Position numbers and translations under genes: made by a program
Shown here: positions 1 through 64,000 of the stretch, one piece after another
Layout of the letters: the number at the start of each line of letters is the position of its first letter
Numbering within the stretch: the stretch's first letter is position 1
Notes under the pieces: generated by a model
The model's database searches: none
What the model was told of the DNA's origin: nothing
Seen by the model: only the letters and a program-made list of their open reading frames with translations
IMG/VR virus record: IMGVR_UViG_3300022916_000006
Span: 1 to 64,000 of that record
Origin: a virus
Strand: one strand, 5' to 3'
Length of the DNA: 64,000 nucleotides

Positions 1-381
1 AAAACAATATTAGCAGAAAATGTTATCAATGAGACTCTTAATACTGATGGTGTTATAAAGAGAACATTAGTAAATCAAATATATAAACAAATTGGCCCAA
101 TAACTAAAGGCTTTTTTAGAGACAATGCATGGCAAGGAATTCATAAAGTATTTGATAAATTCTCAACATTAGGATTAGATTATAGTATAACAGATTCCTA
201 TTATGGTAATCATAAGCACGACAATACAATGCCAATGGAAAGAAAACGTTGGTTCTTTGAGATAGAGCTTACAAATAAACGAGGTAGACCTGATAAGATA
301 AAAGGTGTAATGACAGCCGCTGGTGCAGGCACACTTGATGATCCATTAGATAAATATGATATAACAGTTGTTATGTCGTAA
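1..381 (+). CDS. C-terminal part of an unknown protein (5' end outside window)
   Basis: The frame is open from the first base to a TAA at 379-381, giving the last 126 residues of a protein whose start lies upstream. I do not recognise the family. The visible part is soluble and mixed in charge, with a glycine/alanine-rich turn (TAAGAGT) near the end and no membrane segment or catalytic motif. An AAGGAG at 380-385, for the next gene, overlaps its stop codon, so the two are probably co-transcribed. Because it lies upstream of the tail genes it may be a structural or virion-associated protein, but that is only positional inference. Confidence 0.7.
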   Translation, partial: KTILAENVINETLNTDGVIKRTLVNQIYKQIGPITKGFFRDNAWQGIHKVFDKFSTLGLDYSITDSYYGNHKHDNTMPMERKRWFFEIELTNKRGRPDKIKGVMTAAGAGTLDDPLDKYDITVVMS

Positions 382-395
382 GGAGAAATTAGAAT

Positions 396-677
396 ATGAA
401 ACTAACAGAATCAAAACTAAGAGAAATTATAAAAGAAGAAATTCAAAAGTTGAAAGAAAACTCAGCATATTTGCCATTAAAATCTAATCGTTATTTTTAT
501 AATAAACGAGATGATAAAACATTAAAAATAGTATCAGTTGATGGTGATGATATAGGTGTACAATATTATGATTATAAGACAAAAAAGCCAACTGGAAAAC
601 AAGTACATTATAATAAATCTGAAGTAGATTATTGGATTAAAAAAGGTGCATGGTCAGTATACAAACAGAAATTTTAA
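396..677 (+). CDS. Small protein with N-terminal 'MKLTESKLREIIKEEIQKL' tag
   Basis: A 93-residue protein starting at an ATG preceded by AAGGAG (380-385). Residues 1-21 form a charged amphipathic helix nearly identical to that of the next gene, while the rest differs, so the N-terminus behaves like a transferable tag. The tag ends in Leu-Lys-Glu followed by Asn, which fits the (Leu/Ile)-X-Glu cleavage rule of T4-type prohead proteases. The remainder (about residues 22-93) is rich in Lys, Tyr and Asp and looks like a small beta-rich domain of unknown role. A virion-packaged internal protein is one reading; this is inference. Confidence 0.75.
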   Translation: MKLTESKLREIIKEEIQKLKENSAYLPLKSNRYFYNKRDDKTLKIVSVDGDDIGVQYYDYKTKKPTGKQVHYNKSEVDYWIKKGAWSVYKQKF

Positions 678-690
678 TAGGGGGTATAGT

Positions 691-978
691 ATGAAATTAA
701 CAGAATCAAAATTAAGAAAAATCATCAAAGAAGAAATTCAGAAGTTGAATGAAGCTAATAAATTTAGTGTATATGTTCAGAAATATACATCATCTAACTA
801 TGATGAGTATGATCCTGATAGGGGTAAAACGTTTCCAAAACTTGATTACAAGGAGTTTGAAACTAAACCTGAAGCAAATAAATATAAACGTCAATTATTG
901 AAAAAGTATAATATGAATAAACACTATAATAATGGAATTAATTTTAAAAAACAACTTGAATTATTCACTAATTATTAA
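691..978 (+). CDS. Small protein with the same N-terminal tag
   Basis: A 95-residue protein. The ATG at 691 is chosen over an in-frame ATG at 646 because it follows a GGGGG ribosome-binding site (680-684) and because it aligns the tag with that of the preceding gene. Residues 1-21 match the neighbour's tag with few changes and end Leu-Asn-Glu before Ala, again a T4 prohead-protease-like site. The body is basic and rich in Lys and Tyr. Beyond the tag the two proteins are unrelated as far as I can see. Function unknown; an internal virion protein is possible. Confidence 0.75.
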   Translation: MKLTESKLRKIIKEEIQKLNEANKFSVYVQKYTSSNYDEYDPDRGKTFPKLDYKEFETKPEANKYKRQLLKKYNMNKHYNNGINFKKQLELFTNY

Positions 979-1002
979 AAAAAAAATAAATAAGAGGTCA
1001 CA

Positions 1003-1755
1003 ATGACAGAAAACACGTTTCCAACAGAATTCATAGAGTTACCAAGCCAAGGATTAGTATATCCAAAAAGTAGTCCATTAAGTACAGGTAAAATTGAATT
1101 AAAATTTCCAACAGCAAGAGAAGAAGATATATTATCAAGCAACAGTTTAATAAAAAATGGAACTGTTATTGAGAAATTTATGGATTCATTAATTGTTGAT
1201 AAGAAAATAAAAGCTACTGAATTAATTGGTGGTGATTCTGATGTAGTATTAATATCAGCTAGAGTATTGGCATATGGTCCAAAATATGAGACAGAGATCA
1301 GTATTCCAGGTGAAGGTAAGATTAAACACGTATTCAATTTAACTGAATGTGAATTTAAACCACTACCAGATGATGTAAAATATAACAATAAAAATGAATT
1401 TAAATTTACATTACCACAATCAAAATCAGTTATCACATTCAAACTATTAACATACGGTGAAAGTGAATTAGTTGAAAAAAGAATAAAGACCATCACTAAG
1501 AAAACTGGAATGAGTGTATCACCTACAGTCACAACTAGATTAAAAGAGGCTATAATTGCAATAGATGGTAATGCTGATAGATCAACTGTATATTCAGCAA
1601 TTGATAATATGTTAGCTATTGATTCATTAGAGTTAAGAAAAGAGATTCAAAGGGTTACACCAATATTAAATACAGAATATATTATAGAAGTTGGAGGTGA
1701 AGACGTTACGGTAACATTGCCAATAGCGTTGGACTTTTTTTGGCCCAACATCTAA
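1003..1755 (+). CDS. 26: gp26-like baseplate / tail-assembly protein (T4_baseplate family)
   Basis: A 250-residue protein with an AGAGG ribosome-binding site just upstream. It opens with the signature FIELPSQGLVYP, followed by a glycine/serine turn and an AREEDILSS segment, a pattern I associate with the T4 gp26-type baseplate family. It lies before the tape measure gene, where tail-assembly chaperones and baseplate-hub assembly proteins are found. The last codons run over seven Ts (1735-1741) just before the stop, and the +1 frame continues for 62 codons, so a longer frameshifted product is likely. Family assignment is by recognised motif only. Confidence 0.8.
   Translation: MTENTFPTEFIELPSQGLVYPKSSPLSTGKIELKFPTAREEDILSSNSLIKNGTVIEKFMDSLIVDKKIKATELIGGDSDVVLISARVLAYGPKYETEISIPGEGKIKHVFNLTECEFKPLPDDVKYNNKNEFKFTLPQSKSVITFKLLTYGESELVEKRIKTITKKTGMSVSPTVTTRLKEAIIAIDGNADRSTVYSAIDNMLAIDSLELRKEIQRVTPILNTEYIIEVGGEDVTVTLPIALDFFWPNI
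1735..1741 (+). promoter_or_regulatory. Candidate +1 (or -2) translational frameshift site
   Basis: Seven consecutive T bases read as Phe-Phe-T in the frame of the upstream gene, 12 bases before its stop codon. A Phe tRNA on TTT (1738-1740) could re-pair perfectly with TTT at 1739-1741. The +1 frame then runs open to 1930 and encodes a conserved-looking domain with no usable start codon of its own. Programmed frameshifting just upstream of the tape measure gene is well known in tailed phages; its use here is inferred. Confidence 0.55.
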
Positions 1756-1930
1756 TCTGACAATAAATGCCCATAGTGAAATATTTGATCTAGTATACTA
1801 TGGGCATTTTACACAGTCAGATGCATATAATATGCCAATCAACATAAGAAGGTTTTATTTAAATCGATTGATCACATCGAAAAAAACAGAACAAGAATCT
1901 ATAGATAACTTGAATAAAAAACAGAAGTAA
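1742..1930 (+). CDS. Frameshift extension of the gp26-like protein (gp51/chaperone-tail-like)
   Basis: This is the 62-codon continuation in the +1 frame after the T-run, ending at TAA 1928-1930. The frame is closed upstream by a TAG at 1724-1726 and has no ATG, GTG or TTG before an ATG at 1832, which would cut the domain in half. The product reads HSEIFDLVYYGHFTQSDAYN then MPINIRRFYLNRL, a pattern I associate with short T4-like baseplate-assembly and tail-chaperone proteins, with a charged C-terminus. It is best explained as the second half of a fusion protein made by frameshifting; a sequencing error joining two genes is the alternative. Confidence 0.6.
   Translation, partial: GPTSNLTINAHSEIFDLVYYGHFTQSDAYNMPINIRRFYLNRLITSKKTEQESIDNLNKKQK
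1765..1809 (+). other. Long inverted repeat / RNA hairpin
   Basis: Bases 1765-1777 and 1797-1809 are perfect reverse complements (13 bp, core ATGCCCATAGT) around a 19-base loop. The hairpin lies inside the frameshift extension, about 23 bases after the T-run. That is further than usual for a frameshift stimulator, and there is only TTTT after the stem, so it could be a weak terminator, a stimulator or an mRNA-stability element. Confidence 0.6.
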
Positions 1931-1960
1931 CCTATATTTATTTATATACAAACAAATAAA
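1931..1960 (+). promoter_or_regulatory. AT-rich promoter-like motif (CCTATATTTAT type)
   Basis: The segment starts CCTATATTTATTTATATA and is followed by an A-rich ACAAATAAA run, closely resembling the intergenic segment at 32796-32822 and, in its first half, those at 11791 and 51664. All lie 25-75 bases upstream of a gene start. No convincing -35 is seen here, so a phage-modified or phage-specific promoter is possible. Confidence 0.4.
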
Positions 1961-1984
1961 GTTTATTCATAGGAGAATACGATT

Positions 1985-2227
1985 GTGAAGAAAAAGAAAT
2001 CTATATTAAATCCAAAAAACATCATCTCTGAAGGCATTTTTGATATAATAAAATCATCTAAATTGGTTAAGATTATTAAAGCGGCAACAAAAGCTGGAGC
2101 AACTGATCATGTGAAAAGTATAAATACTTCAATAGAACGATTAGAAAAATCATTAAATGTTGGAAAGAAACCAGAAGATCAAATTAAGTTGCAAAAAGTT
2201 AAATTAATAGACTTTTTTAGAAAGTAA
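1985..2227 (+). CDS. Small basic protein before the tape measure gene
   Basis: An 80-residue protein starting with GTG, preceded by AGGAG at 1971-1975 with good spacing. It is strongly basic (KKKKS at the N-terminus) with an ISEGIFDIIKS segment and a helical, Lys-rich body. Similar short proteins sit between the assembly protein and the tape measure in some T4-like marine phages, but I cannot name a function. It has its own upstream promoter-like motif at 1931. Confidence 0.65.
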   Translation: MKKKKSILNPKNIISEGIFDIIKSSKLVKIIKAATKAGATDHVKSINTSIERLEKSLNVGKKPEDQIKLQKVKLIDFFRK

Positions 2228-2237
2228 AATAATTTAG

Positions 2238-4154
2238 ATGCCTACCTCAGCTGAAATACAAATACAAAACGAATTATTAAAAACTCATAAATCGTTATTG
2301 AGTGATATCAATGATCAATTATCTGAAAGTGATGAGGGATTTGCTGATCGTACCCGAGCTCAAAAGATTATGTTGAGTAACTATAGATCAATATTAAATT
2401 CTTCAAAAGATGACAATGCTACCAATAAATTAGGCAATAAACAGTTTGCTGAAAGATTGCGAGTCGTTGGGTTGATATTAGATGATAATAAATCTATAAA
2501 AGATTTAAATAAGGTAATAGCCACTAAAACAAAAGATATAAATAGATTAAAGAAAATAGGTCATGATTTTATAGCAGATGAAGTTCAAAATACAGTTGAT
2601 TTATTATCTCAAGAACGAGATAGGCTGGAGAAGGGTGAAGCATTAAATGCTCTACAAAGTGAATTTGGTAGTTTAACTGGTGGTATAATGGGTAGTCTTG
2701 ATCAAATCAAATCAAAAGGTGCATTGGCATTTGCTATAGGATCAGCATTCACAATATTGAAATTATTTTCAGATACATTGGATGATATTGGTGCTAAGTT
2801 CGGTACAATTGGTGTTACAGAGTTTAGTAGAGAATTGGGATTTGCAGGAGCTAAAGCTAATAAACTTGGATTTGGGCTATCTGATGCAATGGATAGTGCT
2901 GAAGTATTATCATCAGAATTTGGTATAGCATTTGATTCAGCGATTGGTATGACTCAAGAAGTAGCTAATATCTCAAGAATATTAGGAATGTCAGTATCAG
3001 AAGGTGCAAAATTGGTTGGTGTATTGACTACAACAATGGGATTGTCAATTGAGCAATCAACATCAATGGCACAACAAGTGGAGTTATTATCAAAACAACA
3101 TAAAGTAGCACCAACAGCAGTAATGAAAGATATTGCAGAATCAGCTGAAACTATCGCTAAATTTACAAGTGCTGGTACAGATAATATTACAAAAGCGGCA
3201 ATTCAAGCTAAAAAATTAGGAACTACTTTAGATGTGACTGCTCAAATTGCAGAAGGTTTATTAGATTTTGAGTCATCGATTCAGAGTGAGATTCAAGCAT
3301 CATTATTAATTGGTAGAAGATTAAATTTTCAAAAGGCAAGAGAATTAGCATTAAATAATGACATTGCAGGAGCGATGGGTGAGGTAGTAAGTCAACTTGG
3401 TAGTGAAAGTGAATTTAATGCATTGAATGTAATTCAACGAAAAGCACTTGCAGAATCAATTGGTGTTGGAGTGGATGTATTGGCTAAGTTTGTTAGACAT
3501 CAAAAGAAATCACTTACATTGACAGAATCACTTGCGAATAAAAAAGGATTCAGTGAAATAATGGGTGAAGATGCAATATCAAATTTAACAGAATTAATAT
3601 TTCAGTTTAAAAGTTTAGGTGCAACATTGGTACAAACATTAGGACCTGCACTCAATATAATTGTTGGAGTTGTTGGTAGTCTCGTTAAATTAATTGATAA
3701 ATTTATTGGATTGGCTCCACTTGCTATAACATTAACAGGGTTATGGGCAGTTAATACTGCAAGATTAGCAATTGCACAATTATTTGCAAAAGGGGCATTA
3801 CTTGGTATTGCTGGAATAGCAGCCGCGGTAATTGGAACTAGTTTGGTGATAAAAGCTATGTCAAGTGTTCCCAAATTGGCTGATGGTGGTGTTGTAATGC
3901 CACGAGCTGGTGGAACTATTGTTAGAGTTGGTGAAGCAGGAAGTCCAGAAGCGATTGTACCATTGAATAAAGCAGGAATTGGTACAACAAGCTCAAATGA
4001 TACACTTGCATTGAAACGTGATATTTCAGCGTATAAAATGGAATTAATAGGATTGCGATCAGACTTGAAGAAATACTTTGGTACTGGTGGAAGTGCAATT
4101 AATGGTATTGGTAAATCAGTCAGTAAAAATATTGAAAATATAGCAACCGTATAA
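2238..4154 (+). CDS. Tail tape measure protein
   Basis: A 638-residue protein that sets tail length. The first ~130 residues are helical and coiled-coil-like, the middle is rich in Ala, Gly, Ser and Gln, and hydrophobic stretches lie around residues 470-540 (AITLTGLWAV; GIAGIAAAVIGTSLVIKA). Near the C-terminus ADGGVVMPRAGGTIVRVGEA precedes the GSPEAIVPL motif, which is typical of tape measure proteins. Gene position after the assembly protein supports this. The ATG has no strong ribosome-binding site, so translation may be coupled to the upstream gene. Confidence 0.85.
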   Translation: MPTSAEIQIQNELLKTHKSLLSDINDQLSESDEGFADRTRAQKIMLSNYRSILNSSKDDNATNKLGNKQFAERLRVVGLILDDNKSIKDLNKVIATKTKDINRLKKIGHDFIADEVQNTVDLLSQERDRLEKGEALNALQSEFGSLTGGIMGSLDQIKSKGALAFAIGSAFTILKLFSDTLDDIGAKFGTIGVTEFSRELGFAGAKANKLGFGLSDAMDSAEVLSSEFGIAFDSAIGMTQEVANISRILGMSVSEGAKLVGVLTTTMGLSIEQSTSMAQQVELLSKQHKVAPTAVMKDIAESAETIAKFTSAGTDNITKAAIQAKKLGTTLDVTAQIAEGLLDFESSIQSEIQASLLIGRRLNFQKARELALNNDIAGAMGEVVSQLGSESEFNALNVIQRKALAESIGVGVDVLAKFVRHQKKSLTLTESLANKKGFSEIMGEDAISNLTELIFQFKSLGATLVQTLGPALNIIVGVVGSLVKLIDKFIGLAPLAITLTGLWAVNTARLAIAQLFAKGALLGIAGIAAAVIGTSLVIKAMSSVPKLADGGVVMPRAGGTIVRVGEAGSPEAIVPLNKAGIGTTSSNDTLALKRDISAYKMELIGLRSDLKKYFGTGGSAINGIGKSVSKNIENIATV

Positions 4155-4166
4155 TGGAGAAATGAA

Positions 4167-5414
4167 TTGGGTTTAGAAAGTTTAACAAGTGCATTTTCAC
4201 GATTAAATACAGATGAACGACAAGCATTTGATTTAACAGAATTAAGTACAAATCTTGATTTAGATAGTACTGATGTCAGATTCAAAGCTGGTATTGGTTT
4301 TCCTGGTGCTAAAACAAAATTGGTAGTTTCAACAAAAGGGATAGATGCAAGTTTCTTCTATATAGATACACCAACGGGCAATATTAAAACTTATTCTAAT
4401 ATTATTGGTATAAGTGGTGCTGTGAATAACTTAGGACCAATATCAGATGTATTATCTAGTTTGGGTATAAATACACCAAATATACCATTTGGAGCATCAA
4501 TTGATGTAACTAAAGAAGCCAAGAAAATTGATGAATTTGTTAAAGATAAGAAGAATTCAATCAAGGATTTCTTTGGTGTTCAAGCTACAGCAACTATGGA
4601 TGCTAATGAATTACCAAATATAGATAAAGCCACACAAAGTGAAATACTAAATGAAGATGAATTTAAAAAGAATAAATCCATTGTAGAAAATAGTATATTA
4701 AATGATACGTACAAAAATCAAAAAGTAATTTCAGAAATTAAAGGGTTCCCACTATATTTTAAAGATTTACGAAATAATACATACATAATATTTAGAGGAT
4801 ATATTGAAGGATTGACTGATAATATTGCTCCAAGTTGGAATGCTGAAACATATCCAGGTAAAAGTTCACCAACATATATTTATGAAAATACAAGTAGAGA
4901 TATTTCATTCACATTAAAATTAATGGCACATAGTCAAAAAGAATTATCATCTATATATAAAAAATTAAATAGGTTGGTATCATTGTGTTATCCAGAATAT
5001 AAAATTGATGATGGGTTGAGTATGACAAAGAGTACACCACAAACTGAAATCATAAATACAGGAGATAGTGGATTTGATACATCAGAGATAGGCTTTGAAG
5101 CATCAGAAGATGTAACAGTAACTACTACAATATCTGATAAAATACGAATGAAGGCTCCTGTATTAAAACTTAGAATTGGTGACGTGTTTGGTACACCAGG
5201 GTCTGGATTGATTGGGCATTTAACAAATATAAATCCAACATTTCCAGATGAATCACCGTGGGAAATTGAGCTTGGCAAAAAAGTACCAAAGTTTATTGAT
5301 GTTGCAATTACATATCAAGTAATGCATAGTGAAGTACCAGGAATTGAAGTATCAGAGAGTGGTGAAACAACACAAACAAATTTCTATGGATATGTAGGAG
5401 ATAGTGATGCGTAG
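4167..5414 (+). CDS. Baseplate/tail-tube initiator protein (gp48/gp54-like)
   Basis: A 415-residue protein starting at TTG; a GGAG-like site at 4156-4159 lies seven bases before it, and the nearby ATG at 4162 runs straight into a stop. The central region (about residues 205-275) contains GYIEGLTDNIAPSWNAETYP, followed by ISFTLKLMAHSQKELSSIYK, the layout of a tail-tube-like baseplate fold that caps or starts the tube. It follows the tape measure gene as T4 genes 48 and 54 do. The exact T4 counterpart is uncertain. The 3' end overlaps the next gene by 8 bases. Confidence 0.65.
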   Translation: MGLESLTSAFSRLNTDERQAFDLTELSTNLDLDSTDVRFKAGIGFPGAKTKLVVSTKGIDASFFYIDTPTGNIKTYSNIIGISGAVNNLGPISDVLSSLGINTPNIPFGASIDVTKEAKKIDEFVKDKKNSIKDFFGVQATATMDANELPNIDKATQSEILNEDEFKKNKSIVENSILNDTYKNQKVISEIKGFPLYFKDLRNNTYIIFRGYIEGLTDNIAPSWNAETYPGKSSPTYIYENTSRDISFTLKLMAHSQKELSSIYKKLNRLVSLCYPEYKIDDGLSMTKSTPQTEIINTGDSGFDTSEIGFEASEDVTVTTTISDKIRMKAPVLKLRIGDVFGTPGSGLIGHLTNINPTFPDESPWEIELGKKVPKFIDVAITYQVMHSEVPGIEVSESGETTQTNFYGYVGDSDA

Positions 5415-5682
5415 ATATAAAGGTACAAAAAGATCAATTGATGATGCTACTGGTAAATTGAAATATGATACTACATTATATCAAACAATTCCAGATCGAG
5501 ATGGTGATTTATTTATTATAACTCAAGATGGTGATAGATTAGATAATCTTGCATATAGATTTTATAAAGATTCTTCATTATGGTGGTATATAGCAAATGC
5601 TAATAATATACAAACTATGAATGTAGAGTCGGGTTTACAATTAAGAATACCAGTTTCATTATCCAATGCTAAAGGATTTTAA
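5407..5682 (+). CDS. LysM-like baseplate / tail protein (gp53- or gpX-like)
   Basis: A 91-residue protein starting at ATG 5407, six bases after AGGAG (5396-5400); a GTG three bases earlier is less well placed. The segment DGDRLDNLAYRFYKDSSLWW followed by YIANANNI and a final LRIPV is the LysM-like pattern of phage tail protein X and of the T4 gp53 LysM region. Such proteins bind peptidoglycan or join the baseplate hub to the wedges. It is small and has only this one domain. Confidence 0.75.
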   Translation: MRRYKGTKRSIDDATGKLKYDTTLYQTIPDRDGDLFIITQDGDRLDNLAYRFYKDSSLWWYIANANNIQTMNVESGLQLRIPVSLSNAKGF

Positions 5683-5685
5683 AAA

Positions 5686-8556
5686 ATGATTGATATTAAT
5701 AAACGTGTATTTGGAAATCAAATTCCAAATGAAGTTCGTGAAGTATTAGAAACTAGAAAACAGTTATCCAGAGGTAAAGGACCAAACGAAGAATTAGAAG
5801 TCTCAACAGATATGGTATTAAACTTTGATGGTGAAGCTGAATTATCATCACGTACACCATTTATTAGAATGTGGACTGCAATTGCGGCTACTCAAGGAAA
5901 TAGTACTGGTGGTATTATATATGAAGTTGGAAATAATATATATAATAATTTAAGATTAGATGAACAATTTGGAAATATCACAGGAAATTCAACCAGATGG
6001 GGTGCTAATATGTCTGAAATATTACCAATGGAATTTGAATTAAATAAGAATGATTTTCTACGATATCCAGCCGCTATCAAAAGTTTAACATCAGAAACAA
6101 AAGGTACATTAGGAATAACTCGTGAAACTACAATTGAATTTGTTGTACATAATATTTATGATTATAATAATATATATAGTGTGTTCTTTACAAAACCAGG
6201 TGCTCAGATATTTGTTGATTATGGTTGGGATACTGCAAAATTGTACGATACGAAGGATATAGTATCAGGTGATAGTCTAGGTATATCTAAACTGATATAC
6301 GGCGATAATGGGGCAATTTTGGGCTCCAGAGGCGACTTAAATGTAGTGTATGGTGTTGTTACAGATTTTACAGTTACACCAACTACTACTGATTCATTCG
6401 ATATAAGTTTAACAATATTATCAAAAAATACAACAATATTAAATTCTAGCTTAGTTGATGGATATGATGATGCAAAACAAACATTGATTAAATTATTAGA
6501 TATTAAAGTTATTGATTATGCGGCTCGATTTTTCATTGATCCAAATACAGGAGCACCTTATAGTTTTTTGATTGATGGGTGGATATATTTAGAAGATAAA
6601 GAAACATACATAAACAGAGCAAAAATGTTTGCATCATTAAAATTAAGTGGAGCTGAAGGAAATATAACTGAAAATGAATTATTATCTGGGGTGTATTGGC
6701 AAACAACAGATGATGGTGATCCAAATATTGATGGTGAGGATAGTGTATTTATATCATGGGGCTTATTTGAAGATTTAATATTGAATGCTGAATTTGGTGT
6801 TGGGACTGATATTAAAACTATATTGGAAGGTAAGAATTTTGAAGGTAGATTTGACTCATCACAATCATTAATTCGATATAATAGACGATTGGTAGATAAG
6901 CAAAATTATAATGAAAATAAAGAATTGTCTGCATTTTTATATCCACCTAAACATTTAGTCGTTGGTGATGATGCAAAAACATTCAATACGATTACAAATA
7001 AATCAGTTGAATATAAATATGATACTGCATCATTTATACCAATGAGAGAATTATTTGTTAAGGTATCAGTGATTAAACATGCGATTAGTACTCAAGATAC
7101 ATTACGTAAAGCACTTGCTGAAATATTTAGAATGATAAATTTGGCATCAAATGATGTGTTTTCTTTGAAATTGATGTCTGGTGATTTATCTGATTCTGTA
7201 TTATCAGTTATTGATCAAAATTCAATGTTTACTAAAGCTGAGGAATCTGATAATTTTAATGATATGTTTGTGTTTGAATTAAATTCACCAAATTCATTGG
7301 TTAAAGATTATTCATTTTCATATTCATTAGGTGGTGGTGATTTGCAGAGTATGTACGCAATACAGGGTGCTAGTGCCAATAATACATTCTTCCCAACAAA
7401 TAATATGATCGATAAGTTTTTAACAATGAAGGGTGCTTTATATCAACCAGATGAGGGTATTCAATTATATAATGTACCAACAACTGATACAATACTTACA
7501 CATAAAACTGATAGAATATTGGTTAATATGGACATGCAACATGAATATATCAATAGACGAGCATATGACGATGTTAATTTTATAAAAGAAATTGGTAATC
7601 TTGGTGAATTAACAGCTGATGAGCTTGGATTAATAATACCAGAAAAAGATAAAACACCTATACAAAATGAATCAATTTCAGCTGAAGATAAAGAAGATAT
7701 AATAAAAGATGAACGTGAATTATATGCAAAAAATGACATGATAATCAATGAAAATTTATTATTACCTACCACAATAGATTCATATTTTGAAGATAAAATA
7801 AATGAAAATTTTATATTGAATGATAAATCAACATACGTTGGTATTGAATTTTCTATGGATATATATGGAATATCATCATTATCATATGGTGATGTGTTTA
7901 GAATTGATCATTTACCAGAGCGATATAGTGACATGGTTTATTTTCAAATAACAGGTATATCAGATGATGTATCGACATCAGGTTGGACTACTAAATTAAC
8001 TACAATAATGCGTTTACGTAGTAATATTAAAAAAAATAATAAAAAACTTATGGTTTTCACGGATATCACCTATATTTATATAAGTAAAGTAGTTTTAAGC
8101 AACATTATAAAGGGTAATTCAGTTAACAATAAATTTATATATAAATTAGTACCAATTCCATCATATTTTAAAAATATAAAATATGCATTCACATTTGAAT
8201 CAGCTGAAGATGGTACGTTTGAAAATAATACTGGTAGAGATAAGGATGGCAAAGGTAACGATTTTTTAATACCATTAACTGATAACATTATAAATGCTGG
8301 TGTTGTTAATACATTTTCACAAATTAATACTGACACAATTGAAGACTCTGAAGTCTCATATGGAGTTGTAGGTGCTGATGCTGAGGTTATAACGACAACC
8401 TATCTTACAGTAAAAAATACTAATTTGAAAAAAAGTGATAAATGTTTATTGCTTGTTGGTGATAACAATATAAGCATTTGTCACAAGTTACAACCAACTG
8501 ATAATATGAAACAACTACAAACAGGATTCTCAAAAGCATTCTTAGCAACAGTATAG
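5686..8556 (+). CDS. Large baseplate hub-like structural protein
   Basis: A 956-residue protein and the largest in the window. The N-terminal third has alternating strands, including EFVVHNIYDYNNIYSVFFTK and a GAQIFVDYGWDT segment, as in hub proteins that form a tube-like ring. The region near residues 720-785 (GDVFRIDHLPERYSDMVYFQ then ITGISDDVSTSGWTTKL) resembles the C-terminal part of phage hub proteins. About 170 further residues follow, unusual for a minimal gp27-like protein. Position after the tape measure and LysM genes supports a hub role. No lysozyme or peptidase motif was found. Confidence 0.65.
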   Translation: MIDINKRVFGNQIPNEVREVLETRKQLSRGKGPNEELEVSTDMVLNFDGEAELSSRTPFIRMWTAIAATQGNSTGGIIYEVGNNIYNNLRLDEQFGNITGNSTRWGANMSEILPMEFELNKNDFLRYPAAIKSLTSETKGTLGITRETTIEFVVHNIYDYNNIYSVFFTKPGAQIFVDYGWDTAKLYDTKDIVSGDSLGISKLIYGDNGAILGSRGDLNVVYGVVTDFTVTPTTTDSFDISLTILSKNTTILNSSLVDGYDDAKQTLIKLLDIKVIDYAARFFIDPNTGAPYSFLIDGWIYLEDKETYINRAKMFASLKLSGAEGNITENELLSGVYWQTTDDGDPNIDGEDSVFISWGLFEDLILNAEFGVGTDIKTILEGKNFEGRFDSSQSLIRYNRRLVDKQNYNENKELSAFLYPPKHLVVGDDAKTFNTITNKSVEYKYDTASFIPMRELFVKVSVIKHAISTQDTLRKALAEIFRMINLASNDVFSLKLMSGDLSDSVLSVIDQNSMFTKAEESDNFNDMFVFELNSPNSLVKDYSFSYSLGGGDLQSMYAIQGASANNTFFPTNNMIDKFLTMKGALYQPDEGIQLYNVPTTDTILTHKTDRILVNMDMQHEYINRRAYDDVNFIKEIGNLGELTADELGLIIPEKDKTPIQNESISAEDKEDIIKDERELYAKNDMIINENLLLPTTIDSYFEDKINENFILNDKSTYVGIEFSMDIYGISSLSYGDVFRIDHLPERYSDMVYFQITGISDDVSTSGWTTKLTTIMRLRSNIKKNNKKLMVFTDITYIYISKVVLSNIIKGNSVNNKFIYKLVPIPSYFKNIKYAFTFESAEDGTFENNTGRDKDGKGNDFLIPLTDNIINAGVVNTFSQINTDTIEDSEVSYGVVGADAEVITTTYLTVKNTNLKKSDKCLLLVGDNNISICHKLQPTDNMKQLQTGFSKAFLATV

Positions 8557-8563
8557 GATATAT

Positions 8564-9826
8564 ATGTATATAGTTTTACCAATATTTTCAGACGTAAAAG
8601 AACATTATATGGATAATAGATTATCTTTATTATATGTTGAAGATTATGATACTGGACAATCTGATATATATTCCATCAATAATTGTGATAAATATGATAC
8701 ATTAGATTTTGAATTCTTGAACACTGCTGATATTATAACATTCAATAAAAAGGAATTATATAATATTATTGATATAGACAGAGATAATGTATATGATATC
8801 AATTTGTTAAATTATTTCATTGAGAATAAAAAGATGAATTTTAGTAGTGATGCAGATACAAGTTTAAATTGGTATAAGTTAAAATATAGGCATCTTAAAA
8901 ATGTAAATGATATAATACCATCAGTGAAACATAAGCAATATTTACGAGGATTGTCTACAGAGCTTAAACGAGTGTGGAATGCTAAGGATACAATACAATT
9001 TGATAGTTATGCAGATTATAATAATAAAGTACTATCAGCATTCAATTCATTAGATAGAATTAAATTATCATTATCGACACGACAGAGTTTAAATTCATTA
9101 ATAGATAAAAATCATATATATCAGAACTTTAATATATATACCAAAACAGGTAGAACGAGTAACACATTCAATTCTGTTAATTTTCTTGCTATGACAAAAG
9201 AAATGCAAAAATGCTTTGTTGCTTCAAATGATGTATTTCTATCATATGATTATGATGCATATCATGTAAGATTAATTGCCAATTTAATAAATTATAACTT
9301 CAACAATGTTGAGTCTGTTCATTCATTATTTGCTGATAATTATGGATGTTCATATGATGAAGGTAAGTCACGAACATTTAGAATTATGTATGGTGGAATA
9401 ACAGATGAAGATTTGAAGATTGAATTCTTTTTTAGAGTGAATGAATATGTCAATGAATTATGGAATAAGTATATAACAGATAGATATATAGAGACTCCAA
9501 TATATAGAAGAAGAATGTATAAGAGAAATTTAACAATCAATAACAAATATAAACTATTAAGTTATTTGGTACAAGCATATGAAACTGAACTTAATGCAAA
9601 CATTATAACCAAATTACAAGAATATTTGAAAGACAAAGAGAGTAAATTGATACTGTATAATTATGACAGTTTCACATTTGATATTTCATATAAAGATGGT
9701 ATAAATGTGATACCAGATACTAAGAATATAATAGAGAATAATATATTTAAAGCAAAGGTATATTACGGCAAATCTTTAGATAATTTAACAAACGTTACGG
9801 AGAAAGTAAATGAGAGATATAAATAA
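8564..9826 (+). CDS. Divergent family-A DNA polymerase-like protein
   Basis: A 420-residue protein lying directly after the baseplate genes. It carries the polymerase-I palm/finger landmarks in order and spacing: TGRTSNTFNSVNF (195-207); motif A DYDAYHVRLIANL (from D229); motif B KSRTFRIMYGG (268-278) with the K-x3-F-x3-YG spacing intact; a YLVQAYETELNANII segment (334-348) like the pol I Q-helix; and motif C YNYDSF (365-370). The two metal-binding Asp equivalents (D229, D368) remain, but the motif A Glu is His234 and the HDE of motif C is YDS. The N-terminus (about 20-85) resembles a degenerate 3'-5' exonuclease fold. Activity is uncertain. The genome also has a family-B polymerase. Confidence 0.7.
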   Translation: MYIVLPIFSDVKEHYMDNRLSLLYVEDYDTGQSDIYSINNCDKYDTLDFEFLNTADIITFNKKELYNIIDIDRDNVYDINLLNYFIENKKMNFSSDADTSLNWYKLKYRHLKNVNDIIPSVKHKQYLRGLSTELKRVWNAKDTIQFDSYADYNNKVLSAFNSLDRIKLSLSTRQSLNSLIDKNHIYQNFNIYTKTGRTSNTFNSVNFLAMTKEMQKCFVASNDVFLSYDYDAYHVRLIANLINYNFNNVESVHSLFADNYGCSYDEGKSRTFRIMYGGITDEDLKIEFFFRVNEYVNELWNKYITDRYIETPIYRRRMYKRNLTINNKYKLLSYLVQAYETELNANIITKLQEYLKDKESKLILYNYDSFTFDISYKDGINVIPDTKNIIENNIFKAKVYYGKSLDNLTNVTEKVNERYK

Positions 9827-10148
9827 AAGTACATTCATAGATGATGTATTACTAGAATTATCAATGAGAGTTGATAATGGAATGCCAGATTTAAATGATA
9901 AAGCACATCTCAAGGTATTACGAGAGATATTAATTGAATGGAACGTTGATGAGACATTCATACGACAATATATTAAAAATATAAAAGATGGTCCAGTTGA
10001 AACGATATATGAAGTTGATCTAACTGGGGATGTTGCTAAGGATTTACAAAAGCAACAAAAAATTGATGATAAAAAAGAAAAGAAAGAGGATGATGAAGAT
10101 GAAAAGAAAGACGATGAAAGAGATGAGAAATTAAATGATAAAGACTGA
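9810..10148 (+). CDS. Small protein with highly charged C-terminal tail
   Basis: A 112-residue protein overlapping the preceding gene by 17 bases. Residues 1-65 form a helical domain (STFIDDVLLELSMRVDNGMP, then LREILIEW), a pattern I have seen in T4-like marine phages without a known function. From about residue 80 it is almost entirely Lys, Glu and Asp (KKEKKEDDEDEKKDDERDEK), a disordered polyampholyte tail. It overlaps the next gene by 14 bases, suggesting translational coupling. No function assigned. Confidence 0.75.
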   Translation: MRDINKSTFIDDVLLELSMRVDNGMPDLNDKAHLKVLREILIEWNVDETFIRQYIKNIKDGPVETIYEVDLTGDVAKDLQKQQKIDDKKEKKEDDEDEKKDDERDEKLNDKD

Positions 10149-10575
10149 TAATAACAACACAACTACAGCGTATGTGAAAACGCAACTATTGTGTACATTT
10201 ACAGATAGGATAAGTTTACTACGAGTTGTAGATAAAATACAAGACATATATAAAATACCAACTGGTAAAATATATATACTACAGAACACTGATAATATTC
10301 AAGAGTTCATATGTACATATAATATTGAGATAGCTGAGAGTATGGATTTTTCACAAATACCGAATACAATAACAGTGCATAGAAAAAAACATACCAGAAC
10401 TATATATACAATTAATAGTCTGAATGAACTTATTAAAAACTTCAATAATGGTGTGCTTGATACGTCATTTGAAGTGCCGTGGGAAAACTTTCAAGATATG
10501 GTCATTGTGAGCAATAATAATGAACTTCAAAAAATAAACACGAAACTGTATAAAGTAGTCAATGTAATCGATTAA
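10135..10575 (+). CDS. Conserved-looking phage protein of unknown function
   Basis: A 146-residue protein whose ATG lies inside the end of the previous gene. It has a beta-rich N-terminal part (QLLCTFTDRISLLRVVDKIQ, then KIYILQN) and a RKKHTRTIYTINSLNELIKN segment near residue 85, followed by EVPWENFQDMVIV. There is no membrane segment or obvious active site. The compact alpha/beta appearance and tight packing between two structural-region genes suggest a small folded virion or assembly protein, but I cannot assign a role. Confidence 0.7.
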   Translation: MIKTDNNNTTTAYVKTQLLCTFTDRISLLRVVDKIQDIYKIPTGKIYILQNTDNIQEFICTYNIEIAESMDFSQIPNTITVHRKKHTRTIYTINSLNELIKNFNNGVLDTSFEVPWENFQDMVIVSNNNELQKINTKLYKVVNVID

Positions 10576-10592
10576 TTAAATAAGAGGGATAT

Positions 10593-11366
10593 ATGAATAA
10601 AAAAGAGATTTATTTCTTTTTTTCTATAGGATGTGCATATTGCAAAAAAGCAGAACCACATATTGAAAAATTGAATAAAGAAGGTTACAACGTTACAAAA
10701 TTAGACGTTGCAGATATAAAAAATAAAAAAGCATTTGCTGAAATAAAAAAAGAACTTGATATTAAATGTGGAACACCACTATTTGTTGATGTAGAATCTG
10801 ATAGATTTCTATGTGGATATAGAGACTTCGATACATTACATAGTTGGTTAGAAGGTGCTGATGTACCATCACATATAGGTCCAATTACAAAACCACCAAT
10901 ATTACCACTAATGGATGCAAAATCAACTGAAGTTGATAAGTTCAAGAAAGAATATAAAAAATGGGTATCAGATAATTCACATATGGAGAATATGCGAAAT
11001 GTTGATGATATGTTGAAAAACAGACCTAAGACTAAACCACCAGTACCACCTAAAAATATAACAGATGTCACATTGAAAGCATTTAAGAAAGAGTATACTA
11101 CATGGCAATCTGAAAATACACATTTGAAGAATTTAATAGATGTTGATAAAGTCATACAGATGTTAAAACAAAGAGCGAATGTTACCAATACAGCATCTAC
11201 AGGTGTTACCATACCACATGTTAAAACTATAAATACATCATTTTATTATATGGTTGAAAATGGTAAAAATGTTAAAGTATATGCAGATAGTGAATATATA
11301 AAAAAACTACAACAAACTCATTATATGAGAGATACTACAGGTAAATTAACAAAAGTTGTAATTTAA
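10593..11366 (+). CDS. Thioredoxin/glutaredoxin-fold protein with two internal repeats
   Basis: A 257-residue protein with a GAGGG site before the ATG. Residues 1-88 form a thioredoxin-like domain with the redox motif CAYC (C14, C17) and the cis-proline segment GTPLFVD (60-66). Two tandem repeats of about 44 residues follow (about 100-143 and 148-191), each with a Pro-rich lead-in, FKKEY and W, and a DV(D) end. The C-terminal 50 residues are a separate small strand-rich region. It probably acts as a thiol-disulfide oxidoreductase; the repeats may bind a partner or position it in the virion. Confidence 0.75.
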   Translation: MNKKEIYFFFSIGCAYCKKAEPHIEKLNKEGYNVTKLDVADIKNKKAFAEIKKELDIKCGTPLFVDVESDRFLCGYRDFDTLHSWLEGADVPSHIGPITKPPILPLMDAKSTEVDKFKKEYKKWVSDNSHMENMRNVDDMLKNRPKTKPPVPPKNITDVTLKAFKKEYTTWQSENTHLKNLIDVDKVIQMLKQRANVTNTASTGVTIPHVKTINTSFYYMVENGKNVKVYADSEYIKKLQQTHYMRDTTGKLTKVVI

Positions 11367-11762
11367 ATGAAGAAGTTTGATATAACACCCGTAGATGAGG
11401 GTGAATTAACTGAATCTGAATTGGTAGAGGTTTCAAACATTGAAAGTGTAGTAGATGAAGAGAATGTCAAGAAGTTCCCGTCACGGTTCAATATGGCACG
11501 ATCATTTGCTATTCAGAGTTGGAAAGAGATAAAGTCACGAGTTAAATTAAAAAATGCACCACAATCAATTGATGAGTCCAATCGAAGATGGGAGATATGT
11601 AAAACATGTCCATTTTTAGTATTTGATGAAACCAATCCCGATACTGGAAAGAAAGATGGTAGATGTATTCATTGTGGATGTTTCATGGCAATCAAAGTGC
11701 ATTACATCACAGCTGAATGTCCAGAAGAAAAGTGGGATGAAAAAGAAAATGAAAATAAATGA
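11367..11762 (+). CDS. Small zinc-binding protein
   Basis: A 131-residue protein starting at the base after the preceding stop. The acidic N-terminal 40 residues look disordered. The C-terminal half has RWEICKTCPFL, then GRCIHCGCFMAIKVH, then AECPEEKW: a C-x2-C...C-x2-C-x-C...C arrangement typical of a phage zinc-ribbon family. Role unknown; zinc ribbons of this type usually bind nucleic acid or other proteins. The gene ends immediately before the promoter repeat of the ssDNA-binding protein gene. Confidence 0.75.
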   Translation: MKKFDITPVDEGELTESELVEVSNIESVVDEENVKKFPSRFNMARSFAIQSWKEIKSRVKLKNAPQSIDESNRRWEICKTCPFLVFDETNPDTGKKDGRCIHCGCFMAIKVHYITAECPEEKWDEKENENK

Positions 11763-11806
11763 AGAAAAGTTGTTGACTTGCGACTTTTACCCTATATTTA
11801 TATATA
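11762..11806 (+). repeat. 45-bp promoter repeat, copy 1 (upstream of ssb/gp32-like gene)
   Basis: This segment matches 32767-32811 at 44 of 45 positions. It contains TTGACT (11773-11778), a consensus-like -35, then TATATTTATATATA (11793-11806), which could hold the -10. Overlapping the -35 is AAAAGT (11765-11770) and its inverse ACTTTT (11783-11788), a possible operator. It lies directly before the ssDNA-binding protein gene. A shared promoter for two operons is the simplest reading. Confidence 0.7.
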
Positions 11807-11828
11807 CACTACGAATTAAGTGTAGTGT
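11806..11828 (+). promoter_or_regulatory. Leader hairpin upstream of ssDNA-binding protein gene
   Basis: ACACTAC (11806-11812) pairs with GTAGTGT (11822-11828) around a 9-base loop. It is followed by about 40 bases almost purely A and T up to the ribosome-binding site (11868-11872). In T4, gp32 represses its own mRNA through a folded leader element plus an unstructured A/U-rich stretch over the start; the layout here is the same kind. Autoregulation is inferred by analogy. Confidence 0.5.
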
Positions 11829-11880
11829 CAATAAACAATAAATAATAAAATAAAAAATAATAACAATAGGAGTTATGATT

Positions 11881-12675
11881 ATGGATGTAAATGCCGCAAT
11901 TAAAAAGTTACAAAAATTACAAAACGTTACGAGCACAGCAAAGAACATTTGGAAACCTACTGGAAAATCAACTGTTAGAATAGTACCTTATAAATTCAAT
12001 AAGGATAACCCATTTCTTGAATTATATTTTCATTATAATTTAGGTGATAACAAAACACATCTTTCACCAGTATCGTATGGTAGACCTGATCCGATTCAAG
12101 AGTATGCTGATAAACTAAAAGCTACTGGAGAAAAGCAAGATTTTGTTGAGGGAAGAAAGCTTGAACCTAAAATGAGAACATTTTTACCAATCGTCGAAAG
12201 AGGAAAAGAAGATGAAGGTGTCAAATTTTGGGGATTTGGTAAAACAGTATATACAGAATTGTTAGGTACTATTGCTGATCCTGAATATGGTGATATTACA
12301 CGAATTGAAGAAGGTCGTGATATTAACATTGAAAAGCAAACACCACAACAAGCAAACAATCAATATGGGAAAGTACTAATTAGAGTTAGTCCTAGAGTGT
12401 CACCATTACATGAGGATGCAACGGTAACTAAATCATTATTAGAAGATCAGCTTGATATTAATGATGTGTATGAGGAACCTTCATATGATGAGTTAGATAG
12501 ATTATTTAAGAATCTAATATCTCCAGAAGATGATGATTCTAATGGATCAAATGGTGAGAGTACGGAATCACATGCAGAACCTGCTGGTGATGTTGAAACT
12601 ACACAACCTGCACAAGCAACAACCGATCCAACAGAAGTTGGTGATGCGTTTGAACAAGCGTTCGGATCAAAATAA
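11881..12675 (+). CDS. 32: ssDNA-binding protein (T4 gp32-like)
   Basis: A 264-residue protein. The ATG at 11881 is preferred to that at 11875 because it is eight bases from AGGAG (11868-11872). The core (about residues 20-190) has KSTVRIVPYKF, an aromatic-rich LELYFHYNLG, and SPVSYGRPDPI, as in gp32-type OB-fold proteins that coat single-stranded DNA. The last ~60 residues are acidic and Gly/Ser/Thr-rich and end in FEQAFGSK, a typical protein-interaction tail. I do not see the Cys/His zinc site of T4 gp32. It is followed by a strong terminator and preceded by a promoter and leader hairpin. Confidence 0.85.
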   Translation: MDVNAAIKKLQKLQNVTSTAKNIWKPTGKSTVRIVPYKFNKDNPFLELYFHYNLGDNKTHLSPVSYGRPDPIQEYADKLKATGEKQDFVEGRKLEPKMRTFLPIVERGKEDEGVKFWGFGKTVYTELLGTIADPEYGDITRIEEGRDINIEKQTPQQANNQYGKVLIRVSPRVSPLHEDATVTKSLLEDQLDINDVYEEPSYDELDRLFKNLISPEDDDSNGSNGESTESHAEPAGDVETTQPAQATTDPTEVGDAFEQAFGSK

Positions 12676-12709
12676 GGTTCACACTATAACCTCGTAGTTA
12701 TGTAAACGA

Positions 12710-12732
12710 ATATGCCCCCTTTGGGGGCATAT
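12710..12732 (+). terminator. Rho-independent terminator after ssDNA-binding protein gene
   Basis: ATATGCCCCC (12710-12719) pairs perfectly with GGGGGCATAT (12723-12732) around a TTT loop, followed by TTTAC. The five G-C pairs stand out in this AT-rich DNA. It would end the ssb transcript and separate it from uvsX, suiting a highly expressed single-gene unit. Confidence 0.85.
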
Positions 12733-12744
12733 TTTACAACAATT

Positions 12745-12758
12745 TATAAATATATAAT
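12745..12758 (+). promoter_or_regulatory. Promoter-like element upstream of uvsX
   Basis: TATAAATA (12745-12752), identical to the T4 late-promoter core, is followed at once by TATAAT (12753-12758), a perfect sigma70 -10. AGGAG and the uvsX start lie just downstream. A promoter is expected because a terminator sits immediately upstream. No clear -35 is visible, and the short distance to the ATG leaves a leader of only a few bases. Confidence 0.45.
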
Positions 12759-12770
12759 CAGGAGCTGTAT

Positions 12771-13871
12771 ATGTCAAAAACTAATACGGACACATTGGCT
12801 GGAGTCTTAGCCAATGATTTAAACAAACAATTTAAAGATAACGACAAAGTGGCGTTCTTTTTAGATGACGCAAAAGGATCACCTACTGATGTAGTTGATT
12901 TCGTTTCAACAGGATCATCAATTTTAGATTTAATAATTTCAAATAGAAAAAATGGTGGATTACCATACGGTAAAATAGTAGAGTTTCAAGGGTTAGAAGC
13001 ATCAGGAAAATCATTAATATGTTCACATGTAATTGCTGAAGTACAGAAGCAGGATGGAATTGGTATATACATAGATACTGAATCTGCGGCATCTCAAGAG
13101 TTTTTAACTGCTATTGGAGTGGATAACAGTCAAATGTTATATTTGAGTTTTGATACGGTTGAAGATATTTTCAGTTCAATTGAAGCATTAGTAACAAGAA
13201 TAAGATCATCAGATCGAGACAGAAAAGTTGTGATAGTGGTTGATTCTATATCAGCCGCATCAAGTAAAGTTGAAATGGAAGCTGATTTTGATCAAGCTGG
13301 TTGGGCAACTGCAAAAGCTATTATTATTTCAAAAGCTATGAGAAAATTAACACAAATGATTGCCAAACAAAAAATATGCTTAATATTCACATCACAATTA
13401 CGAATTAATCTTGGTGTATCATTTGGTGACAAATACATAACATCAGGTGGTAAAGCATTAGGATTTCATGCATCAGTTATTGTTAGATTAACAAAATCAT
13501 TAAAAATCAAAAACCCAAAAGGTGATATAATTGGAATTCAAGCGAAGGCTAAAATTCATAAAAATAGAATAGGACCCCCATTACGAGAAACTACTATATT
13601 GATATATTTTGATCGTGGGATTGATGATATTAACGGATGGTTGCAATTTTTGAAGATTCGAAAGTTAGTAAAATCAGGTGGGTCTTGGTACACAATTACA
13701 CATCCAACTACAAAAGAAGACATTAAATTTCAAGCAAAAGATTGGGAAAATAAACTTAAAGATCCTGTATTGAAAAGTCATGTGTATGATATTATATGTG
13801 ATGATTTAATATTAACATACAAAAAACGTGAAGATCGTAATTTAGATAATATTAACGTAGTAGATGAATGA
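12771..13871 (+). CDS. uvsX: RecA-family recombinase (UvsX-like)
   Basis: A 366-residue protein that forms filaments on single-stranded DNA and drives strand exchange and recombination-dependent replication. Walker A is GLEASGKS (74-81) and Walker B is VVIVVD (153-158), and FTSQLRINLGVSFGDKYITS fits the DNA-binding L2 region and SQ(L/I)R motif of UvsX/RecA. Length is close to T4 UvsX (about 390). An AGGAG lies before the ATG. It begins a run of replication genes (exonuclease, helicase) as in T4-like recombination modules. Confidence 0.92.
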   Translation: MSKTNTDTLAGVLANDLNKQFKDNDKVAFFLDDAKGSPTDVVDFVSTGSSILDLIISNRKNGGLPYGKIVEFQGLEASGKSLICSHVIAEVQKQDGIGIYIDTESAASQEFLTAIGVDNSQMLYLSFDTVEDIFSSIEALVTRIRSSDRDRKVVIVVDSISAASSKVEMEADFDQAGWATAKAIIISKAMRKLTQMIAKQKICLIFTSQLRINLGVSFGDKYITSGGKALGFHASVIVRLTKSLKIKNPKGDIIGIQAKAKIHKNRIGPPLRETTILIYFDRGIDDINGWLQFLKIRKLVKSGGSWYTITHPTTKEDIKFQAKDWENKLKDPVLKSHVYDIICDDLILTYKKREDRNLDNINVVDE

Positions 13872-13878
13872 GTAATGA

Positions 13879-14883
13879 ATGAATGCTAATGATAATATCT
13901 TAATTGTAGACGGATTCAACACCTTCAAGAGAGTATTTGCAGTCAATAGCTCAGTTAATTCAATTGGTGAGCATGTTGGTGGTATTGTTGGATTTTTATA
14001 TTCATTACGTAAAGCGATAAATATAATCAATCCAAGTAGATGTATCATTGTATTTGATGGAAAAGATGGGTCTAAATATAGACGTAAAATATATCCAGAA
14101 TATAAGATGAATAGACGTAATAAACATAGTTACAATCGACATAAACAGTTCAGCACGGGCGTATCAGAAGAACAACAAATCATAAATGAATTGAGACATT
14201 TAATTACATATCTGGAAGTGTTACCATTAAACATAATATCAATAGATGGTATTGAAGCTGATGACACGATAGCATATATAGTGAATACTCTATCTCATGA
14301 TAAAAATAAAACAACAATAATGTCTACAGACAAAGATTTCTATCAATTAATCAATGATAACGTTATAGTGTGGAGCCCAACTAAAAATATATTAGTTACT
14401 AAAACTGAAGTAAATGATGAATTTGGTATTATTCCAGATAACTTTATTGTATTGAAAACATTAATTGGTGATAATAGTGACAACATATCTGGTATAAAAG
14501 GTGCAGGGTCAAAGACAGTGAAGAAGTATTTTCCAGAGTTATTTACGAGTGATGTTATGGATATGAAAGAGTTTTTCAAATATGCAAAAGAATGTAGTGT
14601 AGATTCTAAATTAAAAATACATGATAATGTGATTAATAATATTGATATATTAAAAAGAAATTATATATTAATGCAACTAAAAAACCCACCAGTGAATAAT
14701 AGAAATAAATTGAAAATAACAAACATAGTGAATGGAGATATACCAGAATTGATAAAATATAAATTGCAAGTTACATTCTTACAAGATAATCTATCATCAA
14801 ATATAAAGAATTTTGAATCATTTATTAGATCATTTAATATATTACATTTTAATGCATGTGATCATAATAAAAATATAACATGA
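13879..14883 (+). CDS. 5'-3' exonuclease / flap endonuclease (RNase H-like, FEN family)
   Basis: A 334-residue protein probably removing RNA primers and flaps during lagging-strand synthesis. It has the FEN/PIN-like acidic landmarks: IVDGFN (from residue 9), FDGKDGSKYRRKIYPEYK in the arch region, IEADDTIAY, MSTDKDFYQL, and the helix-3-turn-helix segment GDNSDNISGIKGAGSKT. It resembles the N-terminal nuclease of DNA polymerase I and T4 RNase H. It starts seven bases after uvsX and overlaps the helicase gene by four bases (ATGA), so the two are translationally coupled. Confidence 0.88.
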   Translation: MNANDNILIVDGFNTFKRVFAVNSSVNSIGEHVGGIVGFLYSLRKAINIINPSRCIIVFDGKDGSKYRRKIYPEYKMNRRNKHSYNRHKQFSTGVSEEQQIINELRHLITYLEVLPLNIISIDGIEADDTIAYIVNTLSHDKNKTTIMSTDKDFYQLINDNVIVWSPTKNILVTKTEVNDEFGIIPDNFIVLKTLIGDNSDNISGIKGAGSKTVKKYFPELFTSDVMDMKEFFKYAKECSVDSKLKIHDNVINNIDILKRNYILMQLKNPPVNNRNKLKITNIVNGDIPELIKYKLQVTFLQDNLSSNIKNFESFIRSFNILHFNACDHNKNIT

Positions 14884-16235
14884 AAAATATAGAATACTTA
14901 AAATATGGTTACAATTTCCAAATAAAATTAATTGTTGCACTGATGCTTGATAGAACGTTTTTAGAACAGATATATGATATATTGGATGTTAAATTAATAG
15001 AAGCTGAATCATTGAAATGGATATTTAAAAAAATGAAAACATATTTTGAAAAATATCAAAAGTCAATTACATTTGATATATTTAAAATTGAAATGGAAAC
15101 AGATAAAGTATCTGATATAATAAAAAGTGACATTATAGATAAGCTACGAGATGTACATAAAAATTACAATGCTACAGATTTGGATTTTATAAAAGATAAA
15201 TCAGTTGAATTTTTTAAAAATCAAAATTTAAAAGGTGCAATAGTTGAGACTGCATCATTGATGGAAAACACATCACAAGATTATGATAAAATAAGAACAA
15301 TAATAAATAACGCATTAAATGCGGGAACAGAGAGAAACATAGGACATGAATATTTAACAATGATAACAGAAAGATATGATGAAGAAAACAGAAATACAAT
15401 ACCAACACCCTGGTCACATTTTAATGAGGCTATGGATGGTGGTTTAAGTGCTGGTGAATTAGGTGTGATAGTTGCACCAAGTGGAGTTGGTAAGAGTTGG
15501 ATATTACAAGCAATGGCGGCTCATATGATACAAGAAGGCAAGGATGTGGTGTATTACACAATGGAATTAAATGAGATATATGTTGGTAAACGAGTTGATA
15601 GTATATTGAGTGGAATAAATTATCAAGAATTAAAATATCGTGAAGATGAAATTCACCCGATAGTTAATAAAATACCAGGTAAGTTAACGATTAAATATTT
15701 TCCAACAAAGTATCCAACAGCACATACATTGTTGGCACATACTAAAAAATTAAGAGCAATGGGAATTGGATGTGATGCTATAATAGTCGATTATGCAGAT
15801 ATTATTAAAGATGCACAAGCCAATACTGAAATGAGACATGCATTAGGTAATATATATGAAGATTTGAGAGGTATTGCTGGTGAATTAGAAGTACCTATGT
15901 GGACAGCATCACAAGCAAATAAGAGTGCATTACAAGATGACATAATTGAAGCTGAAAGAATTGCAGAATCATATCAAAAGATAATGACAGCAGATTTTGT
16001 ATTATCATTATCACGACATAAAGAAGATAAGATTGCAAATACTGGAAGGTTTCATGTTATAAAGAATAGATTTGGGCCTGATGGGATGTCATATAGTGCT
16101 GAAATTGATACCAATAAAGGTTATATACGAATATTAAAAGCATATAATGAAGTAAAGACGCTATCTCCAACAGAAACTAAAGCTTATCATGGAAAACGTC
16201 ATAAAGAAATATTTGGTAAAGCTACTAGGAGTTAA
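14880..16235 (+). CDS. 41: Replicative DNA helicase (DnaB/T4 gp41-like)
   Basis: A 451-residue ring helicase that unwinds DNA ahead of the fork. The N-terminal ~150 residues are helical. The RecA-like core has Walker A APSGVGKS (199-206), VVYYTMELNEIYVGKRVDS (the DnaB H1a-like glutamate region), Walker B AIIVDYADII, and a Q/R region MWTASQANKSA. The C-terminal FHVIKNRFGPDG fits the arginine-finger end of DnaB-family helicases. It overlaps the exonuclease gene upstream by ATGA. No separate primase was recognised in this window. Confidence 0.92.
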   Translation: MKNIEYLKYGYNFQIKLIVALMLDRTFLEQIYDILDVKLIEAESLKWIFKKMKTYFEKYQKSITFDIFKIEMETDKVSDIIKSDIIDKLRDVHKNYNATDLDFIKDKSVEFFKNQNLKGAIVETASLMENTSQDYDKIRTIINNALNAGTERNIGHEYLTMITERYDEENRNTIPTPWSHFNEAMDGGLSAGELGVIVAPSGVGKSWILQAMAAHMIQEGKDVVYYTMELNEIYVGKRVDSILSGINYQELKYREDEIHPIVNKIPGKLTIKYFPTKYPTAHTLLAHTKKLRAMGIGCDAIIVDYADIIKDAQANTEMRHALGNIYEDLRGIAGELEVPMWTASQANKSALQDDIIEAERIAESYQKIMTADFVLSLSRHKEDKIANTGRFHVIKNRFGPDGMSYSAEIDTNKGYIRILKAYNEVKTLSPTETKAYHGKRHKEIFGKATRS

Positions 16236-16240
16236 AGAAT

Positions 16241-18262
16241 ATGAATATAAAATCATTTAAATTATCAAAACAATTTGTTGAAAGATATAAGAAAATAAAT
16301 CCAGAATTTGGATTTGATGGTCTTGGTGAATTAGTGTACATGAGAACCTATTCAAGAATTAAAGACGATGGTACAAATGAAGTGTGGTGGGAAACTGTAC
16401 AACGTGTGGTTGAAGGAACCTACACCATGCAAAAGAATCATATTGAAAATTCTAATTTGGGTTGGAATGCATGGAGAGCACAGAAATCAGCACAAGAGAT
16501 GTACAGACGAATATTCACTATGAAGTTTTTACCACCAGGTCGTGGATTGTGGGCAATGGGAACACCAATAACAGAGGAACGTGGATTATATGCCGCATTA
16601 AATAATTGTGCATTTGTTTCAACCAAAACATTAAAAGAAGATTTGTCAAAACCATTTTGTTTTTTGATGGATGCATCAATGTTAGGAGTTGGTGTTGGTT
16701 TTGATGTGAGAGGTGCTGAACAAATAATCATTAAACCACCTAGAGTATCATCATTAAAAGAGAAATATGTTGTTCCAGATGATCGTGAAGGTTGGGTTGA
16801 AAGTTTGAAATTATTACTTGATAGTTATTTCATGGGTACTGGTGAAATTGAATTTGATTATTCATTAATTAGAGCTGAAGGTGCTTTAATTAAAGGATTT
16901 GGTGGAGTGAGTAGTGGTGCAGGACCATTAAAAAAAGTACACAAAGACATTCGAAGAGTATTGAACGGTAATATTGATGATCCAATAACGATTACCACGA
17001 TTGTTGATATTATGAATTTAATTGGAACATGTGTTGTAGCTGGTAACGTGAGAAGAAGTGCTGAGATTGTATTTGGTGAAGCTACTAATGATGAATATAT
17101 CAATTTAAAAAATTATGAAATGAATCCAGAACGAGAAGAATATGGTTGGACATCAAACAATTCAGTATTTGCTAATGTAGATACTGATTATTCACAGTTT
17201 GTTGATAGAATATGTGACAATGGTGAGCCTGGGATATTTTGGTTAGATAATGCAAGAAAATATGGTAGAATGTCAAATGGTCCAGACAACAAAGACTTTC
17301 GAGCTGATGGTACAAATCCATGTGCAGAGCAAGTATTAGAATCGTATGAATTATGTTGTTTGGTTGAAACATTTCCAGATAGACATGAATCATTAGATGA
17401 TTTTTTAACTACTCTTAAATATGCATATTTATATGCAAAGACGGTGACTCTTGGTAAAACTCAATGGTCTGACACAAATAGAGTGATGTTGAGAAATAGA
17501 AGAATTGGATGCAGTGTGAGTGGAGTGGCACAATTTATATCACATCAGGGATTAACTACATTAAAGAAATGGTTAGATGTTGGATATAATGCAATTAAAG
17601 AGTGGGATGAGAAATATTCTGATTGGTTTGCAATACCAAAAAGCATTAGAGTTTCAAGTGTGAAACCAAGTGGTACAATCTCATTATTAGCTGGTGCAAC
17701 ACCAGGAATTCATTATCCAGAGAGTAGATTTTATATACGTCGAATTAGATTATCAAATACAAGCAAATTATTAACACCATTGAAGAGAGCTGGATATGTT
17801 ATTGAACCTGCATTTGGTAGTGAAGATTCTACAGTTGTAGTTGAGATTCCAATTGATGTTGGTGAAGGAGTAAGAACGTTAGATGACGTGGGGATGTATG
17901 AGCAATTATCATTGGCGGCATTTATGCAGAAGTATTGGTCTGATAATTCAGTAAGTTGTACAATTACATTTGATAGGGAGACTGAAGGACCACTAATTGA
18001 ACAAGCATTGAATTATTTTCAATATCAATTAAAGAGTGTTTCATTCTTACCAAAATTAGACAATACTACATATAAACAAATGCCATATGAACATATAACT
18101 GAAGATGATTATAATACAATTACTAAGAAGATCAAGAAATTGAATTTCAAAAGCGTTAAAGGAAATGAAGCTGAGATTGATAGATTTTGTACAACAGATT
18201 ATTGTGAATTAGGATCAGAAATTAGTGAAATAAAATCAACACAAAATGTAGGAAAAAAATAG
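16241..18262 (+). CDS. nrdJ: Adenosylcobalamin-dependent (class II) ribonucleotide reductase
   Basis: A 673-residue single-chain reductase making deoxynucleotides from ribonucleotides with vitamin B12 as radical source. NNCAFVST (C123) and NPCAEQ (C361) followed by C372 are the three active-site cysteines in the order seen in monomeric class II enzymes. KPSGTISLLAGATPGIH is the phosphate-binding segment. The C-terminal C-x4-C pair (C650, C655) would be the redox shuttle. AGGAG precedes the ATG. B12 dependence means it needs cobalamin from the host; no NrdB or NrdD partner is seen. It is followed at two bases by the dUTPase. Confidence 0.93.
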   Translation: MNIKSFKLSKQFVERYKKINPEFGFDGLGELVYMRTYSRIKDDGTNEVWWETVQRVVEGTYTMQKNHIENSNLGWNAWRAQKSAQEMYRRIFTMKFLPPGRGLWAMGTPITEERGLYAALNNCAFVSTKTLKEDLSKPFCFLMDASMLGVGVGFDVRGAEQIIIKPPRVSSLKEKYVVPDDREGWVESLKLLLDSYFMGTGEIEFDYSLIRAEGALIKGFGGVSSGAGPLKKVHKDIRRVLNGNIDDPITITTIVDIMNLIGTCVVAGNVRRSAEIVFGEATNDEYINLKNYEMNPEREEYGWTSNNSVFANVDTDYSQFVDRICDNGEPGIFWLDNARKYGRMSNGPDNKDFRADGTNPCAEQVLESYELCCLVETFPDRHESLDDFLTTLKYAYLYAKTVTLGKTQWSDTNRVMLRNRRIGCSVSGVAQFISHQGLTTLKKWLDVGYNAIKEWDEKYSDWFAIPKSIRVSSVKPSGTISLLAGATPGIHYPESRFYIRRIRLSNTSKLLTPLKRAGYVIEPAFGSEDSTVVVEIPIDVGEGVRTLDDVGMYEQLSLAAFMQKYWSDNSVSCTITFDRETEGPLIEQALNYFQYQLKSVSFLPKLDNTTYKQMPYEHITEDDYNTITKKIKKLNFKSVKGNEAEIDRFCTTDYCELGSEISEIKSTQNVGKK

Positions 18263-18264
18263 AT

Positions 18265-18687
18265 ATGGAATTAAAAGTGAAAAGATTAACTCGACATGCT
18301 AGATTACCAGAAAAAGCACATGCTGATGATTTGGGGTATGATATATTTTCATCAGAACCTTATCAATTTGAACCTGGTGATATTAGAACAATAAAGACTG
18401 GAATATGTATATCACCAAATAATAATTCATATGGGTGTATTATCAAAGATAGAAGCTCACTTGCTATGAAAGGGATGTTTGTACATGCTGGTATTATTGA
18501 TGCTGGATATAGAGGTGAGGTAAAAATACTATTTCATAATGCATCAAAGAAGGCATATCAAATCGATACTGGTGATAAAGTTGCACAGTTGATTCCACAT
18601 AAGATTATCAATTTTACAATTACTGATCAATATGATCTACATAACACAAAAAGAGGAGCTAAAGGCTTTGGAAGTACAGGTAAATGA
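18265..18687 (+). CDS. dut: dUTP diphosphatase
   Basis: A 140-residue trimeric-type dUTPase that hydrolyses dUTP to dUMP, keeping uracil out of DNA and feeding dTMP synthesis. All five conserved motifs are visible: DLGYDI (motif 1), DRSSLA (2), GIIDAGYRGE (3), GDKVAQLI (4) and RGAKGFGSTG (5, near the C-terminus). Its length is typical. It lies between ribonucleotide reductase and DNA polymerase in a nucleotide-supply block and overlaps the next gene by ATGA. Confidence 0.95.
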   Translation: MELKVKRLTRHARLPEKAHADDLGYDIFSSEPYQFEPGDIRTIKTGICISPNNNSYGCIIKDRSSLAMKGMFVHAGIIDAGYRGEVKILFHNASKKAYQIDTGDKVAQLIPHKIINFTITDQYDLHNTKRGAKGFGSTGK

Positions 18688-19028
18688 ATATGGCAGTAGG
18701 TGATCCAACATGCCCAAAGTGTGGATTTTATTATGCACATACATATGATATTATGAATGGGCATCATGTATGTGTAATTGTGAATAAATCGGATAATAAA
18801 GATGATACAGTTGCAACAAAAATAGAACCAATACCACACGGTAAAGGTCCAAATATTCATGATCTATTGAAAGTTGATATTGAGGAACGTGCAATATTAG
18901 GAGAAAATAGATATGGAGAAAAATTAAAGCCATTCAATGGCAGAGAGGTACTAGTAGATGCATATCAAGAAGCTCTTGATTTGTCAGTATATCTACGACA
19001 ATTAATATATGAAAAATATGGAGAATAA
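18684..19028 (+). CDS. Small protein with N-terminal zinc finger and MazG-like helical domain
   Basis: A 114-residue protein starting at the ATGA overlap with dut (a second ATG at 18690 is possible). Residues 8-28 hold CPKCG plus His and Cys that could bind zinc. Residues about 52-112 (IEERAILGENRYGEKLKPFN, then GREVLVDAYQEALDLSVYLR) match the pattern of short all-alpha phage proteins related in appearance to MazG-type nucleotide pyrophosphohydrolases. The position beside dut and ribonucleotide reductase suits nucleotide metabolism. The enzymatic role is inferred. Confidence 0.6.
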   Translation: MNMAVGDPTCPKCGFYYAHTYDIMNGHHVCVIVNKSDNKDDTVATKIEPIPHGKGPNIHDLLKVDIEERAILGENRYGEKLKPFNGREVLVDAYQEALDLSVYLRQLIYEKYGE

Positions 19029-19035
19029 AAAATAA

Positions 19036-21552
19036 ATGTATCAAAATATACACATTACAAGATTAAAAAACGCATATAAAGTTCATCTATGGGATGATGC
19101 TGATGGATATTCAGAATATATACACAAAACATATGCATACGTAAAAAATACTAAGGGTAAATATCTATCATTATATGGTGATAAAGTTAAAAAGGTTGAC
19201 CATTGGAGTAAAGAAGACTTACAAGCAGGTAAGATATTTGAAAGTGATATCCCACCAGAAACACGAGTCTTAATTGATAAATATGGTGAATCTGATGAAG
19301 TATCAATTAATCATAGAGAATTATATTTTGATATAGAAACTGAAGTAACACAAGGATTTCCTGATAAAAATAGAGTGGATAATAAAATAACATCAATAGC
19401 ATTATATGATAAATCAAAAGATGCATATTGTGTATTTATCACATCAGAAGATAATTTAAATTATATAGAAGATAATGTAACGGTGGAATCGTTTGATACT
19501 GAAGAATTAATGTTACATCGATTTTATGAAGAATATGTGACAATATCACCTACCATATTGAGTGGTTGGAATATTGATGGATTTGATGTTCCATATTTAT
19601 ATAATAGAACGAATAGATTGTTTGGTGAAGAATATGCAAATTCACTATCTCCCATCGGAATTGTTCAATATAATGAGTATAGTGATACATATAAAATTGC
19701 AGGAGTATCTTGTTTGGATTATTTAGCATTATATAAAAAGTTTGCAATTAAACAACAATCTTCATATCAATTGGGTGCCATTGGTCAACTTGAGGTTGAC
19801 ACAGGTAAGATTGAATATAGAGGATCATTGAATGATCTATATAAAAATGATATTAAAAAGTTTATTAAATATAACTTAAATGATGTTGTAATTATTAAAA
19901 AATTAGATGATAAATTAAAATATATTGAAATTGCTATGGGTATTGCTCACATTGGACATGTGCCATATGATACCATATATCATAGTAGTAGATATCTTGA
20001 TGGTGCAATTCTTACATATTTGAAGAAAAATAATATAATAGCACCGAATAGAAAACAAATAACAAAAGAAGCTAAAGATTCACATTTCAGTGGTGCATAT
20101 GTAAAAGAACCAATTCCTGGTAGATATGATTGGGTATATGATTTGGATTTGACATCAATGTATCCAAGCATAATTATGTCATTAAATATATCACCAGAAA
20201 CTAAAATAGGTAAATTTGAAAATTGGGATGATACATCTCTCATTGATGAAAATAAAGATGATCATATATTTATAAAAACCGATGGTACTAAATATGAATT
20301 GACACATAGTAAGATGAGGGAAATACTTGATAATAACGAGATGACCATTTCATCAAATGGAGTGATGTATGATAATGATCGAGTAGGAGTGATTCCTACA
20401 ATATTGAACACTTGGTTTGATCAACGAGTGCATTATAGAAAGTTAATGGCACAATATGATGAGTCTGGTGATATTAAACAGAGAGATTTTTATGATAAAC
20501 GTCAACATGTTCAAAAGATTATATTGAATAGTTTGTATGGTGTATTAGGATTATCAGTATTTAGATTTTATGATATTGATAATGCTGAGGCAACTACATT
20601 GACTGGTCAAGCTCTTATTAAATATACTCAAAAGATGGCTAATTATTATTATAATAATGAATTGAACGATGATAAGGATCATGTAATATATACAGATACT
20701 GATTCAATATATTGTTCTGCTGTACCAATAATAAAGAATAGATTTCCTAATATAGATGTGTCAGATGATAAAATTATGACAGAAAAAATATTGGATGTAA
20801 CATCAAATGTGCAAACATTTATTAATAAAAGTTATGATATGTTTGCTGATAAACTTTTAAACTGTAAATCGCATAAATTTAACATAAAGCAAGAAGTGAT
20901 TTCAAAATCAGCATTTTGGGTTACTAAAAAAAGATATGGTCAATGGATTATAAATGATGGTGGGACTCCATGTAATAAATTAGATGTTAAAGGACTTGAT
21001 ATTGTTAAAAGTAATTTCCCAGTATCATTCAGAGGTATTATGACTAAATTGTTAAATGGGATATTAAATCATGATCCTAAATCTCAGATAGATGATATGT
21101 TATCAAATTTTAAAATGAAAATGAAAACATTACCATTAAGTGATATTGCATCTCCAACTGGAGTAAATAATATGAAAAAATTTAAACATAAACCTAGGAC
21201 AATATATAATTCAAATATGATATTCACGAAGACTAAAAAAGGAGCACCAGCTCATGTCAAAGCTGCTATAGTTTATAATGATTTATTGGAATATTTTAAA
21301 CTTACGAATATAGTACCAATTACTAGTTCAGATAAGATAAGATGGGTATATTTAATAGAAAATCCTCTAAACATAGAACAGATTGCATTTAAGGGATATG
21401 ATGACCCTGAAGAAATCATGAGTTATATTAATATGTATGTTGATCGTAATAAAATATTTAACAAATTATTGCAGAAAAAGATAGACATGTTTTATGATAG
21501 CATGAGTTGGGTATTTGTTGATACTCAAAATACATTAGAACGTTTTTTTTAA
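19036..21552 (+). CDS. 43: Family-B DNA polymerase (T4 gp43-like)
   Basis: An 838-residue replicative polymerase with 3'-5' proofreading. Exonuclease motif I is YFDIETE (D99, E101), with NIDGFDVPYL as Exo II. Polymerase motif A is DLDLTSMYPS (369-378), motif B KIILNSLYG (494-502), and motif C YTDTDSIY (552-559). T4 gp43 is about 900 residues, so this is slightly shorter but complete. It has no intein. The cognate clamp and clamp-loader genes lie 5-9 kb downstream, with the base-modification cassette inserted between. Confidence 0.95.
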   Translation: MYQNIHITRLKNAYKVHLWDDADGYSEYIHKTYAYVKNTKGKYLSLYGDKVKKVDHWSKEDLQAGKIFESDIPPETRVLIDKYGESDEVSINHRELYFDIETEVTQGFPDKNRVDNKITSIALYDKSKDAYCVFITSEDNLNYIEDNVTVESFDTEELMLHRFYEEYVTISPTILSGWNIDGFDVPYLYNRTNRLFGEEYANSLSPIGIVQYNEYSDTYKIAGVSCLDYLALYKKFAIKQQSSYQLGAIGQLEVDTGKIEYRGSLNDLYKNDIKKFIKYNLNDVVIIKKLDDKLKYIEIAMGIAHIGHVPYDTIYHSSRYLDGAILTYLKKNNIIAPNRKQITKEAKDSHFSGAYVKEPIPGRYDWVYDLDLTSMYPSIIMSLNISPETKIGKFENWDDTSLIDENKDDHIFIKTDGTKYELTHSKMREILDNNEMTISSNGVMYDNDRVGVIPTILNTWFDQRVHYRKLMAQYDESGDIKQRDFYDKRQHVQKIILNSLYGVLGLSVFRFYDIDNAEATTLTGQALIKYTQKMANYYYNNELNDDKDHVIYTDTDSIYCSAVPIIKNRFPNIDVSDDKIMTEKILDVTSNVQTFINKSYDMFADKLLNCKSHKFNIKQEVISKSAFWVTKKRYGQWIINDGGTPCNKLDVKGLDIVKSNFPVSFRGIMTKLLNGILNHDPKSQIDDMLSNFKMKMKTLPLSDIASPTGVNNMKKFKHKPRTIYNSNMIFTKTKKGAPAHVKAAIVYNDLLEYFKLTNIVPITSSDKIRWVYLIENPLNIEQIAFKGYDDPEEIMSYINMYVDRNKIFNKLLQKKIDMFYDSMSWVFVDTQNTLERFF

Positions 21553-21565
21553 AAAAGGAGTTAAC

Positions 21566-22093
21566 ATGATAAAATATAACATAGCAAAAGAATTTAACTT
21601 TGATTATGGGCATAGGGTATGGCCTCAAAAACTAAATTCTGAATTTAGCTTAGATTGTGAATTGGCGTGTAGACATTTACATGGACATAGAGGTACTGTA
21701 ATTGTTCACTTAGAATCAGAGGAGTTGGATAACCAAGGAATGGTGACTGATTTTCATCATTTAAATTGGTTTAAGAAGTTCCTAGATGATGCAATTGATC
21801 ATAAATTTATATTGGATAGAAATGATCCGTTGTTACTTGATTTATTTCCACTATTGGTATTGGAGGAAATGAAAGAATATGCAGTAGCTAACTTAAATGA
21901 TGTACCAGTATTATTGTGGGAAATATATGAAGGATTAGTTATAGTTGATTTTATACCAACTTCAGAAAATATGGCAAAGTGGTTATTAGATATTGTTAGC
22001 CATAAAATGAAACCATTATCTGTATTGGTATCTCATATAGAATTTTTTGAAACACCAAAATCACAAAGTGTATGTTATCAAGGAACTATGTAA
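21566..22093 (+). CDS. queD: 6-carboxy-tetrahydropterin synthase (QueD)
   Basis: A 175-residue enzyme for the second step of 7-deazaguanine synthesis, converting dihydroneopterin triphosphate to 6-carboxy-tetrahydropterin. The ACRHLHGHRG segment gives the catalytic Cys and two zinc His ligands, with the earlier His in FDYGHRV; TDFHHL, DHKFIL and PTSEN complete the family pattern, and VSHIEFFETP is the C-terminal Glu. AAGGAG lies before the ATG. It starts a run of preQ0 genes (queD-queE-nuclease-folE-queC) with almost no spacing. Confidence 0.93.
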   Translation: MIKYNIAKEFNFDYGHRVWPQKLNSEFSLDCELACRHLHGHRGTVIVHLESEELDNQGMVTDFHHLNWFKKFLDDAIDHKFILDRNDPLLLDLFPLLVLEEMKEYAVANLNDVPVLLWEIYEGLVIVDFIPTSENMAKWLLDIVSHKMKPLSVLVSHIEFFETPKSQSVCYQGTM

Positions 22094-22840
22094 ATGAATT
22101 ATAATGATATTATTCCCGTAAATGAAGTGTATCCATGTATACAAGGTGAGGGTAGATTAATTGGTGTTCCTCATCTTTTAATCAGAACTACTGGATGTAG
22201 ATTGAAATGTCAATTCTCTGGAGGATCATTTTGTGATACACCATATAGTAGTTGGAATCCTGAAAAGGGTAAATTCTCATTAAATAATATAGTTGATATA
22301 TATAAGGAATTTCCTAATATACGTCATACTATGATAACTGGTGGAGCTCCAACTTTACATTCAAAGTTATTACAAGAATTATGTACAATTGGAAAAGAAT
22401 TTGGGCACTATATTACAATTGAAACAGAGGGTAGTGAATATGTATATACTAAAGCTGATTTGATATCATTATCACCAAAACTATCAAATTCAATTCCAAT
22501 ACCTGGATCAAAAATGGGACAACAAACTGTGACAGATAATGATAGACGGCAACACGTTAAATGGTATAGAAATATAGAAGCTATGAAGGATTTAATAAAA
22601 CACCATCATGATTATCAAATTAAACCAGTAATTTCACAACAATCAGATTTGAATGAGGTTGAAGAATTATTGAAAGAATTAGATGTAGCAAAATGTAAAG
22701 TATATCTAATGCCAGAAGGATTGACTAAAGATCAATTGGAGAGTAGAAGAAAGTGGTTAATACAATTGTGTATTGATCGTGGTTATAATTTCACTGATAG
22801 GCTACATATAATAGCTTATGGTGATAAACGAGGAGTTTAA
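22094..22840 (+). CDS. queE: 7-carboxy-7-deazaguanine synthase (QueE), radical SAM
   Basis: A 248-residue radical-SAM enzyme contracting 6-carboxy-tetrahydropterin to 7-carboxy-7-deazaguanine. VYPCIQGEGRLIG at the N-terminus and CDTPYSSW after the cluster are typical of QueE. The iron-sulfur cysteines are C35, C39 and C47, so the usual C-x3-C-x2-C is stretched to C-x3-C-x7-C by a FSGGSF insert. The GGEP motif is GGAP (83-86). The gene starts right after queD. Identification is firm from context and flanking motifs; the cluster-site variation is noted separately. Confidence 0.9.
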   Translation: MNYNDIIPVNEVYPCIQGEGRLIGVPHLLIRTTGCRLKCQFSGGSFCDTPYSSWNPEKGKFSLNNIVDIYKEFPNIRHTMITGGAPTLHSKLLQELCTIGKEFGHYITIETEGSEYVYTKADLISLSPKLSNSIPIPGSKMGQQTVTDNDRRQHVKWYRNIEAMKDLIKHHHDYQIKPVISQQSDLNEVEELLKELDVAKCKVYLMPEGLTKDQLESRRKWLIQLCIDRGYNFTDRLHIIAYGDKRGV

Positions 22841-22841
22841 T

Positions 22842-23456
22842 ATGGGAACAAAGAAACCATCAAGTAATAAATTATTTAATAAACAATTTTCAAAGGGTAA
22901 AGTAGGTGAAGAATATTTTGAACATGTAATAGCTAAAGATTATTTTGATGAATTATACATGTATAATGATTTTAATAATCCTGTTGACAGGCGATATCAG
23001 ATTGATGGCATAGATGGGTATATAAAGGATAATAAGTGGGATAACAAATATTTTATAGAGATTAAAAGTAATTTGACATATAATCCAATACTTAAAGATT
23101 TTTCAGCTTGTTTAGAATTTAATAAGTGGGATATAAGTGAACAACAACATCATGGAAATGATGAGGAAGAGGGATATATTCAGGATTCAAAGGCACATCG
23201 AATTTATCATCTGGAAGTGATAAATACGAAAAATACAAAATCAGGATTTGTGGGCACTGGAAATTGGGTATATTATGATTTACCAACGATGAGAAATTTT
23301 ATACACCGTGAATGGAATAAACCAAAGGCAACAAATTGGATACGTGCCCTATCGTTTGTTGGAGGATATAATTCTAATTATGCAAGATTAATTTCAATGT
23401 CAGTAAAGGATTCTAGGTTCCCACTTCACAATAAGCGGTCTATAACATACAGATGA
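22842..23456 (+). CDS. PD-(D/E)XK nuclease-like protein in the deazaguanine operon
   Basis: A 204-residue protein. The ATG at 22842 is chosen because it follows GAGGAG (22829-22835 region) and the queE stop. [17 protein letters not shown] at the N-terminus, [12 protein letters not shown], and YFIEIKSN give the order Glu ... Asp ... Glu-x-Lys expected of a PD-(D/E)XK nuclease core. Long His/Glu-rich and aromatic stretches follow. It may cut DNA lacking the modification or process ends, but the position is the only clue. It overlaps folE by four bases, so it is part of the same operon. Confidence 0.6.
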
Positions 23457-24079
23457 TAAAAAAAATAAAAAGTAATGAAAATATAATTAGATCAACATCA
23501 GATCGAGATGAGATGTTGTTGGATGCTACTAAATATTATGGTAAGTTTCTTGATAGTTTGGGATTCGATTGGAAACATGACCCTAATATGATGGATACTC
23601 CAAATCGTGTAGCTAAAATGTTCATTGATGAATTGTATGCTGGAAGTTTTAATGCACCACCAAATATAACAGCATTTGATAATGTAGATGGATATGATGG
23701 TATGGTGTTTCAAGGAAATATTAAGATGCAATCTACTTGTAGTCATCATGCAGTTCCGTTTGTTGGAGTTGCCCATATAGCATATATCCCATCAGCTGAT
23801 GGTAAAATAATAGGTTTGAGTAAATTAAATAGGATTGTTGAATATTATGCAAGAAGACCACAAGTTCAAGAAAACTTAACTATGCAAATACATTCACATG
23901 TTGATCAAATGTGTGAGGGAAATATAGGAGTAGCTGTTATGATAGAAGCAAATCATATGTGTGTGCAAGTGCGTGGGGTGGAACATGATTCTATAATGAA
24001 GACTACTAAATTATCAAAAAGATTCTTAACAGAAGATAAAGTATTAAATGAACTTTATCAATTTATAAATGGACAATAA
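23453..24079 (+). CDS. folE: GTP cyclohydrolase I (FolE)
   Basis: A 208-residue enzyme that opens GTP to dihydroneopterin triphosphate, the first step toward both folate and 7-deazaguanine. [20 protein letters not shown] gives the zinc Cys (C96) and His ligands, [20 protein letters not shown] is the family core, and HMCVQVRG holds the second zinc Cys (C170). DTPNRVAKM is also characteristic. It lies between the nuclease-like gene and queC and so most likely feeds preQ0 synthesis. It overlaps the upstream gene by ATGA. Confidence 0.94.
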
Positions 24080-24082
24080 TAA

Positions 24083-24745
24083 ATGAGTAAAATTAAGAAA
24101 GTAATTATATATTCTGGTGGATTAGATTCATATACGATGTTGATGGATTTATTGTATAAAAACAAATCTATATCAGCCATATCATTTGATTATGGACAGC
24201 GACATGATAAAGAACTTGAGTTTGCTAAACGAGTGTGTAGTAAACATGATATTGAGCATATAGTTGTTGACATAAATTCAATAAATAAACTAATGCAAGG
24301 ATCATCATTAACATCTGATATTGATATACCAGAAGGACATTATGAAGATGAAAACATGAAATCGACAGTTGTACCAAATAGAAACATGATCTTCATATCG
24401 CTTGCAACAGCCTATGCTGTGTCAATAGGGGCGAATGAAGTGTGGACTGGTGTACATGCTGGAGATCATGCGATATACCCTGATTGTCGGGGTGAATTTA
24501 TTGATAAAATAAATGAAGTTACTAAAATTTCAAATTATGAATCTGTTGAAGTAAAAGCTCCATTTATTGAAATGTCTAAAATAGGTATAGTAGATATTGG
24601 TAAACGATTGGGAATTGATTATTCTGATGCATGGACCTGTTATAAGGGTAATGAATTTGCATGTGGAAAGTGTGGATCATGTCAGGAAAGACTTGAAGCA
24701 TTTGATCAAAATGACATTAAGGATCCGATGAGATATGAAACATAA
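24083..24745 (+). CDS. queC: 7-cyano-7-deazaguanine synthase (QueC)
   Basis: A 220-residue ATP-dependent enzyme converting 7-carboxy-7-deazaguanine to preQ0. The P-loop is SGGLDS (11-16) of the PP-loop superfamily; [15 protein letters not shown] and [14 protein letters not shown] are QueC signatures. The C-terminal zinc site is [12 protein letters not shown] with an earlier Cys in WTCYKG. Domain length is normal, and there is no fused glutamine amidotransferase. The product, preQ0, is the usual substrate of DpdA, encoded two genes later. Confidence 0.94.
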
Positions 24746-25421
24746 TTCTGGTGATGAAAAGTTAATACCAATGTTAGAATGGGGAGTACCAGCTGATATT
24801 CAAGGAAGTGATGAAATTGTTTTAAATTCACCAATAATGATCAAGGCACAAGAAAAGATTATTGAATTATTTAAACCAAAAAGTAATACTGCATTTGTTT
24901 CATTATGTACTTCAACTAGACCATATTCATCAGGAAGAAAATGGAACAAATTCATAAAAGAATTTAATGATGTTGATTTTATAATATCATCAAATGGTGG
25001 TGTAATTCCCATTGAATATGAAAATTCATATCCATATTTGACTTATGATGCACATGGTACGATAGAATATGATGAGGTATATAAATTATATACGACAAGA
25101 AATTTAATAAGATTTTTTATACTTAAAAAATATGAGAATATAGTATTTAATTTCAGACCTAATTTAAGAAATAGTAAATCTGCAAAAATTGCTGGGGATT
25201 ATCTTTTTGAAAAAGGACATATAAAAAGTTATTGCATTATACCAAATATTGATTTGTATAATGAGGCACAGAATGATGGATTTACAAAACTTGGATTGTC
25301 AATGTATCCAGATTTACATCCAATAATATTGACAAAATTAAAAGAATCAGTGATTAAATATACAAAAAATACAACGATAAAAAAAGAAAAGGATGAAAAT
25401 GATATTAATTTATTTTGGTGA
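24735..25421 (+). CDS. ArcS/DUF5591-like protein of 7-deazaguanine modification
   Basis: A 228-residue protein overlapping queC by 11 bases. Residues about 54-110 read [14 protein letters not shown] ... [20 protein letters not shown] followed by DAHG. This matches the pattern of the archaeosine-synthase core (DUF5591), which has a Cys, a PYS motif and a (V/I)P-E-(L/Y)E...YP...YD segment. ArcS converts preQ0 in archaeal tRNA to archaeosine or its precursor. Here the domain stands alone without a transglycosylase part and could act on preQ0 already in DNA. The assignment rests on pattern recognition; the reaction in phage is inferred. Confidence 0.6.
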
Positions 25422-25456
25422 ACTATCAATCAAAACTCACACTGGAGGAAGATATA

Positions 25457-26647
25457 ATGAGTAACTTTATTTATATACCATCATTCTTTTCTGGTGAATA
25501 TGGTGGGACTATGAAAAAGAATTTTAGATTTTCTAAATCTAATATGACATGTAGATATTATGCTGATGATTTTCCAGAAAAATATCAACATAAATATGCT
25601 TTGATTAGTGCAGGTGCAAATTCATCAAAAACATATAGACACGACTTGGGATTAGACAATTCATTTGTGTTGGGTGATTCTGGTGGTTATCAAATAGCGT
25701 CTGGTGCAATGAAGTGGGATATTAAACATAGAGATAGAATTTTTAACTGGTTAGAAACTAACTCAGATGTTGCTATTAATTTGGACATTCCACCACGAAT
25801 GAAATATGCTGGTAAATTTAATGAATGTTTGGATATTAGTAAAGATAATTTTAAATATTTTTATGAAAATCAAACTGGAAATACTAAATTTTTAAATGTA
25901 TTGCAAGGTGAAAATGAACTATCTTATTTAAATTGGTATAATGGTGTGAAAGATTTCCAGTTTAATGGATGGAGTATTGGAGGAGTTCGGGGTAATTTAT
26001 ATAGAATGTTATCAGGCATATATACTTTAATTAACAATAAAGAACATTTGAATCTTAATAATGATTATTTTCATATATTGGGGGCATCTAGGGTTAGAGA
26101 CTTTTTAATGTTAATTCAATTGCAAAAATCACTTGAGGATATTGGATCAAATATAACGGTTACTACAGATAGTTCAACACCAGATAGGCACGTAGTGTAT
26201 GGATTATATTTCATTAATTATAGCATTAAGCATGAAAATTTAGATGCTATTACGTTTCCAAATGGAAGCAATAATCCAGATATTATTGATTGGTTTAAGA
26301 CAACGAATCAAACTATACCCAAATTTACAGAATTTGATAATATAATAGGGGAAGAATTTTCATGGAAAGATGTTGCTGATTGGAATTTAGATTGTAAGAT
26401 TGGTATGAGATTGCATAATTTTTATTTATTAAAAGATGCAATTCAAGCAATTACTTGGTTAGTGTATGGGCATGATTACATATTGAAACAAAGTATAAAT
26501 TCTAATACATATAAAATTTTACAGTCAATTGATGAGATGGTGAAATCAAGTAATCCAACAAAGATATTTGAAAAATATAAACCATTATATATGAAATTAA
26601 GTAATATGTCAATTAAAACTGATGTTAAAAATCACGATTTTTTTTAA
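25457..26647 (+). CDS. dpdA: DNA guanine transglycosylase (DpdA), TGT-fold
   Basis: A 396-residue protein predicted to exchange guanine in DNA for preQ0 or a derivative. The ATG at 25457 follows GGAGGAA (25444-25450); an in-frame ATG at 25415 lacks a ribosome-binding site. TGT landmarks are DSGGYQ (74-79), VLQGE, GGVRGN, FHILGASRVRD and TDSSTPDR, whose Asp matches the TGT nucleophile. The Cys-rich zinc site of tRNA TGT is absent, as in DpdA proteins. Its place at the end of the preQ0 genes strongly supports a DNA rather than tRNA target. Confidence 0.85.
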   Translation: MSNFIYIPSFFSGEYGGTMKKNFRFSKSNMTCRYYADDFPEKYQHKYALISAGANSSKTYRHDLGLDNSFVLGDSGGYQIASGAMKWDIKHRDRIFNWLETNSDVAINLDIPPRMKYAGKFNECLDISKDNFKYFYENQTGNTKFLNVLQGENELSYLNWYNGVKDFQFNGWSIGGVRGNLYRMLSGIYTLINNKEHLNLNNDYFHILGASRVRDFLMLIQLQKSLEDIGSNITVTTDSSTPDRHVVYGLYFINYSIKHENLDAITFPNGSNNPDIIDWFKTTNQTIPKFTEFDNIIGEEFSWKDVADWNLDCKIGMRLHNFYLLKDAIQAITWLVYGHDYILKQSINSNTYKILQSIDEMVKSSNPTKIFEKYKPLYMKLSNMSIKTDVKNHDFF

Positions 26648-26664
26648 AGAAAGAGGAAAGTTAA

Positions 26665-27390
26665 ATGCAGAAAAATAAATTAGATACGTTCATTCAAAAA
26701 TATAATTTGGGTGGAACTATAAATAGTGTAAAATGGATGTCAGATGGGTCCAGATTGATAACCAAATTTATGAGTGAAGACAAGTCATTGATGGGGAAAG
26801 TATGTTTAGATAATTTTAAATTTGATCCCGTGGAGATAGGGATATATCAAACTGATCAATTGAAATCATTATTGGGAGTATTGGGGGATGATATAAATTT
26901 AACATTAGTTAAAGTTGACGATAAACCAGTAGCACTTAAAATAAAGCATAAATCAACTTCAATAGATTATATGTTAACTGATACTGATATAATAGATGAT
27001 CCACCTAATATGAAACAGATTCCAAACTTTGAAACAAAAATTAAATTAAATAGTGATTTTATTTCTACATTCATTAAAGGCAAAAATGCATTATCTGATG
27101 TAAATACATGTACACTTATTGATAATACTGATACTAAAAGTGTTGATGTTGTTATTGGATTCTCATCTATTAATACTAATCGAATTAATATTGCTACTGA
27201 AACATTAATTAATGGAATTGATGATAATATATCGTTTAATGCTAATTTATTTAAAGAAATATTAATAGCAAATAAGGAATGTAAATCAGCCATTTTGGAA
27301 ATATCAAATAAGGGATTATTAAAAATTCAATTTAAAACTGATGATTATACATCTAATTATATGGTAGTTGCTACTCAAAATATAGGATAA
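26665..27390 (+). CDS. 45: Sliding clamp, DNA polymerase processivity factor (T4 gp45-like)
   Basis: A 241-residue protein close in length to T4 gp45 (228), which forms a trimeric ring that holds the polymerase on DNA. It has the alternating strand-rich, Asp/Asn-rich pattern of clamps, and ends SNYMVVATQNIG. It is followed, after the methyltransferase gene, by both clamp-loader genes, the usual neighbours of gp45 in T4. Sequence motifs are weak in this family, so the call depends on length, fold-like pattern and context. AGAGGAAAG precedes the ATG. Confidence 0.78.
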   Translation: MQKNKLDTFIQKYNLGGTINSVKWMSDGSRLITKFMSEDKSLMGKVCLDNFKFDPVEIGIYQTDQLKSLLGVLGDDINLTLVKVDDKPVALKIKHKSTSIDYMLTDTDIIDDPPNMKQIPNFETKIKLNSDFISTFIKGKNALSDVNTCTLIDNTDTKSVDVVIGFSSINTNRINIATETLINGIDDNISFNANLFKEILIANKECKSAILEISNKGLLKIQFKTDDYTSNYMVVATQNIG

Positions 27391-27394
27391 TGTA

Positions 27395-28750
27395 ATGAAT
27401 AATGATGATAAACAATCATTTATTATCCACAATGGTAATTGTTTGGATGTTATGAAAACTATGGAGGATAATTCAGTGGATTCCATTGTAACTGATCCAC
27501 CATATGGATTGGTTGGAGTTTCACGAAATGGTAGTAGCCAACCTGGAGATTTAGAAACTCCATATGGTAGAAGTGGGCCAAGCAAGAAACGAGGATTTAT
27601 GGGGTTTGAATGGGATGGACAAATACCTTCAGTTGAAATATGGAAAGAATGTTTGAGAGTGTTAAAACCTGGAGGTCATTTATTATCATTCGCTGGAACT
27701 AGAACACAACATAGAATGGCAGTAAATATTGAAGATGCTGGATTTGAAATTAGAGATATGATTTCATGGGTGTATGGTAGTGGATTTCCTAAGAGTCATA
27801 ATATAAGTAAAGCAATTGATAAAATGGCTGGAGTAAAAAGAGAAGTTATTGGTCAAAATCAAGTTATTTTAAATAAACAAAAGAAAGAGTTTGAGTGTGG
27901 TATTCGTAATGTGAAATCTGTCATGAATAAAGGAGCACCAGAAAGGAATAATGGATTTGTAACATTATCTGCTGATATTACTAAACCAGCTACTCCAAAC
28001 GCAATCCAATGGGAAGGTTGGGGTACTGCATTAAAACCAGCATTTGAACCAATTACAGTAGCAAGAAAACCAGTATCAGAAAAGACTATTGCAAAGAATG
28101 TATTAAAACATGGTACAGGTGGGATTAATATTGATGGGTGTAGGATTGAATTAAATGGTGATTATAAATGTAAAGCTAACGGGAGACCGTCACAAACTGG
28201 GTTATCTGATAATTATAATTCAGAACAAGCAAATCAACAAGATACAAAAGGTAGATTTCCAGCTAATTTTATTCATGATGGTAGTGATGAAGTTGAAGAA
28301 TTGTTCCCTAATACGAAAAGTGGTGCGATAAAAAAAGGAACGTTAGCTGGCACAAATAATAATTTATATGGTGCTTATAAAGGATATAAAAGTGAAGAAT
28401 TTAAAAAGAGTGAAGGTTCAGCATCAAGATTTTTCTATTGTGCAAAAACTAGTAAAACAGATAGAAATGAAGGATTGGATGATCAATTAAATAATCATCC
28501 TACGGTTAAACCAACTAAACTTATGCAATATCTTGTAAGATTAGTAACTCAGCCAAATGGTATTGTATTGGACCCATTTATGGGAAGTGGATCAACTGGT
28601 AAGGCATGTAAATTGGAAGGATTCAACTTCATTGGTATTGATTTAGATGAAAATTATTGTGAAATTGCTGAAGCTAGAATAAAATTAGCAGAAATATCAT
28701 ATAAAAATGAAGAAATAAAAAAACAAAATACATTAGAAAGGTTTATGTAA
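27395..28750 (+). CDS. DNA methyltransferase, N6-adenine/N4-cytosine type
   Basis: A 451-residue beta-class DNA methyltransferase. The catalytic motif DPPY (34-37) comes first and the SAM-binding motif DPFMGSGSTG (about 393) last, followed by FIGIDLDENYCEIAEARI, the order that defines the beta class. The variable centre (about 130-380), probably for target recognition, is long. The recognition site cannot be read. It lies between the clamp and clamp-loader genes. It may give a second layer of protection against restriction beside the deazaguanine cassette. Confidence 0.9.
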   Translation: MNNDDKQSFIIHNGNCLDVMKTMEDNSVDSIVTDPPYGLVGVSRNGSSQPGDLETPYGRSGPSKKRGFMGFEWDGQIPSVEIWKECLRVLKPGGHLLSFAGTRTQHRMAVNIEDAGFEIRDMISWVYGSGFPKSHNISKAIDKMAGVKREVIGQNQVILNKQKKEFECGIRNVKSVMNKGAPERNNGFVTLSADITKPATPNAIQWEGWGTALKPAFEPITVARKPVSEKTIAKNVLKHGTGGINIDGCRIELNGDYKCKANGRPSQTGLSDNYNSEQANQQDTKGRFPANFIHDGSDEVEELFPNTKSGAIKKGTLAGTNNNLYGAYKGYKSEEFKKSEGSASRFFYCAKTSKTDRNEGLDDQLNNHPTVKPTKLMQYLVRLVTQPNGIVLDPFMGSGSTGKACKLEGFNFIGIDLDENYCEIAEARIKLAEISYKNEEIKKQNTLERFM

Positions 28751-28752
28751 AA

Positions 28753-29682
28753 ATGAATAATAATAATAACAATAACGATCATACATTATGGGCTGAAAAA
28801 TATAGACCTGTTAACTTGGATACTTACATTGGTAATCAACATTTGAAAGATAAAGTAACTAGATATATTAAGAGTGGAGATGTTCCACATTTATTACTAT
28901 ATGGTGTGGCTGGTACTGGTAAAACAACATTAGCTAAAATCATTGCAAATTGTATTGCATGTGATAAGTTATATATAAATGCAAGTGATGAAAATAATGT
29001 TGATAATGTTCGAACTAAAATAAAGAACTTTGCATCGACTATTGGATTTCAAGATTTGAAAATTGTTATATTAGATGAAAGTGATTTTCTTACACCAAAT
29101 GCACAAGCGGCATTAAGAAATCTAATGGAAACATTTTCTAAACATTGTAGATTTATATTAACATGCAATTATGTTGAACGCATAATTGATCCAATACAAT
29201 CCAGATGTCAATCTTATAAAATCATACCACCATCAAAACGAGATGTTGGAATGCATATGGTTAAAATGTTAGATGCTGAAGGTGTTAAATATGAGATGGG
29301 TGATATTGCAGAAATAATACATGTGAGTTATCCTGATATTCGTAGAGTGATAAACTCAACACAACGACAAGTAATAGATGGTGGGTTAATTATAGATAAA
29401 ACATCAATCATTCAAAATGATTATAAAAATAAGCTATTAGATTTGATTAAATCAAATGCAAAACTATCAGAAATACGACAATTGATTGTTGATACCAATC
29501 TATCAGATTATACAGATTTATATAGATTCTTATATGACAAGTTAGATGAGTTTTCAAATGGTCAGGATGTTGGTTGCATATTAGCATTAGCAGATGGTCA
29601 ATATCATGATAGTTTTGTAGCTGATCATGAAATTAATTTTATGGCAACGATGGTGAAGTTGTTAGAAGTTATTAGGATTTAA
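28753..29682 (+). CDS. 44: Clamp loader large subunit (T4 gp44-like AAA+ ATPase)
   Basis: A 309-residue AAA+ protein that opens the sliding clamp and loads it on DNA. It begins with an Asn-rich stretch, then WAEKYRPVNLDTYIGN, Walker A GVAGTGKT (51-58), Walker B VILDESD, and the SRC motif with its arginine finger in PIQSRCQSY. T4 gp44 is 319 residues. It is followed two bases later by the small subunit gene. The Asn run (MNNNNNNN) at the start comes from an AAT/AAC repeat and is probably disordered. Confidence 0.92.
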   Translation: MNNNNNNNDHTLWAEKYRPVNLDTYIGNQHLKDKVTRYIKSGDVPHLLLYGVAGTGKTTLAKIIANCIACDKLYINASDENNVDNVRTKIKNFASTIGFQDLKIVILDESDFLTPNAQAALRNLMETFSKHCRFILTCNYVERIIDPIQSRCQSYKIIPPSKRDVGMHMVKMLDAEGVKYEMGDIAEIIHVSYPDIRRVINSTQRQVIDGGLIIDKTSIIQNDYKNKLLDLIKSNAKLSEIRQLIVDTNLSDYTDLYRFLYDKLDEFSNGQDVGCILALADGQYHDSFVADHEINFMATMVKLLEVIRI

Positions 29683-29683
29683 T

Positions 29684-30127
29684 GTGAGCCCATTTGATTG
29701 GATCAATCAGATATTGGTGTATAGAAAACCGTGGGAATCGTTCTCTGAAGCAGAACAGAAATCATTCTCATCATATATGGTGAATAGAATATTATCTATG
29801 GATATGGAATTCTTAGATATAGTGAATTTATTTCAAAAATATGCAATTGGTACACTTGAACGTAGAGAAGTGTATAAATGGTATTGTGCTGTATTACCAA
29901 CAGGTAAAAGGTACAATAAATATATAAAAAGAAAAAATGAAAATAAATACCCAAAATGGTTAGTTGAATTGTTGACAAAGCATTATGAATTGGGTAGTAA
30001 TGATGTTATTGATTATTTAGATATATTATATAAGACTATTGATGGTAAATGTGTCCTTAAGGATATACTTATTAGATATGGTACAGACTCTAAAAAGATT
30101 AAAACATTAAAACTGGAGAATAAATAA
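29684..30127 (+). CDS. 62: Clamp loader small subunit (T4 gp62-like)
   Basis: A 147-residue protein starting with GTG; the ATG two bases upstream is followed directly by TGA. The segment LPTGKRYNKYIK, followed by LVELLTKHYELGSNDVIDYL, lines up with T4 gp62 (PRGKRYGKW; LLAKRYQVNTNDAINY). With four gp44 subunits it forms the clamp-loading complex. T4 gp62 is 187 residues, so this is somewhat shorter. It overlaps the next gene's ATG by one base. Confidence 0.82.
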   Translation: MSPFDWINQILVYRKPWESFSEAEQKSFSSYMVNRILSMDMEFLDIVNLFQKYAIGTLERREVYKWYCAVLPTGKRYNKYIKRKNENKYPKWLVELLTKHYELGSNDVIDYLDILYKTIDGKCVLKDILIRYGTDSKKIKTLKLENK

Positions 30128-31347
30128 TGGAATGTAATAATTGTGGAAAACCTAAAGCTAGAAATGGTTATAAAGTAAATGGTGATCAGCGATATAAATG
30201 TACACATTGTAGTGTAGAAAAATATGATGATAATGAGATGGATATTGATATGGATGAAATAACAGATGTCAATGTGAAACTACATAAGAAGATACAAAAA
30301 CTGACGGATACCCAACGTATTGAGAGAAAAGCTGTAAGGGATTATGTTAGACAAGAGAATGCATTAGTTGAGTTAAATAATGAGTTGGTTAAGGTGATAT
30401 CTGATAATTCATTGTCAAAAGTAACAAAAGTTCGCAGTGCTAAACGTGCAAAGGTGACTGGTATAATACAAGTAACCGATGTACATTTCAATGAATTAGT
30501 ACATGCTTGTGGTGATGGAAGTAATTCCTACGACTTTAAAGTAGCCGCTAAGAGGTTTAAATTGTATATTGATGAATCAGTTCGATATTTAAAGTTTATA
30601 GGCGTTAAGGCTGTGTTATTGGCGTTTACTGGTGATCTATTAACATCAGATAGAAGAATGGATGAGATATTACATTTGGCAACAAATAGAAGTAAAGCCA
30701 TATTTCTATCAGTGGACATATTACAACAAGTGATATTGGATTTAAATAAAGAATTTAATGTAACAGTTGCATATGTAACTGGTAATGAAGGTAGAACACA
30801 TGATGATAATTCATTTAGTGAAATAATGGCATCTGATAATTATGATTGGGTTATATGTAATACGTTATCATTATTATTTAAGGGTTCGAAGGGTGTTAAA
30901 TTTGTAACTGGTCATGCTAAAGAAGTTGTGGTTGAAGTCCAAGGTCAGAATGTACTATTAATACACGGTGATTCAAAAAGTTTAAAAGGTGCTAATACAA
31001 CACGTAATGTTCAAAATGTAATTGGTAAATATGCATCTAAAGGTACACAGATATCATTTGTTCTATTAGGGCATAAACATGAAGTTGAAATAGGACCATT
31101 CTTTGCACGAGGTGGTAGTATGGTTGGTGCAAATGAATATTCAGATAAAGATTTACAATTCATAAGTCGAGCAACACAATGCATTCACACAATCGATGAT
31201 GTGGGACACATTAATAGTTTAAAAATAGACTTACAAAATGTAGATCATATAAAGGGTTATAATATAGATGAGTCACTTGAGGAATATAATCCACAGGCAC
31301 ATAAAAAATTGTTCAAACAAACAACAATAGTAAAAGTAGTAATATAA
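30127..31347 (+). CDS. Metallophosphoesterase with N-terminal zinc ribbon
   Basis: A 406-residue protein. Residues 1-33 hold two CxxC pairs (CNNCGK; CTHC) forming a zinc ribbon. A charged helical linker follows to about residue 110. The remainder shows calcineurin-like phosphoesterase landmarks: TDVHFNELVH, FTGDLLTSD, VTGNEGRTHDD, LLIHGDSKS and LGHKHEV, which carry the Asp, His and Asn metal ligands. The family includes DNA exonucleases and nucleic-acid phosphatases. A DNA-processing role is likely from its place behind the clamp loader, but the substrate is unknown. Confidence 0.8.
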   Translation: MECNNCGKPKARNGYKVNGDQRYKCTHCSVEKYDDNEMDIDMDEITDVNVKLHKKIQKLTDTQRIERKAVRDYVRQENALVELNNELVKVISDNSLSKVTKVRSAKRAKVTGIIQVTDVHFNELVHACGDGSNSYDFKVAAKRFKLYIDESVRYLKFIGVKAVLLAFTGDLLTSDRRMDEILHLATNRSKAIFLSVDILQQVILDLNKEFNVTVAYVTGNEGRTHDDNSFSEIMASDNYDWVICNTLSLLFKGSKGVKFVTGHAKEVVVEVQGQNVLLIHGDSKSLKGANTTRNVQNVIGKYASKGTQISFVLLGHKHEVEIGPFFARGGSMVGANEYSDKDLQFISRATQCIHTIDDVGHINSLKIDLQNVDHIKGYNIDESLEEYNPQAHKKLFKQTTIVKVVI

Positions 31348-31366
31348 AAACAAAACAGGAGGTTCT

Positions 31367-31606
31367 ATGAAAAGAACACAAAAGAGTATCAGTAACAGAA
31401 TTCATAATTTTATGAAAATCTCAATCAATAGACGTAAAGATAAACAATTTTCTGGTAAGGAATTAATGAATTCAAAAACATTGATTAATGAAAATCCAGC
31501 AAGTGTGATGAGAACATTACGTTGGATGAAAGAAACTGATAAGTTGCAATATGATTGTACCAGTCAATATTTTTCTAAATATGTTTTAACTGAACTGGAT
31601 AGATAA
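31367..31606 (+). CDS. Small basic protein, possible winged-helix
   Basis: A 79-residue basic protein with AGGAGG before the ATG. KSISNRIHNFMKISINRRKD, then FSGKELMN ... NPASVMRTLRWMKETDKLQY resembles a short winged-helix: a first helix, a helix-turn-helix-like SVMRTLRWMKE segment and a DKLQYDCTSQYF wing. DNA binding is plausible; nothing identifies a target. It is followed by a hairpin that may end the transcript. Confidence 0.65.
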   Translation: MKRTQKSISNRIHNFMKISINRRKDKQFSGKELMNSKTLINENPASVMRTLRWMKETDKLQYDCTSQYFSKYVLTELDR

Positions 31607-31615
31607 ATAATAATA

Positions 31616-31644
31616 AGCACACCCAGTTAAATACTGGGTGTGTT
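31616..31644 (+). terminator. Hairpin between small genes, probable terminator
   Basis: CACACCCAGT (31618-31627) pairs perfectly with ACTGGGTGTG (31633-31642) around TAAAT, with two more weak pairs at the base. It lies in the 56-base gap between two genes. The T-run after it is short (GTTAAAC), so termination may be partial or the hairpin may process or stabilise mRNA. Confidence 0.6.
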
Positions 31645-31662
31645 AAACAACAAGGATTAAAG

Positions 31663-31866
31663 ATGAGTAAAAATATAAATTTAAGCAGTATGGATGATGT
31701 ATTATGTGATGAGTGTAAAAATGATACATTTAAAGAAACTATAAGATTTAAATCACAATCTAAAATAATGTCACCAGATGGTAAGAATAAGTTAATACCG
31801 ATACAAACGTTCATGTGTGAAAAGTGCGGTCACGTTAATACACTTTTTAAAGGAAGTACTACCTAA
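31663..31866 (+). CDS. Small zinc-ribbon protein
   Basis: A 67-residue protein with AAGGAT upstream of the ATG. CDECKND (residues 14-20) and FMCEKCGHVN near residue 52 form a two-CxxC zinc ribbon with a Lys-rich loop (KSQSKIMSPDGKNK) between them. Such tiny ribbons often bind nucleic acid or RNA polymerase. It ends one base before the nuclease gene start, so they are one unit. Confidence 0.7.
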   Translation: MSKNINLSSMDDVLCDECKNDTFKETIRFKSQSKIMSPDGKNKLIPIQTFMCEKCGHVNTLFKGSTT

Positions 31867-32757
31867 ATGCATGTATCAAATTCACAATTAACATTATATA
31901 GTCAATGTCCATTACATTGGAAATTGAGATATATAGATAGATTATCTATTAATCATGGGAGCATTCATACTTTATTTGGTACAGCAATGCACAATACCCT
32001 TCAAGATTATTTGACCATTTTATTTAATAAATCAATAAAAGAAGCAGAGTCATTAGATTTGTATAAAATGTTATTGGATAATATGGTAGAGGAATTTACT
32101 AAGATAAAAGATACTCATAATGTTCATATTTGTACTAAAGAAGATTTGGTTGAATTTTATAATGATGGTGTTGAGATAATAAAAGAATTTAAGGCACAGC
32201 GAACATCGTTATTTAATACTGATGAATATGACTTAATAGGATGTGAAATTCCATTAGATGTTGAAATATCAAATGGAGTTAAGTGTATTGCATATTTAGA
32301 TGTGGTGTTGTGTAATAAAAAGAATGGTATGATTAAAATAATTGATCTAAAAACTGCAACATATGGATGGAATAAATATGCGAAAACAGATAAAGCAAAA
32401 GTGAATCAACTTGTTCTATATAAATATCTATATGCAACTCAATATAATATTGATATAACAACCATCGATATTGAGTATTTAATATTAAAGAGAAAACTAT
32501 ATGAAAATGCTAAATTTAAAATAAATAGAATGCAAAAGTTTACACCAGCGAGTGGTCATGTTACAGTGGGAGGTGTTGTTAGATCATTACAGAAGTTTGT
32601 CACAGAAGCATTTCTATTAACAAGTGAATATAATATGTCTGCAAAGTATGGTAGTTGCAAGGGTGTTGGTAATAAGAATTGTACATATTGTGAATTCAAA
32701 AATAAACCAAAACTGTGTGATCCAAAAGGTAGAAAAACCACATTATTATTAAAATGA
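31867..32757 (+). CDS. PD-(D/E)XK exonuclease with Cas4/AddB-like Fe-S cysteines
   Basis: A 296-residue protein of the RecB-family nuclease type. The N-terminus has SQLTLYSQCPLHWKLRY and GTAMHNTLQDY (conserved Cys14 and His); the core has IAYLDVVL and IIDLKTAT (Asp...Asp-x-Lys), with VNQLVLYKYLYA after it. The C-terminal C264, C272-x2-C275 and C284, with Cys14, resemble the four-cysteine iron-sulfur latch of AddB and Cas4 nucleases. A 5'-3' or end-processing exonuclease for recombination is the likely role. It is followed by the second copy of the 45-bp promoter. Confidence 0.8.
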   Translation: MHVSNSQLTLYSQCPLHWKLRYIDRLSINHGSIHTLFGTAMHNTLQDYLTILFNKSIKEAESLDLYKMLLDNMVEEFTKIKDTHNVHICTKEDLVEFYNDGVEIIKEFKAQRTSLFNTDEYDLIGCEIPLDVEISNGVKCIAYLDVVLCNKKNGMIKIIDLKTATYGWNKYAKTDKAKVNQLVLYKYLYATQYNIDITTIDIEYLILKRKLYENAKFKINRMQKFTPASGHVTVGGVVRSLQKFVTEAFLLTSEYNMSAKYGSCKGVGNKNCTYCEFKNKPKLCDPKGRKTTLLLK

Positions 32758-32766
32758 AAATAAATC

Positions 32767-32811
32767 AAGAAAAGTTGTTGACTTGCGACTTTTAGCCTAT
32801 ATTTATATATA
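32767..32811 (+). repeat. 45-bp promoter repeat, copy 2 (upstream of glycosylation island)
   Basis: Matches 11762-11806 at 44 of 45 bases, with TTGACT as -35 and TATATTTATATATA (32798-32811) over the -10 zone. It lies about 40 bases before the first glycosyltransferase gene and is followed by an A-rich leader and AAAGGGA as ribosome-binding site. It probably starts transcription of the glycosylation genes with the same timing as the ssDNA-binding protein gene. Confidence 0.7.
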
Positions 32812-32851
32812 TAAACAAATAAAAAAACAATGTTGCAGATAAAGGGAAATT

Positions 32852-34270
32852 ATGACAAAGAAAGTTAACACAAATTCTGAAATTCCATTCAAAGATAGAA
32901 AAAAGATATTAATATTAGCAGATGATTTACGAACACATTCTGGTGTAGGAGTTATGACAAAAGAGATTGTTATGGGAATGTTACATCAATATAAAATATG
33001 TCAAATTGGAAGTGCTTTGAATCATCCAAATAGTGGTGAGATTTCAGATTTAAGTGATGCTGTGAAAAAAGATTTAAATCTCAATGATGCATATTTAAAA
33101 ATATATGCAAACAAAGGATATGGTAATCCTGATTTATTGAGAGAAATAATATCAATGGAAAAACCAGATGCTATATTAATTTATACTGATCCAAGATATT
33201 TTGAATGGTTGTTTACTATGGAACATGAAGTGAGACAGACTGTTCCAATTTCATATTATACAATATGGGATGACTTACCTGATCCACTATACAATAAACA
33301 ATATTATAAATCATGTGATCTACTACTACCAATTAGTAAGCAAACACATGGATTATTGCATAGAATTTTAAAAGATGAGAATCTACCAGACTGGGCTATT
33401 CAATATATACCACATGGTATAAATCCAAAACGATTCTTTAAAGTAGATGATGCAGATGAAAAATATGTTGAATTTAAAAATATATTTAAGTTAGATGATT
33501 ATAAATTTAAAATATTATATTCAAATAGAAATATCAGACGTAAAAATCCAGGTGATGTAATATTAGCATATAAACATTTTGTAGATAAACTACCAAAAGA
33601 TAAGGTTAAAGAAGCATTGTTAATATTTCATACTGCACCAGTTGATAATAATGGAACAGATTTACGTGCTGTATGTAAAGATTTATTACCTAAAGAATAT
33701 AATGTATTATTTACACATGATGTGTTTGGTAGACCATTCACCGATGAAGAGATGAACTACATTTTTAATTCAGCTGATATGTATATCAACATGGCATCAA
33801 ATGAAGGATTTGGATTGGGTAGTGCAGAAGCGTTGGCAGTTGAAACTCCAATCATAGTGAATGTCACAGGTGGATTACAAGATCAGTGTGGATTTAGAGA
33901 TGATAATGGTAAATTATTGACAGCAGATGATTATATTGAACTTGGATCAAATCATGAAAAACGATATTTAGATTATGGTGATTGGTGTGAGGCTGTGTTC
34001 CCAAAAGTGTTAACACTTCAAGGTTCTCCACCAACACCGTATATCTACGATGATAAAGCTGATTACAAAGACTTTGGTGATGGATTATTTAAGTGGTATA
34101 ATAAGACTGAAGAAGAACGTGCTGAAGCTGGTAAACATGGTAGAGAGTTCTTATATGGACCCGATGCGTGTATGGGAGTGGATGATATGTGTGCAAGATT
34201 CATTAATGCATATGAAGATTTATTTGCTAATTGGAAACCAAGAACTAGATTTGAATTGTATAAGGTATAA
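32852..34270 (+). CDS. Glycosyltransferase, GT-B fold (GT4-like)
   Basis: A 472-residue protein. LILADDLRTHSGVGVMTKEI near the N-terminus is the acceptor-side glycine loop; LLLPISKQTHGLLHRI and YIPHGINPKRFF mark the domain joint; RNIRRKNPGDVILAYKHFV is the nucleotide-sugar domain start; EGFGLGSAEALAVETPIIVN is the E-x7-E motif of GT4 enzymes. It would transfer a sugar from a nucleotide donor to an unknown acceptor. First gene of the glycosylation island. Confidence 0.88.
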   Translation: MTKKVNTNSEIPFKDRKKILILADDLRTHSGVGVMTKEIVMGMLHQYKICQIGSALNHPNSGEISDLSDAVKKDLNLNDAYLKIYANKGYGNPDLLREIISMEKPDAILIYTDPRYFEWLFTMEHEVRQTVPISYYTIWDDLPDPLYNKQYYKSCDLLLPISKQTHGLLHRILKDENLPDWAIQYIPHGINPKRFFKVDDADEKYVEFKNIFKLDDYKFKILYSNRNIRRKNPGDVILAYKHFVDKLPKDKVKEALLIFHTAPVDNNGTDLRAVCKDLLPKEYNVLFTHDVFGRPFTDEEMNYIFNSADMYINMASNEGFGLGSAEALAVETPIIVNVTGGLQDQCGFRDDNGKLLTADDYIELGSNHEKRYLDYGDWCEAVFPKVLTLQGSPPTPYIYDDKADYKDFGDGLFKWYNKTEEERAEAGKHGREFLYGPDACMGVDDMCARFINAYEDLFANWKPRTRFELYKV

Positions 34271-34273
34271 TGA

Positions 34274-34531
34274 ATGAATAAAAATAAGAAATTTGCAGAT
34301 GCATTAAAAATTGTAACTGATGAAATAAAAAAAGACCCTGGATTATATATAAGCTATCAATCAAATATAGCTATGATGTTCTATGATACTGTTCTTGATG
34401 ATGCTTATCAAGAAAGAAAATCTCATATAGAAGTAAAAGATATGCATAGATTAGTAAATGAGGCATCAGATAACTTTTTAAGAAGATGGTGTGAATTTAC
34501 AGATGCTGAATGGGTAGCTAAAAAATTATAA
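34274..34531 (+). CDS. Small conserved-looking helical phage protein
   Basis: An 85-residue protein: ADALKIVTDEIKKDPGLYIS, then YQSNIAMMFYD and NEASDNFLRRWCEF. I recognise this pattern from T4-like marine phages as a small all-helical protein of unknown function. The C-terminal TDAEWVAKKL resembles the ending of the small array protein at 56115 (EAEWVAMML). It is wedged between two glycosyltransferase genes. No function assigned. Confidence 0.65.
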   Translation: MNKNKKFADALKIVTDEIKKDPGLYISYQSNIAMMFYDTVLDDAYQERKSHIEVKDMHRLVNEASDNFLRRWCEFTDAEWVAKKL

Positions 34532-34538
34532 GGATAAT

Positions 34539-35888
34539 ATGAAAAAACAAATTGCAATATGTGCTCCAGTCACATCAAAATCTGGATATGGGGCACACTC
34601 AAGAGATATAGTAAGAGCAATATTAAGTCTAAATAAATATGAGTTAAAGATACTTGATGTTAGATGGGGTAGTTGTCAAAGAAATGCATTAGATGAAATT
34701 AAAGATAAGAATATCATTGATTGTTTTTCTGATCAATTAACAAGAAAACCAGATGCATATATTGATATTAGAATACCAAATGAATTTGAACAGATATGTG
34801 ATATAAATATTGGAATAACAGCTGGGATTGAAACAACATCAGTATCAACTAAATGGATTGAAGGTTGTAATAAAATGACATCAATTATAGTTCCATCAGT
34901 GCATTCTGCTAATTCATTTCTTAATACATCATATGATATGTTAGATACCAAAGATAATAATAAAAAGATTGGATCACTTAAAGTTGAAAAGCCAATGCAT
35001 GTTATTTTCGAGGGTGCTGATGCAAATATATATAAACCACTTAAAGTGAATGAGATGGATACTAATATATTGAAATTGTTGAATGATACAATATCAGAAC
35101 AGTTTTGTTTCTTATTTGTTGGTCAATGGGGTAAAGGTAATATGGGTGAAGATCGAAAAGATATTGGCACATTAATTAAAACATTCATTGAAACATTTGC
35201 TAATAGAAGCAAACAACCTGCCTTGATTTTGAAAACAAATGGTGCTGGATATTCATGTGGTGAAGAATCAAATATAATCAATAATATAAATTTAATTAAA
35301 GCAATGTTTCCAGATACTGTGAAAATGCCAAATATATATTTATTGCATGGTGATCTAACAGATGATGAAATGAATAGTTTATATAATCATCCAAAAGTTA
35401 AAGCGATGGTATCATTTACACATGGTGAAGGATATGGAAGACCATTATTGGAAGCGACTATGGTTGGATTACCTGTCATTGCATCTGATTGGAGTGGACA
35501 AAAGGATTTCTTAACTGGTGAACATTCAATATTGTTGGGTGGAGAATTGCAACAAATACCACAAAATATTGTGTGGAAAGATATTCTAATTCCTGAAAGT
35601 GCATGGTTTAATATCAATATAGATCAAGCACGACAATCACTATCATACATGTTTTCGAACTATATGATTATGAAACGTAAGGCTGAAACATTAATGCGAA
35701 TGAATAGAGACAAGTTCACATTGAAGAAGATGGCAGTTCAGTTTGATAAATATCTTGATAGTATTTTTAATTCCTTTGGTGAACAACAAATAAAATTACC
35801 AGAAAAGATAAAATTACCAAAATTGAAAAAAGTTGAAAAACCACAAAAAATTGAATTACCTAAATTAAAGCGAATTGTGAAAAAATAA
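34539..35888 (+). CDS. Glycosyltransferase, GT-B fold, with Lys/Pro-rich tail
   Basis: A 449-residue protein with AAGGA before the ATG. APVTSKSGYGAHSRDIVRAI is the N-terminal glycine loop; IIVPSVHSANSFL and VIFEGADANIYKPL lie at the hinge; FLFVGQWGKGNMGEDRKDIG starts the donor domain; HGEGYGRPLLEATMVGLPVI is the E-x7-E motif. The last 40 residues repeat KLP.K..LPKLK.., a basic, probably disordered tail that could tether the enzyme. Acceptor unknown. Confidence 0.87.
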   Translation: MKKQIAICAPVTSKSGYGAHSRDIVRAILSLNKYELKILDVRWGSCQRNALDEIKDKNIIDCFSDQLTRKPDAYIDIRIPNEFEQICDINIGITAGIETTSVSTKWIEGCNKMTSIIVPSVHSANSFLNTSYDMLDTKDNNKKIGSLKVEKPMHVIFEGADANIYKPLKVNEMDTNILKLLNDTISEQFCFLFVGQWGKGNMGEDRKDIGTLIKTFIETFANRSKQPALILKTNGAGYSCGEESNIINNINLIKAMFPDTVKMPNIYLLHGDLTDDEMNSLYNHPKVKAMVSFTHGEGYGRPLLEATMVGLPVIASDWSGQKDFLTGEHSILLGGELQQIPQNIVWKDILIPESAWFNINIDQARQSLSYMFSNYMIMKRKAETLMRMNRDKFTLKKMAVQFDKYLDSIFNSFGEQQIKLPEKIKLPKLKKVEKPQKIELPKLKRIVKK

Positions 35889-35895
35889 GGAAAAC

Positions 35896-36366
35896 ATGGA
35901 ACAAAATAGAATAACAACAAATTGCCCACTGTGTGATTCATTGGGAACATTAGATGTAGTGACATTACCAAGTACAATACAGAATATGCAATGTATATCA
36001 TGTGGGTATACAACTTCAACAGATTATGATGCAACAAATATGGAATTTCATACTGCATATATTAATATTGAAGAGAAATTAAAACAACATATCAAGATTA
36101 AAAATGATACCTTTTGGATTCCAATTGTTATGATGTTACCAAGTGGAGCTATTACACCATCTGCTAGTAAAGATGATTCATTAAAATGGAATGTATCTCT
36201 ATTGGTAGATATTCCAGAAGAAGAACAGTTTGCTTATCCAGATAGTACGGGTGGTTTTTATCAACAGAGGTATGATGTAGAACATTATGTTATTTTTGAC
36301 ACGTTCAAAGGTGCATTAAATTCATTAATAGATTTGAACAATAGAATTGCAGATAATAGATCATAG
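35896..36366 (+). CDS. Zinc-ribbon-containing phage protein
   Basis: A 156-residue protein. NCPLCDS and MQCISCGYTTS (within residues 1-45) form a zinc ribbon. The rest (DTFWIPIVMMLPSGAITPSA, KWNVSLLVDIPEEE, QRYDVEHYVIFDTFKGAL) is a compact alpha/beta region seen in T4-like marine phages but of unknown role. It overlaps the next gene if that gene uses its TTG start. Confidence 0.65.
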   Translation: MEQNRITTNCPLCDSLGTLDVVTLPSTIQNMQCISCGYTTSTDYDATNMEFHTAYINIEEKLKQHIKIKNDTFWIPIVMMLPSGAITPSASKDDSLKWNVSLLVDIPEEEQFAYPDSTGGFYQQRYDVEHYVIFDTFKGALNSLIDLNNRIADNRS

Positions 36367-36814
36367 ACGTAAGATAACACTTAGGCAATCAGTTTATCAT
36401 ATAAATAAACTATTACCTGGTATGATAATTCAATTTTCATATTATGGTGAGGAACGGGTTGATAAGCGACCATTGATATTATTTTTATATCATGATAGAA
36501 CGAAAAAACTAGTACATGGTATTAATTTAAATTATATATATGATTATGAAGTGCAACAAATATTTGATAATGCGGCTAAAATAACAAAAGTTAAAATGGA
36601 AAATGAATCAATATTATCAGAGAAAGAATATACAAGAATACTTATTCCAAGAAGTAGATCAGAGCAAACAACCAAGAAGTTATATGAGAATATAATTAAA
36701 CCAACTCTGATTGAATATGATATATATCGAACGTATAAACCAGCTAAAATTAGAAGAATTAAATTGGTTACATATAAATTAGGTAGAGGCAAGATCACTA
36801 AACAAAAATTATAA
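36347..36814 (+). CDS. Basic phage protein of unknown function, start uncertain
   Basis: A 155-residue basic protein if begun at TTG 36347, which overlaps the upstream gene and lacks a clear ribosome-binding site. The next ATG (36421) would remove 25 residues just before PGMIIQFSYYG. Visible features are IIQFSYYGEERVDKRPLILF and VHGINLNYIYDYE, resembling small phage proteins that I cannot name, and a very basic C-terminus rich in Arg and Lys. It may be a structural or DNA-binding protein. It sits among glycosylation genes without an obvious link to them. Confidence 0.6.
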   Translation: MQIIDHRRKITLRQSVYHINKLLPGMIIQFSYYGEERVDKRPLILFLYHDRTKKLVHGINLNYIYDYEVQQIFDNAAKITKVKMENESILSEKEYTRILIPRSRSEQTTKKLYENIIKPTLIEYDIYRTYKPAKIRRIKLVTYKLGRGKITKQKL

Positions 36815-36823
36815 GAGGTAGAC

Positions 36824-37672
36824 ATGAAAATATCATACGCCATTATGTGCCATAATGAGGGTGATGAGTTGAGAACATTAATAGATACTATTGTAGAACA
36901 TATTACAGACGAAGATGAGATAGTATTATTGGATGATTATTCAACAAACAAAGAGACAAAATTATTAATAGATACTTATGTTCCAATACATAATATCGTA
37001 TATGAACAACGTCATTTATATAGTGACTTCGCTGGACAAAAGAATCATTTAAGAAAGATGTGTTCAGGTGATTATATTTTTAATTTAGATGCCGATGAAG
37101 TTCCACATAAATGGTTATTAGCTAATATAAAAGAAGTGTTGTCATTAAATGATAATGTAGATTTATATTTATTGCCTAGACTTAATGTGGTACATGGCAT
37201 TGGTATGTCTCATGTGAATAAATGGGGTTGGAATATATCAGCACATCCACGTCATATTAAATATGAAGTTTTTGATACTGACACAGATCAATATGAATTA
37301 TTAAAGAAATCAGACTTAATTATAAATGAATATTTACCATCTGAATTGAGTACCAAATTAGCTGGTGATACTAAATTATTAACTGGATTATATAAGAGTA
37401 AATATAATAACAAAAATTTAGGTGAGTTCATGGCTGAAGTAGATGGAACTAAACAAGTTGTAGTATATAAAGCACCAATAGTTAATTGGCCTGATAGACA
37501 AGGTAGGATATGGAAAAACATACCAAATATAAGATGGGAAGGGTATGTGCATGAACGAATAGTTGGATACACAAAATACTCAAGATTTCCAGATGATATG
37601 CAATATTCAATTATACACGTCAAGGAAATAGCAAAACAAGTTACACAGAACGAATTCTACGATACAATATAA
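36824..37672 (+). CDS. Glycosyltransferase, GT-A fold (GT2-like)
   Basis: A 282-residue protein with AGAGG before the ATG. SYAIMCHNEGDELRTLIDTI at the N-terminus, IVLLDDYSTNKET and FNLDADEVPHKWLL (the DxD-type metal site, here DADE) are GT2 landmarks; WEGYVHERIVGY near the C-terminus is typical of this GT2 subgroup. It would use a nucleotide-sugar with a divalent metal. Acceptor unknown. Confidence 0.85.
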   Translation: MKISYAIMCHNEGDELRTLIDTIVEHITDEDEIVLLDDYSTNKETKLLIDTYVPIHNIVYEQRHLYSDFAGQKNHLRKMCSGDYIFNLDADEVPHKWLLANIKEVLSLNDNVDLYLLPRLNVVHGIGMSHVNKWGWNISAHPRHIKYEVFDTDTDQYELLKKSDLIINEYLPSELSTKLAGDTKLLTGLYKSKYNNKNLGEFMAEVDGTKQVVVYKAPIVNWPDRQGRIWKNIPNIRWEGYVHERIVGYTKYSRFPDDMQYSIIHVKEIAKQVTQNEFYDTI

Positions 37673-37680
37673 GAGATAAT

Positions 37681-38529
37681 ATGCATTTTTGGAGAATAGT
37701 AGATAATGTTCTATATAAAGTCAATGATACTGACAATTTGGGATTCACAATTAATGATCCGTCATACATACCAGATGAATATTTAGATGATCAAAAGTTT
37801 TGCATTATGAGAACTTGTCATGGTATTGGAGATTGGGGAATCATATCGGCAATGCCTAGATTGTTAAAAGAGAAGTATCCAAAATGTACAGTGCAAGTTC
37901 CAAGTGAAATGATGATGAATACTATATTTGGTGATAATAATACTAAACATAAAATGTCCAATGTGATATTTAAAAACAATCCATATGTTGATGACTTTAT
38001 TGATTCAGTAGATGGTGATGTATATCATGACCATTATAGAATTTATGATGATAATAATGCTAATACACCACTCATCAATCAAATACTTAAATTCTGGCAA
38101 TTCGATGCTAATGAGTATGTAGATAATCAACCAGAAATATATTGGACTAGTGATGAAAAGAAATTAGGTAATGATATAATAGATGAATATGTGGGTGGTG
38201 GTAAGTTTGGATGTTTATTATTATCAGATAGATATGACTATAAACGAAATGATATGATATCAAAATATTTAAGATTACATAGAGATATTAAATGGTTATA
38301 TTGGACATCAAAACCATTATCTGAAATTGATATATATAAACCAGAATTTGTATTGGATATGAGACATATTGATATTAGAGTTCAACTATACATTAAATCT
38401 AAAGCTACGTTAAATTTAGGAAGTCAAACAGGAATGACTCAAACAGTTGCACGTTATTCAAATTTATTAACAATACAGAGACAGTTTCCAATTGGAAGTA
38501 ATTATGTTAAAGGTGAAATATATATATGA
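37681..38529 (+). CDS. Glycosyltransferase-like protein (GT9/heptosyltransferase-like)
   Basis: A 282-residue protein. CHGIGDWGIISAMPRLLKEK resembles the G-x-GD loop of heptosyltransferase-type GT-B enzymes, the middle holds domain-joint features, and LNLGSQTGMTQTVARYSNL matches the donor-site loop (G-x-x-S-G-x-x-H region) in a variant form. The active-site His is not clear. It overlaps the next gene by ATGA, so the two are co-translated. Confidence 0.65.
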   Translation: MHFWRIVDNVLYKVNDTDNLGFTINDPSYIPDEYLDDQKFCIMRTCHGIGDWGIISAMPRLLKEKYPKCTVQVPSEMMMNTIFGDNNTKHKMSNVIFKNNPYVDDFIDSVDGDVYHDHYRIYDDNNANTPLINQILKFWQFDANEYVDNQPEIYWTSDEKKLGNDIIDEYVGGGKFGCLLLSDRYDYKRNDMISKYLRLHRDIKWLYWTSKPLSEIDIYKPEFVLDMRHIDIRVQLYIKSKATLNLGSQTGMTQTVARYSNLLTIQRQFPIGSNYVKGEIYI

Positions 38530-39482
38530 AAATAGTTGTTATATCACCCAAAGACAAGATGGATTATTTAGCTGAAACTATAATTGAAGGGTTGTATGCA
38601 AATGATGTTGAAATATATGCATCAGACGCAGGCAATGGTATAAAACCAAATGATGTATATAGTGATTTTGATATATTGAAACATTCGAAAACGTGTGATT
38701 TCATTTTTGTGATTTGGGGAAAAGTTATTGGTGGATATACTGGACCTAAATATTATTTACATGATATGATAAATTTACCACATAAGACAATATATATTGA
38801 TGGTAGTGAGTGGACACAAACAGGACATCCAAAACATAACCAAGTTAAACTAGCAAAAGCTGATCAGACTCTTCGTAGAGGAATGCCGTGGATTAATGAG
38901 AAGATGCTAACATCATGCAATTGGTATTTCAAGAGAGAATGTTATCCAGCTGATGTGGAGCTTGGAATTATACCATTGTTATTTGGGACACTTGATAGGA
39001 ATTTCTATAATGAAACTACTGATAAAGAATATGATGTATTCTGTGCATTTGGGCAATTGAATGATGGTTTGCGATCTGAAATAACGGAAGTGTGTCGTAA
39101 AATAAAATCAGATGGATATAATGTCATAGTAGATAGTGGTATGGAATATGATGAATATAAGATGAAATTATCAAAATCATACATATCAATTGATTCATGG
39201 GGTGGTGGTGATTGTTGTGCTAGATTGTGGGAAATATTTGCCAATAAGTCATGTGCATTTTCACAGAGATATAATATAGAATTTCCAGACAAATTCATTG
39301 ATGGTGTGAGTTTTGTAGAATTTGATACCATCAATAACTTTGAGGATAAATTGAGATATTATTTATACAATAGAGAAAAAACATTAGCAATAGCAGAAGC
39401 TGGTTATGATCACATGATGAAATATCATACAGCTAAATATAGAGTTGAATATATATTTAATATGATTGGATGCCCATTATGA
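38526..39482 (+). CDS. Glycosyltransferase, GT-B fold (CgeB-like)
   Basis: A 318-residue protein. The middle has FKRECYPADVELGIIPLLFG and YDVFCAFGQLNDGLRSEITE, and the end has SYISIDSWGGGDCCARLWEI and a final AEAGYDHMMKYHTAKYRVEY. The last pattern is usual at the C-terminus of CgeB-type and related GT4 transferases. The family-level call is moderate. It overlaps both neighbours by four bases. Confidence 0.65.
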   Translation: MKIVVISPKDKMDYLAETIIEGLYANDVEIYASDAGNGIKPNDVYSDFDILKHSKTCDFIFVIWGKVIGGYTGPKYYLHDMINLPHKTIYIDGSEWTQTGHPKHNQVKLAKADQTLRRGMPWINEKMLTSCNWYFKRECYPADVELGIIPLLFGTLDRNFYNETTDKEYDVFCAFGQLNDGLRSEITEVCRKIKSDGYNVIVDSGMEYDEYKMKLSKSYISIDSWGGGDCCARLWEIFANKSCAFSQRYNIEFPDKFIDGVSFVEFDTINNFEDKLRYYLYNREKTLAIAEAGYDHMMKYHTAKYRVEYIFNMIGCPL

Positions 39483-40378
39483 AACGTTTAATAACTGGTG
39501 GTAGTGGATTCATTGGTAAGAATTTAATTGGTGATATTAAGCTATCAAGTGCAAATATAGATTTAACTAATTATGATAATACGATTAATTGTTTTAGATT
39601 TCATTCACCAGATGTTATAATACACTGTGCCGCTAAACATGGAAATTATCTTAATATGAAGAATAATCCTGTAGATCATTTCACTGAAAATATGGCTATA
39701 AATATGAATGTATTAAGATCAGCTATGGAATTGGATATTGATAAAGTTATAATGTTTTCATCAGTTACAGCTTTTCCACATTCAGTTTGGGCGTGTGAAG
39801 AGTCATTGTTACATTTAGGTGAACCACATGCTGAATCGTATGGTCATGGGTATGCTAAACGTATGATTGAAGTGTTGGTTCGGGCATATAGAGAACAGTA
39901 TGGATTGAATTATGTGTGTATGTTTATGTCAAATGTATATGGTCCTCATAATGATTTTAATGTAGAAACGTCTACAGTTGTATCAAATTTAATACGTAAA
40001 TGTCACACAGCTAAAATTAAGAATGAAAATCTAACTGTATATGGTGATGGTACACCAGAGCGTGATTTTATGTATGTGAATGATATTAATGATGTGGTAG
40101 ATCGAGTGATAGATAATTTTGATGATGATACAGGTGGAAGTGTAATAATATCAAATAGCCATCCAGTATCGATTAAACAATTAGTTAATATCATATCAGA
40201 TGCTATGGACTTTAAAGGTAAGATTATATGGCAACCAAATGCCAATGTTGGTCAATCAATTAAAGTATCTAACAATTCAAAGTTGATGAGTATGTATCCA
40301 GATTTAAAATTCACTGATATAGAAGATGGGATAAGAATGACCGTTGAGTGGTTTTTATCTAATGTGAGTAAGATATGA
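39479..40378 (+). CDS. fcl: GDP-L-fucose synthase-like NAD(P)-dependent epimerase/reductase
   Basis: A 299-residue short-chain dehydrogenase. The ATG at 39479 gives the usual ATGA overlap; an in-frame ATG at 39470 would add three residues. ITGGSGFIGKNLIG is the NAD(P) loop; FSSVTAF and YGHGYAKRM provide the Ser and Tyr-x3-Lys active site; DGTPERDFMYVNDIND fits GDP-fucose synthase. With the GDP-mannose dehydratase at 52428 it could make GDP-L-fucose. Another 4-keto-sugar reductase or epimerase is possible. Confidence 0.8.
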   Translation: MKRLITGGSGFIGKNLIGDIKLSSANIDLTNYDNTINCFRFHSPDVIIHCAAKHGNYLNMKNNPVDHFTENMAINMNVLRSAMELDIDKVIMFSSVTAFPHSVWACEESLLHLGEPHAESYGHGYAKRMIEVLVRAYREQYGLNYVCMFMSNVYGPHNDFNVETSTVVSNLIRKCHTAKIKNENLTVYGDGTPERDFMYVNDINDVVDRVIDNFDDDTGGSVIISNSHPVSIKQLVNIISDAMDFKGKIIWQPNANVGQSIKVSNNSKLMSMYPDLKFTDIEDGIRMTVEWFLSNVSKI

Positions 40379-41166
40379 TAACAGTAGTGACTCCAATATA
40401 TATCAACACGGATGATAGACTTAGATATTTTAGAGAAACGATTGAGTCATTTTATGAACATTTAGAATATGATCAAGATATAATACATAATTTAGTAAAT
40501 GATAGATCAGACGATAAATATACTGAAGACATTCAAGAAATATGTGAAGATTATAATATAAACATTATACATACTATGCCTTCAAATAGAGAGTATTTTT
40601 CTGATGTTATTAAAATATTATTATCATCAGTTGATACAGAATATTATTTGTATTTAGAACCAGATTATCATTTTTATTTGAATTATGATTATATTACACC
40701 AATCTTGAAATTGTATGAGATTAGACCAGAATTACATCAAGTATATCTCAGACATGGTATACATAATAATAAAGGTCGTAGTGCATTTAAGAAACTATAT
40801 ATGCGAGATGATAAATTAATAACACCAGATAATACTATTTTGAATAGGCATGTTATTGATGATAATAATGTTGGGTGGACTGGTAAGGGAACTGAACATG
40901 AAACATTTTCAACAAATCCATCAATATTTAAATTGAGTACAGTGTTACCATATTTTAGTCAGAATTTAAACTTTAAAACACCAGGAACATTTGAAACACA
41001 TTGGTGGAGAGAATGGGAAAATAAAAAAGAAGTTGGTTATTTAAATGGACAAAGTTTTTGTTATCACATTGGTAAATTGGGTGGACTAAACAATAATAAA
41101 TTATATGCGGCATTGGAAATCAATGATATTGATTATGAATCAGTATATTCTAATAAATTCGTATAA
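40375..41166 (+). CDS. Glycosyltransferase-like protein, GT-A fold
   Basis: A 263-residue protein starting ITVVTPIYINTDDRLRYFRE, the beta-strand and loop that begin GT-A enzymes. A DVIKILLSSVDTEYYLYLEP segment followed by DYHFY takes the place of a DxD metal site (EPDYHF). The C-terminal TPGTFETHWWREWENKKEVG and FCYHIGKLGG look like an acceptor-binding part. It overlaps the epimerase gene upstream by four bases. Acceptor unknown. Confidence 0.7.
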   Translation: MITVVTPIYINTDDRLRYFRETIESFYEHLEYDQDIIHNLVNDRSDDKYTEDIQEICEDYNINIIHTMPSNREYFSDVIKILLSSVDTEYYLYLEPDYHFYLNYDYITPILKLYEIRPELHQVYLRHGIHNNKGRSAFKKLYMRDDKLITPDNTILNRHVIDDNNVGWTGKGTEHETFSTNPSIFKLSTVLPYFSQNLNFKTPGTFETHWWREWENKKEVGYLNGQSFCYHIGKLGGLNNNKLYAALEINDIDYESVYSNKFV

Positions 41167-41181
41167 TAATTGGAGATGAAG

Positions 41182-41829
41182 ATGAGATATTTGACAGAGC
41201 TTGGAAATAAGTATGGTACTGACAGAGCTAGTGTGGTTGGATGTAAACATAATTACACTGAAATATATGATGAGATATTCGGGACATATAGACATGATGT
41301 TAAACGAGTATTAGAGATTGGGACATATTTAGGTGCTGGTTTGAAGATGTGGCAAGATTACTTTCCAAATGCTACAATATATGGTCTGGAGTATAAGCGA
41401 TTTCCAGATGTAAAATATGATGATACTGATGAGAGAATAATATCAGTGATTGGTGATCAAACAAGTAGAACAGATTGGAGTTCATTTATTGACACATATG
41501 GTGGTGACTTTGATATAATAATAGACGATGGTGAACATGATACGTTTCACCATCAAATTAGTATGGGTATGTTATTTAAACATTTAAATAGTGATGGATG
41601 TTATATCATAGAGGACTTATTTACAACAAGAGCAACAGACACAAGAAATTTGATAACAACTTATGAACAATCAGGTAAAATTGTTGGAAGTCATTTTACT
41701 GAGGATGAAAGAAAATATATTGCATCTAATATTAAATCTCATATTAAGCATAATGGATATTGGCGTGGTAATAGTAAGAATCCTGGTAGTAATGACATAT
41801 TAAAATTATGGGTGGTGACTAAGAAATGA
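41182..41829 (+). CDS. SAM-dependent methyltransferase, probably sugar-modifying
   Basis: A 215-residue protein; ATG 41182 is chosen because GGAG (41172-41175) lies six bases before it, though upstream in-frame starts exist at 41170 and 41176. VLEIGTYLGAGLKMWQDYFP is the SAM-binding loop, IYGLEY the second-strand acid, and IIDDGEHDTFHHQISMGMLF the catalytic Asp/His region found in sugar O-methyltransferases such as the macrocin type. Its place among glycosyltransferases supports a sugar substrate. Confidence 0.75.
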   Translation: MRYLTELGNKYGTDRASVVGCKHNYTEIYDEIFGTYRHDVKRVLEIGTYLGAGLKMWQDYFPNATIYGLEYKRFPDVKYDDTDERIISVIGDQTSRTDWSSFIDTYGGDFDIIIDDGEHDTFHHQISMGMLFKHLNSDGCYIIEDLFTTRATDTRNLITTYEQSGKIVGSHFTEDERKYIASNIKSHIKHNGYWRGNSKNPGSNDILKLWVVTKK

Positions 41830-42638
41830 AAAACAATAAGATATTGGTTGTAATACCAACAACAGCAGGTAGATTGCCATTACTTAAAAAGGTATTAACA
41901 TCAGTGTATTCTAATACAGATTATGATATTAAAACGATAGTTGTTAAAAATGGTACATTCTCAGATTCAGAATATAATGATTTTGATTTTGAAATACCTA
42001 ATGTGATAAAAACAACATCAGATGTTGGAGGTCATATTGCAATGGCGATGAACGTAGGACTTGGATATTTAACAGATGAGCATTGGTTTTTATATCAAGA
42101 AGATGATTTTGTAATATCAACTGAAGATTGGTTGAATCAGATAATTAATACATATGAATCGATTAATAACTGTGGTGCATTGGGAGTTAGATTACATGGT
42201 AGTCAACGTAATAGAGTGATTAAAGACTTCAAGATCAAAGATAAAGACACGTATGAAGTATATTGGTCTGATGGTATAACATTGATAGATGCTGATATAA
42301 TTAGACAGCATAATTTAATATATGATCCACACATGATGACTGTACCTAATGCTGATATAAATCTACAGTTATTGGCATTAAAATATGAAAACTGGAGAAC
42401 AGAATTAACATATACACACCATCATACACCAGGATCGAAAACAGGCACACCAAAATGGAGATATGCAGATACATATGTTGATATGGATGTTGGTGATTGT
42501 CAAATATATTTGAAATATAATAATTCTGGTAATGATAAAATACAAGCATGGGTAGATTCTGATACAGTACGAGCTACCAATTGGTTAATTCGTAATAATC
42601 GACAAAATGAAGATTACAAAAAATTTAAAACTTTATAG
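41826..42638 (+). CDS. Glycosyltransferase, GT-A fold (GT2-like)
   Basis: A 270-residue protein: ILVVIPTTAGRLPLLKKVLT, GGHIAMAMNVGLGYL and WFLYQEDDFVISTEDWL (EDDF in place of DxD) are GT2-type landmarks. It ends with an Arg/Asn-rich helix. It overlaps the methyltransferase gene by ATGA. Donor and acceptor are unknown. Confidence 0.75.
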   Translation: MKNNKILVVIPTTAGRLPLLKKVLTSVYSNTDYDIKTIVVKNGTFSDSEYNDFDFEIPNVIKTTSDVGGHIAMAMNVGLGYLTDEHWFLYQEDDFVISTEDWLNQIINTYESINNCGALGVRLHGSQRNRVIKDFKIKDKDTYEVYWSDGITLIDADIIRQHNLIYDPHMMTVPNADINLQLLALKYENWRTELTYTHHHTPGSKTGTPKWRYADTYVDMDVGDCQIYLKYNNSGNDKIQAWVDSDTVRATNWLIRNNRQNEDYKKFKTL

Positions 42639-42646
42639 GATATAAT

Positions 42647-43804
42647 ATGAAAATTAGAAAAACACCATTGAAAGTATTAGGACCATGTGGTGATGAGGAT
42701 GACGTTCAAGCAATACGAGAAGTTATTGAAAGTGGATGGTGGGGTAAAGGTTCAAAAGTTGATGAGTTCGAAGATAAGTTTGCTAAAATGGTTGGTGCTA
42801 AACATGCGATTGCTGTTACAAGCAATTCACATGGTCAAGATTTGGTAATGAAAGCTATGGGATTTAATGGTATTGATGTTATAAATCCAACAATGTCATT
42901 TGTTGCAACAGCAGTGATACCACATTGGAATAATTGTACATCCAACATAGTAGATGTCGATAGTAGAACATTAAACATAACAGCAGATGAAGTGATGAAA
43001 TATAAAAAACCATCGAGTGAAGTTTGTGTAGCAGTTAATATGGCTGGAATACCTGCACCAATCGATGAGATACGAAAGATATTTGGTGGATTCATAATTG
43101 AAGATTGTGCTCATAGTTGTTATGCAAAGGGTGCTGGAACTAAAGGTGACGTTGCTGTTTGGTCATTTCAAGCAGTCAAAACATTACCAACTGGTGATGG
43201 TGGTATGATAACACTTAATGATGATGCATTAGCAGATAAAATAAGAAATTTACTTTGGTTTGGTGTATCATCTACTTGGAGTAGAGCATCAAATCGATCT
43301 GATATTAATCGTAAATATGTATGGGATTATCAAGTTGAAGAGTTGGGTTATAAATATTACATGACAGATATTGTAGCGGCATTAGGATTATCACAATTAA
43401 AGAAATTACCTAAATTCTTGGACAATAGAAGACACATTCAAAAACGATATAATGAAGAATTACATAGTGTAATAATAAGACCAGAACATTCAGAGACTGT
43501 ACAATATTATTGTGCTAGATTATCAGATAGAATACATGATATTGCACCAGATAATAGTGGATATTCAACTGTTGGTAGAAATAGTTTAATGGCATATTTG
43601 GTAGATAAAAATATTCATACATCAGTACATTTTAAACCATTACATCAATATGATTATTTAAAAACTGATAGATCATATCCAGTTGCAGATGTAGAGTGGT
43701 TAAAACTAGTATCACTACCATGTCACAATGGCATGACAGACGATGATATAAGTTATGTTGTATACTGGGTGAATAAATACATAACTGAGGTGTATAATTC
43801 GTGA
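42647..43804 (+). CDS. PLP-dependent sugar aminotransferase (DegT/DnrJ/EryC1 family)
   Basis: A 385-residue enzyme that transfers an amino group to a keto-sugar nucleotide. ESGWWGKGSKVDEFEDKFAK, AVTSNSHGQDLVMKA, IEDCAHSCYAKGAG (Asp that binds the PLP ring) and WSFQAVKTLPTGDGGMI (Lys that carries PLP) are in family order; ELGYKYYMTDIVAALGLSQL follows. Full length for the family. With GDP-4-keto-6-deoxymannose from the Gmd at 52428 it might make a GDP-amino sugar such as perosamine, but the substrate cannot be read from sequence. Confidence 0.88.
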   Translation: MKIRKTPLKVLGPCGDEDDVQAIREVIESGWWGKGSKVDEFEDKFAKMVGAKHAIAVTSNSHGQDLVMKAMGFNGIDVINPTMSFVATAVIPHWNNCTSNIVDVDSRTLNITADEVMKYKKPSSEVCVAVNMAGIPAPIDEIRKIFGGFIIEDCAHSCYAKGAGTKGDVAVWSFQAVKTLPTGDGGMITLNDDALADKIRNLLWFGVSSTWSRASNRSDINRKYVWDYQVEELGYKYYMTDIVAALGLSQLKKLPKFLDNRRHIQKRYNEELHSVIIRPEHSETVQYYCARLSDRIHDIAPDNSGYSTVGRNSLMAYLVDKNIHTSVHFKPLHQYDYLKTDRSYPVADVEWLKLVSLPCHNGMTDDDISYVVYWVNKYITEVYNS

Positions 43805-44493
43805 GATATTTAATATTAGGTGATGGATTGCTTGGTAATGAATTGATAAGCCAAAGTGGTTGGGACTACATAAGTAGAACAACTGTTGGTGTAGATTTCA
43901 CTGATATAGATTCGTATTCTGAATATCTACATAAATATGATGTTATCATTAATTGTATTGGTTATTGTAATACATATGATACTGACAGAGATGTACATTG
44001 GGATGTAAATTATGCTGGAGTAGTATCATTAGTTGACTTCGTTAATAAATATGATAAGAAGTTAGTTCATATATCAACTGATTATATATATTCAAATTCA
44101 GATTCAAATGCATCTGAAGAGGATGTACCAGTTCATTGTAATACGTGGTATGGTTATACTAAATTATTATCTGATGCGTATGTACAGTTAAGATTAAATG
44201 ATTATTTATTAATTAGAGGAACGCATAAAGAAACACCATTTATATATGAAAAAGCATATATAAATCAAGTTGGTAATTTTGATTATGTTAATGTGATTGC
44301 TAAAATAATACATGATTTAATAAAAGATAATATCATTGGAATATACAACGTTGGTACTGAATTGAAAACGATGGTCGAATTGGCACGTAAAACTAAAAGT
44401 GTAGTTGAACCAACAACCAAGAAATTCAATGACGCAATGCCATCTGATATTAGTATGGATTTAACTAAATTGGATAAATACTATGATAAATAA
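43801..44493 (+). CDS. dTDP-4-dehydrorhamnose reductase-like (RmlD-type) protein
   Basis: A 230-residue NAD(P)-dependent reductase starting with GTG in a GTGA overlap. LILGDGLLGNEL is a shortened Rossmann loop, IINCIGYCNTYDTDRD the cofactor-side segment, VHISTDYIYS the Ser/Thr-Asp pair and YGYTKLLSD the Tyr-x3-Lys site. It is shorter than usual RmlD proteins (about 290), with a reduced C-terminal part. It probably reduces a 4-keto sugar nucleotide. Confidence 0.78.
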   Translation: MRYLILGDGLLGNELISQSGWDYISRTTVGVDFTDIDSYSEYLHKYDVIINCIGYCNTYDTDRDVHWDVNYAGVVSLVDFVNKYDKKLVHISTDYIYSNSDSNASEEDVPVHCNTWYGYTKLLSDAYVQLRLNDYLLIRGTHKETPFIYEKAYINQVGNFDYVNVIAKIIHDLIKDNIIGIYNVGTELKTMVELARKTKSVVEPTTKKFNDAMPSDISMDLTKLDKYYDK

Positions 44494-45178
44494 TAAAAAG
44501 ATAGCATTCGTATGTGCAGTGCATGAAAGTGTTGAGCATAGACCTACAGGATTTACTATGTTTAATAATTATTTTAAATCATTGAGAGAATCATGTAAAT
44601 ATCCATTCAAATTGTTTGCATATGATAATGCATCAAAACCAGTACCATATACAATAGATGGTGAATCTGATAAGATTAGAGTTATTAGGGTTGAAGATCA
44701 ATATGCTGGTGGTTGTACATATACTTGGAATGAGGGTATAAAATTAGCAATGAATGAGTCGTATGATGCAGTGATAATAATGTCTGATGATCAATTGGTT
44801 GATCATACTATAAATAATTTCATCGATACGATATTAACACATGAACTTAATGATGATGCAATATTTGGACCACTTAGTAATAATCCAAATAATAAACATC
44901 AATTGGGTGATAAACCAACTGGTGATATATTTGAAATATCAGGAGCTCCAGGACATGAGTTAAATGGATTCTGTATGGGTATGTCAGCGATCACTATTGC
45001 AAATAATTATTTTGATAAAGATGGTAATTTTTTCAATACTGGACCTAGTTACAGCTGGGGTGCTCAAGATGTAGAAGTACAAAAGAGAGTGAAGCATTCA
45101 ATTGTAGTTGGAACATGTTATGTTTATCATATGAAACACGGTGGGTGGCGTGAAATTAGGAGAGGTTATCGTGGATAA
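44483..45178 (+). CDS. Glycosyltransferase-like protein, GT-A fold
   Basis: A 231-residue protein: KKIAFVCAVHESVEHRPTGF at the start, KLFAYDNASKPVP and GGCTYTWNEGIKLAMNESYD (the WNEGI segment is typical of GT2), then AVIIMSDDQLV as the DxD-like SDDQ. SYSWGAQDVEVQKRVK near the end resembles the catalytic Asp-containing ED/QD loop. It overlaps both neighbouring genes. Confidence 0.78.
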   Translation: MINNKKIAFVCAVHESVEHRPTGFTMFNNYFKSLRESCKYPFKLFAYDNASKPVPYTIDGESDKIRVIRVEDQYAGGCTYTWNEGIKLAMNESYDAVIIMSDDQLVDHTINNFIDTILTHELNDDAIFGPLSNNPNNKHQLGDKPTGDIFEISGAPGHELNGFCMGMSAITIANNYFDKDGNFFNTGPSYSWGAQDVEVQKRVKHSIVVGTCYVYHMKHGGWREIRRGYRG

Positions 45179-46853
45179 AAAAGTAGTATATACTGCAATC
45201 ATAGGTGGATATGATGAATTGGTAGAAATTGACAATAAACCAAGTGATTGGGATTTTGTATGTTTCAGTGATAGAGATTTAAAATCTGACACTTGGGAAA
45301 TTCGTAATGTAATACCATTATATTCTGATAACACTAGAACAGCACGTAAATATAAATTATTACCACATAGATGGTTTCCAAAATATACATATAGTTTATG
45401 GTTGGATGGTAATATTAAACCACGAGGTGATATTAACGAATTGTTGACTTATTTGGATGATTGTAATTATGCAACATATAGTCACAATCAAAATAAACTT
45501 GATCCACGAGATTGTATATATGAGGAAGCATCTACAATATTACAATTGGGTGATAAGAATATTAAACGAAATCCAAAACGTGGCATGTTGTGTTATAAAG
45601 ATAATCCAAATCTAATACGACAGCAGATGATTAATTATCAAAATGTTGGATATCCAACACATCATGGTTTGGTAGTTCAGATGGAAGTATTACGTAGACA
45701 TAATGAATCTGATGTGAAGAATGCAATGGAAGATCATTGGGTTGAATTGAAACATAATAGTAAACGTGAACAGTTGAGCTTTAATTATATAGCGTGGAAG
45801 AATGGATTGAAATTTAATTATATAGATGGTGATTCTAGGGACAATGAATATTTCTTAAATATGGGTAAGCATATACGTGGTGAATCAATACCAGATGTGA
45901 TCAAGACTCATCAACCGATATCTATGCAATATTTTTTAAACATGGAACTACAACCAGGTGGTGGTGGTAAGAGAGAAATATTGGATAATTATACCCTAAG
46001 AACAGTCGAGGATGTAGTAAAACAGTGGGAAAATATGAACGTGACACTCAAGTATCAAAAAACATTAATACCCTCTAATTATCAATATTTTAATGCAATG
46101 GTAGGTGAGTTCAGGCATGGAGTTGAAGACCATCATAAAATTGGATGGGATAAATTAACTAGTGATTATTTTGAATCTAAAGAATTAATGACAGATGATG
46201 AAATAGCTGAGATGCTTAAATCGAATCCTGCTGAATTTGATAATGGATATATTAAACATAGTTATCATAGAGCATGTGCGATGATTGGTAGACTGATACG
46301 TGGAAAATCATATATTCCATTTTACATGAAAACTGAAGACATATTTGATAATCCTAGAGAGAAAGATAATATGCATAGAATAAAATCACCAATATATGAT
46401 GTAAAATATTTATTAGAAATAGAACATAAATTGGGAATACCACGTAGTGAGTTTACGGTTTGTCAAAGTGGCATATTGGCATTGATGGGAATTCGAGAGA
46501 ATGATGATATAGATATTATAATATCACAACATGCACGAGATAGCATATTTAATGGTAATAAGAAGTTTATGAGATTTGGTAAGTTTGAAATATTTGAATT
46601 AGGTAAAAGTAAATTTATGAAATATGGTGCTACAGATGAAGATGATTTAATAAATAATTACAGTATACAAGTGGATGGGTTTAATTTCTTAGAACCAAGA
46701 TTCTATTTTAGTAGAAAGAATAATAAGACTGCAAAGGATATGTCTGATTGGTCAGGAATACGTAAATTCTTTGATGATGAATCACATATTGGATATCCAT
46801 TTAATGAGATAACATTGAAACAGTGGGGACATGAGTTCATATGCCAAATGTAG
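45171..46853 (+). CDS. DUF616/TOD1-like glycosyltransferase fused to nucleotidyltransferase-like domain
   Basis: A 560-residue protein; GTG 45171 follows AGGAG (45158-45162), whereas an in-frame upstream start at 45141 lies deep in the previous gene. Residues 5-200 (VVYTAIIGGYDEL, DFVCFSDR, TARKYKLLPHRWFPKYTYSL, WLDGNI) match the DUF616/TOD1-MUCI70 glycosyltransferase pattern. Residues about 360-400 have KHSYHRACAMIGRLIRGKSY, and a later SGILALMGIRENDDIDIIIS carries the G...DIDI signature of nucleotidyltransferase folds. The fusion suggests one enzyme handles both activation and transfer, but that is inference. Confidence 0.7.
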   Translation: MDKKVVYTAIIGGYDELVEIDNKPSDWDFVCFSDRDLKSDTWEIRNVIPLYSDNTRTARKYKLLPHRWFPKYTYSLWLDGNIKPRGDINELLTYLDDCNYATYSHNQNKLDPRDCIYEEASTILQLGDKNIKRNPKRGMLCYKDNPNLIRQQMINYQNVGYPTHHGLVVQMEVLRRHNESDVKNAMEDHWVELKHNSKREQLSFNYIAWKNGLKFNYIDGDSRDNEYFLNMGKHIRGESIPDVIKTHQPISMQYFLNMELQPGGGGKREILDNYTLRTVEDVVKQWENMNVTLKYQKTLIPSNYQYFNAMVGEFRHGVEDHHKIGWDKLTSDYFESKELMTDDEIAEMLKSNPAEFDNGYIKHSYHRACAMIGRLIRGKSYIPFYMKTEDIFDNPREKDNMHRIKSPIYDVKYLLEIEHKLGIPRSEFTVCQSGILALMGIRENDDIDIIISQHARDSIFNGNKKFMRFGKFEIFELGKSKFMKYGATDEDDLINNYSIQVDGFNFLEPRFYFSRKNNKTAKDMSDWSGIRKFFDDESHIGYPFNEITLKQWGHEFICQM

Positions 46854-47626
46854 TATTTATACCAAATATAGATTTAGGTAATAACAGAAATGATTCATAT
46901 AAATATTCAATCAAAAGTTGGAAATATTGGTGCAATATACATAATTGTGAATTAGTATTATTTGAAGATTTATTAGTGCCAGTTGAACAGATGAAAATTA
47001 CTTGGCAACGATATTATTTGTTTGATTTATTAGAAGAATCAAATATTGATTATAATCGAATATTAATGGTCGATGCTGATACAATAGTACATCCAGATAC
47101 ACCAAACTTTTTTGATATGTTGGGTATGGATACACGATATTGCGGAGTATTTAATAATGGTGATTATGAGTGGTTATCACGATCAATTAGGGATTTTGGT
47201 AAGTTATTATTTAAAGGTAAAAAGATTGATACATGGAAATATATCAACGGTGGATTTCAAATAGTAAATCCTACACATCGACGATTTTTTGATATAATGA
47301 AACAATATTATATTGATAATACATCTGAAATAATATCAGCAATTGATCAAGTTAAAGCTGGTACAGATCAAACAATATTAAACTATCAATTACAATTAAA
47401 TAACATTGATGTTAAAATATTACCAGAGTGCTTTAATCTACAAGATTTGAGTAGAAAGAACTTATTATATTATCACCCAAATCAGTGGTGGGGTGATACA
47501 TTAGAAAATCTTTATGCATCAGGATGGGTATATCATTTCAATGCTATACCAAAGAATCCTATGAATAGAGATGCTAACTACTGGATAAAACGAGTATACG
47601 GAGAATTATATGCTAATAAGCAATAA
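46841..47626 (+). CDS. Glycosyltransferase, GT-A fold (GT8-like)
   Basis: A 261-residue protein starting inside the previous gene. ILMVDADTIVHPDTPNFFDM provides the DxD metal site (DAD), WKYINGGFQIVNPTHRRFFD the GG acceptor-loop seen in GT8 and related enzymes, and AGTDQTILNYQLQLN a DQ motif. These are good GT8-type landmarks. Donor and acceptor unknown. It overlaps the next gene by 17 bases. Confidence 0.78.
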   Translation: MPNVVFIPNIDLGNNRNDSYKYSIKSWKYWCNIHNCELVLFEDLLVPVEQMKITWQRYYLFDLLEESNIDYNRILMVDADTIVHPDTPNFFDMLGMDTRYCGVFNNGDYEWLSRSIRDFGKLLFKGKKIDTWKYINGGFQIVNPTHRRFFDIMKQYYIDNTSEIISAIDQVKAGTDQTILNYQLQLNNIDVKILPECFNLQDLSRKNLLYYHPNQWWGDTLENLYASGWVYHFNAIPKNPMNRDANYWIKRVYGELYANKQ

Positions 47627-48044
47627 CAGCGCAACTGTGCCACAATTTACAATAACTTCAGGGTCATATGGAACTAATTCCAATTCACCAGTTTATTTTA
47701 CAACAAGTGGTGGGAGTAACGCATATACAATACCATCAAATACTGGTTGCACAGGAGTTGGAGTACAATCACCAGCAAATGGACTAGCTGTTAGCCCATC
47801 ATATATTATAAAAGTAAATGATAATAATTACGATGAAATAGCTAGAATTGAATCAAATGGAACTGTCATCGTCAGTCAGTATGGTGATTATAAAACATCA
47901 GCAAAAGTATTTTGGAAATCAATACAATTTGAAGGTAAATCATTATATGTTAAAATTGAAGATTTAGAAAATAATAATGAAGCATTGTTGCGAGAAGTTA
48001 AACGTTTGAAAAGACAAATAAAGGATAAGTCGTGCAAAAAATGA
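47610..48044 (+). CDS. Possible virion/adhesin-like protein
   Basis: A 144-residue protein, Ser/Thr/Asn/Gly-rich in the first 70 residues (SATVPQFTITSGSYGTNSNS, then SPVYFTTSGGS), like the repetitive beta regions of virion-surface proteins. Residues 75-143 have IARIESNGTVIVSQYGDYKT, AKVFWKSIQFEGKSLYVKI and a coiled-coil-like charged C-terminus. It differs from its glycosyltransferase neighbours and might be a sugar-carrying surface protein; no direct evidence for this. Confidence 0.6.
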   Translation: MLISNNSATVPQFTITSGSYGTNSNSPVYFTTSGGSNAYTIPSNTGCTGVGVQSPANGLAVSPSYIIKVNDNNYDEIARIESNGTVIVSQYGDYKTSAKVFWKSIQFEGKSLYVKIEDLENNNEALLREVKRLKRQIKDKSCKK

Positions 48045-48979
48045 AAATAGGTTTTTTAAGTGAAAATGGATATTCTGGTAAAGTAGATAGAATGATGAAC
48101 AATTGCCGAACAGAATATGCATGGCAGATAGCATTAGATGCTGTACACATGCCGATGTATGGTAAATCACAAATTCCAACTGAAAAATTAGATTTGTTAA
48201 TATGGATAATACCAAAATCAAATATATCAAAAATGCAAAATCTTGATTGGTTAGTTTATATGAGATTACATGCAAATAAAATAGCAATCATGCAAGAAGG
48301 ACCACATTGGTATTTTCAAGATTTACCTATGGGTGAACAGATATGGTTTTATAATCAATTGAATAATGTTGATTATGTATTTTGCCATAATGAATATGAT
48401 AGAAAATATTATTCTGGATTATTAGGTACACATAATGTTCACACGATGCAGTCATTGATGATATTAGATACAGTTAAAGATGGATTGAGTGACACAAAAG
48501 AAGATGTTATTATTGGTGGTAATATGAAATCATGGTATGGTGGATTTGATTCATATATAGTTGCTCGTGAATTTGATACGGAAATATATGCACCATCAAT
48601 GGGAAGACGTGCTGAAAATGAATCAGATATTGCAGGTATATTTTTTTTAAACTATATGTCATGGACAACGTGGATAAAAAAACTATCAGAGTTTAAATAT
48701 GCTGTGCATCTTATGAGAACATTTGCGGCTGGTACATTTGCTATGAATTGTTCATATCTTGGAATACCTTGCATTGGATATAATGGATTAGATACACAAT
48801 CAACACTACATCCTTTAACAACAGTTGAAGTTGGTGATATGGAAAAGGCAATACAATTAGCAAACAATTTAAAAGAAGATAGATTTTATAATCTATGTGT
48901 AGAAACTACAAAGAAAAGATTCAATAAATACTATACAGAACAAGCATTTATTGACAAATGGGATAAATATAACTTATAA
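48032..48979 (+). CDS. Glycosyltransferase-like protein, GT-B fold
   Basis: A 315-residue protein with GTG at 48032 (GGA six bases upstream) or ATG at 48041. KIGFLSENGYSGKVDRMMNN at the start, AIMQEGPHWYFQDLPM, VDYVFCHNEYDRKYYSGLLG at the domain joint, and TFAMNCSYLGIPCIGYNG in the donor domain resemble GT-B transferases without a clear E-x7-E. A moderate call supported by neighbours. Confidence 0.65.
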   Translation: MQKMKIGFLSENGYSGKVDRMMNNCRTEYAWQIALDAVHMPMYGKSQIPTEKLDLLIWIIPKSNISKMQNLDWLVYMRLHANKIAIMQEGPHWYFQDLPMGEQIWFYNQLNNVDYVFCHNEYDRKYYSGLLGTHNVHTMQSLMILDTVKDGLSDTKEDVIIGGNMKSWYGGFDSYIVAREFDTEIYAPSMGRRAENESDIAGIFFLNYMSWTTWIKKLSEFKYAVHLMRTFAAGTFAMNCSYLGIPCIGYNGLDTQSTLHPLTTVEVGDMEKAIQLANNLKEDRFYNLCVETTKKRFNKYYTEQAFIDKWDKYNL

Positions 48980-48989
48980 GGAATAAAGA

Positions 48990-49433
48990 ATGAAAAACAT
49001 ATATTCAAAAAGTGGTGAATTATTACATAAAATAAATAGATTTGTTGATATAACTGGAAGAACAGATATATCAGATGCAAAAGAACATTTACAATTAGCT
49101 ACGTTGCGATTAGAGAAGGGTAAAACATTTAAACCACATAAACATATATATAAACAGGGTGAACCACAAATCATTGCTCAAGAATCTTGGGTTATAATTA
49201 GTGGTAAGGTAAGAGTATATTTTTATGATACTGATAATTCATTTATTGAATCTGATATTTTATATCAGGGAGATTGTTCATTGACATATAGTGGAGGTCA
49301 TACATATGAAATATTAGCAGATGATACAGTAGTATATGAATATAAAACAGGACCTTACACTGGAATAGAGAATGATAAAGTTCAATTCGTAGATGATAAC
49401 AACAAACACTTTGGAGTAAATAAAGATGAATAA
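48990..49433 (+). CDS. Cupin-fold sugar-processing protein (WbuC/FdtA-like)
   Basis: A 147-residue protein with AAGGA upstream. FKPHKHIYKQGEPQIIAQES then WVIISGKVRVYFYD is the double-stranded beta-helix core with His residues able to hold a metal, and YQGDCSLTYSGGHTYEIL the second cupin motif. Similar small cupins act as sugar ketoisomerases or sit in O-antigen clusters. The precise reaction is unknown. Confidence 0.75.
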   Translation: MKNIYSKSGELLHKINRFVDITGRTDISDAKEHLQLATLRLEKGKTFKPHKHIYKQGEPQIIAQESWVIISGKVRVYFYDTDNSFIESDILYQGDCSLTYSGGHTYEILADDTVVYEYKTGPYTGIENDKVQFVDDNNKHFGVNKDE

Positions 49434-49980
49434 AATTAAATTACATATTGGATGTGGTAAACGAGATTTTGGTGATGATTGGATTCATATTGATGGAGAC
49501 GCTGAGAACTTTGATCATATAGATCATCATGATATTACTAAATTGAAATTTGGTAGTGATACAGTCGATTTGATTTACGCCTCACATGTCATATCTTACT
49601 TTGATGCAACTGAAGTATTGGATGTATTACAAGAATGGAAAAGAGTATTAAAACCAGGTGGAATTTTAAGATTAGCCGTACCAGATTTTAGAGCAATTGC
49701 TAAACTATATTATATACAAGGGCATATGCTTGATAGATTTATTGGACCGTTATATGGGAAGATGCAAATGTATAGTAAAACAATATATCACAAAATGGTA
49801 TATGATGAAGAGTCGTTGAGATATTTATTGTTAACTGATCTACAATTTAAATCATGTGATTTATGGAATTGGCAAGATGTATCTCATGGTCACTTTGATG
49901 ATCATTCTCAAGCCTATTTACCACATATGGATAAAGAACGTGGCACATTGATATCATTAAATATAGAAGCTATAAAATGA
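49426..49980 (+). CDS. SAM-dependent methyltransferase (Class I, methyltransferase-11-like)
   Basis: A 184-residue protein. LHIGCGKRDFGDDWIHIDGD is the SAM loop in a variant typical of polysaccharide-cluster methyltransferases, LIYASHVISYFDATEVLDVL and WKRVLKPGGILRLAVPDF are class I core motifs. The C-terminal helix region may cap the acceptor. It overlaps both neighbouring genes by short spans. Probably methylates a sugar. Confidence 0.8.
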   Translation: MNKIKLHIGCGKRDFGDDWIHIDGDAENFDHIDHHDITKLKFGSDTVDLIYASHVISYFDATEVLDVLQEWKRVLKPGGILRLAVPDFRAIAKLYYIQGHMLDRFIGPLYGKMQMYSKTIYHKMVYDEESLRYLLLTDLQFKSCDLWNWQDVSHGHFDDHSQAYLPHMDKERGTLISLNIEAIK

Positions 49981-50978
49981 TTTTAACAGTGAATATAGAT
50001 AATATAAAAATTAGATTATTTAATGAAGATCAAATAATTATACCACATAAAATTGAAAATACACCACATTATAAATTGTTATGTGGAGAGCATGAACCAT
50101 ATAATAATTATTATGATAGAATGCATACCTTCAAAAAAGCAAAGCGTAATTATATGAATGATGCTGAGTATTTAGAATTTTGTCAATATTTTAGATATTT
50201 GGATGCACCATATGAATCTGATTATATTCAAGTAAAATTAATTGGTAATCGATTTGAATCGGTGGATGGTGATCATCGATTGTGTATATTAAAAAAACAA
50301 AAATATAAATATGTTCAAGTGAATATCATTGGTGGTGATTGTAAACATACCAGCTATTCGAATTTAATTAATATTGCAAGAGATGTTCATGAGCTTGAAG
50401 ATTATGTTGTTATAAAATCGAATAGTTTTTTTCCAGATTATTATGATTATGATGATTTGGATATTATGTGTAAAGATGTAACTAAATCTGCAATACAGTT
50501 ACAAGATGCATTCAAAATAAACTATCCAGAATTCAAATGTACATATACTAATAAAGGTATACGAGTTCATTTAGATTTGATACCACCTAATTTCACCAAG
50601 TTGAATTTTAGATATGACTTATTAAGTAAATTTCCATATGAATTAGCATTGGATCATGAACATAATATAGTTAAAGTGGAAGAAGAATATTTATCATTAA
50701 TATTTGATCGAAAAGTTAAGCGTGTAGTAAAAACACCAGTTGCATTTGATGAAGAAGAATTTGATATATATTTTCCACATGAAATGGATGATTTAGTTAT
50801 TAGTTTTCTTGAATGGGTATGGCAACCACATAAAACAAGACACATATTAACGGTGAGAGATAATTTTAAAAATGGAGCTGAGTTTATAGATATTGTGAAT
50901 AAATATACAAACGTTGAAATTGATTCAGAATATATCAATACAGTATTTGAGAGTATAAAAGATAGGGTGATTGAATGA
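49977..50978 (+). CDS. ParB-like / nucleotidyltransferase-like two-domain protein
   Basis: A 333-residue protein. The N-terminal half (about residues 1-110) ends in RFESVDGDHRLCILKKQKYK, the DG(D/H)HR motif of ParB/sulfiredoxin-like folds. The second half has YVVIKSNSFFPDYYDYDDLD followed by IMCKD, where the DLDIM acids resemble a nucleotidyltransferase active site. It shares this combination loosely with the C-terminal part of the DUF616 fusion at 45171. It overlaps both neighbours. Function is not settled. Confidence 0.55.
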   Translation: MILTVNIDNIKIRLFNEDQIIIPHKIENTPHYKLLCGEHEPYNNYYDRMHTFKKAKRNYMNDAEYLEFCQYFRYLDAPYESDYIQVKLIGNRFESVDGDHRLCILKKQKYKYVQVNIIGGDCKHTSYSNLINIARDVHELEDYVVIKSNSFFPDYYDYDDLDIMCKDVTKSAIQLQDAFKINYPEFKCTYTNKGIRVHLDLIPPNFTKLNFRYDLLSKFPYELALDHEHNIVKVEEEYLSLIFDRKVKRVVKTPVAFDEEEFDIYFPHEMDDLVISFLEWVWQPHKTRHILTVRDNFKNGAEFIDIVNKYTNVEIDSEYINTVFESIKDRVIE

Positions 50979-51568
50979 GCTTTGAAATAGTAACTAAATT
51001 TGAAAATGAAATAGCAAAATATTTCAATGCACCATATGCTGTTGCAGTAGATTGTTGTACACATGGAATTGAATTGTGTTTAAGATATTATGATCTAAGG
51101 ATTATTCATGTACCAAAAAGAACATATGCATCAATTCCAATGTTAGCAAATAAATTAGGAATTGAATTAATGTGGAAAGATGAAAATTGGACTGATTATT
51201 ATCATCTTGCATTTGGTGCTAATATAATTGATGCGGCTGTATATTGGAAGCGAGGTGGATATATACCAAATACTCATATGTGTTTGAGTTTTCAATTTCA
51301 AAAGCATTTGAGTTTAGGTAGAGGTGGTATGATTCTAACTGATAATAAATTTGTAAGTGATAATCTTAGAAAAATGTCATATGATGGTAGATTACCAAAT
51401 GTACCGTGGAGAGATCAAAACATTAGTACAATGGGATATCATTATTATCTTACACCTGAGACAGCACAAATGGGATTGAAAAAGTTACCATTAGCTATTA
51501 TGGAGAAACCAAGACAATGGACAATAAACGATTGGCCTGATTTAACAAAAATGGATGTATTTAAATGA
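50975..51568 (+). CDS. Short DegT/DnrJ/EryC1-like protein, N-terminal PLP domain only
   Basis: A 197-residue protein, about half the normal family length (near 380). FENEIAKYFNAPYAVAVDCC and LSFQFQKHLSLGRGGMILTD match the substrate and PLP-Lys regions of DegT enzymes, with Lys in FQKH. The usual C-terminal domain is absent; the protein ends in a Lys-rich helix. It could be a trimmed functional enzyme, a partner of the full-length one at 42647, or a decaying copy. It is directly followed (ATGA overlap) by the gmd fragment. Confidence 0.7.
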   Translation: MSFEIVTKFENEIAKYFNAPYAVAVDCCTHGIELCLRYYDLRIIHVPKRTYASIPMLANKLGIELMWKDENWTDYYHLAFGANIIDAAVYWKRGGYIPNTHMCLSFQFQKHLSLGRGGMILTDNKFVSDNLRKMSYDGRLPNVPWRDQNISTMGYHYYLTPETAQMGLKKLPLAIMEKPRQWTINDWPDLTKMDVFK

Positions 51569-51624
51569 ATAAAAAACGAAAAGCGGTAATATCAGGGATA
51601 GCAGGTCAGTTAGTAGTGGACTAA
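51565..51624 (+). pseudogene. Truncated copy of the gmd 5' end
   Basis: Nineteen codons (MNKKRKAVISGIAGQLVVD) then TAA, starting in the ATGA overlap with the upstream gene. The first 15 codons match the start of gmd at 52428 (MKKRKAMITGINGQ) and the match ends exactly after the Gln codon. This is the left-over beginning of gmd from before the HNH gene inserted, with the working gmd restarting downstream. The product itself is almost certainly non-functional. Confidence 0.75.
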
Positions 51625-51663
51625 TATAATGTGAGTTATTTCACTAATAAATGTTCTTTCATA

Positions 51664-51677
51664 TATATTTATATATA
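51664..51677 (+). promoter_or_regulatory. TATATTTATATATA promoter-like motif before HNH gene
   Basis: An exact copy of the 14-base AT motif present in both 45-bp promoter repeats (11793-11806 and 32798-32811), here without the TTGACT part. It lies 25 bases before the HNH endonuclease start, with GGGAG as ribosome-binding site. The mobile gene may carry or use this promoter. The motif's A/T composition makes chance occurrence possible. Confidence 0.4.
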
Positions 51678-51702
51678 TATGCAAATATAATGGGAGAATA
51701 TA

Positions 51703-52422
51703 ATGAAAGTGAAACGTACAATTAAATTAACATGCAAGGGTATAAAATGTGATAAAGAATTTGAAGTACCAGATACAAAACGAGGTAGAAGTAAAATGTG
51801 TTGTTCACAATCATGTGCTAGCAGATTAAATAATACTGGTAAAAGGCACACTGAAGAATGGAAAAAAATGATTAGTGAAGGGCAATTAGGGGAAAAGAAT
51901 CATTTCTATGGTAGAACACATTCAGATAAAACAAAAGCTCAGATTGGAAAAAAGAATAGTGGTACATATGAGGAAAAATATGGAGAAGAGAAAGCGAATT
52001 TAATACGAGCAAAAATAAGTGAATCACAGATTGGTGAAAAGAATCATTTTTATGGTAAAACACATACGAGTGAAAGTAGAGCAAAATTAGGTAGAGATAT
52101 GAATGGTGAAAATAATCCAATGTATGGTAAAGGTTATTTATTAAAGGGTGATAAAAATGGAGCTTGGAAAGGTGGAATATCATTATTATATGGTGAAGAG
52201 TTTAATAATGAATTGAAGACTGAAATTAGAAAACGTGATAAGTTTACATGTGGAGTTTGTGAAAAAAATGGATATATAGTACACCATATAGATTATAATA
52301 AACATAATAACAATAAAAATAATTTAATAACACTATGCAGTTCAGATCATGGAAAAACGGGATTCAATAGAGAATCTTGGCAAGTGTTTTTTAAATTAAT
52401 AATGGAAAAAAAGGAAATATAA
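51703..52422 (+). CDS. NUMOD3-HNH homing endonuclease
   Basis: A 239-residue free-standing homing endonuclease. The N-terminus has a Cys cluster (CKGIKCDKEF ... CCSQSCASR) forming a zinc finger; three NUMOD3-type repeats follow (GEKNHFYGRTHS, GEKNHFYGKTHT, GENNPMYGKG), then an HNH domain with CGVC, VHHIDYNKHNNNKNNLI and LC. It would cut an unoccupied allele to spread itself. It lies between a remnant of gmd's start and the complete gmd, which marks its insertion site. The recognition site is unknown. Confidence 0.9.
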   Translation: MKVKRTIKLTCKGIKCDKEFEVPDTKRGRSKMCCSQSCASRLNNTGKRHTEEWKKMISEGQLGEKNHFYGRTHSDKTKAQIGKKNSGTYEEKYGEEKANLIRAKISESQIGEKNHFYGKTHTSESRAKLGRDMNGENNPMYGKGYLLKGDKNGAWKGGISLLYGEEFNNELKTEIRKRDKFTCGVCEKNGYIVHHIDYNKHNNNKNNLITLCSSDHGKTGFNRESWQVFFKLIMEKKEI

Positions 52423-52427
52423 ATATA

Positions 52428-53408
52428 ATGAAAAAACGAAAAGCTATGATTACAGGAATTAATGGGCAGGATGGAAGTTTTTTAGCAGAGCACCTGTTAA
52501 GTAAAGATTATGATGTGTATGGGATTGTACGTAGAAATTCAGTAGCAGAACATCAAGAAAGTAGAATTGACCATTTAATAGGTAATGGTGTTCACACTGA
52601 ATATGGTGACTTATTAGATGTTGGTTCAATCGACAGAATGATAAAAGCAGTACAACCCGATGAGATATATAATATAGCGGCACAGTCACATGTTAGAATT
52701 AGTTTTGATATACCACAATTTACAGCACAGACAAATGCATTAGGTGTGTTGAATATGTTGGAATCATACAGATCACATTGCCCAACAGCTAAATTTTATC
52801 AAGCAAGTAGTAGTGAGATGTTTGGTAATTCATTTGATGGTGATCATTATCAAAGAGAAACTACAAAGATGTTACCAGTAAGTCCATATGGATGTAGTAA
52901 AATATTTGGATATAATATTGTAAGAACATATCGAAAAGCATATAATCTATTTGCATGTAATGGTATATTATTCAATCATGAATCACCAAGACGTGGTTCT
53001 AATTTTGTAACAAATAAAGTTGTTCAAGCGGCTGTTAAAATAAAGGTTGGATTGCAAGATCAATTGGAACTTGGTAACATGGATGCATATAGAGATTGGG
53101 GACATTCAAAAGATTATGTACGAGCAATGCATATGATATTAAATCATACGGAACCAGATGATTTTGTTGTTGCTACTGGAATTACACATTCAGTTAGAGA
53201 ATTATGTGATCATGTGTTTAGTAGACTTGGGATGGATTATAGAGATTATGTAGTTCAAAATCAAAAGTTTTTAAGACCTGATGAGTTGAAATATCTAAGA
53301 GGGGATTCAACTAAAGTTAGAGAAACATTGGGTTGGAAACCAGACTATACATTCGAAACGTTGTTAGATGAGATGGTCGATCATTGGATGATTAAATATG
53401 AAGATTAG
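52428..53408 (+). CDS. gmd: GDP-mannose 4,6-dehydratase
   Basis: A 326-residue enzyme converting GDP-D-mannose to GDP-4-keto-6-deoxy-D-mannose. ITGINGQDGSFLAE is the NADP-binding loop with the family's RR pair (IVRRNS) behind it; SSSEMFG and YGCSKIFGYN give the catalytic Ser/Thr, Glu and Tyr-x3-Lys; FNHESPRRGSNFVT is strongly characteristic. With the synthase at 39479 it would yield GDP-L-fucose. It is complete in spite of the HNH insertion just upstream. Confidence 0.93.
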   Translation: MKKRKAMITGINGQDGSFLAEHLLSKDYDVYGIVRRNSVAEHQESRIDHLIGNGVHTEYGDLLDVGSIDRMIKAVQPDEIYNIAAQSHVRISFDIPQFTAQTNALGVLNMLESYRSHCPTAKFYQASSSEMFGNSFDGDHYQRETTKMLPVSPYGCSKIFGYNIVRTYRKAYNLFACNGILFNHESPRRGSNFVTNKVVQAAVKIKVGLQDQLELGNMDAYRDWGHSKDYVRAMHMILNHTEPDDFVVATGITHSVRELCDHVFSRLGMDYRDYVVQNQKFLRPDELKYLRGDSTKVRETLGWKPDYTFETLLDEMVDHWMIKYED

Positions 53409-54108
53409 TATAGTACAGAATTTCATATGCACATTGGACACTCGGTTGAAAATACTACAAGACAATATATCTAAATATTCTGAAGTATTCACTGATTGTA
53501 ATTTTGTTGTTAATTTTAATGATACAGTTAATTTTGACATAATAAATCATTTATATTCAACTGAACTTGATATAAATGGTGATGTATTTCTATTCAATAA
53601 TCTAATACGAGATTGGGCATTGACTACATTATCAATGATGGAATATGTTAATACTCCATATGTATTATATCTATGTGAAGATCAAGTTCCGAATATGACC
53701 AAATTAGATTTTGATAATATTATAAATGAATTTTCAGATGAGCTGGATATGGATTATATGTTGTTAACAAGAATAGGTAAATATACAGAAGATATATATA
53801 CTAAAAATTACACTGAACATAAATATGGATATTCGTATTTATGTGAAAATGCACCACATAAGAGATTATCATTAGATGCAATATATAGAACTGATTTTTT
53901 CAAAGAACGATTGGAAGAGTTCATATTGAATCATGATAAGTGTACACATGATATACCATTTAGACAGATAAACTTACCAAATTTTTATGAAGGTTATTAT
54001 GACTTTTATAATGGAACAGCAAGATTTAGTGGAGTGAAATGTTACATACCGAAACAGAATATATTAGTGGAGTACAACGATGAACGTGAAAAATATACCT
54101 ATATCTAA
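53398..54108 (+). CDS. Possible glycosyltransferase, GT-A-like
   Basis: A 236-residue protein overlapping gmd by 11 bases. SIVQNFICTLDTRLKILQDN at the start and MMEYVNTPYVLYLCEDQVPN, with CEDQ in the place of a DxD site, resemble a divergent GT-A enzyme; DIPFRQINLPNFYEGYYDFY follows. No single motif is decisive, and the call relies partly on the surrounding cluster. It overlaps the following small gene by 29 bases. Confidence 0.55.
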   Translation: MKISIVQNFICTLDTRLKILQDNISKYSEVFTDCNFVVNFNDTVNFDIINHLYSTELDINGDVFLFNNLIRDWALTTLSMMEYVNTPYVLYLCEDQVPNMTKLDFDNIINEFSDELDMDYMLLTRIGKYTEDIYTKNYTEHKYGYSYLCENAPHKRLSLDAIYRTDFFKERLEEFILNHDKCTHDIPFRQINLPNFYEGYYDFYNGTARFSGVKCYIPKQNILVEYNDEREKYTYI

Positions 54109-54364
54109 TCCATTTTATATTATTCAATATAAACCAATGGGATTTTCTGTAAATCCAGTATATGTTGTTATTGATTTAACTCAAGTGGATGATTCAGATA
54201 TTAGAGAAGCACGAAAATTTGCAACAAAAGAATTAGCAGCCAAAGAAATACTTAATATTGTATATGAAGAAATGTTCGACATAGATGATGCGAGAGACTT
54301 GTTTACAATTATAGAGCATACTGTAGAGACAATAGAATCTACACATGTAGCTCAATTATTATGA
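54080..54364 (+). CDS. Small array-type protein (…VAQLL ending), isolated member
   Basis: A 94-residue protein with GGAG seven bases before the ATG. It starts with a strand motif FYIIQYK and ends IESTHVAQLL, with RKFATKELAAKEIL in the middle: the same start-middle-end plan as the tandem small genes at 56115-58311. It is separated from that array by the 54361 fusion gene. It overlaps its neighbours at both ends. Function unknown. Confidence 0.65.
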   Translation: MNVKNIPISNPFYIIQYKPMGFSVNPVYVVIDLTQVDDSDIREARKFATKELAAKEILNIVYEEMFDIDDARDLFTIIEHTVETIESTHVAQLL

Positions 54365-56115
54365 AAATAACAACAGTGAATACATTAGACTTTGATTTAT
54401 TAGAAATCATAAAGGATAAATCAAATAGAGTAATTGATGGAGTGAATCATGGTAGAATTACTTACTATGATCGTATAAGGGATCGATATATAAAGATATT
54501 TGATGAGGACTACTGTAGACTATCATATTTTAAGAACGCTATTAAATGTGGATATTATGATACATTAGCTCCAGCACTATCATCGGTCATATTTGATAAT
54601 GGCAATATAATTGGTTATATAACGAATGCTGGTAAAGTGTTAAATGATTTAAATCTATTAAAAGAATATGAAAATAAAATAATTGATGTATGTGATGCAA
54701 GTGGATTATTTTATTATGATTTAGTTCCAGAAAATGTAATACAATTACCAAATGGTGAGTTAAGCTTAATTGATTTGGATGGTGTATATGATATTTCAGA
54801 TTACAGTTTGATGAATTCACATAATGCAGAAATCAAACCAAATACATTAAAAAAATATATACAACAAAAATGGAGTGATAAATATATGAAGCCAATTAGT
54901 TTTATAATACCAAGCAGAACAAATCTAAAATATTTAAAACAAGCATATAATTCAATAAGACAAAATCTACATCCAATGCATGAAATTTGTATTGCCGATG
55001 ATGCTTCAACAGATGATACTTGGAAGTGGTTGACTGAAAAAGTCAAAACAGATGTTAATTTAAAATTATATAAAAATGAAGGTCCAGATAGATTAGGTCA
55101 CACAATATTATATGATACATTGGTGAATGAAATATCAACAAAGGATATTATCTGTATATTTCATGCTGATATGTATGCATGTAAAGGATTAGATGATGAG
55201 TTTATTAAATATCTAAAGCCAAGTGTAGTTGTGTCAGGTACTCGAATTGAACCACCATTACATCCAGACGGTCCTGAAAAGATAATAAAAGATTTTGGAA
55301 TAGAACCAGAAGAATTTAAAGAAAGTGAATTAAACGATTTTGTTGAAAATTTAAAAAATCAACATAGAACCAAATTAACAAATGGTATATTTGCACCCTG
55401 GGCTATGTATAAAGATGACTTTCAATCAATTCATGGACACGATCCATTATATGCCCCACAATCAAAAGAAGATTCGGACATCTTTAATAAGATGCATCTT
55501 GCTGGATATGATTTTATTCAGACTTGGAATGGTTTTGTATATCATATGACATGTCGTGGAAGTAGATTTGCTGATGGTGCAAAGAGAAATCCAAATGGTG
55601 AAGTATTTATGAAAAATCGTGAGACTGATGAATGGTTGACTCAGAATAAAAAATCACATAGAAACTTCATTCGTAAATGGAGCTCAACGGTATTACATGA
55701 TGCATATTTGAAACCAATAGTAAAGAATAAATATAATATTGGATTAGTAATATCAAATGCTAACTATGAATTAATTGAAATACTTGAACCATTCTTTGCA
55801 ACATTATATGTAGATTGTGATTTTAAAATATATGTTGACAATGAACAACCAAACACATTATATTCAATGATGGATAGAGTACAGAATATTGATGTTACAC
55901 CACATAATGATATTGTTGTAGAATTCGATGCATCAAAATTAACAAATGAATTGCTCAATGAATTCTTGATAAAATTATCAGATGTGATTGCAGATTCTGG
56001 TGAAATTGGTGAGTTCGAATATGAGATATTTAAAATAAAAATAAAAAGTGTTTCATCATATCAAAAAGATTTATTATATTATGATAACAATATAATCAAT
56101 AAAAGAGCGTTTTAA
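54361..56115 (+). CDS. Kinase-like domain fused to GT2 glycosyltransferase
   Basis: A 584-residue protein. Residues 1-150 look like a small protein- or sugar-kinase fold: Lys45 in RYIKIFD, YYDLVPENVIQLPNG (D120...N125, the catalytic loop) and LIDLDGVYDI (D138/D140, metal loop). From about residue 172 a GT2 domain begins (PISFIIPSRTNLKYLKQAYN, CIADDASTDDTWKWL, CIFHADMYACKGLD with the DxD-like HADM). The last ~120 residues are a separate strand-rich domain. A kinase-glycosyltransferase fusion would phosphorylate and glycosylate the same sugar. This is inference. Confidence 0.75.
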   Translation: MKITTVNTLDFDLLEIIKDKSNRVIDGVNHGRITYYDRIRDRYIKIFDEDYCRLSYFKNAIKCGYYDTLAPALSSVIFDNGNIIGYITNAGKVLNDLNLLKEYENKIIDVCDASGLFYYDLVPENVIQLPNGELSLIDLDGVYDISDYSLMNSHNAEIKPNTLKKYIQQKWSDKYMKPISFIIPSRTNLKYLKQAYNSIRQNLHPMHEICIADDASTDDTWKWLTEKVKTDVNLKLYKNEGPDRLGHTILYDTLVNEISTKDIICIFHADMYACKGLDDEFIKYLKPSVVVSGTRIEPPLHPDGPEKIIKDFGIEPEEFKESELNDFVENLKNQHRTKLTNGIFAPWAMYKDDFQSIHGHDPLYAPQSKEDSDIFNKMHLAGYDFIQTWNGFVYHMTCRGSRFADGAKRNPNGEVFMKNRETDEWLTQNKKSHRNFIRKWSSTVLHDAYLKPIVKNKYNIGLVISNANYELIEILEPFFATLYVDCDFKIYVDNEQPNTLYSMMDRVQNIDVTPHNDIVVEFDASKLTNELLNEFLIKLSDVIADSGEIGEFEYEIFKIKIKSVSSYQKDLLYYDNNIINKRAF

Positions 56116-56390
56116 TGAAATATCCATGTTATATAGTCAAGATGAAGTCAACCAACAATATGGCGTTTAGTTGTAGTCCAGCATATTTAACCAAAGCATC
56201 AACAGGTGTTGTGACTGGTAAAATATGGATAGATTCTAATATTAATGATGCTATTAGATTTGAAAGAAACGTAGATATAAAAAACTTACATAAACATGAA
56301 ATTCCAATTAATTTATCAATATTAGTGGCTAAATATGGCGAACCAATGAAAATAAATTCAGAAGCTGAATGGGTAGCAATGATGTTATGA
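56115..56390 (+). CDS. Small array protein, first in the run
   Basis: A 91-residue protein beginning at the last base of the preceding stop. It begins MKYPCYIVKMK and ends SEAEWVAMML, a variant of the YYII ... ENELVAHLL plan of the following genes. Its middle (DAIRFERNVDIKNLHKHEIP) is longer than in the later members. It overlaps the next gene by four bases (ATGA). Confidence 0.65.
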   Translation: MKYPCYIVKMKSTNNMAFSCSPAYLTKASTGVVTGKIWIDSNINDAIRFERNVDIKNLHKHEIPINLSILVAKYGEPMKINSEAEWVAMML

Positions 56391-56605
56391 AATATTATAT
56401 GATATATGATCCAGGTATGAGTGCCACCGAATTAAAATTTGTTTTTTATAATAGAGCATTGACTGTTTATAAATATACAACTGACTTTAGCAATAGTGAT
56501 ATTGTAGTATCAGATTCTAGAGATAAATTAAATAGTAATAGTGGTAAACGTTGGGGAAATGTTAAAGTATTTTCTGAAAATGAAATTATACCATATATAT
56601 TGTAA
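56387..56605 (+). CDS. Small array protein (MKYYMIY ... ENEIIPYIL)
   Basis: A 72-residue protein starting at the ATGA overlap; an upstream in-frame ATG at 56369 is less likely because all siblings start at the overlap with a KYY(I/M)I opening. It has an Asn/Ser/Asp-rich middle and the family ending SENEIIPYIL. Unlike most siblings it is followed by a five-base gap. Confidence 0.7.
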   Translation: MKYYMIYDPGMSATELKFVFYNRALTVYKYTTDFSNSDIVVSDSRDKLNSNSGKRWGNVKVFSENEIIPYIL

Positions 56606-56610
56606 AACAT

Positions 56611-56835
56611 ATGAAATATTATATTATAAGACCCAAGACAGATATAAAAAATCCATATATTGCCCAAATGTCTAAGAATGATTATTATGCTACCCGTAAT
56701 GTTGAAGACATTGTATCATTTAAAACCAAGTCTGAAGCTCAAAGAGTGATAGCACATGAAAGTATGAGGTATCCTGAGTTCTGGTGTGATGCTTATGTGA
56801 TAGATGAAAATGAACTGATACCCCATCTGTTATGA
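56611..56835 (+). CDS. Small array protein (MKYYIIR ... ENELIPHLL)
   Basis: A 74-residue protein: opening strand MKYYIIRPK, middle VEDIVSFKTKSEAQRVIAHE (a strand then helix with conserved F-x-(S/T)-K), end DENELIPHLL. The middle closely matches the next gene (RITAFKSKTQAQNIITAG). It overlaps the next gene by ATGA. Function unknown. Confidence 0.75.
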   Translation: MKYYIIRPKTDIKNPYIAQMSKNDYYATRNVEDIVSFKTKSEAQRVIAHESMRYPEFWCDAYVIDENELIPHLL

Positions 56836-57062
56836 AATATTATATTATACGAATAAGTGATAATGAAAACCATTACAAATATGTTATGACAAGTGGATCA
56901 GGGTTACATTATGGGGCATCACCAGACTATACAAGGATAACAGCATTCAAGTCCAAAACACAAGCACAAAACATAATAACTGCAGGCTGTAAACGTGATA
57001 TGAATTTTTGGCATGATATGGTGGTAGTAAATGAGAATGAATTGGTTGCACATATTTTATGA
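56832..57062 (+). CDS. Small array protein (MKYYIIR ... ENELVAHIL)
   Basis: A 76-residue protein, the clearest sibling of the preceding one: MKYYIIRIS at the start, FKSKTQAQNIITAGCKRDMN with FWHDMVVV in the middle (compare FWCDAYVI in its neighbour), and NENELVAHIL at the end. The pair looks like a recent duplication by sequence pattern. It overlaps the next gene by four bases. Confidence 0.75.
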   Translation: MKYYIIRISDNENHYKYVMTSGSGLHYGASPDYTRITAFKSKTQAQNIITAGCKRDMNFWHDMVVVNENELVAHIL

Positions 57063-57313
57063 AACGTTATTATATTGTATGGAAATATGTTGATATTGAT
57101 AAGAGTTCAGTTGGAAATTGGCTCTGGCATTATGCTTACATGCGTAAGTATGTAATTGATGATGAACATGATGTTTTTTATTGGACATTTAATATAAATG
57201 AAGCACGGGTTTTTAATTATAAACTTTATGCTAAATGGTACATGTGGAGTCGAAAACGAACAGCTCATATGTGTATATTATCAGAACAAGAATTAGTATT
57301 GAAATTATTATGA
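57059..57313 (+). CDS. Small array protein (MKRYYIV ... EQELVLKLL)
   Basis: An 84-residue protein rich in Trp and Tyr: MKRYYIVWKYVD at the start, WTFNINEARVFNYKLYAKWY in the middle and SEQELVLKLL at the end. It keeps the family start and end but the middle is diverged. It overlaps the next gene by four bases. Confidence 0.7.
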   Translation: MKRYYIVWKYVDIDKSSVGNWLWHYAYMRKYVIDDEHDVFYWTFNINEARVFNYKLYAKWYMWSRKRTAHMCILSEQELVLKLL

Positions 57314-57522
57314 ACAAATATTATATTGTATATCGTGTTAGTAGCTCAAATGAGTACGTATATAGAGGATCGAATGGGTGGTTGAGTACAACAAATGATA
57401 GAAAAATTATACCATATGAATCATATGAACATGCTATGGTGGATTATGTTGGGTTGCATTGGGATATAGCGGATAACACATCAATAATGGATGAAATTGA
57501 ATTGCTTGCTAAATTATTATGA
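57310..57522 (+). CDS. Small array protein (MNKYYIV ... EIELLAKLL)
   Basis: A 70-residue protein starting at the ATGA overlap (57310); an in-frame ATG at 57235 would lie inside the preceding gene. It opens MNKYYIVYRVSS, has YESYEHAMVDYVGLHWD in the middle and ends MDEIELLAKLL. It overlaps the next gene by ATGA. Confidence 0.7.
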   Translation: MNKYYIVYRVSSSNEYVYRGSNGWLSTTNDRKIIPYESYEHAMVDYVGLHWDIADNTSIMDEIELLAKLL

Positions 57523-57833
57523 ACAAAACGCTCAAACCAAGAATATATCCATATTATGTATTAAGATTAAAAGATGGTAAAAAAGGATATGCATCTCAAG
57601 TACATCATCGTAAAACATCTCACATATTTAGACGACAATTTGGATCATTTAAACAAACAGTCAAGCGACCTAAGATAATACATTCAGTGGATATGTTGGA
57701 AGCTCATAAATTTAAAACCTTTATTGAAGCATATGCTATGTGCAATATTAGTGTGAAATGGACCAATGAAGATAGTTTATATGATATAATTAAAATATCA
57801 GATGAAGCATGTGAAATGGTATATTTATTATGA
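57519..57833 (+). CDS. Small array protein, longer and divergent
   Basis: A 104-residue protein, longest of the array. It has a very basic N-terminal extension (MNKTLKPRIYPYYVLRLKDG) and a KKGYASQVHHRKTSH segment before the family-like middle (AHKFKTFIEAYAMCN) and an ending DEACEMVYLL in place of ENELVAYLL. It is still recognisably of the same plan and keeps both ATGA overlaps. Confidence 0.65.
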   Translation: MNKTLKPRIYPYYVLRLKDGKKGYASQVHHRKTSHIFRRQFGSFKQTVKRPKIIHSVDMLEAHKFKTFIEAYAMCNISVKWTNEDSLYDIIKISDEACEMVYLL

Positions 57834-58072
57834 AACATTATATAATATATAAAGATGAAAGAGATAGTGGATATGTTCAATATGATATTACGGCAAATTC
57901 TTATGAATTAACTAAAAATATTAATAATATTATTGGATTTGATTCCAAAAGAAAAGCACAATTTATGATTACAGAGAGAATTAATTATTGTATTAAGCGT
58001 GGGTATAATTATCACTTCTGGAGTTATGTAACAATAGTGACAGAAAGTGAATTGGTTGCATATTTATTATGA
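57830..58072 (+). CDS. Small array protein (MKHYIIY ... ESELVAYLL)
   Basis: An 80-residue protein: MKHYIIYKDE start, NNIIGFDSKRKAQFMITERI middle with the F-x-S-K-x2-A pattern, HFWSYVTIVTESELVAYLL end. FW before the last strand is shared with the siblings at 56611 and 56832. It overlaps the next gene by four bases. Confidence 0.75.
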   Translation: MKHYIIYKDERDSGYVQYDITANSYELTKNINNIIGFDSKRKAQFMITERINYCIKRGYNYHFWSYVTIVTESELVAYLL

Positions 58073-58311
58073 AATATTATATTATAGCAATAAAGGGTGA
58101 TACAACATATTACAGATCATATTTCTTAAGGAGACATGAAGATATATATTCATACTGGTCAATAAAATTTAAAAAAGCAATAGAATTTATATCTAGGGAT
58201 GAAGCAACTAAGTTTACAAAAACTCATAGCTATAAATATACAGTTGGTGTACCATCTATGAGTGATCTTAAAATTGTATCAGAAACTGAATTAGTTGCAT
58301 ATTTATTATAG
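58069..58311 (+). CDS. Small array protein, last in the run (MKYYIIA ... ETELVAYLL)
   Basis: An 80-residue protein: MKYYIIAIKGD start, KAIEFISRDEATKFTKTHSY middle, SETELVAYLL end, identical over its last six residues to the preceding gene. It ends with TAG and is followed by a 35-base gap, so it closes the array. Confidence 0.75.
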   Translation: MKYYIIAIKGDTTYYRSYFLRRHEDIYSYWSIKFKKAIEFISRDEATKFTKTHSYKYTVGVPSMSDLKIVSETELVAYLL

Positions 58312-58346
58312 TGTAAGAGAATAACATATGAATAAGGAAAATTAAA

Positions 58347-58493
58347 ATGACAAAGGTGGATTACAATGCCTTTGATGATGATAAGAATGACGGCTTTAAA
58401 AAAAGCAAGAAGCGCATCAAACGAATAAAAAAACGAAAAAGTGGCTATGATAAGAAATCATCAGATCACAGAAAAAACAAACCAAAGAGGTAA
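58347..58493 (+). CDS. Tiny, very basic protein
   Basis: A 48-residue protein with AAGGA (58334-58338) eight bases before the ATG. After an acidic start (VDYNAFDDDKNDGF) it is almost all Lys and Arg (KKSKKRIKRIKKRKSGYDKK), so it probably binds nucleic acid or an acidic partner. It fills most of the 58312-58498 gap. Its short length keeps confidence modest. Confidence 0.55.
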   Translation: MTKVDYNAFDDDKNDGFKKSKKRIKRIKKRKSGYDKKSSDHRKNKPKR

Positions 58494-58498
58494 GTTAC

Positions 58499-58723
58499 AT
58501 GTTGGATTTTTCAAGAATGATAGCATTTGTTGAAAATGGTGTAAAGAAGATAAAATTACCAAAATTATGCGTAATTGGAATTCATAAATTTTCAAAGTGG
58601 GAAATTGTGGACGAAGGTGATCGTATTAATAATATATCAAAAGCACCAATTGGCAGATATATAGAACAAAAAAAAGAATGCCCAAAATGTGGTATAGTAA
58701 AACTTAGAATAGAACTTTCTTAA
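58499..58723 (+). CDS. Small zinc-site protein
   Basis: A 74-residue protein starting six bases after the previous stop. LPKLCVIGIHKFSKWEIVDE, then ECPKCGIVKLRIEL, gives one CxxC near the C-terminus plus a Cys and His before it that may complete a zinc site. The C...GIH-F-S-K-W...CPKCG pattern is common in small phage proteins. Function unknown. Confidence 0.65.
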   Translation: MLDFSRMIAFVENGVKKIKLPKLCVIGIHKFSKWEIVDEGDRINNISKAPIGRYIEQKKECPKCGIVKLRIELS

Positions 58724-58751
58724 ATAAAACAAAAAAAGGATATATAATTAT

Positions 58752-58964
58752 ATGGAAAATGATGCAGTAGATGTCGGTCAAGTAGACTGGGAAAAAGAGA
58801 GATTTGGAATGGTGGATGAATCAACAATATTTTGGTTAAAACCAAGAGTTGGGCACTTAGAACCATCATTTAGAAAATTAGATGATAATCATGCAATGAA
58901 TTTAAGGAGTAGAGCTACGATACTATTACAGTATGATTCTACAATATATCTGAAAGAATATTAA
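58752..58964 (+). CDS. Small phage protein of unknown function
   Basis: A 70-residue acidic protein with AAAAGGA upstream. VGQVDWEKERFGMVDESTIF followed by WLKPRVG matches a short protein pattern seen in T4-like phages. No motif with known activity is visible. Next gene starts four bases later. Confidence 0.6.
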   Translation: MENDAVDVGQVDWEKERFGMVDESTIFWLKPRVGHLEPSFRKLDDNHAMNLRSRATILLQYDSTIYLKEY

Positions 58965-58967
58965 ACA

Positions 58968-59498
58968 ATGTGTGATAATGGAGAAAAATTAAAACCAACG
59001 TTATTACCAATAAAATTACCAAATAAGCATCTACCATTAACCAAAGAGTTAATATTAGAAGCTCAAAGGCATACAAAATCTGGTGGAGCAGCCGCTAGAT
59101 TTCTTGGTGTTCATATTGTCACATATACAAAATATGCAAGAATATATGGAATATATGAATCACATAAAAATCAAAGTGGATTTGGAATTAGAAAAGGTAG
59201 AGCCGCACCAAAATTTGAAATGAGTAGAATATTCGATGGTGAACGACCACATAGATTTAATTGGAGATATTTTAAACGTAGATTGGTTGAAGAAGGATAT
59301 TTCAAAGAAGAATGTGGTATATGTGGATTCAATGAGATCAATTTAAATTCAGGTAGAGTGTGTCTTCATGTTGATACTGTGAATGGTGATCGTACTGATT
59401 TAGCATATGATAATGTAAGATTATTATGTCTTAATTGCTACGTGTCAAATAATGGATATTTACCAGCATCACCATTAAAGATATTTTGTGGTTGGTAA
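58968..59498 (+). CDS. HTH + degenerate HNH-like protein
   Basis: A 176-residue protein. Residues 25-68 (LILEAQRHTKSGGAAARFLG, then VHIVTYTKYARIYGIYE) form a helix-turn-helix-like segment. The C-terminal part has CGICGFNE, then CLHVDTVNGDRTDLAYDNVR and LLCLNCYV: two CxxC pairs and the D-N core of HNH zinc nucleases, but the catalytic His-His pair is not clear. Such proteins are frequent in T4-like phages and may be DNA-binding nucleases or regulators. Activity is uncertain. Confidence 0.65.
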   Translation: MCDNGEKLKPTLLPIKLPNKHLPLTKELILEAQRHTKSGGAAARFLGVHIVTYTKYARIYGIYESHKNQSGFGIRKGRAAPKFEMSRIFDGERPHRFNWRYFKRRLVEEGYFKEECGICGFNEINLNSGRVCLHVDTVNGDRTDLAYDNVRLLCLNCYVSNNGYLPASPLKIFCGW

Positions 59499-59681
59499 AT
59501 GTTTAAAATCAATGATATGGTGCGAATTAAAATTGATGTATATATAAATAAGAAAAGAGTTTTAAAGTATGGTGATTTAGTTGTAATATTAGGTATGGGA
59601 TATCCAGATAAAGATTTATGTGTGGGTACCAGTGACGATAGAATATATTATATTGATGATTACCAAGTAGAAGAAGAATGA
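59499..59681 (+). CDS. Small SH3/KOW-like protein
   Basis: A 60-residue protein with the start directly after the previous stop. FKINDMVRIKIDVYINKKRV, YGDLVVILGMGYPDK and YYIDDYQVEEE follow the strand pattern of a small SH3- or KOW-like barrel. Such domains bind proteins or nucleic acids. No partner can be read. Confidence 0.6.
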   Translation: MFKINDMVRIKIDVYINKKRVLKYGDLVVILGMGYPDKDLCVGTSDDRIYYIDDYQVEEE

Positions 59682-59690
59682 GAAAGAAAA

Positions 59691-60065
59691 ATGATAAAGT
59701 TACAATTAGAGACTATTAGAAATATAATTCAACATTATGATGTGGAATGTTCTGTGATCATCACATCCAATGCAGATTTCTATGCTATGTACAATGTGGA
59801 CACAAACACTATTACGATATCGAGAGATGATAATAACTCAATAGCCAGATTAGTGAAATCACTATTGCATGAAATTCAACATGCAATCACTGCTAAAGAA
59901 CTTGGTAAAGAAAAATATAAAATTGATTATGAATTGGAAATGGAAGTGTTAATGCAAAAAGGATACTCTCATGAAAAAGCATATAAAAATAATAAATATG
60001 AGAAGATTGCCAACAAGTTTGCAAAAGATAATTTAAAAAAAATAAAAAAGTTGTTTTTTTATTGA
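59691..60065 (+). CDS. Minimal HEXXH metallopeptidase-like protein
   Basis: A 124-residue protein. LVKSLLHEIQHAITAKELGK carries an HEXXH zinc motif (HEIQH) in a helix following a strand (TNTITISRDDN). The rest is helical and Lys/Glu/Tyr-rich (KYEKIANKFAKDNLKK). Small proteins of this type can be toxin-like or anti-regulator peptidases, but no third ligand or substrate is evident. It ends with a Lys-rich tail just before a promoter-like element. Confidence 0.65.
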   Translation: MIKLQLETIRNIIQHYDVECSVIITSNADFYAMYNVDTNTITISRDDNNSIARLVKSLLHEIQHAITAKELGKEKYKIDYELEMEVLMQKGYSHEKAYKNNKYEKIANKFAKDNLKKIKKLFFY

Positions 60066-60086
60066 GTAAATATGTTATAACTTTCA

Positions 60087-60115
60087 TTGCATGAAAAATT
60101 GAATAAAGATAAAAT
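60087..60115 (+). promoter_or_regulatory. Sigma70-type promoter before the MoxR gene
   Basis: TTGCAT (60087-60092) and TAAAAT (60110-60115) are spaced by 17 bases, close to the TTGACA/TATAAT consensus. It lies in the gap before the MoxR-like gene and would drive it and the following VWA gene. Reasonable but unverified. Confidence 0.65.
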
Positions 60116-60143
60116 AGAGTTTTAAACAAAAAAGGAACCGTAA

Positions 60144-61271
60144 ATGAGAATAATCAAAACGACTGAATATGCTACCATACTGGAATTGTGCTACACTGCA
60201 AAACAGCCACTATTTATACAAGGTGGACCTGGAGTTGGTAAGAGTGAAATTCCACGACAAGTATTTTCTGAAATCGCTAAACGAGATAAACTTGAATTTG
60301 TCGAATGGGACAAATGCTCAAATGAGAAGAAGGCTAATTTATTTGTTAATCCAGATAAATATTTTGTATTTTGTGATCAGAGATTATCACAAATGGATAC
60401 GACTGATTTAGGTGGGCTACCAATGCCAAGTGAAGCAAAAGATCGACTGTTGAAAATTCCACAAGCGTGGATTGTTTATTTTTGTGATCAAAAATCAAAT
60501 GGTGTTATTTTCTTTGATGAAATTAACTTAGCACCACCTGTTGTTACTGGATCAGCATATCAGATCATTCTTGATAGATCAATGTCTGACATGAAATTAT
60601 CCGATAATGTTTATGTGATGGCTGCTGGAAATAGATCAGAAGATCAAGCGTTCACACATCAAATGCCATTGCCACTACGTGACCGATTTAATGAAATTGA
60701 AATACGACCTGATAAGAAATCTTGGGTTAGTTGGGCATCTAAAAATGGTGTGAATCCTCACTTGATTGCATTCATTAACTGGAAAGAAAGTTATCTATAC
60801 AAAGTTGATCAAAACGCATCAAATAAAAGTGTAACTCCTCGTGGTATTGTTCGGGCATCACATTTGCTTGGTGATTTGAATTTCTTGGGAAGTGTATCGA
60901 ATACAAAGAAAGCAAGATTGTATCTTGATATTTCTGTTGGTGAAGGATTCTCACAAGAGTTCATGGCTTACATCAAATATTACAAAAAACTCAAATGGGA
61001 TACTATTTACAAAAACCCAAAAGAAGCACTTGCTAAACTTGAACGAAATGAAATCTTTGCTGTTACTGGTGGATTGATTGAACATTACATGGGAACTAAA
61101 TACAGCACTGATCAAATCATCAATGTCATTAAGTACTTGGGATCAGAATTCTCAATCATGACACTACGAATGATTAAAGATACTGATGAAGCTAAATTTA
61201 TGAAAGTTGCATTGAAGAATAAAACTTTCATCTCTGAAATCACTGACGATATTAAAAAATACTTACTATAA
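60144..61271 (+). CDS. MoxR-like AAA+ ATPase
   Basis: A 375-residue AAA+ protein, starting after AAAAGGA. Walker A GGPGVGKS (27-34), Walker B GVIFFDEINLAPP, sensor-1-like MAAGNRSEDQ and LPLRDRFNEIEI with the arginine finger are all visible. Its partner is the VWA/metallopeptidase encoded 33 bases downstream. MoxR-VWA pairs act as chaperone-like complexes that insert metals or remodel proteins. Here they may modify host or virion proteins; the target is unknown. Confidence 0.88.
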   Translation: MRIIKTTEYATILELCYTAKQPLFIQGGPGVGKSEIPRQVFSEIAKRDKLEFVEWDKCSNEKKANLFVNPDKYFVFCDQRLSQMDTTDLGGLPMPSEAKDRLLKIPQAWIVYFCDQKSNGVIFFDEINLAPPVVTGSAYQIILDRSMSDMKLSDNVYVMAAGNRSEDQAFTHQMPLPLRDRFNEIEIRPDKKSWVSWASKNGVNPHLIAFINWKESYLYKVDQNASNKSVTPRGIVRASHLLGDLNFLGSVSNTKKARLYLDISVGEGFSQEFMAYIKYYKKLKWDTIYKNPKEALAKLERNEIFAVTGGLIEHYMGTKYSTDQIINVIKYLGSEFSIMTLRMIKDTDEAKFMKVALKNKTFISEITDDIKKYLL

Positions 61272-61304
61272 ATTTTAATATCAAAAAGCAAAAAGGAGAA
61301 GTGA

Positions 61305-62600
61305 GTGAGTAGTAATAATACAAGTCACACGTTAAATGCTGAAGACAGATTGCTTCGTGGTAAAATTAAACTACAACGTGAACAGCCATTTTATGCATAT
61401 CTATTACTGGGGTTGGAATGTGTTAAAAACAATAAAATTCCAACTGCTGGTGTTGATATGGGAAGACACATGTATTACAATGAGAAGTGGGTTCAAAACT
61501 TATCTGATGAACATTTAAAGTTTGTCCTATGTCATGAAATCTTACATGTTGTGTTGTGTCATTTGATTCGTGGTGGAACTAGAAAACATCGTTTATTTAA
61601 TATTGCGGCTGATATAGTTATAAATGCTATGTTGGTTGAAGATGGATTTTCTACACCACCAGACGTAATTCAAATTGTTGATAACAGATGGGAATACAAA
61701 GACGCAAAAGGCAAAAAACATTACATTGACAAGTGCTCAGAAAAATCATCAGAAGAAGTATATGATGAACTTCAAAAGATTTCTGAAGATATGGATGAAC
61801 GAGATGCACATTATAAATGTGATGGTAATTGTCAACCTGGTGATGGTGATGGTCAGTGTAAAGGTGGTGGTGAATGTACTTGTGGTAATGAATTTGGTGA
61901 TGTTGATCAATTTGATGAACACATGAGAGAATCAGGAATGTCACAAGATGAAATCGATGAAGCCAAAGAGGAGTTCAGAAGACAAATGGTTGAAGCCGCT
62001 ACCCATGCAAAAAGTAGAGGCAACATGCCAGGATCAATGAAACGAATCTTAGATGATTTGTTAAACCCTCAACTTGATTGGAAAACATTATTATATAATT
62101 ATATCACAAAAGATATAATATATGATTTCACAATGAAACGCCCAGGTAGAAGAAGCTTTGCGGCAGGAGTATATCTACCAACCGTATTGAGAGAAAATCT
62201 TGATATTGATATTACAATTGATACATCTGGTTCAATTGGTGCAGAAGAATATAAGTCATTCATGAGTGAAGTGATTGGTATTGCAAATGCATTTGAAAGT
62301 ATCAAAATGAACATTATCTTTTGGGATACTCAAGTTAGAGAACCAATTGAAAAAGTTACAATGGGAAACAAAGAGCATTTGTTAAAAATGACACCAAAAG
62401 GTGGTGGTGGAACTACAATGTCATGTCTTGGTAAATACTATGAAGGTAAACAATTACCAAAATTGATTGTCACCCTAACAGACGGATATGTTGAATGTAA
62501 TCCTAAATTACCAATGGGTGTACAACATCTGTTTGTGCTATCAAAAGATAGCTCAGATGAACAGCTTAAAGGTCTTGGAGTCATAACCAAGTTAAAATGA
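61305..62600 (+). CDS. VWA-domain metallopeptidase-like protein (DUF2201-type)
   Basis: A 431-residue protein starting with GTG after AAGGAG (61293-61298). Residues 70-90 have CHEILHVVLCHL, an HEXXH zinc helix (H77, E78, H81); then a Cys/Gly-rich spacer (GDGDGQCKGGGECTCGNEFG); then a VWA domain with IDTSGSIGAEEY as the MIDAS metal site and VTLTDGYVE as a later loop. This peptidase-plus-VWA layout is the DUF2201 type that pairs with MoxR ATPases, encoded just upstream. It overlaps the next gene by ATGA. Confidence 0.88.
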   Translation: MSSNNTSHTLNAEDRLLRGKIKLQREQPFYAYLLLGLECVKNNKIPTAGVDMGRHMYYNEKWVQNLSDEHLKFVLCHEILHVVLCHLIRGGTRKHRLFNIAADIVINAMLVEDGFSTPPDVIQIVDNRWEYKDAKGKKHYIDKCSEKSSEEVYDELQKISEDMDERDAHYKCDGNCQPGDGDGQCKGGGECTCGNEFGDVDQFDEHMRESGMSQDEIDEAKEEFRRQMVEAATHAKSRGNMPGSMKRILDDLLNPQLDWKTLLYNYITKDIIYDFTMKRPGRRSFAAGVYLPTVLRENLDIDITIDTSGSIGAEEYKSFMSEVIGIANAFESIKMNIIFWDTQVREPIEKVTMGNKEHLLKMTPKGGGGTTMSCLGKYYEGKQLPKLIVTLTDGYVECNPKLPMGVQHLFVLSKDSSDEQLKGLGVITKLK

Positions 62601-62953
62601 GCAAGTCAGATAAAAACAAAAATGATAATAAAACAAGATCATCAGGAACACCACCTGATGATCTTCTTCAACATATATTAAATTCTAAAACTACAGAATT
62701 GGATGATATTATCCTGCAATTACTGGGCACTGGAAAAATGAAAGATGATGATGAATTCTTTACTGTGTCGGATATTAATGTAGAACAATTTACACTTGAT
62801 GAAATTTTAGTCATGATAAAAGAGACATTACAAATAACATATGATACATCAAATAATGTAGTCAATATTAGTTTTAAAGGTGTTGATGCAAACAAATTCA
62901 ACAAACAAATTCAACAAAAATTAACAGCAGGTGCAGTGACTGATAAATTATAA
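62597..62953 (+). CDS. Small acidic protein downstream of the MoxR/VWA pair
   Basis: A 118-residue protein with an ATGA overlap with the VWA gene, so likely part of the same operon. It has a Lys/Asn/Asp-rich start, a helical DDIILQLLGTGK segment, and a strand-rich VVNISFKGVDANKFNKQI. Possibly an accessory protein of the pair. No family recognised. Confidence 0.65.
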   Translation: MSKSDKNKNDNKTRSSGTPPDDLLQHILNSKTTELDDIILQLLGTGKMKDDDEFFTVSDINVEQFTLDEILVMIKETLQITYDTSNNVVNISFKGVDANKFNKQIQQKLTAGAVTDKL

Positions 62954-63039
62954 TATAAAATTACTTGATAGATGTTATGATTTAATCGTAATTTTAAGTA
63001 GTTATGACAGATAAGAATTAAACAAAGGATAAAAATAAA

Positions 63040-63243
63040 ATGAATGAAATCACAGTACATTATTGGCATGGTACAAAATATGAAGATATCAATTTTAATC
63101 ATGGAGCAGTGTTTCCGTATACAGTTCGCAAACGAAATCAAATTATTAATGCAGTTCAAAATGCTGGAAAATCAATCATGTTAAGACCATCTGGTGATAG
63201 CTTACAGATATGGATTGATGATGGTATGTTTAGGCAGAGGTAG
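63040..63243 (+). CDS. Small protein of unknown function
   Basis: A 67-residue protein. The 86-base gap before it (62954-63039) contains TTGATA (62965-62970) as a weak -35 with no good -10, and AAAGGA as a ribosome-binding site. The product is mixed-charge with KRNQIINAVQNAGKSIMLRP in the middle. No family recognised. Confidence 0.55.
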   Translation: MNEITVHYWHGTKYEDINFNHGAVFPYTVRKRNQIINAVQNAGKSIMLRPSGDSLQIWIDDGMFRQR

Positions 63244-63246
63244 ATT

Positions 63247-63681
63247 ATGAAAAACGATATAAGAAATGCCACAAGAGGAACACCATCAGAGATTAAACTG
63301 GTGCTATATACTCAACTTGGTATTATCGGATTATTGATGCTTGTTATATTTAAAATATCTGGTATTTTTACTGTTATATTTGGTGCAATAAGTGTGTATA
63401 TGGCGTTCGATGCATTGGTAATAATCATTAATGCAATATCTCAAAATAAAACAACTCCATCACATTCTAAAAATATATTTGATGATAGAGTTAGAGACTG
63501 TTATACTACAGGCATATCTAATAATACATTTTGGGTTATGACTTGGAGTAAAGTATTTATACTTCTATTTGCTGGTTGGTATTTTTATGCTGTTCTATGG
63601 TTAATCATTGGATGGGTGCATACTGAAGTTCGAAATACTGCAATTGAAAAATATGTCACAAAAACAAATAAAGGTAAATGA
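63247..63681 (+). CDS. Integral membrane protein
   Basis: A 144-residue protein with three or four hydrophobic segments: about 21-38 (LGIIGLLMLVIFKISGIF), 41-63 (VIFGAISVYMAFDALVIIIN) and 104-123 (WSKVFILLFAGWYFYAVLWL). The loop between is basic and polar. It has no recognisable channel or enzyme motif. It could be a holin-like, superinfection-related or virion membrane protein; not resolvable here. Confidence 0.65.
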   Translation: MKNDIRNATRGTPSEIKLVLYTQLGIIGLLMLVIFKISGIFTVIFGAISVYMAFDALVIIINAISQNKTTPSHSKNIFDDRVRDCYTTGISNNTFWVMTWSKVFILLFAGWYFYAVLWLIIGWVHTEVRNTAIEKYVTKTNKGK

Positions 63682-63685
63682 TATT

Positions 63686-64000
63686 ATGAAAGCTCGCTTA
63701 GTAACAAATCACGCTGTAGATTTTATATTAACTGCATTATTAATAACATTAATTGGTGCATTTGTGATATCAATGTTTGCTGGTGATCCAGATGATTCTG
63801 TATATGCTAATAGTCCTGAAACCATTTTACAACCAACAACACCAACAGATGTAAATGTGGTCACATATGATATGTCAATTGAAGTGACAAGACATAATGG
63901 TGATGTTGATACATTATCATATTCACATAGTACTAATAAATTATGGATTGATGGAAAAGGTGATCGTACATATTTAATGACATCATATCCAGAATCAGAA
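63686..64000 (+). CDS. Membrane-anchored protein, N-terminal part (runs off window)
   Basis: 105 codons open to the window end, starting at ATG 63686, four bases after the previous stop. Residues 10-31 are a membrane segment (VDFILTALLITLIGAFVISM) after a short basic start, followed by an extracytoplasmic Thr/Pro linker (ETILQPTTPTDV) and strand-rich sequence (YDMSIEVTRHNG). The single anchor suggests a membrane-tethered or secreted domain. The C-terminus lies beyond this window. Confidence 0.6.
   Translation, partial: MKARLVTNHAVDFILTALLITLIGAFVISMFAGDPDDSVYANSPETILQPTTPTDVNVVTYDMSIEVTRHNGDVDTLSYSHSTNKLWIDGKGDRTYLMTSYPESE

Follow-up and report, generated by a model that had tools for sequence, protein, structure and literature searches.

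Genomic Setting of the Polymerase Gene

The window, by which we mean the whole stretch of DNA analysed here, comprises the first 64 kb of a linear virus record of 118,745 bases that is possibly incomplete. The open reading frame at 8564–9826 was confirmed exactly as a preliminary description of this DNA had given it, on the plus strand and with a coding capacity of 420 amino acids. The same description had located the gene inside a tail/baseplate block; however, tail genes were found upstream only, with replication genes downstream (Table 1). The gene therefore lies at the tail/replication boundary and is the first of a conserved run made up of the polymerase, small genes, gp32, UvsX, the 5'-3' exonuclease and gp41. 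The last tail gene, which is also directly upstream of the polymerase in most of the other loci, ends 7 bp before it. The family-B replicase mentioned in the preliminary description was recovered further downstream, while no DnaG-type primase was found in the phage's own, possibly incomplete record.

Two small conserved genes follow the polymerase, the second of which encodes a protein of the type 'TQLLCTF...TISLHRKK.TNTLYTINALN' that is present in hundreds of contigs. Before gp32, positions 10593–11762 hold a thioredoxin/glutaredoxin-like protein (PHROG_22, 3e-4) and a small DUF6171-like gene, a pair observed mostly in loci closer to the window phage.

Beyond the replication run, Pfam matches at 21566–26647 revealed 7-deazaguanine (queuosine-type) genes, i.e., PTPS/QueD, a radical-SAM QueE-like protein, GTP cyclohydrolase I and QueC; after these comes a DpdA/TGT-like protein, recognised by eye and without a Pfam match. 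As judged from its sequence, this gene set suggests that the window phage may carry modified DNA. A block of more than 20 kb (32852–56115) contains, by eye, glycosyltransferases, sugar epimerases, aminotransferases and methyltransferases, and at 56115–58311 there are approximately 7–8 tandem small ORFs (76–104 aa), paralogous-looking by eye, with 'KYYII...' starts and 'ETELVAYLL' ends.

Table 1. Features of the window at and around the polymerase gene. Residue positions refer to the 420-aa protein, and brackets give the corresponding residues of E. coli Pol I.
Feature	Position	Strand	Evidence
Baseplate hub	1003–1755		PHROG_150
Baseplate-wedge-like protein	5404–5682
Last tail gene, 956 aa, baseplate/hub-region protein	5686–8556	+	No profile match of its own
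divPolA1-type accessory family-A DNA polymerase (assignment almost certain), 420 aa	8564–9826	+	Pfam/PHROG matches, AlphaFold2 model, fold, immuto homology
Vestigial 3'-5' exonuclease-like domain, ~residues 1–88 (boundary approximate)	8564–8827	+	Fold alignment, residue conservation
TGR motif, T195-R197 (R197 [R668])	9146–9154	+	R197 in 130/130
Motif A, DYDAYHVR (D229 [D705]; H234 at [E710])	9248–9271	+	D229 and H234 in 130/130
Motif B/O-helix (Y264 at [R754], K268 [K758], F272 [F762], Y276-G277 [Y766-G767])	9353–9394	+
Q-helix (Q337 [Q849], E340)	9560–9595	+
Motif C, YNYDSFTFD (Y367-D368-S369 [H881-D882-E883])	9656–9682	+	D368 in 131/131
Small conserved gene overlapping the polymerase stop, 112 aa	9810–10148	+	No Pfam/PHROG match
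Small conserved gene, 'TQLLCTF' family, 146 aa	10135–10575	+	No Pfam/PHROG match
gp32-like single-stranded DNA-binding protein	11875–12675	+	Pfam gp32 2.3e-11; PHROG ssDNA-binding 8e-14
UvsX/RecA recombinase	12771–13871	+	Pfam RecA 9.8e-49
5'-3' exonuclease, encoded separately and related to the 5'-nuclease domain of Pol I	13879–14883	+	Pfam 5_3_exonuc_N 2.4e-31
DnaB/gp41-type replicative helicase	14880–16235	+	Homolog annotated as replicative DnaB helicase in immuto; synteny
Family-B replicative DNA polymerase	19036–21552	+	Pfam DNA_pol_B 1.6e-39 and DNA_pol_B_exo1

Identity and Fold of the Encoded Protein

Profile searches matched the 420-aa protein to Pfam DNA_pol_A (E = 2e-7; its 30.7 bits are slightly below the curated cut-off of 34.3 bits) and to the PHROG_17 DNA polymerase (7.5e-9). 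When the single protein was compared with PDB sequences by phmmer, no match was obtained and a profile was needed; the best hit of the family profile was then Pol theta (E = 9e-4). The structure was predicted with AlphaFold2 from an input of 62 sequences, giving a mean pLDDT of 93.1 and a pTM of 0.92. The top Foldseek hits of this model were family-A polymerases only, with E-values down to 6e-16 and 243 PDB chains matching at E ≤ 0.001. Structure prediction and superposition, which the preliminary description had proposed as a check, yielded a polymerase-I fold: in VIA-align, the model superposed on the Bst Pol I large fragment (2hhw) with a Z of 27.1 over 386 residues at 3.5 Å, the alignment covering model residues 1–409, and Bst and Taq Pol I were placed above Pol theta and nu.

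Thus, the protein resembles the Klenow part of E. coli, Bst and Taq Pol I in its overall fold, from the exonuclease-like domain to the C-terminus (Z 25–27), and shares with it the catalytic Asp pair and the spacing of the O- and Q-helices. It differs from Klenow, of about 580–600 aa, in its size, in the loss of the exonuclease carboxylates and in that the 5'-nuclease is encoded by a separate gene.

A family with these properties, divPolA1, has already been published, having been described in 14 phages including immuto, with genomes of 155–190 kb (Yutin et al. 2024, Virol J 21:200, PMC11348598). Its reported traits are retained palm residues, a truncated thumb, an inactivated exonuclease and replication genes downstream, in genomes that also encode a regular family A, B or C polymerase elsewhere (PMC11348598). 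The protein studied here likewise keeps the palm residues and has lost the exonuclease residues, its gene has replication genes downstream and a separate regular polymerase (PolB), and no feature excludes it from membership; it is, almost certainly, an additional member of divPolA1. In the literature searched, the name divPolA1 appeared only in that article and its preprint. This work adds an estimate of how many members there are, the obligate linkage, records of the family from a 484-kb phage and a Microcystis phage, and the finding that the pocket substitutions do not vary.

Active-Site Residues and Pocket Substitutions

The Pol I landmarks listed in the preliminary description proved to be real, as the motifs could be mapped and profile, fold and family conservation agreed, which rules out chance or mis-called motifs. 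Its reading of the motif-A Glu as His and of motif C as YDS also held (H234; Y367-D368-S369). Across an alignment of 133 sequences, the residues equivalent to D705, D882, K758, Y766 and Q849 were invariant wherever present, in family members down to 24% identity (mean 40%), and the same catalytic set (D229, D368, K268, Y276 and Q337) was invariant in 48 neighbour-fetched sequences. The F762 equivalent, F272, was retained in 131/132. At Q-helix residue 333, the protein has Ser, and most members have Asn (N845).

Compared with Pol I, substitutions were found at the position of E710 (His in 130/130 sequences covering that site), R754 (Tyr in 129/132), H881 (Tyr in 131/131) and E883 (Ser in 113 and Ala in 18, n = 131), so that the motif-A Glu and the Glu of the motif-C Asp-Glu pair of canonical Pol I are replaced throughout. 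R754 of Pol I binds the incoming triphosphate, and the replacement of E883 by Ser is also found in single-subunit RNA polymerases. With His for the steric-gate Glu E710 and Tyr for R754, the enzyme may depart markedly from Pol I in its kinetics or its substrate.

Since the motif-A pattern used in our first collection scan contained His, conservation of this residue in that set was circular, and the count was redone in two ways. His occupied the E710 position in 46/46 loci found by the motif-C pattern alone, and in 48/48 loci fetched via neighbour genes with no polymerase query.

In the PolA of phage Tt72, Ser occurs naturally at the E883 position of an experimentally active enzyme (PMC9324360), so a YDS motif does not indicate that activity has been lost. 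The E710 equivalent has an accessory role in catalysis in Tt72 and is the ribonucleotide-blocking residue of Pol I (PMC9324360). On sequence evidence, the truly unusual feature of the pocket is the His at the E710 position, not YDS. The His/Tyr/Ser-Ala changes are not discussed in the text of the divPolA1 article (PMC11348598), figures aside. A second group, divPolA2, consists of small extra family-A polymerases without exonuclease activity and with a variable gene neighbourhood (PMC11348598). In the sequence of the divPolA2 protein of Vibrio phage 1.063.O (AUR84708), motif A retains Glu and motif C reads FDE, and divPolA2 showed no similarity above chance to the divPolA1 profile. The His is therefore not a general trait of divergent phage PolAs.

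The N-Terminal Domain

Model residue 1 aligned with Bst residue 315 in VIA-align, and before position 115, D78 is the only acidic residue shared by 90% or more of the family members. In Klenow, the TGR Arg is reached after about 344 residues (E. coli numbering); here it is residue 197, so the part ahead of the palm is shortened. The scarcity of conserved acidic residues in the exonuclease-like domain, as read from the aligned family, is consistent with lost proofreading. In line with this, the three exonuclease Asp of divPolA1 were reported as lost on the basis of structure alignment (PMC11348598).

Relatives, Spread and Linkage

Among annotated phages, tblastn retrieved relatives in Flavobacterium phage immuto (160 kb), Microcystis phage Mel-JY01 (190 kb) and an uncultured 484-kb phage, the last of which lies outside the published genome range; all three have the same gene order downstream of the polymerase. 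The immuto homolog (441 aa; E = 2e-39, 33% identity over 79% of the query, near-full-length alignment) is already annotated as 'DNA polymerase family A'. A separate main replicase is encoded in each case, namely PolB in the window phage, Mel-JY01 and the 484-kb phage, and a full PolA in immuto. Each of immuto, Mel-JY01 and the 484-kb phage also encodes a separate DnaG-type primase, which rules out replacement of the primase by divPolA1 in these relatives. With replicase and primase separately encoded, bulk synthesis and priming are covered in the relatives.

With regard to existing annotations, immuto has two family-A polymerases, divPolA1 and a full-length PolA of 777 aa (22855–25188). In Mel-JY01, a separate 5'-3' exonuclease (17363–18403) is labelled 'DNA polymerase I', and the actual PolA-like gene (11968–13194) is listed as 'hypothetical protein'. 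Immuto also has its own annotated 7-deazaguanine genes, including DpdA, as well as an annotated block similar to the sugar/methyltransferase region of the window. No counterpart of the window's DpdA-like protein was detected by sequence in Mel-JY01, the 484-kb phage or immuto, and a polymerase dedicated to 7-deazaguanine-modified DNA was rejected as no consistent link emerged.

Profile scans of viral contigs detected at least 583 and at least 595 relatives; counted without dereplication, the family thus spans hundreds of contigs as a minimum. The order tape measure, tail gene, gp53-like, hub, polymerase, small genes, gp32, uvsX, 5' exonuclease and gp41 recurred in about 95 loci, judged where the contig was long enough and with single genes undetected in some of them. 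Counting unique loci with sufficient upstream sequence, the polymerase was present in 47/47 fetched via the downstream small gene and in 28/28 fetched via UvsX, and thus behaves as a core gene of the replication module. It appears to be an obligate part of this module in an abundant, mostly marine group of T4-like phages, whatever the family of the main replicase.

Mean identity was approximately 40% for the polymerase, 47–65% for the replication genes and 23–27% for the adjacent tail genes. Polymerase distances correlated with those of all replication genes (r 0.81–0.91). In partial correlations with the other genes removed, the exonuclease gave the highest value on raw distances (0.54–0.56), which fell to 0.38 once the small neighbour gene was added; on rank-transformed distances, exonuclease and gp32 were equal (0.36 and 0.34). 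Coevolution with the exonuclease is not robust on ranks, and we take it as a hint only.

Role in the Replication Module

The best overall explanation, to which we assign a probability of roughly 50%, is that divPolA1 acts as the polymerase part of a 'split DNA polymerase I' within the replication/recombination run. In cellular Pol I, the 5'-nuclease and the Klenow part are fused, and primer removal is coupled to gap filling; in the window phage, the 5'-nuclease and the Klenow-like halves are separate genes of one run. Observed directly were the fold, the kept catalytic residues, the lost exonuclease residues, the obligate module position, the separate replicase and, in relatives, the separate primase; divPolA1 is most likely an active, proofreading-deficient accessory DNA polymerase. 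The same structural conclusion was reached for divPolA1 by Yutin et al. 2024 (PMC11348598).

According to the split Pol I model, the co-encoded 5'-3' exonuclease would strip RNA primers or flaps, and divPolA1 would fill the resulting short gaps on gp32-coated DNA, at structures made by UvsX, with the family-B polymerase handling bulk synthesis. Gap filling together with the 5'-nuclease as the main job is proposed tentatively, at slightly less than even odds; it is favoured by the split gene run and by the partial correlation with the exonuclease, with D-loop extension or bypass as the main rival. An extra gap-filling enzyme was among the roles offered in the preliminary description, and is the best supported of them. 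On the other hand, the replicase of T4-type phages is believed to close their lagging-strand gaps itself, so the need for an extra gap filler is not obvious.

A polymerase for recombination or lesion bypass, which would extend 3' ends in UvsX D-loops or copy a damaged or modified template, trading fidelity for tolerance as Pol theta and nu do, is possible but on balance unlikely. Pol theta is a lesion-bypass/end-joining enzyme of family A, and divPolA1 shares with theta and nu a family-A palm without proofreading. The lack of an active exonuclease domain, the Pol theta sequence match of the family profile, the rank-based partial correlation with gp32, which equals that of the exonuclease, and the close linkage to gp32 and UvsX, immediate wherever a locus is informative, would agree with such a role. 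This linkage is, however, common to the 5'-nuclease and the helicase, and does not single out recombination. Pol theta and nu carry long insertions, and theta has a helicase as well, but no Pol-theta-type insertion was seen in divPolA1, which is shorter and not longer; moreover, the fold comparison ranked Bst and Taq Pol I over theta and nu, and Pol theta retains the motif-A Glu and HDE in the profile alignment, whereas divPolA1 does not.

The substituted pocket raises the question of sugar or base selectivity. A His/Tyr/Ser-Ala pocket suited to ribonucleotides or modified nucleotides, e.g., for extending or repairing RNA-DNA junctions or for making short RNA, would fit the constancy of His, also in the polymerase-independent loci, at the very residue that excludes ribonucleotides in Pol I, the precedent of Ser in single-subunit RNA polymerases and the Glu kept by divPolA2. 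Nevertheless, His is bulky and may still gate, F272, the other gate-forming residue, is kept, and Ser at the E883 position also occurs in the ordinary active DNA polymerase of Tt72. Further, three relatives have separate DnaG-type primases, N-terminal RNA-polymerase domains are lacking, and Pol I large fragments cover the model end to end. We regard altered selectivity as distinctly unlikely, and it is similarly doubtful that the invariant pocket makes divPolA1 a naturally occurring variant of the steric gate, whose true substrate would go beyond ordinary dNTPs on DNA alone to ribonucleotides, RNA-DNA junctions or modified nucleotides, and which would be obligate and non-redundant for replication in a very large phage clade. 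The differences from Pol I at several dNTP-pocket residues could also be expected of a catalytically weak or dead fold that serves the replication complex structurally, as a clamp or loader; this is very unlikely, since a dead scaffold would not need the metal-binding Asp pair or the equivalents of Lys758, Tyr766 and Gln849, which are invariant.

The preliminary description had also considered a virion-associated or repurposed polymerase fold, for which we found no support, as the boundary gene heads the replication run in each informative locus, shows replication-like conservation and has invariant catalytic residues. The tail setting would suggest a polymerase injected with the virion, and since the gene begins 7 bp beyond the last tail gene and in its orientation, it could be co-transcribed late. 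Yet the replication genes downstream are conserved, conservation of the polymerase resembles that of replication genes and not that of tail genes, and many loci have an extra gap to the hub gene (median 497 bp). The late-promoter motif TATAAATA was not enriched upstream of the polymerase (2/106 vs. a background of 1.8%), a weak test, and because it was not enriched before tail genes either, the promoter comparison is uninformative. Altogether, a virion role is highly improbable.

As a seemingly obligate second polymerase, divPolA1 lends itself well to asking what purpose an additional Pol I serves in a phage. Its unvarying His, at the residue that normally excludes ribonucleotides, provides a sharp and directly testable prediction, and divPolA1 enzymes could prove to be useful polymerases.

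What the first reader, a model, noticed from the sequence alone, without database searches (positions are those of the whole stretch)
21566..26647. Complete phage cassette for 7-deazaguanine DNA with an ArcS-like protein
queD, queE, folE and queC supply preQ0, and a TGT-fold DpdA lacking the zinc site would insert it into DNA. Between queC and dpdA lies a stand-alone ArcS/DUF5591-like protein, which in archaea converts preQ0 in tRNA to archaeosine or its precursor. An archaeosine-type or other modified preQ0 base in phage DNA is therefore plausible. I recall that related phage DNA modification is known, but whether this arrangement is described is unclear to me.
Basis: partly seen in the sequence, partly recalled or inferred. 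Interest (0 to 1): 0.85.

Follow-up and report, generated by a model that had tools for sequence, protein, structure and literature searches.

The report
Phage guanine-modifying cassette with ArcS-like enzyme
An uncultured phage carries a gene set that makes the guanine analogue preQ0, swaps it into its own DNA, and probably decorates it further with a small archaeal-like enzyme (ArcS core); one cultured phage (Vibrio nt-1) is known to carry the same kind of set, but the final DNA base is still unknown and is probably not simple archaeosine.

Summary
21566-26647 is a tight, co-directional operon, queD-queE-orphan-folE-queC-arcS-dpdA, between a T4-like DNA polymerase and a clamp-like gene. The 228-residue protein matches DUF5591 (Pfam 8e-11, above cut-off). 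Its predicted fold finds AF0587 (a DUF5591 protein) as the only significant PDB match, and phage nt-1's DUF5591 protein in the viral library. The next gene folds like the solved DNA preQ0 insertase DpdA (7ui4, top hit).

It is not a new kind of system. Vibrio phage nt-1 has the same gene set with a stand-alone ArcS, 40% identical, described in 2019. I found about 20 further viral contigs with stand-alone ArcS, nearly all in preQ0 cassettes, with three different DpdA lineages.

What differs here: the DpdA is a divergent DpdA2 relative without a PHROG, and no Gat, QueF or RaSEA (archaeosine radical-SAM partner) was found on the 118.7-kb contig. RaSEA is also absent from nt-1's complete genome and 18 other ArcS-bearing viral records.

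Thermococcus ArcS is a lysine transferase that needs RaSEA to reach archaeosine. The phage enzyme therefore most likely makes an N-substituted amidine of dPreQ0 (lysine or another amine) rather than dG+. That last step is inference.

The parts
21566..22093 (+). queD: 6-carboxytetrahydropterin synthase
   Evidence: Pfam PTPS 5.4e-28, PHROG 2389 8.5e-35; CxxxHGH motif present
22094..22840 (+). queE: 7-carboxy-7-deazaguanine synthase (radical SAM), with a CX3CX7C cluster motif
   Evidence: PHROG 2076 1.4e-45, Pfam Radical_SAM 5e-8; T4-like relatives show a similar widened spacing
22818..23456 (+). orphan 212-aa protein inside the operon; D...ExK motif resembling PD-(D/E)XK nucleases (reading by eye only)
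   Evidence: no Pfam, PHROG or NCBIfam hit; only identical copies found in related loci
23453..24079 (+). folE: GTP cyclohydrolase I
   Evidence: Pfam 1.5e-48, PHROG 2197 9e-57
24083..24745 (+). queC: 7-cyano-7-deazaguanine (preQ0) synthase
   Evidence: Pfam QueC 3e-67; NCBIfam TIGR00364 216 bits, above cut-off 150; Cys4 zinc motif visible
24735..25421 (+). arcS core (DUF5591) stand-alone protein; candidate preQ0 nitrile-modifying enzyme; motif C58-T-S-T-R-P-Y-x4-K-W
   Evidence: DUF5591 8e-11; 39.6% identical to nt-1 ArcS, E 8e-40; fold match to AF0587 5.8e-6 and nt-1 DUF5591 1.5e-21
25457..26647 (+). dpdA: TGT-fold DNA transglycosylase, DpdA2-like, zinc cysteines lost; DSGG and DSS acid motifs kept
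   Evidence: top PDB fold match 7ui4 DpdA 9e-9; profile match to DpdA2 group 97% probability, E 3e-11; Shine-Dalgarno GGAGGA before the ATG at 25457

Best explanation
This is a phage DNA hypermodification operon. FolE, QueD, QueE and QueC make preQ0 from GTP, and DpdA exchanges guanine for preQ0 in phage DNA. The stand-alone ArcS core then attacks the nitrile of preQ0, probably through the invariant Cys58, and adds an amine to form an amidine. Because no RaSEA, Gat or QueF was found, the end product is more likely an N-substituted amidine (a lysyl or other amino adduct of 7-deazaguanine) than archaeosine. The modification would protect the DNA from host restriction. Shown here: gene identities, operon structure, folds, conserved motif, association of ArcS with DpdA, absence of RaSEA, Gat and QueF matches on the contig. 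Inferred: base insertion in DNA, order of the steps, the amine used, the protective role.
For: Complete preQ0 gene set. DpdA fold match to the DNA preQ0 insertase 7ui4 ahead of all tRNA TGTs. ArcS core identified by sequence and by fold. Of about 20 distinct viral contigs with stand-alone ArcS, nearly all have preQ0 genes, and most have a DpdA of one of three lineages beside them. C58, P63, Y64, G89, P92, P100 and Y104 are invariant in the phage set and in archaeal ArcS (C, P63, Y64 and the GG are forced by the search patterns, the rest are not). Archaeal full-length ArcS is TGT + DUF5591 + C2 + PUA, so the phage pair DpdA + ArcS mirrors a fusion. Some archaea fuse RaSEA to DUF5591, but RaSEA is absent from 20 of 20 ArcS-bearing viral records, including the complete nt-1 genome. 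Thermococcus ArcS transfers lysine to preQ0 nucleosides as small as a nucleotide (PMC11298593). In nt-1 the known bases add up to under 0.2% of G, whereas a related Vibrio phage with QueF has 15% dPreQ1 (PMC12028318), which leaves room for an unassayed base in nt-1.
Against: No chemistry was measured. The contig is probably partial for a T4-like phage, so a RaSEA or Gat gene could lie on the missing part. Phage ArcS differs from archaeal ArcS at three motif positions (K to R, S to K, H to W), so lysine may not be the substrate, or the enzyme may do something else. From memory, an early study reported archaeosine formation by an archaeal ArcS alone with simple nitrogen donors. Low known-base content in nt-1 could simply mean low activity; the 0.2% and 15% figures come from different studies.
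Confidence: 0.5

Rival explanations
1. The cassette makes 2'-deoxyarchaeosine (dG+): ArcS adds ammonia (from glutamine, free ammonium or a glutaminase elsewhere) to preQ0 without a RaSEA partner.
For: Hutinet 2019 predicted dG+ for ArcS phages and found a trace (0.02% of G) in nt-1. Seven ArcS cassettes and nt-1 have a separate class II glutamine-amidotransferase-like gene after queC.
Against: No such glutaminase gene on this contig and none detected in the DpdA1-type ArcS cassettes. In nt-1 the Gat next to queC could itself account for the trace dG+. Thermococcus ArcS makes preQ0-Lys and needs RaSEA; no RaSEA found.
Confidence: 0.2
2. The ArcS core acts as a nitrile hydratase or amidohydrolase and yields dADG, like bacterial DpdC.
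For: Hutinet 2019 proposed this possibility; nt-1 has 0.035% dADG.
Against: The same paper says the small amount of dADG may come from natural oxidation of dPreQ0; the fold relates to ArcS/AF0587.
Confidence: 0.1
3. The cassette yields plain dPreQ0 and the ArcS core is degenerate or has a binding or regulatory role.
For: dPreQ0 is the most abundant of the assayed bases in nt-1. The archaeal K, S and H of the motif are replaced in phages.
Against: The protein is maintained in about 20 contigs with 24 invariant positions including the Cys, and occurs with three DpdA lineages, which argues for a kept catalytic role.
Confidence: 0.12
4. The genes serve tRNA queuosine or archaeosine modification (host takeover), not DNA.
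For: The pathway to preQ0 is shared with tRNA modification; other phage proteins of this type are annotated queuine tRNA-ribosyltransferase.
Against: The fold search ranks DNA-acting DpdA first. No QueF match. The phage ArcS has no PUA or C2 tRNA-binding domain that archaeal ArcS has. Precedent phages carry the bases in DNA.
Confidence: 0.05

Closest known systems
Vibrio phage nt-1 7-deazaguanine cassette (DpdA2 + ArcS; Hutinet et al. 2019, PMC6884629)
   Same: queD, folE, queC, stand-alone DUF5591 ArcS (39.6% identical over 90%) and a DpdA clustered; T4-like phage
   Different: nt-1 has a class II glutamine amidotransferase-like gene after queC and queE elsewhere; its DpdA2 (phrog_10773) is only remotely similar to this DpdA, which has no PHROG; gene order differs
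Archaeal ArcS (archaeosine synthase alpha, lysine transferase)
   Same: DUF5591 core with CX3[K/R]PY motif, G89, P92, P100, Y104
   Different: archaeal enzyme carries TGT-like, C2 and PUA domains in one chain and works with RaSEA; phage protein is the core alone with K to R, S to K, H to W in the motif; phage sequences form one separate clade (100/99 support, long branch)
Phage 9g cassette (Gat-QueC + DpdA, dG+)
   Same: preQ0 synthesis genes plus a DNA transglycosylase
   Different: 9g uses a Gat-QueC fusion and a DpdA1-type enzyme; no ArcS (from the paper)
KVP40-type Vibrio phages (DpdA2 + QueF, dPreQ1)
   Same: preQ0 cassette and DpdA2-like enzyme in T4-like phages
   Different: QueF instead of ArcS as the tailoring enzyme
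DpdA of PA5oct-type Pseudomonas phages and uncultured T4-like contigs
   Same: homologous transglycosylase (about 30% for PA5oct, up to 51% for uncultured contigs), next to clamp and polymerase genes
   Different: those mostly have a glycosyltransferase-like gene in the slot before or after dpdA; this window has arcS

Membership tests
DUF5591 / ArcS core | Pfam PF17884 match above curated cut-off | tested here: met
   42.4 bits against 26
DUF5591 / ArcS core | fold of a solved DUF5591 protein | tested here: met
   2q07 AF0587 is the only PDB match with E below 0.001 (5.8e-6)
DUF5591 / ArcS core | motif C-X3-K-P-Y-X2-S-X2-H of archaeal ArcS | tested here: inconclusive
   C, P and Y kept; K is R in all phages, S mostly kept (G in the window), H is W
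Archaeosine synthase (full ArcS) | equivalog model cut-off and TGT + C2 + PUA domains | tested here: not met
   32.9 bits against 440 and no further domains; archaeal control L212 meets it
Archaeosine synthase (full ArcS) | RaSEA partner encoded | tested here: not met
   no TIGR01210 match on the 118.7-kb contig, which is probably partial, nor in 19 other ArcS-bearing viral records
Archaeosine synthase (full ArcS) | transfers lysine (or ammonia) to preQ0 | not testable with these tools
   needs biochemistry
DpdA / TGT superfamily | TGT fold, best match to a DNA preQ0 insertase | tested here: met
   7ui4 first, then only TGTs down to 1e-5
DpdA / TGT superfamily | two catalytic-type aspartates (DSGG and a second Asp) | tested here: met
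   D74-S-G-G and D238-S-S invariant in 20 homologues
DpdA2 (nt-1 type) | sequence or profile similarity to nt-1 DpdA2 | tested here: met
   hhalign 97% probability, E 2.9e-11 against the nt-1 group, weak against DpdA1; no hit to phrog_10773 itself, so a divergent branch
[quoted passage not shown]
Phage 7-deazaguanine DNA modification system | 7-deazaguanine base present in virion DNA | not testable with these tools
   needs LC-MS; the phage is uncultured

The most novel reading that the evidence does not exclude
Phage stand-alone ArcS cores are amino-acid (lysine or other amine) transferases that leave an N-substituted amidine on 7-deazaguanine in DNA as the final product. This would be a DNA hypermodification not reported in any paper I read, and it would explain the low yield of known bases in phage nt-1.
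Probability: 0.35. Interest if true: 0.85.

Novelty: new variant of a known kind. Interest (0 to 1): 0.55.

Why it matters
The 2019 work left the function of phage ArcS open and treated ArcS as an archaeosine-forming amidotransferase. Since then Thermococcus ArcS has been shown to attach lysine and to depend on RaSEA. About 20 viral contigs keep the ArcS core while none of the 20 records searched encodes RaSEA. This suggests a different end product and gives a direct test: look for the mass of a dPreQ0-amine adduct in nt-1 DNA. If found, it would add a class of amine- or amino-acid-decorated guanine analogues in DNA and a possible way to evade restriction systems. The wider survey also suggests that the gene next to dpdA is a variable tailoring slot (ArcS, QueF, glycosyltransferase-like, aminotransferase-like).

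Tried and rejected
A first family search with the ArcS protein alone, and with a two-sequence alignment, found only copies of the same virus; motif patterns worked. A genome-collection search for phage-type ArcS found no relative, so no prophage or host link. Searching for a RaSEA partner: a second radical-SAM gene lies at contig 101229-102107, but it does not match the RaSEA model and looks like a generic radical-SAM protein; rejected as partner. QueF matches in related loci were weak and, where I compared coordinates, fell on FolE, its paralogue. Direct sequence search of DpdA against PDB gave nothing significant; the fold comparison settled it. The glutamine-amidotransferase-like profile had no PDB sequence match; its class rests on visible motifs and an InterPro note in one record. 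Weak fold matches of ArcS to SMUG1, macro domains, YaaA and DUF6884 proteins were not pursued. Phillips 2010 and the 2024 review were not readable here.
Full report
Observation. The window is part of a 118,745-base IMG/VR virus contig, GC 30%, with a T4-like family B polymerase at 19036-21552. The closest cultured polymerase is that of Microcystis phage Mel-JY01 at 44%. Directly after the polymerase lie seven co-directional genes with overlaps or gaps of at most 35 bases: queD, queE, an orphan, folE, queC, the DUF5591 gene and dpdA, followed by a clamp-like gene, a DNA methylase and a 309-aa gene that reads like a clamp-loader small subunit. Family scans confirm the four preQ0 enzymes well beyond chance. 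Fourteen kilobases around the cassette are identical in two other IMG/VR contigs, and a third carries an identical 5.7-kb fragment.

The 228-residue protein. It matches DUF5591 above the curated cut-off and parts of the archaeal ArcS models. tblastn against 50,697 phage records finds only Vibrio phages nt-1 (two records) and CZ01, at 39-40% identity over 90%. Motif scans of viral contigs gave about 20 further distinct contigs. In 18 aligned sequences 24 positions never vary, including C58, R62, P63, Y64, K69, G88, G89, P92, P100 and Y104. Some of these were part of the search pattern, but nt-1, found independently, shares them. The model (pLDDT 88.8) has one significant PDB match, AF0587, itself a DUF5591 protein, and in the viral library nt-1's DUF5591 protein at 1.5e-21. 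Archaeal sequences fetched by motif show the architecture TGT + DUF5591 + C2 + PUA; three archaeal proteins group with a short chain whose N-terminal half, in the two scanned, matches RaSEA, that is, RaSEA fused to DUF5591. Compared with archaea, the phage proteins replace K by R, S by K and H by W in the motif and form one clade (100/99), although on a long branch.

The transglycosylase. No library model matches 25457-26647, but over 570 viral stretches encode relatives. The model of the window protein (pLDDT 89.7) matches 7ui4, the DNA preQ0 insertase DpdA, first, then bacterial, archaeal and eukaryotic TGTs. The two acid motifs DSGG and DSS are invariant among 20 homologues; the zinc cysteines seen in some relatives are lost here. 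By profile it is closest to nt-1's DpdA2 (97%, E 3e-11) and far from the DpdA1 group. It is therefore a divergent DpdA2-like branch.

Context of ArcS. Stand-alone ArcS occurs in three cassette types: with DpdA2 plus a separate class II glutamine-amidotransferase-like gene (nt-1 and seven contigs); with a DpdA1-type protein (phrog_887) and no such gene (several contigs); and with this window's DpdA, again without it. The window's ArcS is sister to one from a DpdA1 cassette, which suggests that arcS has moved between cassettes. Two contigs (L044/L045) carry arcS without preQ0 genes in the stretch held.

Mechanism. [quoted passage not shown] DpdA exchanges guanine in DNA for preQ0. Hutinet 2019 showed the products in several phages, and for nt-1 found dPreQ0 0.11%, dADG 0.035% and dG+ 0.02% of G, and called the ArcS function unclear. 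Thermococcus ArcS was later shown to transfer lysine to preQ0 nucleosides, even to a mononucleotide, with RaSEA completing archaeosine (PMC11298593). No RaSEA model match exists in this contig, nt-1 or 18 other ArcS-bearing viral records. The control search crossed the family cut-off in only 3 of 14 well-known genomes; the listing does not say which three, but the three that also carry DUF5591 (Methanocaldococcus, Haloferax, Methanosarcina) are among its hits. Bacterial hosts are therefore not expected to supply RaSEA. A related Vibrio phage with QueF instead of ArcS has 15% dPreQ1 (PMC12028318). I infer that the phage ArcS core, via thioimide formation at Cys58, adds an amine to the nitrile of preQ0 and that the adduct is the end product. 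The amine may be lysine; the uniform phage-specific substitutions leave its identity open.

Novelty. The kind of system is known from nt-1, so this is not categorically new. New here are the ArcS combination with a third DpdA branch, the lack of RaSEA, Gat and QueF, the breadth of the stand-alone ArcS family, and the resulting prediction of a different base. Papers searched show no study of the ArcS product in phages; most subscription papers were not searchable.

Limits. The contig is probably partial, the host unknown, and no base was measured. The role of Cys58, the order of insertion and tailoring, and protection from restriction are inference from relatives.

Noticed in passing
L063-L142 (80 viral loci with DpdA relatives): In 53 of 80 loci a glycosyltransferase-like gene (GT-B type, weak Pfam Glycos_transf_1 match for the one tested) lies within 500 bp upstream of dpdA, usually overlapping its start; Pseudomonas phage vB_Pa-PAC2 (PA5oct type) also has a family 4 glycosyltransferase after dpdA. 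A sugar on 7-deazaguanine in DNA is a possible reading.
   Followed up: partly
L002:13651-14259 (nt-1) and L026, L036, L047, L050, L052, L053, L060, L005: Class II glutamine-amidotransferase-like protein (MCxxF start, HNGII, DTE motifs) right after queC; in nt-1 it could explain the trace of dG+ that was linked to ArcS.
   Followed up: partly
L156:1202-2503, L216:3073-4380: Archaeal proteins that fuse RaSEA (TIGR01210) to a DUF5591 domain, supporting their joint function.
   Followed up: partly
L027 (306-kb contig): Two arcS genes and two dpdA genes close together near one end of the contig.
   Followed up: no
window 56115-58311 and contig 64105-89000, 94585-95400, 113550-114518: Dozens of tandem small ORFs of about 60-100 aa, most starting MKYYI or similar: a large family of apparently paralogous small proteins of unknown function.
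   Followed up: no
window 22818-23456: Orphan gene inside the operon with a PD-(D/E)XK-like motif by eye; no family match.
   Followed up: partly
window 27395-28750: N6/N4 DNA methylase gene between the clamp-like gene and a clamp-loader-like gene.
   Followed up: no
contig 101229-102107 (L011:17229-18107): Second radical-SAM gene, not RaSEA; function unknown.
   Followed up: partly
window 32852-54108: Long run of genes that read like glycosyltransferases, sugar epimerases and aminotransferases (seen by eye only).
   Followed up: no
L078:6369-7376, L080, L123:2020-3105: Aminotransferase-like gene near dpdA in three loci, another candidate tailoring enzyme.
   Followed up: no
window 22094-22840: QueE with widened spacing of the cluster cysteines (CX3CX7C); relatives in T4-like contigs show a similar wide spacing.
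   Followed up: partly

Follow-up and report, generated by a model that had tools for sequence, protein, structure and literature searches.

The archaeal enzyme ArcS of T. kodakarensis moves lysine onto preQ0 (7-cyano-7-deazaguanine), and the radical SAM enzyme RaSEA then forms archaeosine from the resulting preQ0-lysine (PMC11298593). According to the same source, this ArcS is active on the preQ0 nucleoside and nucleotide without requiring tRNA structure, accepts the preQ0 nucleoside 5′-phosphate (the nucleotide Km being high) but not the free base, and yields a preQ0-lysine that blocks reversal by the archaeal TGT. In phages, a homologue from Vibrio phage nt-1 was already named ArcS by Hutinet 2019, an account that did not settle what phage ArcS makes (PMC6884629). 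There, targeted LC-MS of nt-1 DNA gave 232 dPreQ0, 72 dADG and 44 dG+ per million nucleotides, and modification of 18% of G was reported with the 9g genes. In the DNA of phage 6E351A, which we take to be the record 6E35.1a, dPreQ1 amounts to 15% of dG (PMC12028318). Here we describe a related protein of a marine virus, which probably adds a chemical group to a modified guanine of the virus's own DNA, for protection. The kind of protein was thus known before, from nt-1; new here are its spread as a small family over unrelated phages, its mutual exclusion with QueF in nt-1-type clusters, and relatives of the virus in which QueC and the core are missing and a glycosyltransferase-like gene takes their place.

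The ArcS-core gene and its cassette

The window, that is, the whole stretch of 64,000 nucleotides analysed, is part of a 118,745-base virus record known from IMG/VR sequence only. The following features, all on the plus strand, make up the operon around the core gene.

21566–22093, +, QueD (6-pyruvoyl tetrahydropterin synthase family; Pfam PF01242, E 5.4e-28)
22094–22840, +, QueE (7-carboxy-7-deazaguanine synthase; Pfam Radical_SAM, best NCBIfam rows QueE, below cut-off)
22818–23456, +, unnamed protein of 212 aa, between QueE and FolE
23453–24079, +, FolE (GTP cyclohydrolase I; Pfam PF01227, E 1.5e-48)
24083–24745, +, QueC (7-cyano-7-deazaguanine synthase; Pfam PF06508, E 3.3e-67; TIGR00364 above cut-off)
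24735–25421, +, free-standing ArcS-core (DUF5591) protein, 228 aa (Pfam, NCBIfam, PDB 2q07, AlphaFold2 model)
24906–24944, +, first (catalytic) motif of the core, 13 residues, 58–70 (alignment of 100 cores)
25002–25049, +, second motif of the core, 16 residues, 90–105 (alignment of 100 cores)
25457–26647, +, TGT/DpdA-type base-exchange enzyme (fold; DSGGYQ signature)

FolE, QueD, QueE and QueC, recognized with Pfam, and a TGT/DpdA-type enzyme, recognized by fold, are together here, as in a phage 7-deazaguanine DNA-modification cassette. The core gene begins inside queC, sharing its last 11 bases in the window, and the overlap ranges from 8 to 11 bases across the window and two further contigs (L021 and L024).

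A sequence-only reading had described the 228-aa product as a free-standing protein resembling the ArcS core, on account of a CTSTRPYSS segment and a second, later motif. Both are present in the ORF, at residues 58–66 and 90–105, and the resemblance was borne out by profile searches. The ORF matched Pfam DUF5591 (PF17884) with E 8.1e-11 and 42.4 bits, above the cut-off of 26, and its core matched two NCBIfam models of archaeosine synthase alpha (E 2.6e-8 and 2e-7), with scores of 32.9 and 29.8 bits that fall far short of the equivalog cut-offs of 440 and 600 for full-length archaeal ArcS. Archaeal ArcS additionally has an N-terminal region and a PUA tail, both missing here, and the length of 228 aa against 509–702 aa for long archaeal ORFs (one ORF of 324 aa aside) agrees with a free-standing core.

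Among solved structures, AF0587 (PDB 2q07) is the one clear relative, matched by sequence at E 1.1e-5. An AlphaFold2 model of the core (27 aligned sequences, mean pLDDT 81.8, pTM 0.81) matched 2q07 by Foldseek (E 1e-4) and superposed on it with Z 15.4 and rmsd 2.8 over 138 residues, the runner-up reaching Z 6.2; the unrelated fold that could have overturned the ArcS-core assignment was therefore not what structure prediction returned. With the match to 2q07 far above the next one, the product is accordingly an ArcS core that lacks both the N-terminal region and the PUA domain. Macro-domain, SMUG1 and other entries in the fold list (Z of at most 6.2) were set aside as common-fold noise.

The product of 25457–26647 gave no Pfam family at E≤1 and in PHROGs reached 0.09 only; a TGT-family profile search against the PDB gave nothing of note, and the relationship was found by fold alone. 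Foldseek with its model, which is of moderate confidence (pLDDT 70.8), ranked the DNA preQ0 insertase DpdA (7ui4) at the top (E 1.7e-5), and VIA-align matched the model to QTRT1/TGT with Z 19.9 and rmsd 4.5 over 307 residues. Entries for pyruvate carboxylase and further TIM-barrel proteins in the Foldseek list were attributed to the shared barrel. The protein contains DSGGYQ, an instance of the TGT signature DSGG(F/Y)Q. It is the likely partner that inserts preQ0 into DNA.

Elsewhere in the window, genes for a DNA polymerase, a clamp loader, a UvsX-like recombinase and a ribonucleotide reductase are consistent with a replication module of the T4 type. Positions 32852–46853 hold a phage sugar-making cluster: besides several glycosyltransferase-like genes in a row, it includes an NAD-dependent epimerase (39470) and a DegT-type aminotransferase (42647). 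Within the que cassette, the 22818–23456 protein shares GK-x-GE, GID and (D/E)xK-(S/T)-N with the six relatives found; the last pattern resembles the PD-(D/E)xK nuclease motif, and a nuclease sparing modified DNA is a possibility for this product.

Relatives of the core in phages and archaea

When 50,697 phage records were searched with the core by tblastn, three were found, namely nt-1 (two records) and CZ01. In IMG/VR, the combined searches gave eight contigs, three of which carry the window's own protein (100% over the query), the others being L021 to L025. A viral contig scan with the nt-1 core as query returned no relatives, and one with the L025 core returned only itself. With three of 50,697 phage records and eight IMG/VR contigs, the phage core family is small in the collections searched.

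The nt-1 homologue (YP_008125320; PMC6884629) is 39.6% identical to the window core over 90%; it is likewise free-standing (226 aa), has the same Cys/RPY/RKW motif and lies in a QueD-FolE-DpdA2-QueC cluster, so that the window, by homology, free-standing core and DpdA cluster, belongs with the phage ArcS-like group. However, the two loci differ in gene order, in the type of TGT (BLASTP E 0.003 only) and in the place of QueE, which in nt-1 lies elsewhere. L021, L022 and L024 come from a kind of phage unlike the window virus and show the order TGT/DpdA, QueC, core, QueD, QueE, FolE; in L023 the order is TGT/DpdA, QueC, QueD, core, QueE, FolE, and in L025 QueC is followed by the core. A terminase-like gene, identified by eye, comes next in L021, L023 and L024. 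The L025 core (L025:7806-8933) carries about 130 additional C-terminal residues, in which no Pfam match was found. The core is thus beside or near QueC in all phage lineages found (window virus, nt-1/CZ01, L021/L022/L024, L023 and L025), a DpdA/TGT gene is present wherever the contig is long enough, and the accompanying TGT is of at least three types (the window type, DpdA2 of nt-1 and PHROG 887 in L021). The gene orders therefore indicate that the core moves together with QueC and can be paired with different types of TGT, and it is about 60% identical among different phages.

For comparison of residues, 100 cores were aligned: seven from phages, amounting to about five independent ones (nt-1 and CZ01 hardly differ, and L021 resembles L024), 73 long archaeal and 20 short archaeal, the 93 archaeal ORFs coming from a profile search of fetched archaeal loci that are best matches and hence not a random set. 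Cys58, Pro63, Tyr64, Pro92, Pro100 and Tyr104 are invariant in all 100. Asp105 occurs in all seven phage cores and in 72 of the 73 long archaeal ArcS, and in short archaeal cores other residues are commonest at this position. Earlier work described a PC-x3-KPY motif for archaeal ArcS. All 93 archaeal cores conform to PC-x3-KPY-x2-S-x2-H, from which the window protein departs at L57, R62, G67 and W70 while retaining the C, P and Y of PC-x3-KPY. Lys62 and His70 are present in 93/93 archaeal cores and Arg62 and Trp70 in 7/7 phage rows; archaeal Pro57 is replaced by Leu in phage cores, and His139, found in 71 of 73 long ArcS, is Asn in the phage rows. The conservation expected for the Cys and the PYS motif thus held for Cys and PY in every row, whereas the R of RPY is confined to phages, archaea having K. 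On this alignment, R/W in place of archaeal K/H is a new feature of the small phage family.

Archaeal ArcS shares with the phage core DUF5591, Cys-x3-(K/R)-P-Y, the P...YP...YD pattern and the fold, but has the N-terminal region and PUA, and carries K/H/P near the Cys where phages have R/W/L. Short archaeal DUF5591 proteins (202–301 aa) are also free-standing and near the window core in size; they retain PC..KPY..S..H, mostly without the final D of YD, and form a clade separate from the phage one. Among their ten largest neighbour groups, no shared que-like neighbours were noticed. Two DUF5591 genes were counted by eye in about 50 of 120 genomes of one archaeal phylum (that of G003; for example L104-L123), most of the listed second genes being short (open frames of about 204–335 aa), beside a full ArcS, and with the Cys motif kept.

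A tree was computed from 57 sequences, comprising all phage rows, all short archaeal rows and 30 of the 73 long archaeal rows drawn at random. The seven phage cores form one clade (100/100) apart from long archaeal ArcS and short archaeal DUF5591, on a long branch, and the tree program warns of long branches; because of this warning, we leave the root, direction and age of any transfer unsettled. The idea that the domain was shuffled out of an archaeal-type enzyme finds no backing in this separate, deep, long-branched clade: neither a recent domain shuffle from archaea nor an origin in the short archaeal DUF5591 proteins is supported.

Exchanges in the tailoring slot

QueF is a relative of FolE and works through a Cys-thioimide. 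The cluster order is QueD, FolE, DpdA2, QueF, QueC for KVP40 and 6E35.1a, and QueD, core, FolE, DpdA2, QueC for nt-1 and CZ01. In its record, the QueF gene of KVP40 carries the label GTP cyclohydrolase, but by profile it matches QueF. QueF is present in both core-less records, where the core was not found, and it was not found in the core-bearing records of nt-1, CZ01, G000 (the window's virus), G001 and L025; weak QueF matches in G196, G198 and G199 (the records of L021, L023 and L024; one over cut-off) coincide in coordinates with FolE genes and were read as FolE. Gene content thus indicates that core and QueF are mutually exclusive in nt-1-type clusters, with the core appearing to replace QueF. 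QueF has the same slot as the core, that of preQ0-nitrile tailoring in a DpdA2 cluster, but it belongs to another family and makes dPreQ1.

A different exchange was seen in 19 loci of other viruses (L126-L144), which have the window's TGT at 55–64% identity. In the 17 of them with upstream sequence, an ORF of 331–344 aa (239, 244 and similar lengths near a contig start) precedes the TGT, and by BLAST neither QueC nor the core was seen before the TGT in these 17. Two such ORFs that were scanned matched Glycos_transf_1 weakly (E 5e-5 and 1.5e-4, just under the curated cut-off), and one that was run against PHROGs gave a glycosyltransferase match. Examples are L126:4989-5999 and L142:5001-6008; FolE, QueD, QueE and TGT are present without QueC in L126-L143, and L142 additionally has genes for PfkB, a cytidylyltransferase and a cupin. 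A conserved 115-aa protein is encoded between FolE and the gene resembling glycosyltransferases (L126:4679-5026, L138:4664-5011, L142:2468-2815), the one copy scanned having no Pfam match. Among whole contigs with a window-type TGT, some of them short fragments, QueC was missing from 10/10 searched and the core from 5/5 searched. Since TGT relatives without QueC are also without the core, the core behaves as a tailoring module present with the nitrile maker and missing without it, which is expected if the core needs a nitrile. The QueC-less relatives suggest a sugar-bearing base made from 7-carboxy-7-deazaguanine and not from preQ0.

Proposed chemistry and the alternatives

We consider it probable that the phage-type ArcS core tailors preQ0 in the phage's own DNA, in conjunction with TGT insertion and Cys58/amine chemistry. 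FolE, QueD, QueE and QueC would make preQ0, and the adjoining TGT/DpdA-fold protein would exchange guanine in DNA for it; the invariant Cys58 would then attack the nitrile to give a thioimide, whose resolution by an amine, be it lysine, ammonia or another, would yield an amidine. The separate TGT gene would provide the kind of function from which the N-terminal part of archaeal ArcS derives. The earlier suggestion that the protein acts on DNA is likely from context, as the core sits between QueC and a DpdA-type TGT, and a PUA-less core acting on DNA is plausible by analogy, since T. kodakarensis ArcS takes a nucleotide without a tRNA fold. Against this explanation count the change of K62 and H70 in all seven phage rows and of H139 to N, through which the chemistry of the phage core may differ, together with the mere traces of known products in nt-1 DNA and the moderate TGT model.

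Archaeal ArcS works with RaSEA, whereas a RaSEA search (TIGR01210, E≤10) found none in G000 and nt-1 (0/2) or in eight further core-bearing records including CZ01 (0/8), the nt-1 and CZ01 records being complete and the IMG/VR records, G000 included, possibly fragments. The same model was over its cut-off in 5/6 archaeal genomes with ArcS, and among 14 control genomes only three archaeal ones with ArcS passed both the DUF5591 and the RaSEA cut-offs. Radical SAM genes seen in core-bearing phages comprise QueE, a twitch-like gene of nt-1 and a 292-aa one of G000 without a family assignment. In the four that were scanned, RaSEA was not among the matches listed (for one of them, the best 25 of 50); nt-1 has a further, small radical SAM gene near 175133. 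As a RaSEA candidate, the second such gene of G000 (near 101349) was considered and dropped, having no TIGR01210 match. The 292-aa radical SAM protein of the window's virus is found at L011:1381-2259, corresponding to G000 near 101229-102107.

The known derivatives in nt-1 DNA sum to about 0.17% of G, and nt-1 is either poorly modified or has its main product outside the LC-MS targets. The DpdA2 proteins of 6E35.1a and nt-1 are 61.5% identical. A tentative candidate for the end product, possible though on balance doubtful, is preQ0 joined to an amino acid as an amidine, dPreQ0-lysine being the simplest case; this would be a new hypermodified DNA base. With no RaSEA in the records searched, preQ0-lysine would stay uncut, and such an adduct would explain the low level of known derivatives in nt-1, which has a full preQ0 pathway and DpdA2, against that of dPreQ1 in its QueF-bearing relative. 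The active-site changes speak against it, and lysine itself is proposed by analogy to T. kodakarensis; the literature searched, a scope without Cui 2023 and the 2024 MMBR review, showed no DNA base of the preQ0-lysine type.

Direct formation of archaeosine (dG+) by the core, with nitrogen from ammonia or glutamine as first proposed for phage ArcS, would agree with the classing of nt-1 as a dG+ phage on its dG+ trace (PMC6884629), and a bacterial host is no obvious alternative source, as only ArcS archaea among the controls pass the DUF5591/RaSEA cut-offs. That trace is far under the level with the 9g genes, however, and lysine is what T. kodakarensis ArcS transfers, its route to G+ requiring RaSEA (PMC11298593), which no searched record with the core contains, so that we hold this route to be rather unlikely. 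Hydration of the nitrile to the amide (dADG) in an amidohydrolase-like manner was likewise proposed for phage ArcS; the R and W that every phage row has in place of the active-site K and H, and the detection of dADG in nt-1, would fit it, but dADG too is a trace there and may form without an enzyme according to the authors (PMC6884629), and this is distinctly improbable.

The timing of tailoring allows another order of events, in which the core acts on free preQ0 before insertion and the TGT inserts a base already tailored. The overlap of the QueC and core genes would suit this order, and timing is described as likewise open for Gat-QueC of 9g (PMC6884629); with T. kodakarensis ArcS being inactive on the free base, we think it unlikely. 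A tRNA-modifying enzyme or an inactive remnant, brought to mind by the homology to a tRNA enzyme and by the altered motif residues, is very unlikely given the loss of PUA and N-terminal part, the retention of Cys, PY, P92, P100, Y104 and D105 in 7/7 phage rows, and the identity kept across different phages with constant QueC and DpdA/TGT neighbours.

The swap of core for QueF in nt-1-type phages, the absence of RaSEA from the searched records and the changed motif sharpen the question of what phage ArcS makes. They also show that tailoring slots of the deazaguanine cassette can be exchanged. If the lysine adduct is real, phage DNA would carry an amino acid and reversal by the TGT would be blocked, as it is by preQ0-lysine for the archaeal TGT, and the repertoire of phage DNA modifications could gain a deazaguanine that bears an amino acid.
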